64,000 bases of DNA, from assembly GCA_009746045.1 (NCBI GenBank), contig RPFO01000418.1:2495334-2559333 (forward strand). The letters are read 5' to 3'. Position 1 is the first letter of the stretch. Each line of letters starts with the position of its first letter. The notes beneath the pieces are model-generated. The model did not search any database and was not told where the DNA came from. It worked only from the letters and a program-made list of their open reading frames with translations. Made by a program: the position numbers and the translations under genes. Origin of the DNA: Mesostigma viride (lineage: Eukaryota; Streptophyta; Mesostigmatophyceae; Mesostigmatales; Mesostigmataceae). Shown piece after piece: positions 1-64,000 of this stretch.

Positions 1-136
1 GACAGCAAAATGTAGATGGATGCTTACAGCGTGCATGAATAAGGGTAAAACTGGGTGCTTCAATAAGTGGATGCTTTCCACGTGCATAGAAGTGGGTGCT
101 TACTCGTGACGAACATGTGCAAGGAGGGCTCAGGCA

Positions 137-241
137 CAATCAAAAGAGGATATCCAACCCATGGTATCTAACGATCAAAAGAGGATATCCTACCCATGGT
201 ATCTAACGATCAAAAGAGGATATCCAACCCATGGTATCTAA
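137..241. repeat. 35-bp tandem repeat, three copies
   Basis: Three near-identical 35-bp units containing AGAGGATATCC and CCATGGTATCTAAC follow one another directly. They lie in the intron after exon 13 of the kinase gene. Bases 1-136 hold two loose copies of a GGATGCTT/GGGTGCTT motif. I see no exon of the kinase gene between 1 and 453. Confidence 0.85.
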
Positions 242-453
242 CAAATGATGTACCAATCGGACCGCGATGATGATGCGAGCCGGCGTGCCTGCCAGTTGAA
301 AGTGCCAACCGACAAGGGGCGTATGCGCACTCACTAGTACGCAGTCTGTCAGCCCAAGGGGGCTGTCATGCCAGGCAGTCACTCCCCAAGTACCCACGTG
401 CTGCACCCGCCAATCGTAACGTAAATGGAAGCACATCGTCCAACGAATGACGT

Positions 454-1303
454 TTTCTTGACCAGAGCGCGACCTTATGGAGCCGGCGTCCCATGCCCTC
501 ACCTGCACGTGGTTGTAGACCATTTCTTGACCAGAGCGCGACCTTATGGAGCCGGCGTCCAATGCCCTCACCTGCACGTGGTTGTAGACCATTTCTTGAC
601 CAGAGCGCGACCTTATGGAGCCGGCGTCCAATGCCCTCACCTGCACGTGGTTGTAGACCATTTCTTGACCAGAGCGCGACCTTATGGAGCCGGCGTCCCA
701 TGCCCTCACCTGCACGTGGTTGTAGACCATTTCTTGACCAGAGCGCGACCTTATGGAGCCGGCGTCCCATGCCCTCACCTGCACGTGGTTGTAGACCATT
801 TCTTGACCAGAGCGCGACCTTATGGAGCCGGCGTCCAATGCCCCCACCTGCACGTGGTTGTAGACCATTTCTTGACCAGAGCGCGACCTTATGGAGCCGG
901 CGTCCCATGCCCTCACCTGCACGTGGTTGTAGACCATTTCTTGACCAGAGCGCGACCTTATGGAGCCGGCGTCCCATGCCCTCACCTACACGTGGTTGTA
1001 GACCATTTCTTGACCAGAGCGCGACCTTATGGAGCCGGCGTCCCATGCCCTCACCTGCACGTGGTTGTGGACCATTTCTTGACCAGAGCGCGACCTTATG
1101 GAGCCGGCGTCCCATGCCCTCACCTACACGTGGTTGTAGACCATTTCTTGACCAGAGCGCGACCTTATGGAGCCGGCGTCCCATGCCCTCACCTGCACGT
1201 GGTTGTAGACCACCTCCTGACAACCTTGTACCTGGATGGGGTAGTAGACCACCTCCTGATAATAGACCGTACCTTATACATCATATAATGCCAATCCCCT
1301 CAC
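454..1303 (-). repeat. 69-bp minisatellite built from the exon 13 donor region (about 11 copies plus 2 diverged)
   Basis: Eleven units of 69 bp run from 454 to about 1212, followed by two shorter diverged units up to the exon at 1304. Read on the minus strand, each unit contains GTCTACAACCACGTGCAG followed by GTGAGGGC. This corresponds to the 3' end of exon 13 (GTCTACAACCTCATCCAG) plus its donor GTGAGGGG. The array is therefore a tandem amplification of an exon-intron border. Because 69 is a multiple of three, long frames stay open through it on both strands, but these are by-products of the repeat. The exon 13 frame itself reaches a TAA soon after its donor. Confidence 0.93.
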
Positions 1304-4300
1304 CTGGATGAGGTTGTAGACCACCTCCTGTGATGCGAACCGGCGCGTCCACTCCCCCCCCTGGCTGGCCACGTTCTCGATCGTCTTGACCGCATAATGC
1401 TGGCAGATCTCCTCCTCGCCCTGCCCACACATGCGGAAGGGGGGCATGAATGCGGGCAACACGAGAAGAGGGCGTGGGTTGGTGGGGTAGGGGCAACTCA
1501 GGAAACGTGAGTGTTAGAGAGAACGGTGACCGCTACCGGAAGGAATCGTCAGGGCTGCGGAGATGGTGAGGGTGATAGCCAAGTGCGGGCGAAAACGCCA
1601 AGCGGGGGGGTAAGGGGGCTGCTCACCCATCTCGACCTGAATGGAATTAACTTGATTTAAACAGCGCATCTCGCGAAACAGGTGCATCCGTTGGGAGGCC
1701 GCGGAGCAAGCACAGTGCTGCCACACCTTGAGCAACTCATTCATAATGCTGGCTGTCTCCTTGATAATGAGCACAGAGCAAGCACTACTGAGCTCAGAGC
1801 AAGCACAAAGGACCGTGTGGCAGCTGGATGGACAGGACACGGGCTGGATAGAGCAGCGGCTTGACGGGACGCTGATGCTGAGAGCACTCATTGGCGCTGA
1901 ATTGGCACTAAATTGGCACTATTTGGCAAGACGCGCATACCGGACGGATAAGCCGCGTGATGAGGCTGATGGCCGTCGGCGGCACTTGCCAGATCTCGCC
2001 AACCGCGGCCGCTGCTGCGCCCGCATCACCATCGGTGGCCGCCGCGGCAGCCGCTGTGTCCTGTGGCAGGGCGACAACCCGCATGCGTTACAAGCGCCGG
2101 CATGCATTACAACCCGCATGCATGCATGGCCATGACCATCCGCATGCGCATGTGATACGACACCCAGCATGCGTTACAAGCGCCAGCATGCATTACAACG
2201 CCCAGCATAGTTTGCAAAACCCAGCATGCATGACAACCGCCAGCATGCATGACGACCGCCAGCATGGCAGCACGGAGAGGGCACCCAGCGATGATGGATG
2301 AGCAGAGAAAAGGTCTACAGGCGATGCCAAGGCGGGCTATCCAGGCAGCGTACTCGGACAGCAAAACAGGGAAGCCTCTTCGGGCAGCCTAATGGGGCAG
2401 CCTTGCAGGGCAGCCGAACAGGGTAGCCTAACAGGGCAGCCTTACCGGGCAGCCTAATGGGGCAGCCTTGCAGGGCAGCCGAACAGGGCAGCCTACCAGG
2501 GCAGCGAAACAGGGTAGCCTAACAGGACAGCAAATTGTCACAGCCTATTAGGAGAGCCTACCAAGGAAACCTGACAGTACAGCCTGAAAGGACATTAAGG
2601 ACATGACTGCAACCACATAACAGGTAGACCACATGTGCTGGCACCACCAACAAGTAGTAGGTGAAGGACATGACTGCACCCACAAAACAGAGTAGACCAC
2701 ATGTGCTGGCACCACCAACAAGTAGTAGGTGAAGGACATGACTGCACCCACACAACAGAGTAGACCACATGTGCTAGCACCACCAACAAGTTGTAGGCTA
2801 CGGCTGCTGTACTAGGCTACGGCTGCTGCACTAGGCTACGGCTGCTATAGCGACCTAGAGTGCTATACCTGCTGCTGGCTGGCCACGTAGAAGAGGATCT
2901 CGCCAAGTGTCGACATGGCCCGCCGCCGCACGCGCTCGTTCTTTTCTCTCAGCAGTTCCGCCAGCACGCTGACGACCCCCGTGGCGCCAAACTCCTCAGC
3001 GATGTACGTCGCGTGGCGCACCAGCAGGCCCAGCACGCTGGACAGCCGCACGCGCAGCGCGGGCGCCTTGCTGGACTTGAGCTGCTTCACAAAGAGCGTC
3101 GCCAGCAGCGAGTTGATGAGCAGGTTGGCGGCGCCCGTGTCCTTGCAGAGCGACTCAAAGTAGGCCAGCGTGTTGACCTGGCGGAAGGGGAGAAAGAAAG
3201 AAAGGAAAAGAGAGGAACAGGAACAATAAGTTCATGGAGACACCGAGCTTGTGGAAAAGGTGCGCCAGGACGTAGGGCCAACCTCATGCTGTGTAAGTCT
3301 GAGAGCTGGCCAGTGGGGTGGCGGGGGGGATACAGAAGAGGAAGGACAAGAACAGGAGGGACCGGCTGCTCTAATTTAAGAAAGGGACGAAAAAGGGATG
3401 CATGCACAATGTCGGCGAAGGGAGCACAATGTCAGCAAAGTGAGCAGTGCGAGATCTATAGATGGAGCTGAAATGAATATGAATGATGAGGCCGAATGGT
3501 TTATGTCTTGTGTTGTAAAGAAATGGCTGTGAAGGGTAGATGCAAGGTACCATGGTATTGCATCAGTCTTGCGATCACGCCACTTGAGCCTTTGCCAGCT
3601 TCGACCACGCCACCCTTAGTCTATCTACCCTGAAAATGGCCCAGAATTTTTGGACGAGCATATCCATTGAGTGGTTCACCCACCAAGTTACCTCCTACCA
3701 CGTAAGTTCTATACATGGAACGGAAATGGAGCCACATGTCAACGTCACCAAAAAAAACACCACGGCCGACCCCATGAGGACGTTGCCACACCTCCACGAT
3801 GATGGTTGCATGGACCACCTCCACGCTGATGGGTGCATCCTTACCACATCATCCTCATCCACCACCCACCCCACCGCACCATTCCTTCATCGCCAACGCG
3901 CGCGGCAGCAACGCCCCGCCTTGTCATTCCGGGGCCACCAACCACAAGCTAGTACCACACACACAGACAGACATGGACATGGGCGACACATAGAAACCAC
4001 CCAGATGACCAGGAAGGCGGTGTGCACATATTAACCGCCGACATATAAACCACCGATATATGAACCCTCGACATATAAACCACCGGCATATAAAACCTCG
4101 ACATCCCCAGTTTGACTTCGTCCTGAAATGGTACTGAGTGAACCACCTTGCGACCTAGAACCCTTAAGCCCCACCTTCTCGTTAATCGGCGTGGCCCCCC
4201 CGACACTCTTGTACACCAGCGTGAGGAAGGCCTCCAGATCCGCCTGCTCGCTGCTCATCATCTCCTCCAACGAGAGCGGCCGGAAGGGGAGCGCCTTCGC

Positions 4301-7300
4301 ATCCCACGGCGGGTCCACCACCTTCTCGATGCGCTTGTTCAGGACAATGGGCTTGACCGCGCTGTCGCTCGGGTGCCACAGGAGCGACTCCAGCTCCGCG
4401 TCCCAATCCATCTCCTCCCCGCCTTCCAAGTCCTCGAACCCGAGACCCCCATCCCCCGCGGTACCCTTGCCATCGAGGACCGCCCCGGCGACGGGGCTCG
4501 AGGACTGCGGGGTGGCACTCGCGGTGCTGGGGGTGGCCGTGCCGGGGGTACTGATGCCGCCCCCGGGGGACGGGCCGACCTTGACAGGGGGAGCGGCGGA
4601 GCGGGGGCCGGGCACGGGGACGAGGTCCCGCCCATCTGCCCCCAATGTGGCCGCTGACGAGGGCGCGCCCTTGACCCCCGTGTGGGCAAACTCGCTCCCG
4701 TCAGTGAAGGGGACGCGGGGCGTGCCGCCCACGCCGGGGCTATCCTGTCCCGCGCGTGAGGAGCCGTCCTGGAGGGGGGGGGGGGGGGGGGGATGAGAGG
4801 AGGGGGATTAAAGGAGGGGGATGAGAGGAGGGGGATGAGAGGAGGGGGATGAGAGGAGGGGATGAGAGGAGGGGGATGAGAGGAGGGGGATGAGAGGAGG
4901 GGGATGAGAGGAGGGGGATGAGAGGAGGGGGATTAGAGGAGGGGGATTGGAGGAGGGGGATTAGAGGAGGGGGATTAGAGGAGGGGGATGAGAGGAGGGG
5001 GATTAGAGGAGGGGGATTAGAGGAGGGGGATTGGAGGAGGGGGATTGGAGGAGGGGGATTGGAGGAGGGGGATTAGAGGAGGGATGAGCAGAGCAGCCAC
5101 CAGACCTAGCACCCACCCTATGACGGCATATCTGCATACTCCACTTACATCCCATATCACATACTAGGGCATATCCACCGCACTTGCCCCGCCCTCCAAC
5201 ATCCCTGTATACTGGGAACAGATTTTAAATCATGCATGCATGTATCTGAGCAACAACACTAAATAGCACACCGTCTAACAGCCCTCCTCCTCCAACCCCC
5301 CTATTCAACTTGTCGTCCTCGTCGCTTTTGTCCTCACGCACCTTATCACTAAACACGGATGCAAACGCACACTCTACCGCATGCACACACCCAATGGTGC
5401 AGACACAGTTCACCCCTTCCCCTTCTCGTATCCATCTACCCGCCTCGTCGTCATCCTTGCTCAAGTCCTCCTCACGCACCTTATCATGGCACATGGATAC
5501 AACCCCCCCTCACTCACCTCATCGTCGTCCTCGCTCATGTCCTCCTCCTCATCCCCGACCTCCTCATCAAAGTTGAGCTCCTCATCCAGGTTGGCCAGTG
5601 TCACCTCCGACGCGCCGCCACCGCTGTCATTGCTGCCGCCGCCCGCACCGCTGCGCACGCCGCCGCTTCCACCACGCTGATTGTACTCGCCTTCGTTGCT
5701 GCGGGGGGAGGGATGAAGGGGGAAGGAGGGAAGGGGGGAGGCCGGGCAATGCAGAGCATCAAGGTGTGAGAGGTGGTACTCACCTTCATTGCTGGGGGGT
5801 GAAGGAGGAGGGAAGGGGGACAGGGGCAGGGAGTCGGAGCTATAGGCTCAAGAGGTGTGAGTGGAGCAAATTGACGAGAGCTCTACCTCATTACAGGGGG
5901 AAGTGAACAAGGGAGAAAGAGGGAAGGGGGGGAGGGGGTGGGGGGGGGGGGACAAGAAAAGGCAGGGCAAGGCAAAACAACGGTTTGAATGGGAACCCCA
6001 TGGCAAGAAACTGCCACCCTGCCGCAGGCAAACGGAGAAACTAAAGATCCGTTCAAAGGGAAACAGCATAAGGTTTTGGGCACCCAATTCTAGTCTGCAG
6101 TAAATTTATCCCACCTTCCCTTCTTATACAGAAAGCAGCAGCAGAAGGCAACCACAAGCGTAAGCTGAGAGCAGCCGCGCGGGCAAACTGATCTGCCTGC
6201 ATTACAGCGCAAGCAAGCTACCTCGTTACATGAGGTATGGTTGAACATGGCACAGGGCACCACTGCAAAGATAAGTAGAGGCCGGTACAGGGATGTTCGC
6301 ACGCCCCACGCAAGCGAGCAACCCACCTCTGCTTGTTGGTCTTGCATCCGCCTTTGCAACAATTATCAGGCTGCGCTACCGAGCGAGCAACCCACCTCTG
6401 CTTGTTGGTCTTGCATCCGCCTTTGCAACAATTATCAGGCTGCGCTACCGAGCGAGCAACCCACCCCATCATCCCCAGGAACGAGAAGCGCTGCCGCACG
6501 CTTCACCCACCTCTGCTTGTCCAGATTGCGCTTCACCACCAGCGACAAACGCATCACGTTCACGCTGCCCTTCTTGCTGGCGTCCGAGACATGCCCCGCA
6601 GACCCCAAGCCCATCCCCGCGCCGACCGCCCCCGCGGGGCCCCCTGCGCCCAGTCTGGCGCCCGCCACGGCGCTATTTGCGCGCGTCATCCCCATGTTGA
6701 TGTCATCCTCGCCACCGGCGCCATCATCGTTGGTATTGCTGTCCACCGGTTGCGAGAGCCGGCGCATGCTCGAATCCACAACGCGCCCCGCCGCCCCCGC
6801 CGGCGCGGCCACCCCGGTCGCCACCCCTGCGGGGCCCAACACGCCCTTCGCCCCCAGCGCCACCGGTGCCGCCGCGCCGCCACCTGCGATGTCCCTGGCG
6901 GCGCCGACCCCTGCCACCGCAGACGTCCCTGGCACCTTTGCCACCCCCGCCACGGCCACCGGTTGTCGTTCCGCGGCAACGATCACCGGAGGGGCGGTCT
7001 CCTTTACGGGAACCTCTGGCATGGCGGGCGCGATGGCAGGGGATAGACCCATCCCTGCACCCGCCTGCTTGTTACGGATGAACTCCTCCAACGCGGGCTG
7101 TGGGGGCAGCGCCAGCCGCTCTGGCTTGACCTTCCACAGCCGGTGGGTGAGCAGCTCATCCCAGGTGATCCGGCTCTCGACGTCCTTTGTGAGCAGCCGC
7201 ATGACCAGGTCGGAGAACTCGGGGGAGACCCCATGCGCGAGGGGCGGGGGGGGGTCGGTCAGGATGGAGGTCACCAGCTGGGTGAAGGAGGAGGAGACAA

Positions 7301-10300
7301 ATGGGGGGCGCCCCGCGCAGCACTCGTACATCACGCAGCCGAGCGCCCACAGGTCGGACGCAAACGAGTGGCAGCCGCCGTCTTGGAACAGCTCGGGCGC
7401 CATGTAGCAGGGGGTGCCGCGCTTGGCTTGGGGGAGCTGGGGAAGGGGGGGGGTCGTGCATCCACGTCATGGCAAAATGGGGTAGACAAGAAATGGATTC
7501 GTCCTTGGTCAGTAATATGGTTTTCTTTTCGCGCAGCCAGAGCGAGATGAGGGGTGGGTACTGTGTGCAGGCCTGCGAGGGATGAGGAGAGATGGGAAAG
7601 GGAGGGTGAAGGAAACAGGACTGGGTGGCCAGCGCGCTGAAGGAGCTGGAGTGGTGAGGTGCGAACGACTACAACCTTTCTGCTATCATGTGTGTCTGCC
7701 GAAGCCCTGTCCACTGCATGTGTGCAGGGCACCCAACTGCTGCAGCGAGTGCCTTTTATACCTGAGGGCAGCGACGGCTGAATCCGCGGGTGTTTTTACC
7801 TATGGCAGCGACAGTGCACTGTCTCATACCTGCTGCAGCGACTGCTTCTCGATATCCACCAGCCGCCGCGACAGGCCAAAGTCGCACAGCTGCAGCGGGC
7901 GTGGCACCAAAGGGGGGGAGCACCACAGGCACAGGGAAGAATGTTTCAGGCAAAGGAAAAAGGCCGAGACACGGAGCGATCGTGCGCCAAGGAAAAGACA
8001 CCCATGTGGAAAATGCAAGCGATATAGCATCAGAGTCGCGATAGAGCATCAGAGTCGCGATAGAGCATCAGAGTCGTGATAGAGCATCAGAGTCTTGATA
8101 GAGCATCAGAGTCACGATAGAGCATCAGAGTCACGATAGAGCATCAGAGTCGCGATAGAGCATCAGAGTCTTGATAGAGCATCAGAGTCTTGATAGAGCA
8201 TCAGAGTCGCGATAGAGCATCAGAGTCACGATAGAGCATCAGAGTAGCGATAGAGCATCAGAGTCGCGATAGAGCATCAGAGTCACGATAGAGCATCAGA
8301 GTCTTGATAGAGCATCAGAGTCGCGATAGAGCATCAGAGTCTTGATAGAGCATCAGAGTCGCGATAGAGCATCAGAGTCGCGATAGAGCATCAGAGTCGT
8401 GATAGAGCATCAGAGTCGCGATAGAGCATCAGAGTCGCGATAGAGCATCAGAGTCTTGATAGAGCATCAGAGTCGCGATAGAGCATCAGAGTCGCGATAG
8501 AGCATCAGAGTCGCGATAGAGCATCAGAGTCGTGATAGAGCATCAGAGTCGCGATAGAGCATCAGAGTCGTGATGGAGCATCAGAGTCGCGATAGAGCAT
8601 CAGAGTCGCGATAGAGCATCAGAGTCGCGATAGAGCATCAGAGTCGTGATAGAGCATCAGAGTCGCGATAGAGCATCAGAGTCGCGATAGAGCATCAGAG
8701 TCGCGATAGAGCATCAGAGTCTTGATAGAGCATCAGAGTCTTGATAGAGCATCAGAGTCGCGATAGAGCATCAGAGTCGCGATATAGCATCAGAGTCGCG
8801 ATATAGCATCAGAGTCGCGATAGAGCATCAGAGTCGCGATAGAGCATCAGAGTCGCGATAGAGCATCAGAGTCTTGATAGAGCATCAGAGTCGCGATAGA
8901 GCATCAGAGTCGCGATAGAGCATCAGAGTCGCGATAGAGCATCAGAGTCGCGATAGAGCATCAGAGTCGCGATATAGCATCAGAGTCGCGATAGAGCATC
9001 AGAGTCGTGATAGAGCATCAGAGTCGCGATAGAGCATCAGAGTAGGCAAAGCAAGGGAGCGGAGAGGGGAGGGAGGGAGGGAGAGAGGGATGCAATACAT
9101 GGCTGTTGCAGAGGCAGCGCATCGCAGATGACAGCACAAGGGTAAACAGGGCGGAGACCCTGTTTCTCCACTATACAGAAACTGTAGCGATTCATGCCCC
9201 GCTTTACTGCCTGCTTGTCAACACCACGGCCAAACCAACAGTTTCACAACCCCCTGGGTTCCTAGAACGTAGCCTTGCATTGCCCGTTGCAAGATGTTGG
9301 ACGCTTTCAACGTCGTGACCCTGTCATCAACTACAGCCACTCATGCCCCTTTTGACCACACTGCCTGTCAGCCATTCATGCCCCTGCTGGCCACACGGCG
9401 GCCCACCTTGCAGCGCCCGTTCTCGTCCAACAAGATGTTGGACGGCTTCAGGTCGCCGTAGACCAGGCCCTTGGAGTGGAGGAACCTGCAAAGCGCTCAG
9501 GTGGACAAGACACAGCGTACAAAGGAGAGAGCATGCCAACGACAAGACCCCATCCCACGGACGACAGCAGTCAGCCAACAAATGTCCAAAAGAATCAAGT
9601 TTTGGCTATGAGCTGTCATGAGACAAGCCCATGGGGGCTTCAGGTGGCTTGGGGTCGGTTGATGGGAAAGGGATGGAGTCGATATGTGAGGAAGGAAAAG
9701 GTGGAGTATTGAGTTGGGCAGGCGGAGGGGGAGTGGAAAGGGGGAGAAAGGCATAGAAACAGGGCCAGCGAAGCATGCTGTTACGATCCATGATCCGCTC
9801 TGTCAATCTCTTACGCTACTTCAATTCAAACCGATGCCCGATGATGCTACAATCAACCAATCCGCTCCGCTTATCTCTAATTTAACTTCAAAGCAAACCG
9901 ACGCCCTGATGGCTACATGTGGTGTGGGTGGGTGCCACCCCATGCCCACAAGACTGCCGCTTTGCAAGGCCATGTTGGAATGATCGGGCACTGGGATTAT
10001 CTGGCAACACCAACTGGATGAAGGGGGCACTCGCTTGCTACGGCTACCCTCTTCCGTCTTTTACCATCCCAGTCTCGCCACACCCCCAGGGGGTTGCCTT
10101 GCGAAGCCCTAGCCCACGACGGACATCCTACCATGCGACCTACATCCAGACACTGCATGCGATCACGTCCGTGGTAGTGCCTGAAGCCAACCCAGGGCAT
10201 CAGCCTCATGCCAAGATAACGTGTGGTTAGCACTACCACACGCTACAGTCATGATGCTATGGCCACTGCGATGGTCACTGTACGCCGCAATTCCTGCAAC

Positions 10301-10432
10301 CCCGCCCACTCACTGCAGCGCCTTGACCAGGTCCACACTGAAGTCATGCACGCAGTCCTCGGGCAGTCGTGTGTCCTGTCATAGGGGAGCGAAGGAGCGC
10401 GCGCGCACACACACACACGCACACACACGCAC

Positions 10433-10528
<96 letters not shown>

Positions 10529-20891: not shown

Positions 20892-23800
20892 GCGAAGGGT
20901 GGTGCGCGCGCTGTGTTCCTCCACTTGCGCATGTTTATTGTTCTTGTTTGCAAACACGGCCCATCCCCCCTTGCCCCAGGTGGCGCTGATGACCAACCCG
21001 CTGTGGGTGATCAAGACACGACTGCAGCTGCAGCGCCACCACGCAGGCACGGTCACGGCCAGCCAGTACCGCCACACCATCGGTGGGTGATGGCATAAAC
21101 GTGCACGCGCCAGCATGGGTGGTGGACCCCTCGGGTTGTAGTGACACCGCGTGGGTGGGTGAGGGCAAAAGCAAGGTGGCGTCGCACATGCACGCGCCAG
21201 CATGGGCGGGTGGCCAGTAAGGGTGTAATGTAACGGTAACACATCACTGTGGTCTGCACCCTGGTGTGCATGCACCCTGTGTTGGTCCTGCTGCGACACA
21301 ACGCCACATGGCGCTCCCGCGTTTGCACGTTCACCGGCCCACGCCCACAGCTGGCTACTCGAGTGCTTACTCCCTCCCCGCTTGCCGCCTCATTTTGATA
21401 CTGCGCCTGGGAGGCTTGTCGCCTCTGTCACCTCATTTTGAATTGATCTTTTTGTTGTTATCACATTATTTTAACGATAATAATGGTGATATTATTTTAC
21501 GTATTGGTATACAAATGGTCGCGATCATGGCCTCTAGTCGGCCACCACGCACCGGTGTGGTATTGTCGCGATCATGGCCTCTTGTTCTTCAACTCCTTTT
21601 CTTTTGACTGTTGTACAGGGTGTTCCGCTCACCCTGTCCCCTACCTTGTGTCCATGAGGTGCCACCTCCACACGGTGAGCTGGCTGACTCTACCCACAAA
21701 GGGGGCGGTATGCCTGCTACTTACCAAGTAAGCTTCATGAGAGTGGCCCCTCGACCCTTTTTGAGGGGTAAGCTAGCCAAGCTCCTAGTGCACGTAGCGG
21801 GTCCACCACTAGTACTAGCCAAGTTCGTCATCCATTTACGTGCATGATGCAAGCACGAGTACCGTGCATGAGTAACGCGCAGTGGATCTGCTGCTCGAAT
21901 CGCTCCCTGCCCCTGCAGACGCGCTGCGCACCATTCTGCGCGAGGAAGGGCTGCGGGGTCTCTACCAGGGGCTGCTGCCCTCCCTGCTGCTGGTGCGTTT
22001 GTTGTCCCCCGCGCAGACAATGCTGCTGTATACATAGCTACCCTCGCTGCTGCTGTGCGTTGCCCGTGTGCTTCCCCCACACAGTTGACTGTGGCTGGTG
22101 TTTATTTATGTCTGGTGTGTATGCCCTTGCCCATGCCCTTGTATAATGTAGTTGGTGTGTCCGCCCTTGCCCACACGGCTCGCTGCGGCTGCCCGTATTG
22201 TTGGTTGCTGCATCGACCGTTGCTGGAGCGTTGCGCATGTTGGCCCATTTTCCATTATATTTTTTACGCATGAAAAGCTTGGTTGCTGCATCGACCGTTG
22301 CTGGAACGTTGCCCATTTTCCATGATATTTTGAACATTTGAAAAGCTTGGTTGCTGCATCAAGCGGTGCTGGTGTGTTGCACTTGCATGTCCCGTACGGC
22401 TCGCGGCTGTTTGTTTAGTATGCTGCTTTCTGCGACGCCTGCGCTTGCTGTGCCTTGCGTGTGAGCATACCTCCTTGCTCGCTGCTGCTGGTGCGTACAG
22501 TTTGGTATGGACAGTTGCTGGTGTGGGCTCATCCCCGTAGAGGAAAGCTTGCTGTGATCAGGGTGCTGTGATAACCGATGTATCTCTGCTCGCCTTCTGC
22601 ATTGTTTGTGTTCGTCCCAGTTAGCGCGTGCCTGTGCTGTCTGTCAAATCTACTGTGTTGCTACTGCTATCATAAACGGGGCATATTTTTACCACCCTCC
22701 AGTGGCCTTTGCTGAACTGGGAAGATAAAGCAGCGTATTTCATCGTTGTCAGACTGAAGTCGTGGCCAGGGTGCGGGGGAAGGGAGGGGCACCCAACACT
22801 TCCTTGCCGACAGCTTGGGTTACTAATATCAACTTTTAAGTTTTCCACACGGCGTGTGCATGTGCATGTTTCAAGTATAATTTTTAGTCGGCACCACTGT
22901 GACCTGTACATCATACCCTGGCCCAGCCACGTTCTATTGAAATGGAGACCGTAAGCCGTTGTTTGATTGCTGGACATAATGTTGCCTACTAATTAGACAA
23001 TTAGTCGGCAACATTATGTCCAGTTTGCTCCATTTTTGTGAGGCTCCTTATTGGGGTGCATGTGCTGTTTGTGAGGCCCTGGACTGATGCCAGCACAACA
23101 CCGCCATCGCTCACAACACGACCACCGCTCACAACACCATCACTCGTGATCTTGGTGCTCATTGGTTTCCACACACACGCACCCGAGGCACATTTTTTTG
23201 CCCCATCCCATCCCATCCCTACTCCCTTTGTAACATATGTTACCTGTTCCAGGATGGTCCAGTGCATTGCCTTCTTCAGAAGGCAATGGAAGTGTGGCAG
23301 TTTCCATGGCTGGAGCCACAGAGGAAAGGCAGCCCCAGACTTTACTGAGCACGTAGATGTGCTCCCTCTGCTTCTCTGCCCCTGCCCGATGTGCCTCTTT
23401 CCCACTCCTCTTCCATTCCCTCCTCTCCCCCCCCCTGCGTTTTCCCCCAATTCTCCACCCATTTTCCTAAACACCTGAATCCCTTTCTGTTTTTCGCTTT
23501 TTTTCCTTCTTTCCCCTTCTCCTTTCTCTCGTTTTTCTTCACGTCCTTTCCCCATTTCTGCGCCCCTCTGGTTCCACCTGCCCCCCTCCTCACCTACTTC
23601 TTTCCTCCCCCTTTCCTCTCCCCCGATCTCCCCCCCTCGCCCCCCCACACACCTACGTGACAATGTGCTCCCCACCCCATACCCCAGGTGTCCCATGGCG
23701 CGCTGCAGTTCATGGCCTACGAGGAGATGAAGCGCTGGATGGATGGCCCGACGTTGGGGTCAGGGAGAAGGGCACCCGTGGCGGGGGACGGGGGAAACCG

Positions 23801-26800
23801 CATGGACGACCAGCGACCCAATCTGGCAAGTCAGCAGGCCACTGGGGTGAAGGGGGCGTCGCTGGTTGGATGGGGAAGGCGCATGGTGGTGCTCCCTGTG
23901 TATACTTTTTGGGAAAATATCTTAAGATTATTATCTATTATTATCTGTATTCTCTTGGGAAGGTGAGATAGGGGAGGGAAAAAAGGGGAGGGAAAGAAAG
24001 GGAGGGGGAAAGAGGGGAGGGGGAAAGAGGGGAGGGGGAAAGAAAGGTAGGGAAATAAGGGGAGGGAAAGAAAGGGAGGGGGAAGAGGGGAGGGGGGAAG
24101 AGGGGAGGGGGGAAGAGGGGAGGGGAAGAGGGGAGGGGGAAGAGGGGAGGGGGAAGAGGGGAGGGGGAAGAGGGGAGGGGGAAGAGGGGAGGGGGAAGAG
24201 GGGAGGGGGAAGAGGGGAGGGGGAAGAGGGGAGGGGGAAGAGGGGAGGGGGAAGAGGGGAGGGGGAAGGGGGAAGGGGGAAGGGGGAAGGGGGAAGGGGG
24301 AAGGGGGAAGGGGGAAGGGGGAAGGGGGAAAGGGGAAAGGGGGGAAGGGGGGAAGGGGGAAGGGGGAAGGGGGAAGGGGGAAGGGGGAAGGGGGAAGGGG
24401 GGAAGGGGGGAAGGGGGAAGGGGGAAGGGGGGAAGGGGGAAGGGGGAAGGGGGGAAGGGGGAAGGGGGGAAGGGGGAAGGGGGAAAGGGGGAAGGGGGAG
24501 GGGGGAGGGGGGAAGAGGGGAGGGGGAAGAGGGGAGGGGGGAAGAGGGGAGGGGGAAGAGGGGAGGGGGAAGAGGGGAGGGGGAAGAGGGGAGGGGGAAG
24601 AGGGGAAGAGGGGAGGGGGAAGAGGGGAGGGGGAAGAGGGGAGGGGGAAGAGGGGAGGGGGAAGAGGGGAGGGGGAAGAGGGGAGGGGGAAGAGGGGAGG
24701 GGGAAGAGGGGAGGGGGGAAGAGGGGAGGGAGAAAGAGGGGAGGGGGGAAGAGGGGAGGGAAAGAAAGGGAGGGAAAGAAGGGGAGGGGGAAAGAGGCGA
24801 TGGTAAGAAGGGGAGGGAGAGAGGAGGTTCCAACCAGGTTGTTAAGACAGGAGGGTGGGTGGCGGAAATGTCTAGTCGCAGACTTGGCAGGCTCGATGAG
24901 TTCTATTGCCGTTGCCGTTGAAGGGTGTTATTGCTGGGTGGAACCTTGGCAGGCATTTTTTAATGAACTTGCAACACGTTAATCGTAAGTTGACCACGTG
25001 CACCGGTAGAGTGGTTTGGGGTTAATTGACCGCTGGTGGTATACGCACTGCCGTCAGCTCAGTACTTTTTTCGTTCAAGTTAGCTGTTCCTGAGAAGAAA
25101 GTGCTAGGCTCAACTGCCGGATAGGGAGATCCCCCTGGAAGAGAGAAGGGCTCTTGTTCTCAAGTCGTGGGTTGTACGAACGAGAGGCAACAACGCACCT
25201 CGCATGGGCAACGTGCGAGCAGGGGCCATGTTATCCAGGTCAACAGGCCCGGGTGTCATCCCTGGTCTGTGCATTCCTTTGATTGGTTTCATATGAGAAA
25301 TCTTTCTCCCCCTTGTCATCGCCAGCTGTCTTTAGTCTGTCATCGCTACTCCCCCTCATTTCCAGGTCAATAAAAAAACTAGATAGTATTGAAGAAACTC
25401 AGAGGGGTTAATTCAGAGGGTTTAGAAAACTAGTCTCTCATCGCCGCTCCCCCTCACTGGTTGCCTCCCCCTCCCCTCACCCTCACTGGTTGCCTCCCCC
25501 TCCCATCCCCCTCACTGGTTGCCTCCCCCTCCCCTCACCCTCACTGGTTGCCTCCCCCTCCCCTCACCCTCACTGGTTGCCTCCCCCTCCCCTCCCCCTC
25601 ACTGGTTGCCTCCCCCTCCCCTCCCCCTCACTGGTTGCCTCACCCTCCCCTCCCCCTCACTGGTTGCCTCCCCCTCCCCTCCCCCTCACTGGTTGCCTCC
25701 CCCTCCCCTCACCCTCACTGGTTGCCTCCCCCTCCCCTCACCCTCACTGGTTGCCTCCCCCTCCCCTCCCCCTCACTGGTTGCCTCCCCCTCCCCTCACC
25801 TTCACTGGTTGCCTCCCCCTCCCCTCACCCTCACTGGTTGCATCTCCGTGCCCCCTCCCCCCCTCGTGTTTTGTTGCCACCTGTCCGCCCTCTTTCATCC
25901 CCCCCCCCCTTTTCGTTGCCATCGGACCGCCCTGTTTCATGGACACCTGTCTCTCAACATTTTCCCAATCCACCGCCCTTGTCGCAGAGCGCGGCGGACT
26001 TTGTCTCTCTGGGCGCTGCGTCCAAGTTTGTCGCGACGCTCGCCACATACCCGTTCCAAGTACTGCGCTCACGCATGCAGGTGAGGGGGGGATGGGGGTG
26101 CGATGCGTGCAGGTGGGGGGGAGACACATGCAGGGGAGGGGGGAGGGGGGAGACGCATGCAGGTGGGGGGGAGGGGTTGCTCGCATGCGGGGGGGGGGGG
26201 GGGGAGATGCATAGAGGTTAAGGGGGAGGGTTGAGACGCATGCAGGTGGGGGGGGCGGGGTGCATGGAGGTTAAGGGGGAGGGGGGACACGCGTGCAGGT
26301 GGGGGGTAGCGCGCATGCAGGAGAGGGGGGAGGGGTTACTTGCATGCAGGGGGTGGGAGACGCATGCAGGGGGGGGGTTGCACGCATGCAGGGGGTGAAG
26401 GGGAAGCATCAACGCACGTGGGGGGGATGAGACCCATGCAGGGGGGGGATCATGCGCACGCATGCAGGTGTGGGGGAAAGGGGGGAGCGGGAAGCCGCAG
26501 ACAGGAAGAAGGAAGAAAGCAAATGGGGAGGGAAGGGAGAGGGAAGGGGGAGATGGAGAAGGGGAGAGGAGGGGGAAAAGGCCGAGCATGCTTGGCGTTC
26601 GTGACCTCTCTGTAAACTGTAAGGGGCATGGGGAAAATTATTGATGCATGAGGCGACAAATTGCGTTGAAACATATAGAGGTGTCATGCATCTCCGCTTC
26701 GCCTCTCCAGTGGCCCATGGTGCGGCCGCACTTTCACCTCCGCGTCTGTGCACGACAGAATTTGCGTCGGAGCACGCCCACGTTTGCGCAAGTGGATGCC

Positions 26801-29247
26801 CGCGTTTGTGTGAGCGCATGCCCACGTTTGTGTCGGCGAAGGCTCAACTTGTCCATCGTGTCAGACCAGAGCTCGTGGTCCGAAGCAGCTCATGTGACCC
26901 GTGTCCTTCATGCGCGACGTGCCAAGTGACCACATTGACATTATTTCTTGCGGCGGGCAGCAATCATTCCTTGCGACGGGCACCAATCACTGCGATCATC
27001 CCTATAAGTTCATTGATTGGCGCAAACCCTCGCACGCCTCTATTGGTCGACGTCATCTTTTTCTTTCGTCATAACGTATGTGGCAATGCCTCTGTATGCC
27101 ACGGCAAGGGGGGATGGGAGCACGCCGGCTTCCATGGCCCAGGGACTTGCCTCCTTGCGGCTGTCACTGGTCTCCTGACACAGAGAATGAACGTACATTG
27201 ACCATGGGTTGAATTCTCAGTTTCCTGTAAACATGTGAAAGAGCTTGTTGCGGCTGCAAGGCACCTACCAGCAGGTCGCGTCGACCGTTCTGCCAGAGTG
27301 TTATTGCCAGGATTTCTCTTGTCGTGAATACTGGTTATCCTCCGTTGACCTCGAGGTAAACTTGAAATACTGGTTATCCTCCGTTGACCTCGAGGTAAAC
27401 TTGAAATACTGGTTATCCTCCGTTGACCTCGAGGTAAACTTGAAATACTGGTTATCCTCCGTTGACCTCGAGGTAAACTTGAGATGGTTATGCTTGCTGC
27501 CTGCCCCGCACGTGCCTGTATGTGTGAAGTGCATTCTGTGTGTGTGAGGTGTATTCTGTTTGTGTGAAGTGTATCGATTGCGATGCGGGGGAACAAGCCA
27601 ACACACGTGCCATAGTGATGGTACCTATTTAGTGGCATCTATCTAGTGGTATCTACCTGATGGTACCTATTTAGTGGCATCTATCTAGTGGTATCTACCT
27701 GATGGTACCTATTTAGTGGCATCTATCTAGTGGTATCTACCTGATGGTACCTATTTAGTGGCATCTATCTAGTGGTATCTACCTGATGGTACCTATTTAG
27801 TGGCATCGATCTAGTGGTATCTACCTGATGGTACCTATTTAGTGGCATCTATCTAGTGGTATCTACCTGATGGTACCTATTTAGTGGCATCTATCTAGTG
27901 GTATCTACCTGGTGGTACCTATTTAGTGGCATCTACCTAGTGGTACCGACCTAGTGGTAATCCTTGGCAGACATACCAAGCATAGGGCGTTGCCGCCCAT
28001 GCAGAAGATGCCCGTGGGGTTGTCTTCGAACACAAATTTATTGACACTTTTGCCATCCAAATTATATTACCAGTTTTATTACCTCTTTTATCGTTAATAT
28101 TCAAGGGGTACGTTCAGAGTTGCTGAAGGGTCAAGTCCTTTATTTGTGAGCTGGTCGCTCAGGTGCACAACAAATGGACCCTTCCAGCTCGCCCCCAACT
28201 CATTGTATTCCATGTACGTGTACCCTTTTTGTACACGTGCCGACTTGCATCTGTACCCTCGGCATGCGCCACCGGCCAGCGTCGGCCGCTCAAGGACGGC
28301 CGGCAGCCGCTCTACGCGGGCGTACGCGACGCATTCCGCAAGACAGTGCGGTACGCAAATCCTGTTGTGCCTTGTCCTGTTAACGAAACTTGCAAGCAAC
28401 AAAACATTTGCTGGACGCCTCTGTTTATAAACGTGGATGCTGGAATCCTGGGGACCCCCGACGCGTTCCGCAAAATGGTCTGGTAAGGCGCCAGCTGTCA
28501 CTGCCCTGGGCTGACAGTCCTGTCTTCCAATCTTGTTGTAAAGTGTTCCTGATCACAAAACTGGTTTCTGACGCGATTGTTGGCGTACTTGGCGCATTCC
28601 AAAGGACAGGCAGGTAAGACAGACGCAAGCTGTCACCGCCCTGTTGGTGCACGTGTGATGGGCAAGGTCGCCAGCACAGCACCGGGTCTCCGCATTTCCA
28701 GCTGCCTGAGTAGTGCGGTTCGTTAGGCGTGACCTGAGAACCCAGTGTTTTTGCATGAGGGAGACAAGGGTGGGAAAGAGGCGCTACGGCACGCATGAGG
28801 GAGACACTACGGCTTCGCAAGGCATCCGCATTGTGAAAATGTTGGAGCCAAGGGTGGGAAAGGCCGAAAGGGGTGCATGGGAGTGGTTACATGACGTGTC
28901 GACAAGGGAGGCTTTTCGGGTAGCGTGTTGGTTTCTGAAACCATTTGTTAGTTTCCGTGCACAATTCGAGAGGCTGGCATAATTGATTGTTTGGATTGGG
29001 CAGCGCCGATTGCTGTGCGGAGCGATGATCAATTTTCTGCAGATGGTCCTGTTGCTGCTTCGGGCGCTTCCAGCTGATGAACTGGTGCACTTCTCCCTGG
29101 CCTTCTGCGTGCAGGAATGGCGGTGTGTTCGCGCTGTATAACGGCCTTGTGCCGCACATGTTGCGGGTGATGCCCGCGTCCGCCCTCACGTTCCTCGTTT
29201 ATGAGACGACGATGGCCTACTTGCACCCGTCAAGCCCCAACGTGTGA
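15194..29247 (+). CDS. SLC25A32: Mitochondrial carrier family protein, SLC25A32-like (folate/FAD), 10 exons, 348 aa
   Basis: Exons: 15194-15329, 16773-16876, 17493-17569, 19710-19806, 20980-21082, 21919-21992, 23688-23846, 25988-26080, 28280-28350, 29115-29247 (stop TGA 29245-29247). Phases agree across all junctions. Three carrier repeats are visible: [10 protein letters not shown] (36-45), [11 protein letters not shown] (144-154) and [10 protein letters not shown] (272-281). The Trp in PLW and the non-acidic third motif mark the folate/FAD/pyrimidine-nucleotide branch. [14 protein letters not shown] (from residue 199) and [11 protein letters not shown] (about 98-108) are closest to SLC25A32/FOLT. 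The protein would span the inner mitochondrial or plastid membrane six times. A linker of about 25 residues (exon 7) separates repeats 2 and 3 and is longer than usual. The exon 4 donor could also be 6 nt earlier; the chosen one gives the family spacing. Substrate is inferred. Confidence 0.88.
15905..16090. repeat. 50-bp tandem repeat in carrier intron 1
   Basis: Nearly four copies of a 50-bp unit contain CAGGACCACTAAATCTGTAG followed by GTAAAACTTC. Each has a donor-like TAGGTAAAA, but it does not resemble the end of exon 1. Confidence 0.93.
17930..18033. repeat. 18-bp tandem repeat in carrier intron 3
   Basis: About five copies of GTAGCTATGGAAGGGCAG in tandem. Confidence 0.9.
18302..18466. 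repeat. (CAGCAC)n then (CAGCAA)n
   Basis: About 94 bp of CAGCAC hexamers are followed by about 71 bp of CAGCAA hexamers inside carrier intron 3. The long open frames through it are repeat artefacts. Confidence 0.95.
19566..19940. repeat. 44-bp and 41-bp tandem repeats flanking carrier exon 4
   Basis: Three 44-bp copies beginning GAACCTTAACTGCCCCTCG lie at 19566-19697, just upstream of exon 4 (19710). Two to three 41-bp copies with TAGAGCACCTGTATGC lie at 19850-19940, after it. Neither unit matches the exon. Confidence 0.9.
20216..20365. repeat. 16-bp tandem repeat in carrier intron 4
   Basis: About nine copies of GTTGCCAAGCGTGGTG in tandem. Confidence 0.95.
20856..20889. repeat. Poly(G) run of 34
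   Basis: An uninterrupted run of 34 G lies on the coding strand of carrier intron 4, about 90 bp before the exon 5 acceptor. Its length in the assembly is unlikely to be exact. Confidence 0.95.
21135..21215 (+). repeat. Copy of the exon 5 donor region in carrier intron 5
   Basis: The real border reads CACACCATCG|GTGGGTGATGGCATAAA, and a little further on GCACGCGCCAGCATGGG. Downstream the pattern recurs: GACACCGCGTGGGTGGGTGA, GGGCAAAAG, then GCACGCGCCAGCATGGG. One tandem duplication with divergence explains it. Confidence 0.75.
22040..22500 (+). repeat. Copies of the exon 6 3' end and donor in carrier intron 6
   Basis: Exon 6 ends CCTCCCTGCTGCTG|GTGCGTTTG. Similar strings recur at about 22049 (CTCGCTGCTGCTGTGCGTTG) and about 22480 (CTCGCTGCTGCTGGTGCGTA). 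Between them is a roughly 75-bp direct repeat beginning TTGGTTGCTGCATCGACCG (from about 22200). Confidence 0.65.
23968..24800. repeat. Purine-only GGGAGGGGGAAGAGG tract in carrier intron 7
   Basis: About 830 bp of the plus strand consist almost only of G and A in units such as GAAGAGGGGAGGGG. The complementary strand shows long open frames of Ser/Pro/Leu, which are repeat artefacts. Confidence 0.97.
25449..25848. repeat. 29-bp pyrimidine-rich repeat in carrier intron 7
   Basis: About 14 copies of CCTCACTGGTTGCCTCCCCC plus nine further bases of C/T/A. They lie about 140 bp upstream of the exon 8 acceptor on the sense strand. Open frames here are artefacts. Confidence 0.97.
26081..26480 (+). 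repeat. Array built from the exon 8 donor region (CGCATGCAG|GTGAGGGG)
   Basis: Exon 8 ends ACGCATGCAG|GTGAGGGGGG. The next 400 bp repeat ACGCATGCAGGTGGGGGG-type units about a dozen times at 20-45-bp spacing. Some have drifted to GCATGCAGGG and so lost the donor GT. Confidence 0.9.
27328..27483. repeat. 39-bp tandem repeat, four copies
   Basis: Four near-perfect copies contain ACTGGTTATCCTCCGTTGAC and CTCGAGGTAAACTTG. They lie in carrier intron 8. Each holds a donor-like GAGGTAAAC, but no exon of the carrier matches. Confidence 0.95.
27617..27960. repeat. 42-bp tandem repeat, about eight copies
   Basis: The unit GATGGTACCTATTTAGTGGC plus ATCTATCTAGTGGTATCTAC repeats through carrier intron 8. 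No exon similarity was found. Confidence 0.95.
28440..28625 (+). repeat. Two tandem copies of the exon 9 3' end and donor
   Basis: Exon 9 ends GACGCATTCCGCAAGACAGT then GCG|GTACGC. About 135 bp further is GACGCGTTCCGCAAAATGGT then CTG|GTAAGG (donor at 28486). About 130 bp beyond that is TTGGCGCATTCCAAAGGACA then GGCAG|GTAAGAC. The following CAGCTGTCACTGCCCTG is also duplicated (AAGCTGTCACCGCCCTG). Both copies have better donor consensus than the exon used. Confidence 0.85.
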
Positions 29248-31036
29248 CCAATGCCCCGGCTGACTGACACAGGATGCAACCTGGAGTTTAGTACTTACGT
29301 AGAGCCATGCTTCAGCTGTTGGTACTGTGCAGGCCATCTGCTACCGACTCCTTGCGAATCTAGCTGTCCCTGCACTTTGACTAAACTTAGGATACGTACT
29401 TAGGTAGTGATGCGTGGAGTAGCTAAGTTGGCATATAGTTTCCTATCCGCCACAGAGTGTCCATCCTCTATCTGTGAGGATTGTGTGCTCAGTGACCTCT
29501 CTAAAATGACACGTGAGAATTCTTTGGTTGAAATGTTAGAGTAGCTTACCAGGTGGTTACAACATGCAGCTAGGTTTGCATGCAAGGTGACCATGGTCAA
29601 CCCATTATGGTCGATGAATTGTGACAGCTTCCATCGCACTCTCGTAAGCACGTGGCACCCCCTCATTGGCGAAAACTGCAGTTGCTTGAGAAATCTGACG
29701 AAGCTCTGGAGGACTTCCCTGAAAAACTCGCCCACAAGCGCGCAGCGGAGGAGTTCGTCGACGCGCTGGACATTCCCGCCAGCCACGCCCGGCTGCCCGC
29801 TGCCGGCCCGGTATCCGCCATCGGGCACCGAGTCGCTGGCAAGCTGCCCGCGGCAGGGACCCTGCGACCCCCCCGATGCCGGTACCCGCTTCACCAGCCT
29901 GCACCGGCTCCCCGCCGTCATTCAGGCCATGCCGCAAGCCCTGCACGACTACCGCAGCCCTGCCCGCTTCGCACTGCTCGATCAAAGAGGAATACCACTC
30001 GGCCGTCCGGCAGGCGACCAAGGAGCAGTAGGACCTCCATGCATGTCCGCGAATACCTCGCCCACCTCAAGGACCAGCACGGCAAGTACGCCTGGATCTG
30101 CCTGCGCAACGCCCAACAATCGACAGGCGGTGCACAACCGGCGCCCCGGACGCTGTCCGGCTCGCCGCAACAACAGCTGGACTTGTGGTACTTCTTCCAG
30201 TCCCGGCTGCTCAGCGCCCCCCCGCCGCTAGGCCCGCTGGCGCCTGCCCGCCCGGCGCCTGTGGCGAGCGTACCAGCTAGCGCCTCCCGCCGCCGAGCAG
30301 GACTACACGTACATGCCTAGCTAGCTCTGTCAGACCGGGACCCTGGCCGACCCTGCATGACGAGAGTACCGCCGTTCACTGAGACCGGGCTTGGTGCACA
30401 CCGCCGCCAAACAACTCTGCTTCTACGCCGCCGTAGGACCTGACCAGCTCCCCGCCTTGGTGATTAAACTGGCTGCGCTCACGGGCTTCCTGCTTGACAT
30501 CTGCAACCGGATCCTGCTCGCCGACCGACGAGCCACCGTGTTGCACGGATGCAACATCAGCCATTTGTGGTATTAAATTATCCGTCCCGGTCGACCGTAA
30601 TCCGGCACCAGTGCCGAGGCCATAGTATAGTTGGCAGCCGAGGCAATCCGTGTGGAAGTAAGTGTAGAAGTTTTGCTGACGAACTTGGCCTTTGCGCCGT
30701 AGGCAGACCTAGCGCCTGAACGGGAGTTACGGGACAGCCAAGTGGCACTGCACATGCGTTATGATGGTACCTACGGACATTTGGATATTTTTCAGGAGAG
30801 GCCTCTAGCCGTACTGGTCTTTAATGTGTTCTAGACGGTTCGAGAAGCCCGTCCCCGCGGACCTCACGTCATGCCTGGTTGGCAGCGCCAGGCGCAGCCA
30901 CCAACAGGGACGAAGGGACAAAATAGGCAAGGCACGAGCTATGCCAAAAATCCGGACCTTGTATAGTAATTTACCACGTTGCTCTACAGATTATTTACCA
31001 TCGCTTAATCCTGGAGTGTAATTCTCCTGTGGGCTC
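29248..31036. pseudogene. Intergenic region with a GC-rich decayed coding fragment (29650-30320)
   Basis: Between the carrier stop and the retrotransposon, 29650-30320 is GC-rich with coding-like composition, but the plausible peptides lie in three plus-strand frames. Examples are SDEALEDFPEKLAHKRAAEE (frame from 29652), LPAVIQAMPQALHDYRSPAR in a second frame and EYLAHLKDQHGKYAWICLRN back in the first. Splicing, frameshifts or chance openness could all explain this. No family was recognised. Nothing else was recognised in the remainder. Confidence 0.35.
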
Positions 31037-31707
31037 GAGCGTGTAACGACTAAAAATGTTGTGTTTGCAACAGCCTCAGTTTCAACATTGATGTGAAAAG
31101 ATCTTTATACCTGGGTTGGAGTCGCGACAGATAACTTCACGTCCAGAGAAGCAATGAAGATGGATCTTCAACAGTTAAGGGAATGAGTCCCCACCCTTGT
31201 TAGACACAACAGACAATGTTATATCCAAGTCGACTATCTGTTGAAGTTATAGTTGACTTTTAGCGAGGGTTGTTTGATTGATGAAACAAGGAAACCCTTG
31301 AATTACACCATAGCTTTAGCTTTCTTACACGCACACATGCTCAGCCGCCACAAACAGGATAAAAGTCATCATGCACGCAGAGTCGGCTCAGTCCTAACCC
31401 GGAAGGACCAATCAAAAGTGAGAATCACTCCAGATAAGATCTTAGCTCCCGAATCCTCAACACAACACAAAGCCAGCACATACGGAATCTCCATGACCTG
31501 GAACCAGATCTACCAGGTACAACGGTATTAAAGAGAATCTATGACTGACTGAACAAAACCATGCAAAGTACCCTACGTGGATCAGGCCACGACCAATGAG
31601 GGTAGAACAATAAATTCTGCAGATCTCAGCAGGCCCAATATCCATCAGACGTTGAAGCCTCCTAACTTCCCAAACAATTGTCCTAAAGAACTCATAATAA
31701 GATCACC

Positions 31708-32332
31708 AATCCATTTCTGGCCTTGCCTTGCTTTGCATGCATCACCACAAAACATCAAATTTATTACAATATGTGTGCTAGCTCTATACGGTGGAATAAC
31801 ACAGACATGTCTACCAGATGGCAACACGGCCATCTGTATGCTAGGGTGAGCACACTATGTGAATGTGCAGGGCCAGCCCACAGCAGCTGTGCCCCTGCTC
31901 TACCCCTTTTGCCAGGGTGGGTGGGTGGGAGGCAAAAGAAACAACCTGCTTCCCTAGAATGGAAGCCCACCCTTTATAGCAACCACCTCTCCAGCCAACC
32001 CCTACCTGGGTGGCTGGGGTACGGGTGCCAGCACAAAAAATATTTTTTCTAAAATTATTTTTTCTTTGGTGCTATACGGCGTTGCATTCTCCGCTCAGCA
32101 GGTTAGTCATAGATAAAATGAGCATAGCTCACCAAATCCATTTCTGGCCTTGCCTTGCTTTGCATGCATCACCACAAAACATCAAATTTATTACAATATG
32201 TGTGCTAGCTCTATACGGTGGAATAACACAGACATGTCTACCAGATGGCAACACGGCCATCTGTATGCTAGGGTGAGCACACTATGTGAATGTGCAGGGC
32301 CAGCCCACAGCAGCTGTGCCCCTGCTCTACCC
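31708..32332. repeat. A1-spacer-B1-A2 repeat block of the PAT-like element
   Basis: A1 (31708-31905) and A2 (32135-32332) are 198-bp direct repeats that look identical. B1 (31930-32134) is repeated as B2 at the other end (36824-37030). The spacer 31906-31929 has no second copy. It contains GGGTGGGTGGGTGGG, and CTTTTGCC at its start pairs with GGCAAAAG at 31931-31938 as a perfect 8-bp inverted repeat. Confidence 0.95.
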
Positions 32333-32529
32333 ACATCTCCTTACATGGCTAACAGCCGAAAAATACGTAGGACATGCAAAAAAGAAAACTTAAAACTACC
32401 TAGCTATGGGGGTACTTTGTCCCAACCCAGGTTCACCCTCGGGTTAGTTAAACCATTTCCCCCCTGACCTCCCACACAAGGGTGAGGTCAGTTGATAGCT
32501 AAAAGACGAGAGATAAAAACAGGAGGACG

Positions 32530-33410
32530 TCAAAACACGACGCCACCGAAGTGGCGCCGGAACGCCGCTGGGTCAAAACCCAGGGCCTGAGCCCAGAGGG
32601 CGGGTGGGATGTCGCGCCCCAGGAGGCTGCGGTGGAGGCCAATGTAGCGCGTGACCGAGAGGGCCGAAGCCCACCGGCCGCGCAGCTGGATGGCCTCCGG
32701 CGACTCGCCAGCGATGGCGTCGTGCGTCGCCCCCCCATGCCGGAGGCTGTGAAAAGAAAACATCCCTGGGATGCCCATGCGGGCCTGCACAGCCTCCCAC
32801 TGCTGCCTAGCCTGGCTGTACGTTAAGCCCCGAAAGAGGAGTGCATCCGGGGGCTGGCCAGCCGTCAGACGTCGCAGGAGCCACAAAGAAAGTGGATCCC
32901 GGACGAGGACGTGCTGGGCCGCCCCCTGCGCAGTTTTGGGGTTGCGCAGCACAAGGGCACCGACCATGGGCCCTGGCTCGAGAAGGGGGTGGCCGGGATG
33001 AGCCACATCCCGAACCCGCAGCCCTAGCGCCTCGCTAATGCGTAAATACTGCTGGAAAGCAATAATAATCAACGCACTCAAGTGCACCTGTCGACGTGAA
33101 ACTAGCAACAGGGCAGTGAAATAGCAAAGGCGCCAGGGCATAGGCGGAGGGCTGACAGCCGGAACAAGCCGCTGCCAACCTGCTAGCAGGCGGTCCGCCA
33201 GTACCCAATTCCGAACAATGTCGGGGTAGTACAGGTGCAGACAGGCCTTGGCATGCTGGCATAAGGTACGCCCCCGCCCGCCCTGGCATGGTAGACAGCA
33301 GAAATCCACTCACAGAAAATGGCTTCCGCGTCAGCTGGGTCGACAGGGCCAGGTGGCGCCCACGCCACGTAGACAGCCGCCGCACGCCGGTACGCTGGCA
33401 AGGTAGACAC
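32530..33410 (-). CDS. Tyrosine recombinase of the PAT-like element (frameshifted)
   Basis: The C-terminal ORF (33309-32530, 259 aa) has the tyrosine recombinase catalytic set: Arg in YLRISEALGL, HSLRHGG (His-x-x-Arg), Trp in GRWAS, and Tyr in VTRYIGLHR. A core-binding-like N-terminal segment (TLPAYRRAAAVYVAWAPPG) reads in another frame upstream to about 33410. The switch falls in a GC-rich run near 33270, so a single-base indel is likely. The enzyme would integrate the circular DNA intermediate, replacing the DDE integrase of LTR elements. The RNase H ORF overlaps this region out of frame. Confidence 0.9.
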
Positions 33411-34219
33411 AGGGTTGACTGTGCCTCCAAAAGTGCCAAGTCCCGAGGGCGTCGCGCCCCCTCAGGCCCAGGGTTGGGATGCACGTCACCACACCGGGTC
33501 AAGTCAGGAATCCAAGCGCCACGCCGACTGGCCTTGTCAGCTGGGTTGTGGTCGGTAGCCACCCAGACCCAGTGGCTCTGCGTGTCGCCAGCCAGTGACA
33601 GAGCGCAGTAGCGCCGAACCAGCTGGTTGAGGCGGTAGGAAGACGACCGCCCTCTGACAAACGCCCCCACCACAGCACTGGAGTCTACGAGCCGGACGAC
33701 TCGCTTACCTCGACACGCCTTGGTCCGGCACGACCACTCGACCCCCTGTGTCGCAGCAATCGCCTCCTTGACGTTGATGTGGTTAGGCTGCCCCCGCCAC
33801 CGGTAGGACAGTGCCGTACGCCAGTGGCCACTATCCAGCAGGCTGTAGTCCCCCTCCTCCATGCGCTCCAGGTCCCAGTCCTCCCCAGACGTTAAAGCTG
33901 TCGTCCGCCACCCCCGCGCTTCGCGCCGGGTCGCCAGCCGGGCACAATCGGCCCCAGGCAGGTCCCTGTAGACCACCCCACCGCCGGAGCCGCTCGCATC
34001 ACTTGCGACGACCCGGTCAGAAAGGGGCCGGGCCCTGGCCGCCCTCAAAAAGGGGGCCAGGTCGATCGCCGCCTGAAGCTCCTGGCGGGCCCCCGCAGGG
34101 AGGCGCCAGCGGCGCCCAGGCAGGGAGGCATTCATGGCTGCTAGCAGCCGGTACGTCTCAGACCACACCGAAAGCATGGGGCGGCACAGCAGATGCATCC
34201 ACACCCACTTCCCAAGCAC
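33035..34219 (-). CDS. RNase H region of the PAT-like element
   Basis: This frame starts in the RT connection (YYRELSSVLGKWVW lies just upstream, in the same frame). It holds an RNase H domain: SDASGSGGGVVYRD, then NVKEAIAATQGVEW (Glu), VRLVDSSAVVGAFVRG (Asp) and VATDHNPADKASRR. These give the D-E-D-D active-site pattern. The last 100 or so codons run out of frame over the recombinase and are probably not translated as such. RT and RNase H are most likely one polyprotein separated by a frameshift near 34290. Confidence 0.85.
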   Translation of the reverse strand: MLGKWVWMHLLCRPMLSVWSETYRLLAAMNASLPGRRWRLPAGARQELQAAIDLAPFLRAARARPLSDRVVASDASGSGGGVVYRDLPGADCARLATRREARGWRTTALTSGEDWDLERMEEGDYSLLDSGHWRTALSYRWRGQPNHINVKEAIAATQGVEWSCRTKACRGKRVVRLVDSSAVVGAFVRGRSSSYRLNQLVRRYCALSLAGDTQSHWVWVATDHNPADKASRRGAWIPDLTRCGDVHPNPGPEGARRPRDLALLEAQSTLCLPCQRTGVRRLSTWRGRHLALSTQLTRKPFSVSGFLLSTMPGRAGAYLMPACQGLSAPVLPRHCSELGTGGPPASRLAAACSGCQPSAYALAPLLFHCPVASFTSTGALECVDYYCFPAVFTH

Positions 34220-34262
34220 AGAACTAAGTTCGCGGTAGTATGTAAACCCGCGATCTAAGATT

Positions 34263-35456
34263 CTATGAGTAGCGCGATAACTGCCACCACACGCTCAGGA
34301 ACAGGCACCACGTCACCATCTCTTTGGTGAATGACCCCACCGCCTGCACACCAGTCTGCTCTGCTGTCGCCCGTACCACCTTGTCAGACTTCTGCACCAG
34401 CCCAACAGCGGCGTAGGCAGCCTGAACACGATCTAGCTGCTGATTCACCCCATCCACCGACGCACAGTGGGTGAAATGGAGGTCATCGATCGTCACAGCA
34501 TGCATACCTTCCAGATCCTGCCGAGATTCGAAGCACGGCGAGGGCGCCAAGGGCGCAGCAGGGTCCTCCTCCAGCCTCAGCCGGACGGTCTCCCCCGCCT
34601 CGTTGGCCTCCGCCACCAGGATCAGCGCGGACATGTTGATGCTCAGCCCACGACTAGCCTCCAACGGCGGCTTGGGGCCACAGCGGTACAACACAGACTG
34701 ATGCACACACTGGGCCACGGCGACGGCCAGCTTGTTGCCCATTGGCCAGCACAACATCCACGGCCACACCTTCCGACGAGCCCCACTCAGGCCCACCAGA
34801 TCCGACCACACCGGCATCCACGCACAGTACCGCCGCATCCAAACTGGCAGGCGGAGTCTGTTGTAGTACGAATCCAAATCTGATACGCCCCCAAAAACAT
34901 CCTCCCCAGCGCGCGTGGGCAAATCGCAAATCACGCCAAGGTGTGGTAAAAAAGCGGGCATAGGATCTGGTAGTGGCATGTTGCCACGCCGGTTGTCCAC
35001 AATCAGCCGTATACGGCCGTCGGGCTTTCCGACCCCAAAAGTACCGTTCACCATAGGCGGCTCCTCCTCAAAAAATCCACCCAAAATCCCCCTCTCCACA
35101 CACACCGTGCAAACCCGCGCGAACTCCTCCATGCTACACCCCCGCGAGATCCGCATCGACTTCTGCAAGATCCGCTCTGCTGGGCTCAGCGTCCGTACCA
35201 TCCTACTCTCATCATTCAAAATTGCTCCCCAAGAGGGGGGTAGTAAGTTCAGCACATCCACTTGGCCACCTTCCCCCGGACCAGGCAAGGCCAAGCGTGC
35301 GGCCACTAACGGTTCGTAAGGGGCTCCTTCAGCATATTCACCCCCATCCACTACAGATCCTGCCATTGCCGCTACGGAACCACCGTTCCGGCGGACAAAG
35401 GACCTGCAAGCATCATCGATCCCATCTAGGGCCGCCTGCTGCAGAGGCCCGGGCAC
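34263..35456 (-). CDS. Reverse transcriptase of the PAT-like element
   Basis: The 397-codon frame contains RT palm motifs: KPDGRIRLIVDNRRGN, SDLDSYYNRLRLP, WPMGNKLAVAVAQ and the catalytic TIDDLHF (near 34490), an IDD variant of the usual YxDD box. The fingers and N-terminal region are recognisable but diverged from Ty3-type RT, as is usual for DIRS-order enzymes. It ends in a frameshift into the RNase H frame. Confidence 0.85.
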   Translation of the reverse strand: MPGPLQQAALDGIDDACRSFVRRNGGSVAAMAGSVVDGGEYAEGAPYEPLVAARLALPGPGEGGQVDVLNLLPPSWGAILNDESRMVRTLSPAERILQKSMRISRGCSMEEFARVCTVCVERGILGGFFEEEPPMVNGTFGVGKPDGRIRLIVDNRRGNMPLPDPMPAFLPHLGVICDLPTRAGEDVFGGVSDLDSYYNRLRLPVWMRRYCAWMPVWSDLVGLSGARRKVWPWMLCWPMGNKLAVAVAQCVHQSVLYRCGPKPPLEASRGLSINMSALILVAEANEAGETVRLRLEEDPAAPLAPSPCFESRQDLEGMHAVTIDDLHFTHCASVDGVNQQLDRVQAAYAAVGLVQKSDKVVRATAEQTGVQAVGSFTKEMVTWCLFLSVWWQLSRYS

Positions 35457-35652
35457 ACGGGCTGAATCTACAGCAGGCGGGTCTCGCCCCCCCCCCCCAT
35501 CCAGTTTAACGCCCTAACCGTCTGACAGGCTAGTGTGCGAGCATTAAAAGCCCGACTCATCCTATCGCGCCTACGGCCTGAGCGTACCTGCTGCCACCAG
35601 TCACGAGGTGGCAGGGGTGCTGGAAGAGGTAGTGGAAGAAGGCACCGCTCCC

Positions 35653-36755
35653 TCACTTGTTGTTGTTGGACGGGCCGCCCTGCCCCTTCTTGCCGGGACC
35701 CTGCTCCAGCTTGTGCTGCAGCTTCCCCATGCTCATCGCCGCCCGCACCGCCGGAGACGCCAGCATTGCTCCACCCTCCTGGAATGGCAGCATTGCCGAC
35801 GGAGTCCCCTTCCAACCCGTCGACCCCACATCCACCAGCTGGCATGCCGTGATCAGCTTTGCCAGGTACTCGGCTGCTGCCAGCTCCAGAATTACTTCGG
35901 AGCGTGGCGTGGCCCAGTAGCCAAATTCTGTCACCATCGTGTCCAGAATTCCTGCCATCTGCAGGAGCAGCATCCTCCTCTCCCCGCTGGCTGAGCTGCC
36001 GTGCATCGTCAGCATTAACGATGCACGGATTGACTTCCCCCCCACGCTCTCTGCGTAGTCCAGCATCCCCGGCAGCACCGCCTCCAGCATGTTGCTCACC
36101 AGGACCGGCACTGCATGCCCGCTCAGCGCCACCCCCTTCGTGCGCGCCAGCCTGCCAGCAGTCGCCGCTGCGGCTGGGCTTGCAGTTGCTGGAGTCTTTG
36201 CCTGGTCCAGCAGCTTCGACATGGCCGATATCAGGTCGCCAATATCTCCGCCAGTGCGGGCGTTGCCCGGGCGGGATGGAAGCCCTCCCGCTGGCGTTGC
36301 ATAGCCCGTCTCGGTGCCCAGCAGCCGACCTATGTTCCGGTCTAGGTCCGCCACATCCTGGTCGATCGCCCCAGGGCGCCATCCTCCTCGCCAGCGCCCG
36401 GTCCACCATGCCCCGCCCCTCCGCCTCCACCTGCCGAAGGGGGAACACCCCCAGCTCCCACCCCACCTGCTGACACTGGTGGATCCGGCTCTGCAATAGC
36501 CTCCCCCAGTTGCGCTGCTAGCACATCGGCCAGGGCCTCCTCCCCATCCCAGTCGCTGACAAACCCCCTTTTCTCCAACACGTCCATGACGTTCTTGGCA
36601 CGCCCCGGATTGAGCTTCTGGATCCGCTCTAGCCAATGCCCCTCCCCTAGGATCTTCTGGACCGCAGTTGCGGCCTCCTTTGGGGTGCATCCCTCCCTGG
36701 CTTCTTGCTTGAGCTTTGCTATGAAATTCCGCTCTGGGGCTGTCACTGAGGTCAT
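35653..36755 (-). CDS. Gag-like ORF1 of the PAT-like element (frameshifted)
   Basis: The start at 36755 reads MTSVTAPERNFIAKLKQEAR and continues through a Gly/Ala/Pro-rich segment. Near 36390 the frame must change to continue into IDQDVADLDRNIGRLLG and on to a Lys-rich end (GKKGQGGPSNNNK) at 35653. No zinc knuckle is seen. The position upstream of RT and the basic tail suggest a nucleic-acid-binding gag analogue. This is inferred from position, not homology. Confidence 0.65.
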
Positions 36756-36823
36756 GGTGGGTTATAATGCTTGATGTGTTATATTGCGTTTTGTTTTTTG
36801 TGATGTGGTCACTTGAGGTTCTC

Positions 36824-37030
36824 AGGCAAAAGAAACAACCTGCTTCCCTAGAATGGAAGCCCACCCTTTATAGCAACCACCTCTCCAGCCAACCCCTACC
36901 TGGGTGGCTGGGGTACGGGTGCCAGCACAAAAAATATTTTTTTCTAAAATTATTTTTTCCTTTGGTGCTATACGGCGTTGCATTCTCCGCTCAGCAGGTT
37001 AGTCATAGATAAAATGAGCATAGCTCACCA
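36824..37030. repeat. B2 terminal repeat of the PAT-like element
   Basis: Direct copy of B1 (31930-32134) with small length differences in T runs. It abuts the remaining 37 bp of the chromovirus LTR at 37031. Confidence 0.95.
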
Positions 37031-37067
37031 AGTAGGAAAACTTTGGATGTAACATTTGGTTGTTACA

Positions 37068-37086
37068 TATCTCCCCCTCAAGACAG
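37068..37086 (-). other. Polypurine tract of the chromovirus
   Basis: Directly inside the 3' LTR the minus strand reads TTGAGGGGGAGATA. A purine-rich run ending at the LTR is the expected plus-strand priming site. Bases 37087-37449, between it and the extra ORF, show no coding signal. Confidence 0.75.
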
Positions 37087-37449
37087 GAACTCCCAGTTCC
37101 TAGAAGCCAAGAAGAATAAAACAACAACCTCCACAAAAACAACACAACAATAAACAGGAAGTCCACCACCTCTTGGGACAAGCAAGTGGGTTTTTACATC
37201 CCCAAAGGGCCTCCTATCTCATTAGCATCTGATCATGGTCAACCCTGAATAAGACAAATTCACCCACTGATGAAATGTCATCAAGTGACTAACACACAGG
37301 CAACCATGCCTGGATAATACAACTGCAAGACTGTCATGAACCCAGAACTGTCATTACTGGAAATCTGGACTAGACATCAGAACTGGCCTCCTCCATTCTG
37401 GATCCCCACCTCACTCCACAGCCCCATCTCCAACCATCCTGGAAACCCT

Positions 37450-38733
37450 TCACAAAGTGAACCAATCCCCCTTCTTCGTGTCCTTCCCCCTCGTTCCAAA
37501 CACTGGGAAATGCTCCACCATGGACACCAGATCTGGCCAGTTCCTGCTAACCTGAATGGCCATGCAGGTCTCAGCAGCCTTGCCCAACTCAGCTGAAAAC
37601 CTACTGCACTGGGCAGGATAGGACAGAGTAACCACAGCCTGTCGGAGGGGGTCGAAGACCCAACCACTGGCAGTCTTATGGCGACATAGCCAGCTGCTAT
37701 AGGCCCACCACAGCTGTAGAAAGGCCTTGATAGGCCCCCACCTGGCCCCCAAGATGGGTACCAGCACTCTCAAGGGCGTGAGCCTGGCCCTCAGCTCGTT
37801 AGGGAACTTTGGTAACTGCAGCCCCACGAAGACCGTGCTGTCCTTGTGTGGAAAACATGACATCACAGAGCAGCTGGACGACGGTGTCATGTCGAACTCT
37901 CCCTGCTGGACAGCTTGCTCGAGCAGCTCAGTATAGGTCTGGGAATAACCATCTGGCTTGAGCCCTGCAAAGGCGAGTCTCAGATCACTGGGCAGAGCTG
38001 CCATCAAGTCCTGGCCCTCCACCGGCCTCATGTCAAACGAAGGCCACGGGTACACTGCAAAGACGGTGTGCATAATATAAGCCACCATGGGTGAACCAAT
38101 CTCACAAAGACTGGGGGGCAGACAGTCCAGGGCCAACTCTACCATACCCTCAGGTACTAGTTCACCCTCCTCCACCACTGTCTGGTCGAGGGCCTTCATG
38201 GCTGTGTACAAGGATTTACACCACTCGCACTGTTCAGGGACACATTTACGGTGGTCCAAGTACTGCTCCACCTGTTTTGTTGGGACAACGGACCTGGGCA
38301 AGTGTACCACCACCTTAGGGGGTGGAGGGGCCTCCGTAGAGGAGGGAACTGAGGCCACCATGGTGGGGATAGCCTCCTGAGCTACCTGGGCCTCAGAGGC
38401 TGCAGGCACAGCAGAACCCACAAGTGGAAGGTGCCCAGCCCTCAAATGTTCTGCCATCTGAGTAACCAAACCCTCCACATGAGCCAACCTTGATATAAGG
38501 GCCCCGTGACGCTGCTCGTGCCGCTGCTGATCATGTACCATACGCTGGAACAGGTTGAGAAAATGGGCTTCCACGAACCCAGCGTCTTCCTGGAGCGAAG
38601 TACCTGTGGCTCTGGGGCCAGCGTAGTCGTGCTGAAAGACATACGTAGCCCTCACGTCCTCTTGGAGTTGGGCAGGTGGCCTGGGTGTCCCCTCAGGATG
38701 GGAGTCGGCCATGGCTGGCAACCACAGACACAC
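37450..38733 (-). CDS. Accessory ORF3 of the chromovirus, 427 aa, function unknown
   Basis: An intact ORF starts about 27 bp after the pol stop and ends before the PPT, the position of env or other third ORFs in retroelements. The N-terminal half is acidic and probably helical (EAHFLNLFQRMVHDQQRHEQ, then LAHVEGLVTQMAEHL), suggesting a coiled coil. The middle has a Cys/His cluster (DHRKCVPEQCEWC). The C-terminal half includes LWWAYSSWLCRHKTASGW. There is no signal peptide or strong membrane anchor, so an envelope protein is unlikely. Unlike pol, the frame is unbroken, which argues for recent selection. No family was recognised. Confidence 0.8.
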   Translation of the reverse strand: MCLWLPAMADSHPEGTPRPPAQLQEDVRATYVFQHDYAGPRATGTSLQEDAGFVEAHFLNLFQRMVHDQQRHEQRHGALISRLAHVEGLVTQMAEHLRAGHLPLVGSAVPAASEAQVAQEAIPTMVASVPSSTEAPPPPKVVVHLPRSVVPTKQVEQYLDHRKCVPEQCEWCKSLYTAMKALDQTVVEEGELVPEGMVELALDCLPPSLCEIGSPMVAYIMHTVFAVYPWPSFDMRPVEGQDLMAALPSDLRLAFAGLKPDGYSQTYTELLEQAVQQGEFDMTPSSSCSVMSCFPHKDSTVFVGLQLPKFPNELRARLTPLRVLVPILGARWGPIKAFLQLWWAYSSWLCRHKTASGWVFDPLRQAVVTLSYPAQCSRFSAELGKAAETCMAIQVSRNWPDLVSMVEHFPVFGTRGKDTKKGDWFTL

Positions 38734-38760
38734 AGCACCAAAAAGAGGCGTTAGCAGTGC

Positions 38761-41067
38761 TCACTGGGAGCTATGAAGGGGAGCACTCCGCTCAGAGCCC
38801 ATGACATACCACTCAGGCAAGGTGATCCCATGACGCTGACAATAATCTAGTACAGCAGAGTGACTGTTGGTGAGATCAGACAACCACAGCCACGTAGCAG
38901 TCACCTCTAGCTCTCCCTTCCAGTGTACCTTAAACTGCAGCTGTTTAGTACGACCTTTCCCCTTCACCCTGTGAGCCAACAACCGCTCCACTTCATAGAT
39001 CTTCTCCCCCTCAGAATCCAACTCATAAGGCAAGGGGGCAGACAATCTGCCTGGCAAGGTGTTACGCCTGTACAGCTTCAGCTGTGCTAGGTGAAAAATA
39101 TTATTCCTGAGCTTCCAGTGAGAAGGCACCTGGACCTGGACCACGGTACCATAGTGAAAGGTGGCCAACACTGGGTAAGGACCCAACCAGAGTGGTTGCA
39201 GTTTCCTGCATTGCTCCTTCTCAGGCAGCACTCTGTTGGCTTCCAACAACACCAAGTCCCCGGGAGCTACAAAGGAATGACTGGCCACCGTTTGCTGCCA
39301 GGCGTTAGTCAGGTACTTGTCCTGTGTCCTCAACAGCTGGGTAGCCACAATGCTGTGAGCCTCCTGGAAGGAAGCCAACAACTGCTGGACTGAACCAAGA
39401 CGTCGCTGGAAAGGGCCTTCAGCGTCTCTGTCAGGCAGTTCCAAGTCGAATGGTGTCAAGGGACACTGGCCATTGCAGATCACGAAGGGGGACATCTGGT
39501 GAGGAGCCAGAGGAGAGTTGTTGATTGCGAACTCTATGAAAGGTATCTTCTTGTCCCAGTCCTTGTTGTCGTGGGTACAATAGTGCTTTTGACACTCCCT
39601 GACAATTCTGTTCATCCTCTCCACCGCCCCAGTACTGGCACACCTGTATGCCACACCGAATGCCAGCTTAGTGTCTAGGATGTCAAAGAATGACTTCCAA
39701 AACCCTGACAGCCAAAGGGGGTCCTGATCAGTGATGATCACTCTAGGCATGCCGTGCAGACGGTAGATCTCCTTCATAAACAAATCCACACACTGTGCAG
39801 CGGTGAGATGAGTATTGCAAGGAATCAGATGGCACATCCTGGAAAGCCTGTCCATGACCACAAGGATCCTGTCATTGCCACCATCTGACATGGGAAGACC
39901 ACAGATAAAATCCATAGTCACACTGATCCAAGGGCGCAGGGGAATGGGCATAGCCATGGGAAAGATGGGCGTGGCTTGGTTCCTGACCTTATTTCTCTGG
40001 CAGGAGTCACAGGAATCCACATAGGCCTTAACATCCTGATAAAGGCCAGGCCACCAAAACCTCTGCTGCACCTCATGAAGTAGCTTAGCATAACCAGGAT
40101 GACACGCAGTCACATCGTCATGGAAACAATGTAACACTGTGGGAATGGCCATCTCAGGCACATACACTTTTCTAGTCACCGTGTGCTCTGCATCATGAGT
40201 GTGAACATACAGAACGCCCTCCCAGTATTCTACAGGTCTATTGCCAAAGTTGCCCCTCTGGATAGCTGCAGTAGCCATGTCCTCCGTCTTGGTGAAGGCC
40301 TTGATGACGTCCAGCAGGGAAATATTTAAAGGATTAGGCAACACCAGGTCCTTGTCAGGTCCCAGGGGCTGCATCTGCATCTCCTCTTCCTGCCCAGGGC
40401 TAGCCACCAACTGCTTGGATGAGACAGTAGTAGCTATAGGCCCTTTTGACCTTGCCATCACCTGAGAGGCCAACACCTTGGACCGGCCTACCAACACAGG
40501 GTCCATGACCCACTTCCTGGGCCTACCTCTGCTGCGCCTAGCAGGGTCTCCCTCACCTGGCTGCACTGTGGGAGTGGGCACCACACCTTCAGGACTTCTC
40601 CTAAGACTGTCAGACAGTGACTGGACACCCTCCTGGACGCCTGTCAACTCTGGGACAGAGCCCTGGTCGATGAGCATCACGGGACCACCGTTATTCCCTA
40701 CAGGTGGTGTCAACAGTTGAGAAACCTTCTGGTTGTTGGCCTGAGCTCTAGTCAAGGCTCCACACTCTACCACAGAAATCAGGGCAGCACAGATGTCCAA
40801 GTCCTCATGAAAACTTCCCATCAAATCCCTCCTCCTGGACAGGGCGTCAGGCACCACATTCTGCGTACCAGGAATGTACCTCACAGAGAAAGGTCCAAAC
40901 CCCCCCAGGAACTCCATCCATCCAGCCATCCTCTTACTCATCCGGGTCTGTTCCAACACATGTACCAAGGGCCTGTGGTCAGTCATCAGGGTAATAGACT
41001 CGTTGCCCTGCCCATCCTGGCGCTGCTGGCCACAGAAAACTGAGCCCCCTTCAGTAGGTGTTCCCAC
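38761..41067 (-). CDS. Pol, C-terminal part: RNase H end, integrase, chromodomain
   Basis: The frame opens with the end of RNase H (LMTDHRPLVHVL, VPDALSRR). Integrase follows: the zinc-binding HHCC region (ACHPGYAKLLHEV to CDSCQRNK), then catalytic residues in TMDFICGLP, ITDQDPLWLSG and GAVERMNRI (D, D, E). A chromodomain closes the protein (YEVERLLAHRVKGKGRTKQL, then FKVHWKG and TWLWLSDL). This combination defines a chromovirus. It continues from the RT frame upstream after a frame change near 41000-41050. Confidence 0.93.
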   Translation of the reverse strand: MGTPTEGGSVFCGQQRQDGQGNESITLMTDHRPLVHVLEQTRMSKRMAGWMEFLGGFGPFSVRYIPGTQNVVPDALSRRRDLMGSFHEDLDICAALISVVECGALTRAQANNQKVSQLLTPPVGNNGGPVMLIDQGSVPELTGVQEGVQSLSDSLRRSPEGVVPTPTVQPGEGDPARRSRGRPRKWVMDPVLVGRSKVLASQVMARSKGPIATTVSSKQLVASPGQEEEMQMQPLGPDKDLVLPNPLNISLLDVIKAFTKTEDMATAAIQRGNFGNRPVEYWEGVLYVHTHDAEHTVTRKVYVPEMAIPTVLHCFHDDVTACHPGYAKLLHEVQQRFWWPGLYQDVKAYVDSCDSCQRNKVRNQATPIFPMAMPIPLRPWISVTMDFICGLPMSDGGNDRILVVMDRLSRMCHLIPCNTHLTAAQCVDLFMKEIYRLHGMPRVIITDQDPLWLSGFWKSFFDILDTKLAFGVAYRCASTGAVERMNRIVRECQKHYCTHDNKDWDKKIPFIEFAINNSPLAPHQMSPFVICNGQCPLTPFDLELPDRDAEGPFQRRLGSVQQLLASFQEAHSIVATQLLRTQDKYLTNAWQQTVASHSFVAPGDLVLLEANRVLPEKEQCRKLQPLWLGPYPVLATFHYGTVVQVQVPSHWKLRNNIFHLAQLKLYRRNTLPGRLSAPLPYELDSEGEKIYEVERLLAHRVKGKGRTKQLQFKVHWKGELEVTATWLWLSDLTNSHSAVLDYCQRHGITLPEWYVMGSERSAPLHSSQ

Positions 41068-41846
41068 TTGTGACAGGCCACCACCAATCCCAGCAGCTCC
41101 TGCTCATGAACAGGGTAGTTACGTTCTGCAGACGTCATACTCCTGGACATGTATTCCACTGGTTGAGGGCCCTTACCATGATCTTGCATTAGTACTGCAC
41201 CAATAGCACCCTGTGAGGCATCAGACCTAACCTGGTATGGCAAGTCTGGGTTGGGGCCCACCAACAAGGGAGCAGTGGTAAGCTTCTGCTTCAACACATC
41301 AAAAGCTTGCTGGCATGCTGCAGTCCACTCAAAGGGAACATCCTTCTTGAGCAGGGCTAACAGGGGACCAGAGATGGCCGCCATGTCAGGGATGAACCGT
41401 CGGTACCAGCCCACCAGGCCCAGAAAGGATCTGACATCCTGAGCTGACTTCAACACAGGCCACTCCAAAACAGCAGAGACCTTGCTGGCCTCAGGAGTCA
41501 TACCTGCAGCGCTCAGCTGGTAGCCCAGAAACTTCACCTCTTGGCCCCACTCCACCTTGGACCTCTTCACCGACAGATGATACTGATGGATCACCTTAAG
41601 GACCTCCTCCACGTTCTCCAGATGCTCCCTGAAGGTACGAGAGTGTACCAGAATGTCGTCCAGGTAGACGACCACACAAGTCCTGAAGACCACCCTGGTA
41701 GTGTCACACAAGTGGGCAATGTCCTTGAACCTGGGGTTGCGAAGGTCAGGTGAGATCTGGGGCAGGGCATTTCCAGTCAGGTGGCCAAAGATGGCATTGA
41801 CAAACATCTGCATAGTGGCAGGACTGTTAGAGGCACCCATGGGCAT
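40986..41846 (-). CDS. Pol, middle part: RT palm/thumb and RNase H start
   Basis: MPMGASNSPATMQMFVN and the catalytic VVVYLDDILVHSR show the RT palm. FLGLVGWYRRFIPDMA is the thumb/connection. RSDASQGAIGAVLMQD begins RNase H. About 30 extra residues (ALPQISPDLRNP to VVFRTC) sit between the palm helix and YLDD, where most Ty3/gypsy enzymes have only a short loop. The upstream reading needs a one-base shift at about 41865. Confidence 0.92.
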   Translation of the reverse strand: MPMGASNSPATMQMFVNAIFGHLTGNALPQISPDLRNPRFKDIAHLCDTTRVVFRTCVVVYLDDILVHSRTFREHLENVEEVLKVIHQYHLSVKRSKVEWGQEVKFLGYQLSAAGMTPEASKVSAVLEWPVLKSAQDVRSFLGLVGWYRRFIPDMAAISGPLLALLKKDVPFEWTAACQQAFDVLKQKLTTAPLLVGPNPDLPYQVRSDASQGAIGAVLMQDHGKGPQPVEYMSRSMTSAERNYPVHEQELLGLVVACHKWEHLLKGAQFSVASSARMGRATSLLP

Positions 41847-42955
41847 TACTGTCCACTGGAACTGTCCCCATGGGTAGAAAAGGCCGTCTTGGGGATGTCC
41901 TCAGTAGCCACCCTGATCTGCCAGAAAGCATGCCTGAGGTCAAACTTGGTAAAGAAGGCAGCTCCTGCAGTCCTCTCCAGCAACTCATCAATTCTGGGCA
42001 GAGGGTACCTGGACTTGACAGTCACCTTGTTCAGTCCCCTCAGGTCAATGCACAACCTCCACCCCCCATCATGCTTGGGTACAAGCAAACACCCAGAACT
42101 GAAAGGACTGTTAGCTGGGAGGATCAGACCAGCCTCCAACAGGCCAATAAGTATGGTCTTCAGCTCTGCCATCTCTGCAGGGCCCATCCTGTACATAGGC
42201 ACAAAAGGAGGACGAGCACCCTCTACCAACTTGATGACATGTGTGATGGGTCCCTCAGGAGGATACTGGGGCATCTTGTCCTCAAAGATGGCTCCATACC
42301 TGTCCAACAAGGCATCATGCTGCTGTTGTTGCTCAGTGGTGACAGTAGAACTGACAGCATTGACAGAATGACCACTAGCAGACTCAGGTTCATTAGGCAC
42401 CAAATGCAGGAAAAAGATGTGTTCCACTGGATAGGTGGCCAAATAAGACAGAGTATGCTTGGCAGACCACACATGCTTCAGTAGGGCAGCCCGTTTCTCC
42501 TCCAAAGTCGGCTCTTGATCCACCCCTTTCGCACCTGCTTCCCCTCCCTTGCCATCATTGACAGCTGTCTGTGTGGAACAGCACTCAGTGGCTGTTCTTC
42601 TCCCCCCTGGCAACACACAGGTAGCATCCCACACTGTCCCATCCTTGAACTGGACCACCCTGTCAGGCCAAGAAATAGCAGGATTGGTGTCAGACAACCA
42701 TGGGATCCCCAAAATCACATCTGCTGCCGTGAGGGGAATGACATCTGCTGTCACTTCCAAAGTCTGGGATGAACAAACTTGGAAGATGAGCTGCACATAG
42801 CCAGGTGAGCAGCTTCTCCTGCCATCAGAATACTGCACCATGACAGGTGTGGGGTGGGCCAACACAGGCAACTTCAACTCCTGCACCAAGGATGCAGCAA
42901 TATAATTACTGCCAGCACCAGAATCAATCATAAACAAGCAAGCTGGCTGAGCCAA
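41846..42955 (-). CDS. Pol, N-terminal part: aspartic protease and RT fingers
   Basis: FMIDSGAGSNYIAASL is the retropepsin active site and ILGIPWL the second conserved motif. RT starts with LKTILIGLLEAGLILPANSP, LLVPKHDGGWRLCIDLRGLN and FTKFDLRHAFWQI. The frame ends at a stop just after KTAFSTHG; shifting one base restores PWGQFQWTVMPMG. Pol seems to start at ATG 43095, overlapping the end of gag by 14 nt in another frame. That frame then needs a shift near 42950 to enter the protease. Confidence 0.92.
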   Translation of the reverse strand: MAQPACLFMIDSGAGSNYIAASLVQELKLPVLAHPTPVMVQYSDGRRSCSPGYVQLIFQVCSSQTLEVTADVIPLTAADVILGIPWLSDTNPAISWPDRVVQFKDGTVWDATCVLPGGRRTATECCSTQTAVNDGKGGEAGAKGVDQEPTLEEKRAALLKHVWSAKHTLSYLATYPVEHIFFLHLVPNEPESASGHSVNAVSSTVTTEQQQQHDALLDRYGAIFEDKMPQYPPEGPITHVIKLVEGARPPFVPMYRMGPAEMAELKTILIGLLEAGLILPANSPFSSGCLLVPKHDGGWRLCIDLRGLNKVTVKSRYPLPRIDELLERTAGAAFFTKFDLRHAFWQIRVATEDIPKTAFSTHGDSSSGQ

Positions 42956-43081
42956 GGGACTGGCACGTTGAGGAGCCTAGCCTGAAACTTGAGTAAGTGA
43001 CCTGGTACAGGAGGACCCACAGGGACAGCAGGGTCAGAAGCACCCACAGTGTTCACTGGCCTAACGTCAACAGCAGGCAGG

Positions 43082-44869
43082 TCAGACCTGGCCATGACAG
43101 AAGGATGACCTGGGGACCCAACTAGTTTTTTGACTCAGGTGGGTCTGGGAGTGCTCCACTGCCCGATGGTGGAAGCTGCTCAGGTGGTGCTGGAGGCTCA
43201 TCCTCGTCCCCCCATCCTCCTCATCTGCCAGCAGCTGCATGAGAGCGTTCACCATCCTACGCTTATCCTGTCTGCTGAAGGGCCGAGCGCGGGACTGGAA
43301 CCTCCCAGAGGGCTGGAAGTTGGGCTGGAACCCTGGCTGCATCCGGTGATCGCCAGCAGGAACGCCAGGAGGAAGGCTGGGTGGCCTGGGAGATGGCAGG
43401 GCGCCAAAAGGTCCTCTCGTGGCAGGGGGAAACTGGTCCCGTCTAGGGCAGTCCCGTGCAAAGTGACCTGGCTGGTTGCAGATAAAACAGTTACCCTGGG
43501 TGGGATCCAAGGCATTGAGCTCCCCCAGGAGGTCATCCAGCTGGTTCAGGGACTTCTTGATGGGTGGCACTGGCGTGGCCACAGGCTCCCACTTGACAGA
43601 AAAAGCAGGCACACGACAGAGGGTGAGCACATAAGACAACACCTTGTCCCATTGCCAGTCCACGTAGTCGAACTGGGAGAAGTGCTTGTCCACATCCAGT
43701 CGCACGTGTGGAGCCATGCCATGCAGTAGTCTGTGAAGCGCCTCTGCGTCAGAGCATTGGGGAATCTTGGCTCTAAGGTTGGTGAATTGCTCCACGAACT
43801 GTGGCAGCGTCAAACCAGCCTGCGTACAGTTAGCCAGTGCGTCCCGATCCATGCGAAGCTGATCCTGGGGTAACAGAAACCGGCGAAAGCCCAATAGGAG
43901 AGAGGGGAGGTCGGTACACGCACGTCCAGCCACAGAACGCAAAAACTCATCAAAACGGTCGCTGGCACTGTCGCTCATCCGCTGCCTAACCATTCTCTTC
44001 TGGATGTCCATCGTGAGACGTTCCTCTGCCTTGGGCCCGTAGTTGGCGAAGTGGATAGCGAAGACATCCTGAAACTTGGTGGAGAAATGGTCGAAGCTGC
44101 GATGGGTAAGGTTGGTCAGCGATAGCTTGTCTACCGACTCCACCTTGGGAAAAGGAACAGTACGAGGATACAAAGACGTGAGCTCCATCACTGGGGCGTG
44201 TGGTGCATTCTGACTCTCCGGCAATGTCGCAGCCACCGAGAGCCGTGGAGGCTCATGCCCCTGTGCATCTGTCCCTTCATCAACAAAAGGAGCGTCAACC
44301 GCATATACCCTTCGTATACCCAGTGTTGGAGACGGTTGATCCACGAAAACAGACTCTCCATCGCCCGCCTGCCCTTGCGACTCAAGTTGCTGCACACGCG
44401 CAATAGTCCTACCCACACTCTTCTCCAGCGCTTCCGCCACACTTCTAGCTCTCGCAGCTTCCTCACGTTCATGTTGTAATCGAATTTTCTCCGCTGTCAG
44501 CTCGTCAGCCGCTAGCCGAGTGCCGTCTCGCCCCGGCACCGTGTTGTAGCCAAAACGAATAGCCGAACCGTATTCGGGTGCTGGCGAACGCGTGTCCTCC
44601 ACGTTGGAGAACCGTGGTCCACCTCTACCAGTGCCACGCAAGGAGGGCTCGCCTGGTTGCACACCGAGGGGCAAGATGGAGAACTTTGGGCCGACCGACA
44701 GCGAATATCTGCGGGAAGCAGACATTAAGGTGGTATCTCCAAATAGTTGACGTCTGGGAGTAGATGATGAAACCCTTTCATCACCGGTCGTCCGTTGAGC
44801 TGCTAAAGATGTGGTTGCATCTTCAACTCTCTTACTTGATAACGGTGGTTGTGTCTCCGGGTTACTCAT
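43082..44869 (-). CDS. Gag polyprotein of the chromovirus
   Basis: A 596-codon frame follows the PBS by about 200 bp. A capsid-like helical middle (VDKLSLTNLTHRSFDHFSTK, QFVEQFTNLRAKIPQC) is followed by one CCHC zinc knuckle, CFICNQPGHFARDC, that would bind genomic RNA. It is unbroken. The pol reading begins just before its stop in another frame. Confidence 0.93.
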   Translation of the reverse strand: MSNPETQPPLSSKRVEDATTSLAAQRTTGDERVSSSTPRRQLFGDTTLMSASRRYSLSVGPKFSILPLGVQPGEPSLRGTGRGGPRFSNVEDTRSPAPEYGSAIRFGYNTVPGRDGTRLAADELTAEKIRLQHEREEAARARSVAEALEKSVGRTIARVQQLESQGQAGDGESVFVDQPSPTLGIRRVYAVDAPFVDEGTDAQGHEPPRLSVAATLPESQNAPHAPVMELTSLYPRTVPFPKVESVDKLSLTNLTHRSFDHFSTKFQDVFAIHFANYGPKAEERLTMDIQKRMVRQRMSDSASDRFDEFLRSVAGRACTDLPSLLLGFRRFLLPQDQLRMDRDALANCTQAGLTLPQFVEQFTNLRAKIPQCSDAEALHRLLHGMAPHVRLDVDKHFSQFDYVDWQWDKVLSYVLTLCRVPAFSVKWEPVATPVPPIKKSLNQLDDLLGELNALDPTQGNCFICNQPGHFARDCPRRDQFPPATRGPFGALPSPRPPSLPPGVPAGDHRMQPGFQPNFQPSGRFQSRARPFSRQDKRRMVNALMQLLADEEDGGTRMSLQHHLSSFHHRAVEHSQTHLSQKTSWVPRSSFCHGQV

Positions 44870-45077
44870 CACTCCATGGGTCGCGCATGCCGGACTGGGG
44901 AAACGTTAGAGACTTGTAAGCTCAAAGCAGCTCTCATCAGAGCAAGACTGTCACATAAGGATGAGTCACACTCTAAAAACAGTCCGAACACACAGCATAA
45001 CGTACCCTCTCTGGGTCAGGCAAGAATTCCATTGTTAACCGTGAACTAATACTATCAAGACAACCAACACCTAGGTA

Positions 45078-45094
45078 GAAACCTCCGATACCAA
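45078..45094 (-). other. Primer binding site of the chromovirus
   Basis: Immediately inside the 5' LTR the minus strand reads TTGGTATCGGAGG. TGGTATC is complementary to the 3' end of methionine-type tRNAs, the usual primer of chromoviruses. The match beyond that depends on the host tRNA. Confidence 0.75.
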
Positions 45095-45796
45095 TGTAAC
45101 GACTAAAAATGTTGTGTTTGCAACAGCCTCAGTTTCAACATTGATGTGAAAAGATCTTTATACCTGGGTTGGAGTCGCGACAGATAACTTCACGTCCAGA
45201 GAAGCAATGAAGATGGATCTTCAACAGTTAAGGGAATGAGTCCCCACCCTTGTTAGACACAACAGACAATGTTATATCCAAGTCGACTATCTGTTGAAGT
45301 TATAGTTGACTTTTAGCGAGGGTTGTTTGATTGATGAAACAAGGAAACCCTTGAATTACACCATAGCTTTAGCTTTCTTACACGCACACATGCTCAGCCG
45401 CCACAAACAGGATAAAAGTCATCATGCACGCAGAGTCGGCTCAGTCCTAACCCGGAAGGACCAATCAAAAGTGAGAATCACTCAAGATAAGATCTTAGCT
45501 CCGAATCCTCAACACAACACAAAGCCAGCACATACGGAATCTCCATGACCTGGAACCAGATCTACCAGGTACAACGGTATTAAAGAGAATCTATGACTGA
45601 CTGAACAAAACCATGCAAAGTACCCTACGTGGATCAGGCCACGACCAATGAGGGTAGAACAATAAATTCTGCAGATCTCAGCAGGCCCAATATCCATCAG
45701 ACGTTGAAGCCTCCTAACTTCCCAAACAATTGTCCTAAAGAACTCATAATAAGATCACCAGTAGGAAAACTTTGGATGTAACATTTGGTTGTTACA
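45095..45796 (-). repeat. 5' LTR of the chromovirus with TATAAA box
   Basis: An intact 702-bp LTR in minus orientation, ending with the TGTAAC/GTTACA terminal palindrome. A TATAAA box on the minus strand at 45162-45157 is a likely promoter element, leaving a short transcribed end before the PBS. The 3' LTR has the same box at 31109-31104. Confidence 0.95.
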
Positions 45797-45801
45797 GAGC
45801 G

Positions 45802-46276
45802 TGAATCCCTCGCCTACTGGGTGTAAGTCTTCCCGCATTGAGTGTATTAATCTGTGTGGTAACATTGTAATATACGAAACCGGTTTTCCGGGTTTGAGCT
45901 TATTCGTATTGTGTAACAAGTATTCTTAAGCCACCATCGTGCGCTGTGACGCATAGGAAGTCAAAGGTCTTTCGCATTCATTCTCAATCATTAAGGCGCT
46001 ATTTTAAATAGCCATACGTGTTAAACTGGACTCGGAGGACAGTTTCCTAGTGGCCTCTATCCCGTTCCGTTTTTCTGTAATCTGATCCGGATCATCAACG
46101 GAACTATATAAGGGCCAGAACCCTTACTAATTCCGCTTGCAGTATTTATTGTGGGGGTCGGATCCCCACAATCCTAACAGTCCATACCCGTTACCCATAT
46201 TGCGGTTCCTGCACGCCCCAACCTGGCCTTGTCCGGTTAATTAATTAATTCATTCATTCATTCATTAATTAATTAA
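45802..46276. other. Spacer without recognised content
   Basis: About 475 bp of AT-richer sequence between the chromovirus and the TTAA-flanked element. It ends in ATTA and ATTC tetramer repeats (about 46239-46280). No ORF or known repeat was recognised. Confidence 0.6.
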
Positions 46277-48398
46277 TTAAGGGGACGGGACACCCCCAAA
46301 TTTTTTGGCGCCAAAAAATTCGCGCCGGAGCCGAAGGTCACAAATTTCACGTGCACGGTGCGCGCACCCCTTGCGGAAGTGGTCTTGGCGACTGCGTTCA
46401 GGCAAAACTACCACACTAGGGCAGGCGAAATGCAAAAAATTTACTCGAATCTAAAAGGAGATGAGTTTATGATGTTAGTTTGTGGCGGAAATCAGCTGGT
46501 TTACAATATCGCTGTTGTTTTTTTATGCCATCGGCATGGGGGGTAATCTGAATTTTTTGGTCGCGCGGAATGAAATAGAATTCATGATAGCGGCTGTAAA
46601 ATAGCGGTTTTGGGGGCTGTTCTGACCTTGAAGCAGGCATTAATATCGGTTGCATCGAATTCTAAACCGAGCAGGTGCTTTTTGCCAGATTTTCGGCCAT
46701 TATCGGTAAGTAATTGTTCAGACCTGCGCAGTGCGTGTCTGACCTGTCCATGGAAGAACGGCTGTTGTTGCGCGCCTGGGCGAGGGATTTACGAGGGCAA
46801 GGTACAGAATTGTCGCGAACGTTATCTGCTATCGGTGCTTTCTTCTATGAGCTCATCGTTCGAGGTTTTTTGCGTTCTTTTTGGGCAGTTTCCGCCAGCT
46901 AGCTCGCCGTCGCTTGCCGTTGTGTTGTCGAATACCTGGCAGCTTTAGATTGTTTTCGTTGATGTCGTGATCAGGGCCGCTTCAGTCGCAGCCTATAGCT
47001 CTTCGGGAAGGTATAAGGCATTTCATAAAACGTGTTCTGGCAAGGATGTTGTGCGTATGGACGCTTCTTGTTGTTTGAGAGTGACGCACCCTCTCCTCAC
47101 AGGCCGCAGCGGCATCACAGCGCTCATGCGGTGAAGGGCCGCCAATGGTTTCTTTGCATTTTATCGTGCAGGGATGGAAGTGTTATAGTGATGATGATGT
47201 TGGAGATATTGCATTTGTGTGACTGCATGTAGATAGCTGGCACCAATGGTTGTTTGAGCTTTCCTTTGTTATGATGATGTGCATGACAAGACTACAATGT
47301 GCTGAGCCAACCATGGTTGACATGCATGACTGCATGCAAGCTATATATACCATGTTCTTAGTACTTGGTTCCTTGCCCTCCATAGTCCCAGTTTGTCATC
47401 CATGCCGGGGAGGACAGTTTAGGAGGTGTTGTTGTGTTGATTAGCTTGGTTGGCATCAACCTTACACTCTAACCTGGGAGAAACATAGGAAATGCCGCTT
47501 AGGCATGTTAGGGCTACCATCGTCAAGGCTATGCACATATTTACAAGGCTGGCCATGCTGGAGGGATGATGAAGACATATGAGGTGCGTGGCCACCCCTT
47601 TGTACTTTGTAAACATACTCTGCATGGTTTTGGTGCATGTTGGATGGCATATTAAGTGGCACTGTGGGGTTACTAACTTACTGAGTGGTCCTTAGCGCCT
47701 TGTCATGTGGTCATATAGGAAACCCATCAACTTGAGCAGTTCTTGTCGCAATGACCCCCCACATTGAGCATGCGTTGCCGTCAGCGTGCAAGAGTTGATT
47801 ATGTGTGCTTTGGTCAGTTTGCAGATGTCTTTGATGAAGAAGGAGGTGCTAGTGTGGCTAAATGGTTACTCTAATTTCCTTGTAGCGTCTACATGAGTGG
47901 CCGTCTTGGAATGGTTGTAACTTGGGCAGTTCTTGTCAGAATGGCGTCAAACCTTGAACATAGGAGGTACCATATGTGCAGAGAATGGTAGTGTGTGGTT
48001 TGGCCAGTTTTCATGAGGCTTAGATGTATAAAGGGGTGTTAGTGTGGTTAAATACTAGCTAAAACCTCCCTTAGCTTCGTCACAGGTGGCAATCTAGGAA
48101 TATTCATCAAATAGGGCTGCGCTTGTCAGAATGACCTGAAAATTTGGGGCTGCATGTCCCCCCCTCTCTAGTATTTGGGAATATATGATTTGGCCCTATT
48201 CCATGTGTTTATGATTTGATAATTTTTTTTCATTAAAAAAGTACCCTTTTTGCGGGAAAATCCATCAATGTGTGTAAACATGATAATTTTGTGCTCAAAA
48301 TTAGGTAGCATTTCTCAAAAGTCAGGGAACTATATGGGAATATATGATTTGGTCCCAATATGTTTGCCCACTGCCCTAGGAAAAATGTGACTAGAATA

Positions 48399-48760
48399 GC
48401 GTCTTTTTCTATTTTTAGCGCGTTACCGGTGCCCTGTGGGGGCTAGTACCCCCCCCAAGTGGCTGGAAATTTTTTTTAAAATCATATTAATGGTCCCCAA
48501 TCATCATTGGATTTTTAGCACATGCATAGGTATGGTTTCCAGAAAAGTGCCCTTTAGGGGTGTCCCTTCCCCTTAAGGGGAGGTGTGCCACCAAAACCCC
48601 CCAAAACTGGAATACACTTGTTTCAATATGAATTCAATTGAATTATGCCCAGCCATGATTAGGGGCCCTAAATAACATGTTTAGTGAGTTATCCATGCAT
48701 TCATTGAAGGTTCTACCCCCAACCACGCGCCGGTATCGCGCTAAAAATAGAAAAAGACGC
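48399..48760. mobile_element. 362-bp MITE with TA target duplication
   Basis: The ends are inverted repeats beginning GCGTCTTTTTCTATTTTTAG and continuing CGCG, near-perfect over about 30 bp. TA flanks both sides (48397-48398, 48761-48762). The interior is non-coding. Size, TIRs and TA duplication fit a Tc1/mariner-type MITE nested in the larger element. Confidence 0.85.
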
Positions 48761-49091
48761 TAATTAGGGCACAGTATGCCCCAGCCAATGCACACATCAA
48801 TTCAGGCCAGCCATGATATTTTCCAAGCAGGTCGTGGGTGGCCAAAAATTGGAGCCACTCACAACCCATATCTGACATGCTTTAGAATTTTTATGCTCTT
48901 GCAAGTACAAAAACGCTGTTTTTCACACATGCCAAAAATAATAAAATACCAAACACTTGTGAAATGGGCCAAACATGATATTTAAAATTCCATTAGTCAT
49001 CGACACACACGCTCGCAAAATCTGGCTGCATTTGGACAAGCGGTGTGGAAGTTATGCTCTTTGGCAGCATGCCACCTGGGCGTCCATTATA

Positions 49092-49560
49092 CTAGTCACT
49101 GTCACTATCACTGCCATCATCACTGTCTTCCCCGCAGCAAACTGGGCAGAACCAGTCCCCATCAGGTACGCTGGGCAGGAGAGGGACCGTGCAGCTCAGG
49201 TGGAGCCCCCCATCGCACCCGGATGAGCTGCACAGCAGGAAGGGGTCATCGTCGGGTGCGTCAGTCTTAGAGCAGCGCAAGCAAGGAATGTGGGCAGTGT
49301 CACACTCATCCTCATCACCCTGCCCCCCAGTGGCAGCCCCCACCCCCCCATAGAACACCGCCTTGCTGTATGGGTGCTGGCCACGCTGCTTGTCCTTCTT
49401 GGCATCATCCCAGTGCAGTGGCCACGCTTTGTGCTCTTGGCCTTTGCAGCCCCGGTCTTGAACTCTAGCATCCGTTTCACCACCTGCTGGCACTCCCTCT
49501 TTTTCCTCAGCTCATCCAGCTGTGCAAGGGCAGCGGGGGAGGTGTCTACACCCATAAGCA
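49092..49560 (-). pseudogene. PHD-finger protein fragment inside the TTAA element
   Basis: The frame 49493-49092 ends with a PHD zinc finger: CLRCSKTDAPDDDPFLLC, then GCDGGLHLSC and WFCPVC, followed by an acidic Ser/Asp tail and a stop. Upstream residues AALAQLDELRKKRECQQVVK, in another frame, look like the same protein after a one-base shift near 49420. PHD fingers read histone-tail modifications. It may be a captured host exon or an element-encoded chromatin reader. Confidence 0.7.
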
Positions 49561-51237
49561 AACGGCTAGGCACCGCATCTGCCCTTACCTGCCCTCGGCA
49601 CGGCCAACCTTGCAAACGCAAGCATAGCAACACGATCGCTAGGCATACATGCCACGGGAGCATACACTATACTCAACCCAAGGTAACCTTGTAAACTTCA
49701 TGATTAGAACTCGGCAAATCTATGACCAAAAGCACATATAAATAACTATTACACACTGATGACGACACATGCTCAAGGTTGGGGGTCACTGTGACACGCA
49801 CTAATGAGTTTCCTAGACGACCACCGGACAGGCGCTAAGGACCACTCAGTAACCAAGTATAAACACAATTACACTTTACATGCCATCCAACATGCATCAA
49901 ATACATGCTGAATATGTTATGAAGTACACAGGGTTGGCCACACACCTCATACCCCTTCACCGTCCCTCGAGCAAGGCCAGACTTATAAGCATGTGAATAG
50001 CAATAATGATGATGGCACTAAAATGCCTTACCAGCATTTTCTATGTTTCTCCCAGGTTAGAGTGTAAGGTTGATGCCAACCAAGCTAATCAACACAGCAA
50101 CAACTCCTGAACTGCCCTACCTGAGATGGGCAACAAACTGGAACTATGGAGGGCAAGGAACCAAGGAGATCATGGCATACAAAGCTTGCATGCAGTCAAC
50201 CATGGTTGGCTCAGCACATTGCAGTCTTTTCACATGATGATATCAAGGGAAAGCTCAAATAAACCAATGGTGGTAGCTATCTACATGCAGTCACACAAAT
50301 GCAATATCTCCAACATGATCGTCAATAAAACACTTCCTCCCCTGCACGATAAAATGGAAAGAAACCATTGGCGGCCCTCCAGCGCATGAGCGCTGTGATG
50401 CCGCTGCGAAGAGAGGGTGCGTCACTCTCACACAACAAGAAGCGTCCATACGCACAACATCCTTGCCAGAACACGTTTTATGAAATGCCTTAAACCTTCC
50501 CGAGAAGATATAGGCTTCGACTGAAGCGGCCCTGACCACGACGTCAGCGAAAACAATCTAAATCTGCCAGGTATTCGACAACACCACAGCAAGCAACGGC
50601 GAGCTAGCTGGCGGAAACAACTGAAACTGCCCAAAAAGAACGAAAAAAACTTCGAACGATGAGCTCATAGAAGAAAGAACTGATAGCACATAACATTCGC
50701 GACAAATCTATACCTGTCCCTCGCAGATCCCTCGCCCAGGCGCGCAACAACGGCCGTTCTTCCATGGAAGGTTCCGACATGCACTGCGCAGGCCTGAAGA
50801 ATTACTTACCGAGAATAGCCGAAAATGTAGCAAAAAGCACCAGTTTGGTTTGGAATTCAATGCTACCGATATTAATGCATCGTTTACGGTCAAAAAGCCC
50901 CCCAAAACTGCGAATTCACTGCCGCTATCACGAATTCTATTTTATTCCGCGCGACCAAAAAATGCAGTTTACCCCCCATGCCGATGGCAGTAAAAGAAAG
51001 CAGCGATATTGTAAACCAGCAACTTGCCGCCACAACCCAACATCATTAAATCATCGTCTCCAACATTCGAGCATTTTTTTTGCATTTCTCTAGCCCTACA
51101 TTGCTAGTTTCGCCTAAACGCAGTCGCCATGGCCACTTCCGCAAGGGGTGCGCGCACCGTGCACCCACTTTTCACTTTACGGCGGTACCGCGAATATTTT
51201 TGGCGCCAAAAAATTCGGCGGGCGCACGTCCCCTTAA

Positions 51238-53229
51238 CCCCTAAATGGGCAGAAATACTGCCGATGCATCGGCTGTAACTTCACAATTTTGCAAACCAGA
51301 TGCCATCCAACCCACCCATATCCAATGGCTGTCCTTGGGGGCCAAGCATGTCCATGAGTTGCCCTTCGGGTTGGTATATCACAACCTTACATATATGCAG
51401 GGTAGGCCATGTATAACTGCCGTCAAAGTCAGGGGGGTCAAGACGAGCGTTTTCATTTTTGGTAGAATGTGCATTTTGAATTATGTTGTAAGAGCTAGGC
51501 ACCTACCACTTCAGGGATGATAAACAATTAGTTGCTGAACAGTTTGAGCCATTGGGGTCATCATTTGGGTGGGTATACCAGCAGTTACACCCAGTACAGC
51601 CCATAGGGGTACCGTTGGTAAAAAGCAACCAAGGGGGTAGGAGTGGGCATACTACCTACTAATACCTACTAATATGGCCCCCAACCATGCCACACAATAC
51701 ATTTCCCTTCCACAATGATGGGGAAACATAACTGCATCATCACACTGCCCTTACATGGCACCTATGTGCAGGTGCCACCTTGTCCATGCACGTAGGTAAC
51801 GTGGTACGGATACCCTACGCAAGGCATGCATTCTAGGAGGCAGCCACCAACAAACTAGTGATTTTAAGCCTATTTCAGCTTGCCCTAGCAAGGATAAACT
51901 AGGCCTAAGCTGCTATAGCTTGCCAGGTGATGGCCAGCACACCTGGTGGCACATGCTGACAATGGGAAGCTTCTACTCACCGGTTACATGCTTGACGATG
52001 CCACAGAGACCAGCCAACTGCCTCACACTCATGCAATATGTGTGTGGGAAATGTATAACAAACATATATGGAGGTATTCAAACCCATACAGCCTCTAAAA
52101 CTTATCACCATCACCCTGTGGCAGGTCAACTGACTGAGGGAAGCATCTAAGAAGGGTGTTTTAGAAAGGGGCCAGGCCAGGGTCAAGAAAGAGCATGAAT
52201 AATGCAAAAAGAATGTGCTACACAAGCTAGAACGTATGTATAAACGTCAAACATCGATGGGAAAACGATGATTAAGCTTTACCAGGCATGGATGGCGTTA
52301 CCTTGGCCCAGGCGGTGGCCGCAAAATGGCGCATTTCGGCACACCAAAGTTGTGCAGCATGGTCGCTGGATTCGGCGATTTCTGGCCACCCTTGCACGTT
52401 TACGACTACCATGTATCATAAAAAGTACAAAGAAACCAATATATCCTTTAAAATACGCCGGAAAGGTATTGCTGTCAACGTTTCTATCGTCCGGCCTGAT
52501 CGCAGTTTTTTCCAGCAAGAACGCTGCCGACACCTATCAAATGGCATTCCCGCGAACCAAAAATTGGCCTGTATCATCTTTAGGACGTATAAAATCAATT
52601 TACTGAGTTTGGTCAGAAAGTTCGAACGAAAACGTAAATGCCATGCGTGGGCGCAAGCCGCCATGGCCAGGTCGTCGTTTTCCGGAATGCACGTTGTACG
52701 TGAAAAAGTACCCTGACCCCTTGTACTTTGACCGGCCAGAACACCTCTATAACTTTGTTAGAAGTATGCAAACCCTAGTACCATGCTGTGAGGAAAATTA
52801 TAAACTTTCGATCTTCTCAGCTAAACTTTTCCTGATTCTCAATAGTTTTCGCGGCATTTGGTCCCCCGAGAAGGGGCCGACGTGTCGGCTGTAACTCAGT
52901 TTTAGGCGGAAAATCGGCAGCCAGACCATTTAGGGGGGTAATTAATTAATTAATTAGGAACATAACTCCGTTGGGAGTATATGTAGCACATAGCCCAGAG
53001 AAGGGGCATATGGCCTATCATACATTCTAAGCTACTTCCTGCAAGGGTGGGAATGTAAAGGACCCTTGCTCTAGGTGCACCAGGGCACTTGCATCCCCAT
53101 GATCTTCAAGCTATGCCCAGCGAAGGGGGAGCTAGCCTGTCATGGGGGGGAAGATCAGCATGGCTATACAAAAAGCTATAGGGCATGGCATCTCAGCAGA
53201 GAGTTACTCCCTGCATGGGCACAACATTA
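51238..53229. other. Non-coding stretch between transposons
   Basis: About 2 kb without a convincing ORF. Visible items are two short palindromes in similar context (GCCGATGCATCGGC near 51262, GCCGACGTGTCGGC near 52877), both followed by TGTAACT. There is also a TTAA-rich (ATTA)n run at 52938-52957 and a loose two-copy repeat at about 52985-53140. These may be remnants of decayed elements. Confidence 0.5.
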
Positions 53230-54160
53230 CTAAATAAGGCTAGGCATCGTCTGAGGCGATGGTGATTGTTGGGGCCTCCAGTAAACCACCGCTGCCGCGC
53301 CTGCTCGATCGACGGGACGGAGGTCCCGTTCCGCGACCGCTTCAAGCTGCTGCTGGGAAGCTGGCTTCCTGACACCGCCGACGATGTGGACACCCGCATC
53401 GGCCTTGCCTGGGCCAAGCTCCGTTTGCTCACACCCTACTGGCGCTCGAAGGGCCTGAGCGGGCACCGCAAGCGCATGCTCTTCAAGGTCCTCGTCCTCA
53501 CGGTGCTCACGTATGGCGCCGAGGCGTGGACCCTCCCACCCAAACTGGCAGCTAGGCTAGACGGCACGGTTTACAGGATGCTCCGACAGGTCCTTAACGT
53601 AGGTTTTTCCGAGCGTCCGTCATCAGAATCTTTGTATCATGGCATGCCTCGTGTTTCGGATGAGATTAGGCAGCGTAGGATAGCATTTGTAGGACACCTT
53701 GCTCGCACCAGCCAGGTCGACACCACCCTCGGTCTGGCCGGCCCCCAGCGGCTTGGCCAGCCAGGGCGGCACATTCTGACCTGGCCTGGCCCCGAGGACA
53801 TTCCCAAAAGGGTAGGGAAACCTGTCACGAACTATGTTCAGATGTTGCTGGACGACCTAGTGGTCCCAGCCCAGTTTGAGCACCGCATCCACTCTCTCTC
53901 CCGTCTTTGGACTGCCATGCATGCAGGACAAGACGCGGTGGAAGAAGATTGTCAAGGCGCACACGCCCGACCCTGTGGGCAAGCCACCTCCCCCCAAGCG
54001 GCGGAGGCGTTTTGATGAGTAGTGTAGTTAGGATTTTCTTGATAGAGTTAGGATAGTTCGATCACGCGGCTTCCTCCACCCCACCCATCATGGAATATGT
54101 GCTACATGACCTCCCCACGGAGGCATGTTATAATTTAATTTAATTTAATTTAATCGTCTG
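53230..54160 (+). mobile_element. 5'-truncated LINE: 3' end of the RT ORF and tail
   Basis: The reading from about 53266 is typical of the C-terminal part of a non-LTR RT ORF: LLGSWLPDTADDVDTRIGLA, HRKRMLFKVLVLTVLTYGAE and VYRMLRQVLNV. One frameshift near 53925 leads to the basic end KPPPPKRRRRFDE and a stop at about 54021. A 3' UTR ends in about four ATTTA repeats (54130-54155), a microsatellite tail. The palm itself is missing, so the copy is dead. Confidence 0.85.
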
Positions 54161-54264
54161 GAGTGTGGCACATCATAGGCACACATGTACATGATTAAAT
54201 AAAGCGCGGGGCTTAGCTGGGATAGTGCCTCTAGGAGGCGTACATGTACATGGCCACGGTCTAT

Positions 54265-55702
54265 CTATTCTGCACTACTACTGCTGTATTCCCCTAAGCT
54301 GGGGCGTCTGGAGGCGCTGGGGCCGCCGGGGGGGGGGGGGTCGCCTGCCAGGGCTTGTGGCCGACGTAGATGGCCGCCCCCTTCCAGTACACCGGCTGCC
54401 CCGTCTTGGTCTGCCGGAGCTGGAGGTAGGTCGGCCATAGCTCCCGTCGCCGTTGTTGCTGCGCCAGGGTCAAGTCGTTGACCATCAAGGGTGAAGAGAG
54501 TCTTCTCGAGCCGCTTGCGGCGTCTGAGAAAAGAAATCTTGTCCGCCGGGGTCTTAAAGGTGAGAAGGAGCGGGGGCGGCCCTGCCTTACCCCGCGCGCG
54601 GGGAAGGCGGTGGGCGGCCAGCTCGATCTCACCGTTAAGGCCCATGAGACCAAGGATTTCTCTCTCAAACGCACGCAAAAGCTTCTCGGAAGTCTCACCT
54701 TCCTCCATGGTGAAGTTCTTGACAATGACGTTGAGGCTGCGCTTGGCGAGCTCGGCCTCCTCGCGGAGGTCAAGCGTCTGCCGTTGGAGCTGGGCTGCGA
54801 CGGCGGAGGTGGTGGAGGTGGTATGTTGCTTAAGCATGTCCGCCCAGGTGGTGATGGGAGGAGCATCGCCGGCCAGGCCAGCCGGGGCTGGCTTGGCGGC
54901 AATGTCCTTCACCGCCTGGGCGGTGAGGCCTGCGGTGTTCTGCAGAACCTCGATAGCGATGGCGTTGTCCTTAAGACGCTGGTCGATGTCACGGAGCTGG
55001 GCGGTGATGGCGTCGGAGGTGGAGGTGGTGGCGGTGGAGGAGGCGAGGAGGGTGGAGGTGGCGGTGGAGATGGTGGAGGTGGCGGTGGAGAGGAGCCGGG
55101 AGCTCGGCAGCCAGCGTGCTGCCCATGACCGCCACATCTGCTGCGATGGGGGCCACGTGCTCCTCGAGGGCCTCCTGGAGGAGTGAGCGGATGGAGGCTT
55201 CGGTTAAGGTGGTGGTGAGGGGCTTTGGGGGCCAAAGCTCCGAGATGGAGCGTCCAAGGAGGGAGAAGAGAGCGTATTCCTGGAGGTGGGGGCGGCGGAG
55301 GCTGGGAAAGTGGTCGAAAGAGGAGACGCGATTCAGGCGGGGATCAAAGAGGCGACCTCGGTTGAAGAGCTGCTTGCACAATTCAACAAGCGAGGCGTGT
55401 GATCCAAAAAACACGCAGCCCAGGATGCGTTCCTCGGTAAACTTGTCCAAGAAGCCGGGCTGGCGGGCTTCGGCTACAAATTCGATCTCGGCCTAGCTCG
55501 GCTCGGCAGGGTGACTGCGCTTGGGTTCTGGCGACGCTGCTGGCGATGCGGGCTCAGCAGGGGGCTGGGCGACCACTAGAGCTTGGCTAGTGGCGCCGCT
55601 GCCTTCTGGGCCGGGTGGCGAAGCTGCAGCCGGGGCTGCAGACGTATTTTCATTGCTAAGCGCAGCCGCCAGGCTGCGTTGCGTCGAGAGGCGTTTGCTC
55701 AT
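54265..55702 (-). pseudogene. LINE ORF1-like coding remnant
   Basis: The start at 55702 reads MSKRLSTQRSLAAALSNENT. An in-frame TAG at 55495-55493 interrupts it, and the same frame continues AEIEFVAEARQPGFLDKFTE. One frameshift in the Pro/Ala-rich (CCACC)n region near 55080 leads to a coiled-coil segment (DAITAQLRDIDQRLKDN) and an RRM-like region (NVIVKNFTMEEGETSEKLLR), ending at 54265. Coiled coil plus RRM is the ORF1 plan of L1-type LINEs. It faces the LINE at 53230-54160 tail to tail, so they are separate insertions or a rearrangement. Confidence 0.65.
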
Positions 55703-55759
55703 CGTATATTGCGTAATAGCTTCGGAAAATTATATCAGCATGTGCGTCGTAAAAAGACG

Positions 55760-56330
55760 CGTCGATTGTGATATTCACGGCTAAATTCGGTGCTCAAACG
55801 TGAAAGTTATGAGCTCCGCCGTCAGCCATGGCTACCTCGTGGCTCGTGGCTACGCCTATTGTCCGGTTGACCTAAGGGATTCGTCCGGAAACGAATCTCC
55901 TTATATTGCGTGCTGCAAACGGAAACGCTTTGTGGGTTGCGATTTCACGCATTATTTCTTGTCTTGGCCATTGCCTCACACCCTATATCTGGGATATATA
56001 CTGTCAGCTCCGGCAAGCTGCAGGAATATCTCACGTCCTTTAATTGACGTATTTTGGTGCTCGGTCCCCGTGACCCGGTTCGCGTGACAGTGCCCGAGAG
56101 GACGCTTCCACGGATCTATTCCAGCACCGGTCGTTCAAGGGACTGCGCTTCCAGCAGATTCGCATGGACAACCAGGTACATTGCAGGCTAACAAGGAACA
56201 TGCCCTACCCCCCTTGTTAGAGCATCGTGTAACCTGTTTGGAAGCTGTGGGTGTGTGTGAGGATTATTATTAATTTATCATCCCGCCAAGACTAGAGGCA
56301 CATTGTTTCACACTTGACCAGCCACCACGC
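55760..56330. other. Spacer, possible 5' region of the decayed Ty3/gypsy element
   Basis: No ORF was recognised. By position this could hold the 5' LTR and leader of the following gag, but no matching LTR is present downstream in the window, so neither LTR nor PBS can be placed. Confidence 0.4.
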
Positions 56331-57103
56331 GATGGCTGACGGTAGTGAGCGAGGGCGACGAGATCGAGGCCCATCGCTTCTCTCCTGCCCCTTCCCTCGT
56401 GGCAGCACTCGAGGCGGCAGAGAGAGCTACCCAAAATAACTCACGCCCGAGTAGTGAGCGTGGCTCTAGGGGGTCATCCCCGGCACAAACCCCACGGTTG
56501 GGAGGGAATTCCTCGGCGGCCGCCGGTGCACCACCTGATAGCCCTGTAGCGAATCCCCACCGAGTGGAACATCCGACCACCAAGTGGAACATCCATCGCG
56601 GGATTGTCGGTGGGTCCGGCCCTTGGTGTAGGAGCCGGCGCGGGGGCGCAGGGGAATAATGTTACCCTGCACTACGGTAGGAGTGGGGCCCTGCCTACGG
56701 TGCTGCTGCAACCTACATTGGCCACTTGGCCCAGCAGCGCCCCGGCGCCACCCTTGTATGATAGCCGATCGCGGTCTCGCCGCGCTGCGAATCGGGCCGG
56801 TCATATCATGCGCCTGGACCCCTTGGGGCTAGCCCCTTCGGCCATGCCTCGCCAATGGCTGGGCAGGGCCAGGGCACCGCACGGACCGGTCGGTCTTCCT
56901 TCGGGGTCGCAGGGGAGGCGATTCCCCTCCCCAACTCAGCATACGACCGCCTGGCTCCGGGTGACCCACGAGCGTAGCACCCAGCGGCCACCGCCGCCCA
57001 TCATCATGCAAGCCGCGCCCACTACCCACATGGGTATGAGCACCCGGGTGAGAATGAGTACAGCCCCCCGGCAGGTTACCCGCGTGGGCACACCTCGCAA
57101 GGC

Positions 57104-58261
57104 GTGGCCGGGCCCGGGAGACCCGCGAGTATCATGGGCCATCATGACGATGATACTCACAATGCAGGGCGACTACCACCGTTGCCCAAGCTGTCGGATA
57201 TTCCCAAGTTTAAACCCGACTGCTCGTACCAAGAGTTTGAGGCTTGGGAGATTGCAGTGTCTCAGAAGATCGACATCTGGGAGACATACAATCGCAAGCT
57301 CTTGGACGAGGATATCAAGGTCAAGCTGGTGTCCAGCGAGGCACTGGCTCCCGATGTGAGACAAGCTCTCCATTGCGAAAGCGCCCTGGCCAATGGCTTC
57401 CCCAGCAGCTTGGCGGAATTATTTCGGCGAGCACGGGCCAAGTACCTGCCACCCGACCAAGACAAGCTGGACCGGGAGGCTTTTGGGGCGTTCAAGCAGG
57501 GGAACCTGAGCTATCGGGAATATATGACCAAGTTCGAGCTTCTAGCTGGGCGGGTTGATGACCTGATGGGCCCAGAAGCCTTGGCAAGGTTCTATGAGGG
57601 CTTGCAACCCGAATTCCGGGATGAGGTGAAGCGGAAATTCGCCCACCTCTCCTGGGCTCAATGGAACCTGCAGGACATCAAGACCTACCTAGCGGAGATA
57701 GCTCCCTTGGTGCAGCGGACCCCAAAACCCCGCCTGAATGCACTGGAACTCAATGAGCTGGGATTCGCCCCCGTGTGGGTGGATGAGCTACAGTGCGAGG
57801 TCCTGGACATTAATGCCTTGGACACTTCCCGGATTCAGTGCTACCACTGCAACCGCGTGGGGCACATCAAACGCGAGTGCCCTGATCTCCCTCCGCTGGA
57901 CCAGGCCCCGCCTGTGCAACGCAACAACTTCCAAGCGGCCTCCCCGCACATGGCCTCGAGGCCACCACCGGCGCGAAATATGCGCACAGCTCCCAGTGCG
58001 GGTGAGCGTGCCCGACGCTTGCAACAAGCGCGCCAACAGCCACGGCTGTACCAACAACCAAGGCGCCCCCAAGCGCCTACCAGCAAGCTGGGCATGCCCT
58101 CAACCAACTGGATGCCGCAGACGCGGCCGAGCCTGATGATGGCTCTTCCGCGGCCGCATCCGGCCACCTGCGAGGCACACCGGTGGACGAGGGGCCTGCA
58201 GGAGAGGTGTTGGACTGAGAGGCCGGGAGGGCACTCCGGGCGACACCTTACCCGGCCATGA
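57104..58261 (+). CDS. Gag of the decayed Ty3/gypsy element (capsid and zinc knuckle)
   Basis: The 385-codon frame has the Ty3-type capsid region (KFKPDCSYQEFEAWEIAVSQ, DREAFGAFKQGNLSYREYMT, ARFYEGLQPEFRDEVKRKFA) and a CCHC knuckle, CYHCNRVGHIKREC. The native start is further upstream: 56345-57100 carries low-complexity Ser/Ala/Pro-rich frames, broken by stops, that probably were the N-terminus. Confidence 0.88.
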   Translation: MAGPGRPASIMGHHDDDTHNAGRLPPLPKLSDIPKFKPDCSYQEFEAWEIAVSQKIDIWETYNRKLLDEDIKVKLVSSEALAPDVRQALHCESALANGFPSSLAELFRRARAKYLPPDQDKLDREAFGAFKQGNLSYREYMTKFELLAGRVDDLMGPEALARFYEGLQPEFRDEVKRKFAHLSWAQWNLQDIKTYLAEIAPLVQRTPKPRLNALELNELGFAPVWVDELQCEVLDINALDTSRIQCYHCNRVGHIKRECPDLPPLDQAPPVQRNNFQAASPHMASRPPPARNMRTAPSAGERARRLQQARQQPRLYQQPRRPQAPTSKLGMPSTNWMPQTRPSLMMALPRPHPATCEAHRWTRGLQERCWTERPGGHSGRHLTRP

Positions 58262-58277
58262 ACAAGTCGCCCAAGTT

Positions 58278-58740
58278 TTGTTACCATGTAATGTGGTGAC
58301 AGAGACCCAGGAATGGCAAGCGGAGCCTAGCGAAGGCCCGCGGCAACTACTCCTCTTCACTGGAAGCCTACCAGACCCCCAGGGCTCTGGGCGTTGTCTG
58401 GAGGGCATCAAGGTCCTCATAGACAGTGGTGCGGCTACCACCTTCGTCAGTGAGGCCATAGTGAAGCGCCTGGGAGTAACCCCGACTCCCCATACCATTG
58501 CTCGATCGGCGCGTGCAATACTCGGATGGCTACACTCAGCCATCCCCGGGCTATGTGGACTTGGCCCCTATCGTACAAGGCACCAGCGTGCCCATTCGCG
58601 CCACGGTCATTCCCTTACAAGCGGCTGATATCATCCTAGGGATTGACTGGCTGCACATATCCAAGGTGACCATCTCTTTTGGTACCATGGTTACCTGTCA
58701 GAAACCGGGGCTCGGAGGAAAGATCTTTTGCCTGTTATGA
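58278..58740 (+). pseudogene. Aspartic protease of the decayed Ty3/gypsy element
   Basis: KVLIDSGAATTFVSEAIVKR is the active-site region and ADIILGIDWLHISKVTISF the second motif. They lie in two frames, with the switch near 58500-58510 (ARSARA against VQYSDGYTQPSPGYVDL). The protein would cleave the gag-pol precursor. Confidence 0.85.
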
Positions 58741-59435
58741 CCCAGATATTGCACAAGTGTATGGAAAAGACTTCTTGTATTAAAATACGTTTACTGAGAG
58801 TGGAAAACACGGTGCGGCCAACACTGGGCGCAGTCTACCATAGCCAACACTGGGCCAGGGCAAATGACAATGCCAACACTGGGCAGGGTCACACGACCAA
58901 CACTGGGTCGGGGCCACACACGGCTAGGCAAGCAAACAACTCTAGGCACACAAAGTAGTGGCGGCTAATGCATTATGCACCGTTGATTTACATCTGACGG
59001 CACTGCAGCTTAGCGTCTCTACAACCACGGAAAGAACACTCGATAATAACGACTTTGCAGCCTGTAATCTATTGTCCACATCATGGTACATTGTGTGTGT
59101 GGTCTGATAGGCTCAAAGTCCTATCGCCTCCAGGGCGGCACCACAAACTGCGGACCTGATCTGATCCGGAGAGAGCCGATGTAAATTACGGCACCTGTAA
59201 CGGTGCTGACAGGTAACGCTTGCTGTATTCCGAGCAACATCATTCGGATTTTAGTACACTCAAACATTGTATATGATATTAAACTAGTCAACGACCTGTG
59301 GGTGCAATTAATAGGGATGCAAACCCAACAACAAGTCGTGTAAATAAACACCTAGCTGACGGCGTCAATTTTCCCCGCATATAATGCGTGATAACATAAT
59401 GCGTGACAAAAGTAGAGAAACATCGCTAGATATTT
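58741..59435. other. Non-coding block between protease and RT
   Basis: Protease (VTISFGTM) and RT (ITHFPDGSFWLPERQYN, from about 59438) should be nearly continuous, so this block looks inserted. It contains four to five copies of a CCAACACTGGGC unit (58816-58906). No terminal repeats or target duplication could be found. Confidence 0.55.
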
Positions 59436-60812
59436 GACATTACCCACTTCCCAGATGGGTCATTCTGGTTACCTGAGCGGCAGTATAATGCGGCCAACGG
59501 CATGACCATCACCAATGACACGCCTGCCCTCAAGAGTGACCGTCGTCGCCTTGCGGACATTCTCATGTCCAAAAGGGAGTTCAAGCGGATGATGAGAGCC
59601 CGGCAGCCTCCTCCCGTTTACTCCATTCGTCTGGACGCCCTTGCCCACGCGCGCGGGCCCAGCGCCCAGCATGCACAGGCTGGAGTTTTGTTAAACTCGC
59701 TTGGCATGGACTTGTCGGAAGACGAGGTGAAACGACTCAACGCAGTGCTCGATCAGTATTCAGCCGTGCTTGAGGAGAAAACACCTACGTTTCCCCCGGC
59801 CAGACCGGTGCTCCACCGCATTCATTTGCAGGAGGGGCACCCACCTACCACCTCACCCATTTTTCGCATGGGGCCCGTGGAGTTGGCAGAGCTCAAGAAG
59901 ATCTTGGTCGGCTTGTTGGAGGCCGGCTTGATTGAGCCCAGCAATAGCCCTTACAGCACGGGCGTGTTGCTGGTGCCCAAACCCAATGGGAAGTGGCGTC
60001 TGGTTACGGATTATCGCAAACTCAATGCGATCATTGTGAAGTCCAAGTATCCCCTCCCCCGCATCGATGATATATTTAATAAGGTGGAGGGCGCCAAGTA
60101 CTTTACGGTGCTCGATTGTGCAGACGGTTTTTGGCAATTTCGGATCGCCCCCGAAGATTGCCATAATAAAACAGCCTTTGCCACGCCTTTTGGCCATTAC
60201 CAATGCCGCGTGGCGGCCATGGGCTTATGTAACAGCCCTGCCTCTTTTCAGATGCTCATGAACCACCTCTTTAGGTCGGTGATGGGCACTAGTCGGCTGC
60301 CCCAGGTCTCGGCAGACCTGCGCGACCCGACTATCCCGTGGGACCCGGGGACGCAGCCGTACAAACGCACCTGCATGGCCATCTACTTGGATGACATCCT
60401 CATTTTCTCTCGCACGTTCAAGGAGCACTTGGAGGATGTTGCCGCGGTTCTGCAGATCATGGCGGATAATAAACTGTCCGCCCGCCGCGCAGCATGGTAG
60501 AATCAGGCCGCAGCGTCCCCTTTTTAGGCCACATTCTCTCGGACAAGGGCGTGTCCACGGACCCCGATAAGGTCGCCGCCGTCCAACTGAGTGGCCTGTT
60601 CCCGCGAATGTTCGCGCCTTGCGCAGCTTCTTGGGCTTGGTATCGTATTATCGCCGCTTCATCCCGCGTTTCGCGACCATCGCGGCCTCGCTTACTCACC
60701 TCCTCAAGAAGGACGTACCGTGGGAATGGTCAGGCATGTGTCAACAGGCCTTTGACCTGCTGAAGGCCAGGCTCGCCACTGCGCCTGTCCTCACACTATG
60801 GTACCTGGCCCC
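59436..60812 (+). pseudogene. Reverse transcriptase of the decayed Ty3/gypsy element
   Basis: Intact to about 60498: LLEAGLIEPSNSPYSTGVLL, GKWRLVTDYRKLNAI, FTVLDCADGFWQFRI, AMGLCNSPASFQMLMNH and the catalytic AIYLDDILIFSRTF. About 30 extra residues (RLPQVSADLRDP to PYKRTC) precede YLDD. The frame changes near 60490 (FLGHILSDKGVSTDPDKV) and near 60600 (MRSFLGLVSYYRRFIPRFA). Coding ends at LATAPVLTL, where a repeat begins. Confidence 0.9.
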
Positions 60813-60902
60813 GGTGAATCTAGGGTGAATTCTTGGTGGAAAATTTTCAGGAGTGAAAAAATTTTCACCAGGAATTCACCCACTTTTCAGCCTAGATTCA
60901 CC
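60813..60902. repeat. 90-bp foldback
   Basis: GGTGAATCTAG at the left and CTAGATTCACC at the right are perfect inverted ends. The arms continue to pair (GGTGAATTC with GAATTCACC, AAAATTTTC with GAAAAAATTTT), leaving a very short loop. It sits exactly where the RNase H reading of the gypsy element is lost. Confidence 0.85.
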
Positions 60903-61030
60903 GAGGTCTACCAAACAGGGTGAATATAGCCTCACTTTTATTCACCCTGTTTTCACAGTGGATATCAAGTGAATATGGATGAAAACCTTTTTTTACCCTT
61001 TTTTTACCCCTGAATCTGCCATTGATAGTG

Positions 61031-61270
61031 GGTGAATGTTCGGACGGCGACGGCGTCGGCAACTTGGGCAAATCTTGCATGAATCTAGGGTAAGAAATGG
61101 GCGAATGTAGGATGAATGTTCGGACAGCGGCGGCGTCGGCAACTTGGGCAAATGTTGCATGAATCTAGGGTTAAAAATGGGCGAATGTAGGGCGAATGTC
61201 CGGACGGCGTCGGAGTCGGCAACTTGGGCAAATGTTGCATGAATCTAGGGTGAAAAATGGGCGAATGTAG
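61031..61270. repeat. 80-bp tandem repeat, three copies
   Basis: Copies start near 61031, 61111 and 61191. Each contains GGCGTCGG(C/A)(A/G)TC variants, GGCAACTTGGGCAAAT and GCATGAATCTAGGG. The GAATCTAGGGTGAA core is shared with the foldback at 60813, so one repeat family probably fills 60813-61380. Confidence 0.85.
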
Positions 61271-61400
61271 GGTGGATACATCCACCGTTGCCCTGCAGGC
61301 TCGGATCTCAATGGATTCACCCTTGATTCACCCTAATTTCACCCTTCATTGACTATTGAAATTAGGATGAAACATGCACCATTCTTGCATTAAAAATATG

Positions 61401-62106
61401 TTCATGTCCCACGTAGCTCCCACAAAAACCAGCATCTTCATTAAAACAATAAGTGGAAGCATACATGTGACACTATCGACATGCCCGGAGGCACGCCGTC
61501 AGTCAAGGCCTTCATGAAGTACGTTGCCCTAGAGGCAACCAAGACAAGGGTGGGTGGGTGGGGAGCAAAGAAAGAGGCCGACAAAACCAGCCAGAGCGGC
61601 TTTTAGTCGCAAAACCTCCCTTATCCCTAGCTAACTGACGTCATTAAACCCTTATGTTCAGTGATGTTAGTAAGATGCTAACCGTACAGACCGGGGGTAG
61701 AACATCCCGAATCTGCACGGCTAGTATTAAATAATGCGTAGGTTGTTCTTTTCAGGGGCACTGCACCTCACGCCCCGTTCCGCCCGGGTATAATCAACCC
61801 AAGCGCGGAACGCACATTTAATTTAATTCATTTTTCAACCATGCACTATACTGCATCTACTAATCACAAAAGCTCTAGCCAAACAGCTACGAGAAAACAC
61901 TACGACCTATAAGCCGCTCATCCAGCGGCCTCTTGTTCCCGCATTCACGTATAGAAGAAACTCCGTTCAAAGAACCCCGATTCATGTCCCACGTAGCTCC
62001 CACAAAAACCAGCATCTTCATTAAAACAATAAGTGGAAGCATACATGTGACACTATCGACATGCCCGGAGGCACGCCGTTCAAGGCCTTCATGAAGTACG
62101 TTGCCC
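61401..62106. repeat. A1-spacer-B1-A2 block of the small split-repeat element
   Basis: A1 (129 bp) and A2 (126 bp) differ mainly by a 3-4-bp indel near their ends. B1 (418 bp) directly abuts A2. The spacer 61530-61562 is present only here. Confidence 0.9.
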
Positions 62107-62942
62107 AATCACCCCCGCCCTGGCTTTCCCTTGAAGCCGCACTCCACCTTGCTCGTTGTCACAAGTGACCGCCCTGCCGCAAAACGGGAGCCCCCCCACA
62201 TCGGGAGGCGTGTGCCCGGCGGCTGTGGATGCATGGCCAAGCCCAAAAGGGCCCAGCGCATTTGCACTGCGATTGCGCACGGCCAGCCTATCATGACCCC
62301 TCTCGGGGCCCCGAGTCGGTACCGCTATGGCCGTCTCCCCATAGACCCGGGGTGCTTCGAGAAAAAACGTGGACCTAGCCCAGGCCCCGCCAGCCCGGAT
62401 GCCCGAGGCCACAGCCCCAGGCACCTGGCTGAACGAGAGTCCGTTCAGCCAAGACCGCATTCCCCCCGAGGTTTCTATGCGTGGGGAAAAAATTTCTAGC
62501 TTAGGCGCTTTTCCCATCGCCGTCCCCAGCCCCAACCACCCCCCCCTCGGCGGAAGGCAATTGCAAAGTTTGCTGGCCAGCAGCAATTTCCGAAGAAAAA
62601 GCCTCAGGCCGCGGACCGAGACACGGGTTGCCAGTGCCAGCCATCCGGCTCCAACCCGGGGTGCAAGCATCCCCAGGTACGGAGCACCAGCTCGCGCACT
62701 GGGCCGACCAAGCGACAGTTGAGCACCTGTCACGGCACCCGGCCCACCAAAGACCCCAAGCTGGGGAAAAGGTGCGGACGGGAGGTAATCATTTTCTTTT
62801 CTTTTAGTTAACCGGGCGAGGAACTACGCCTGGCCGGTTAACAACTGGAAGTCTCACCACTGGCCAAGTGGCCGGTGCAACCAGTGCTTTTGGGATTTTG
62901 CTCCGCAGCACCCATAGCTGCGGCTGCCGCCGCAACGACAAC

Positions 62943-63360
62943 GAGCAAAGAAAGAGGCCGACAAAACCAGCCAGAGCGGCTTTTAGTCGCAAAACCTCCC
63001 TTATCCCTAGCTAACTGACGTCATTAAACCCTTATGTTCAGTGATGTTAGTAAGATGCTAACCGTACAGACCGGGGGTAGAATATCCCGAATCTGCACGG
63101 CTAGTATTAAATAATGCGTAGGTTGTTCTTTTCAGGGGCACTGCACCTCACGCCCCGTTCCGCCCGGGTATAATCAACCCAAGCGCGGAACGCACATTTT
63201 ATTTAATTCATTTTTCAACCATGCACTATACTGCATCTACTAATCACAAAAGCTCTAGCCAAACAGCTACGAGAAAACACTACGACCTATAAGCCGCTCA
63301 TCCAGCGGCCTCTTGTTCCCGCATTCACGTATAGAAGAAACTCCGTTCAAAGAACCCCGA
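62943..63360. repeat. B2 terminal repeat of the small split-repeat element
   Basis: A 418-bp direct copy of 61563-61980, with only a few substitutions seen (for example AACATCCC against AATATCCC). Confidence 0.92.
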
Positions 63361-64000
63361 ATATCAAGGAGACAACCAGCGCAGGCCGGAAATCGAATGA
63401 TAATATGTACATTTGATAACCATTTAACCCAACATTCACCCTAGATAGATTAACTCACCATTACTTCACACACCCACGATTCACCAAAGACTTGTTTTGG
63501 GACCTCGAGGGAAGCGTAGGTAGACACAGAGCTGGTGAATTTTTTTGTTGTAATTTGTCTCACTTGTTTACACGTGGACTGCGTCATGTGAGCATAAATC
63601 CTCAGTGCGATAAAGATGCCCAGGATGGGGGTGGGTGGATCTAGCTAGCTAGTAACTTCTAGATGCAGAATTGCGGGCACCACGGCCAGAATCGATATCA
63701 CTATGGTTGCCAAACTGGGCAATGCCATATTAAGGCATGTTATGAGCTATTACAATGTACATGTGCTGCTACGTTTAAATTAGTGATGTACTCAAGAGTT
63801 TACATGTACATGGTTACATTAATTAATTAATTACTTGAGTTACATGTATGCAATTTCATAAAGCAAATCATAAAATTAATTATAGAAATTGGCAATTGTT
63901 GATCACATGCCTAGCGCGATTCAGGGAGCTACTCTACCTCGACTCTAGTAGAGCTCTCTCTATATATATTCGGTTCTGCCGGCCCGGCTGGGGAGACGCC
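63361..64000. other. Right-edge sequence without recognised gene
   Basis: 63361-63485 again carries the ATTCACCCTAGAT motif and ends in GATTCACC, so it likely belongs to the same repeat surroundings as 60813-61400. 63486-64000 is AT-rich with (ATTA)n at about 63818-63833 and repeated ACATGTACATG strings. No ORF or known element was recognised. Confidence 0.5.

Follow-up and report, generated by a model that had tools for sequence, protein, structure and literature searches.

The question raised by this locus is why the introns of two genes carry repeats that resemble the end of the exon just upstream, and whether the process behind them acts on exon-intron borders in particular, as an earlier note on this DNA had proposed. 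The window (the whole 64-kb stretch of Mesostigma viride DNA that was analysed) was modelled as containing two genes, a ULK4-like kinase and a mitochondrial carrier, both with open frames. Residues 1-144 of the kinase (into exon 7) form a gap-free alignment to ULK4 (PDB 6u5l), the carrier contains three PF00153 stretches, and the protein is conserved across the native junctions of both genes. The kinase exons include E3 (12429..12481, minus strand, donor at 12429) and E4 (11521..11596, minus strand, donor at 11521), both gap-free to ULK4, together with E12 (1304..1420, minus strand, donor at 1304), which was taken to be the kinase exon 13 of the earlier note. The gene models give 21 testable introns (20 complete and one truncated by the window edge), instead of the 22 counted before. 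An Rfam search returned no match, a tRNA search found none, and a search of viral contigs with three proteins and two DNA patterns, plus genome contigs, did not find a related locus; in one of the viral-contig searches with a protein, 20 stretches fitted a pattern and 0 were confirmed.

Copies of exon ends in their own introns

Copies of the last 10-40 bases of the upstream exon lie within its own downstream intron in 10 of the 21 introns, mostly with a donor-like site. When the last 30 exon bases were used as a query, the own downstream intron scored above all 20 others in 10/21 cases (approx. 1 expected), and none of 20,000 permuted exon-intron assignments reached the observed sum of scores, a result which holds without exon 4 and with capped scores. 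With the last 40 and the last 20 bases, the own intron ranked first in 10/21 and 9/21 cases, respectively. Exon ends compared with the upstream intron never ranked first (0/20, p 0.31), nor did exon starts compared with the downstream intron (0/21, p 0.85), while exon starts compared with the upstream intron did so in 3/20 cases (p 0.14); the reverse-complement control gave p values of 0.22 (30 bases), 0.04 (40) and 0.28 (20). These side and strand controls rule out a general resemblance of exons to introns.

The credible set of ten, fixed after inspection of the alignments, consists of the ends of kinase coding exons 3, 4, 6, 7, 8, 9 and 12 and of carrier exons 6, 8 and 9, with E8 retained even though it ranks first only with the 20-base query. 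Carrier exons C1 (an internal 10-mer, first only with the 40-base query) and C7 (purine-rich, first only with the 30-base query) were removed, and for carrier exon 5, 9/20 other introns score equally and the copied part is the start of the intron only. The earlier claim of own exon-end copies in at least 11 of 22 introns is thus adjusted to 10/21, where the listed exons stand except carrier exon 5, and the observation as such is confirmed.

On the minus strand, alignment places a copy of the E3 end with a GTGAGC donor-like site at 12355..12384 (relative positions -15..+15). The E4 end is itself included in an 85-bp array of 6.7 copies (11000..11567), in which most units combine some 45-55 bases of exon and some 30-40 bases of intron with the donor region; exon end and intron keep register from unit to unit, and the native exon is part of the array. 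The E6-end copy (9274..9309) is degenerate, with an internal deletion and a lost donor, and the adjacent intron head is co-duplicated (p 0.01), while the copy of the last 16 bases of E7 (7737..7752) has TT in place of the donor. A 69-bp array of 2.2 copies (6313..6465) contains 16 bases copied from the E8 junction (-10..+6), the last 30 bases of E9 recur at 5443..5473 with GC at the donor position, and a second, more diverged E9-end copy lies at 5296..5335. The E12-end copies occupy 454..1258, one of them at 1258 (followed by GTACAA) and the others in an array of eleven 69-bp units whose donors resemble GTGAGG. On the plus strand, the carrier C6 end (native donor 21992) is copied at 22037..22061 with one donor base missing and again at 22478..22496, where both alignment and site scoring show CTG/GTGCGT intact. 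Arrays with G-rich, ACGCATGCAG-like copies of the C8 end (native donor 26080) extend over 26124..26489, and the C9 end (native donor 28350) recurs at 28459..28482, followed by GTAAGG, and at 28582..28613, followed by GTAAGA. The exon-start test also gave two rare acceptor-side cases, both on the minus strand and in the intron upstream of the exon concerned, namely a copy of the E9 start (5776..5791) and of the E12 start (1742..1761).

In algal genomes both introners and misassembled repeats are frequent, and such repeats could come from a mobile family like introners or from an error of assembly. However, the copies resemble the exon and intron to which they belong, not others, and within the window the exon-end copies were not shared among many introns as expected of an introner family, while misassembly does not make copies that range from almost identical to strongly diverged. 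We consider this explanation very improbable. The proposal that each exon has its own copies, made by a recurrent process and not by one mobile family, is supported by their common strand and their own-intron specificity.

Duplication at borders and in intron interiors

It can be seen that duplication is general in these introns, since interior windows are self-similar at all offsets: when interior 30-base windows served as queries, the own downstream intron came first in 229 of 800 trials (28.6%), with no peak near the donor. Tandem arrays cover 28.7% of intron, 2.8% of exon and 1.3% of the right half of the window, and for 9 of 49 intron arrays the flank of the own donor is the best match (about 2 expected), while for the other 40 it is not. 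Some donor-near arrays (intron positions 71-147 in E10, 63-103 in C2 and 40-140 in C4) are wholly intronic and unlike the donor. Because the interior of the introns is self-similar nearly as frequently as exon ends are, no targeting of borders is required; frequent local duplication, with selection tolerating copies behind the donor, would do. The idea of a process acting on borders in particular is therefore not supported by these introns.

Arrays could instead be seeded at exon ends by a process that targets 5' splice sites (e.g., through R-loops or breaks close to the donor, through a step tied to 5' splice-site recognition, or through the 5' exon acting as a primer once splicing has set it free). 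Such a process, copying exon ends into the downstream intron again and again, would make splice sites mutational hotspots and lengthen introns from the 5' end. It would account for the higher rate of exon ends (10/21) than of interior windows, for the preference of donor over acceptor, and for the resemblance ending near the junction in several copies, and for the finding that only 3/20 introns (E4, E12 and C5) contain a further copy of their first 30 bases. However, the excess over interior windows is slight (one-sided p 0.05, two-sided 0.09) and inflated by constraint on the native exon, and neither the wholly intronic arrays nor the cleanly co-duplicated intron heads after E4, E6 and E9 agree with it, which makes this process unlikely.

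The intron heads bear on the same point. Co-duplication reached p <= 0.01 in 5/10 cases and is clean for E4, E6 and E9, so that for at least three of the ten the intron next to the donor was duplicated together with the exon end, as had been suggested; in E8 and C8 the test is confounded by an array unit within the head itself, C9 is borderline (0.05), and E3, E7, E12 and C6 gave p values of 0.13-0.29. The first 25 intron bases ranked first for their own intron in 4/21 cases, below the exon ends. We attribute the scarce recurrence of intron starts to drift in the two copies of the intron alike, while an exon end stays recognisable longer than an interior segment because only its copy drifts; copying that favours exons also fits this scarcity.

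Donor choice and the persistence of arrays

Copies were found at the donor in 10/21 and at the acceptor in 3/20 introns (Fisher p 0.04, with small numbers). Exon starts and the last 30 intron bases, when pooled, ranked first in 3/39 cases, below the interior rate of 23% (p 0.01), while for exon starts by themselves the rate is no lower than in the interior (p 0.28).

With a probability of roughly 0.68, we explain the arrays by ordinary local tandem duplication, spanning the boundary and surviving because the first donor stays in use. Tandem duplication of local DNA would be frequent in all parts of the introns of both genes. If a segment spanning a donor is duplicated, the native exon and donor would remain first in line and the copies would end up in the intron; a splicing machinery committing to the donor that comes first behind the exon would leave the protein unchanged, so that the donor-side array could persist, expand via unequal exchange and decay. 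A duplicated segment spanning an acceptor would put the copied acceptor upstream of the native one, where it would tend to be used first, and since this would insert extra sequence, such duplications would mostly be removed. Selection would then be the cause of the difference between donor and acceptor, and the duplication chemistry presumed here is part of the same model. Counted against it are the scarce recurrence of intron starts, the excess of exon ends over interior windows, its basis of two genes in one window, and the fact that in mammalian systems with duplicated donors the intron-proximal copy is often favoured.

Protein conservation and stop codons suggest that the native donors are the ones in use. 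Strong donor-like sites in the introns number 35 in sense and 6 in antisense, as counted with a site model built from the same 21 donors, and the high counts are due to the near-identical units of two arrays. GT is kept in 25 of the 36 listed copy rows, mostly units of E12 and E4, and is absent from 11, those of E6 and E7 included. The rows of alternative donors noticed earlier are thus present as sequence, but the copied donors are probably unused, because an in-frame stop precedes 31 of the 35 strong sites. The frame continuing from E12 ends at a stop after 30 bases of intron, and coding use of the array behind this exon was rejected on that ground. Selection could have kept the copied donors as back-up or decoy donors regulating splicing, and the sense excess would be expected from this, as would the C9 copies with GTAAGG and GTAAGA beside a weak native donor, in an intron that holds two sites of at least native strength. 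Nevertheless, with the copies lacking GT, the position of most strong sites past a stop and the origin of the counts in two arrays, we find this explanation distinctly improbable. If the difference between donor and acceptor under local duplication holds genome-wide, exon-seeded minisatellites would be natural experiments on how the spliceosome chooses among similar donors, and the arrays would show harmless lengthening of introns.

Comparison with known systems

Intron gain by tandem genomic duplication, in which an AGGT-containing segment is duplicated and a new intron arises (PMC3443670, PMC2891723), is an established model (PMC3443670) and involves the same kind of segment, and the arrays could be taken for steps of such a gain. 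However, the copies here lie inside existing introns, which own native donors and acceptors, and exon-start copies are few (3/20), so that there is hardly any likelihood of this. In the account of Chlamydomonas and Volvox, tandem repeats are densest in introns and commoner near intron-exon junctions (PMC3887541); the likeness lies in the intron tandem repeats, but that account does not trace its units to the exon end. For human paralogs, variable internal tandem repeats are described, some at exon-intron boundaries, that change gene structure (PMC2812944); these are minisatellite expansions as here, but in segmental duplications and half in coding sequence.

The earlier note knew of no named class of repeat, but the known class of "mirages" matches these structures. 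Mirages are described as minisatellite-like tandem duplications across exon-intron boundaries in the Adh3 and globin genes of amphioxus, with units of 10-160 bp, many of them with AG/GT signals, and these duplications apparently leave regular splicing intact (PMC3087553). Duplication spanning the boundary is clearest here in the E4 (through the native junction), E12 and C8 arrays, while the copies of E6 and E7 show the exon part clearly but lack the donor; splice signals are likewise carried by many units, as the GT count indicates. RT-PCR and haplotype length differences are reported for amphioxus, whereas the present arrays are known from one DNA sequence alone, and the amphioxus duplications are described on both sides (PMC3087553), whereas here they affect 10/21 introns of two genes, mostly on the donor side. 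Such a density would extend the structure beyond a few amphioxus genes, to a GC-rich genome with minisatellite-rich introns.

Two host genes and their surroundings

Two eukaryotic genes lie in the leftmost 29 kb of the window: a ULK4-like kinase (minus strand, 14252 to 1304, extending past the window edge), of which 12 coding exons (E1 to E12) were located, and a mitochondrial carrier (plus strand, 15194-29247) with 10 exons (C1 to C10). After GT-AG joining, open frames of 2595 bases for the kinase and 1026 bases for the carrier were obtained, with one GC donor (CTG/GCAAGT), which closes C7 at 23825 on the plus strand. Kinase residues 1-144 align without gaps to ULK4 (PDB 6u5l) across junctions E1/E2 to E6/E7, and three stretches of the carrier match PF00153. 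At a guess from composition and gene content, the host may be a microalga.

Retroelement genes are found in the right half. Direct repeats of identical sequence, spaced by about 14 kb (31042-31341 and 45095-45394, also 31449-31708 and 45501-45760), flank gag, integrase and chromodomain genes, and together these are a predicted young LTR retrotransposon, in which a second element is perhaps nested (about 31.7-37.0 kb). A large inverted repeat spans 46351-51164; its arms show 81-92% complementarity over five blocks, and it has the look of a DNA element bounded by long terminal inverted repeats.

Exon ends within their own downstream introns

The last 30 bases of each upstream exon were aligned, under a scoring scheme of our choosing, with every one of 21 introns from the two genes of this one window, the first 25 bases of each intron being excluded. 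The own intron gave the top score for 10/21 exon ends, and when exon ends were permuted over introns the observed sum was reached in 0/20,000 trials, an outcome that held when E4 was left out and when scores were limited to a maximum of 30. Neither exon ends against the upstream intron (0/20 top-ranked, p 0.31) nor exon starts against the downstream intron (0/21, p 0.85) gave a signal; reverse-complemented ends gave p 0.22 at 30 bases, 0.28 at 20 and 0.04 at 40 (2/21 top-ranked at 40). Among 24-base windows, those at 0, 12 and 24 bases from the exon end were top-ranked in 10, 7 and 7 of 21 cases, those at 36 and 48 bases in 1/19 and 1/16 (permutation p still 0.04 and 0.05), and deeper exon windows were without clear signal. 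The earlier note's claim that exon ends are copied into their own downstream intron therefore holds.

After inspection of the alignments, copies were accepted for E3, E4, E6, E7, E8, E9, E12, C6, C8 and C9. E8 was added at this stage (top-ranked only with its last 20 bases), while C1 and C7 were dropped; the 10/21 used in later statistics is the uninspected count, with C7 in and E8 out. The clearest case is E4, where the native exon end forms unit 1 of an array (85-bp unit, 6.7 copies); most units span 45-55 bases of exon, then the donor region, then 30-40 bases of intron. The E12 end is followed by one copy and then by eleven 69-bp units carrying the exon end, most with GTGAGG after it; elsewhere the copies are few and diverged. 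Kinase intron 6 also holds a 19-bp unit repeated 54 times (8019-9043), unrelated to the exon end.

Intron heads following the native donor were aligned with the sequence that follows the junction in the first copy; p was at most 0.01 for E4, E6, E8, E9 and C8, 0.05 for C9, and 0.13-0.29 for E3, E7, E12 and C6. For E8 and C8 the tested head already holds an array unit, so the result is uninformative on the native head; E4, E6 and E9 are clean cases of intron-head co-duplication. The first 30 intron bases recur within their own intron in just 3/20 cases, which counts against simple duplication, and the first 25 were top-ranked there in 4/21. We infer that both intron copies have drifted, as opposed to one-sided drift for the exon; given the same low recurrence, a copying process favouring exon sequence could also be at work.

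The border compared with the intron interior

Interior 30-base windows, taken from the first halves of 20 introns, ranked their own downstream intron top in 229/800 trials, with rates by offset of 0.26 (0-100), 0.27 (100-200), 0.29 (200-400) and 0.37 (400-800) and no donor-proximal peak. Exon ends lie above this (p 0.05 one-sided, 0.09 two-sided), an excess inflated by two biases: the native exon stays free of drift, and the targets open to interior windows were shorter. Coverage by tandem arrays with a period of at least 11 is 28.7% for the introns that are complete (20 of them) and 66% for the 1.3 kb behind E12; it is 2.8% for exon sequence, 1.3% for the right half and zero for 0.9 kb of other sequence. 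The own donor flank was the best donor-flank match for 9/49 intron arrays (about 2 expected). A high duplication rate throughout the introns explains most of the pattern, the exon-intron border is special only mildly, and duplication acting specifically on borders, as had been proposed, is not borne out. The roughly 20-fold difference in array density between introns (1303-29250) and right half (29251-64000) could be due to insertion age or transcription.

On the acceptor side, exon starts were top-ranked in the upstream intron in 3/20 cases (permutation p 0.14), a lower share than the 10/21 of the donor side (Fisher p 0.04). Taken by themselves, exon starts do not fall under the 23% rate of the interior (p 0.28). 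The final 30 bases of the introns gave 0/19, and both sets pooled (3/39) do fall under that rate (p 0.01). Since the starts of E9 and E12 are well copied, the contrast is only a matter of degree. Selection would predict it: copies behind a donor would do no damage as long as splicing takes the first donor, while copies ahead of an acceptor would be harmful. The E9-start copy at 5776-5791 (minus strand) is preceded by an acceptor-like CAG and contains, eight bases further along, the strong donor-like GTGAGTAC, and would resemble a cryptic micro-exon.

Copied donors and known systems

Strong donor-like sites in the introns number 35 on the sense strand and 6 on the antisense strand, under a model built from the same 21 donors that it scored, and some of the 35 fall outside exon-end copies. 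The majority (31/35) lie past an in-frame stop in the upstream exon's frame, so splicing there would truncate the protein. GT is retained in 25/36 listed copy rows, mostly non-independent E12 and E4 array units, with at least two rows being doubtful fragments. The rows of alternative donors described earlier thus exist as sequence, but the copied donors are probably unused.

In the mostly non-subscription literature searched, no report was found of exon-end arrays in about half of a gene's introns, nor of a donor/acceptor difference of such arrays, and scans of viral and genome contigs gave no second locus. Among models of intron gain, one that is established invokes AGGT segments duplicated in tandem (PMC3443670, PMC2891723). 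The earlier note knew of no named class of such repeats; according to PMC3087553, amphioxus mirages, minisatellite-like tandem duplications spanning the exon-intron boundary, are found at both boundaries, many with AG/GT, and RT-PCR suggests that splicing is undisturbed. The exon-end copies described here, known from DNA, fit the structural definition of mirages given there, the likeness being one of structure.
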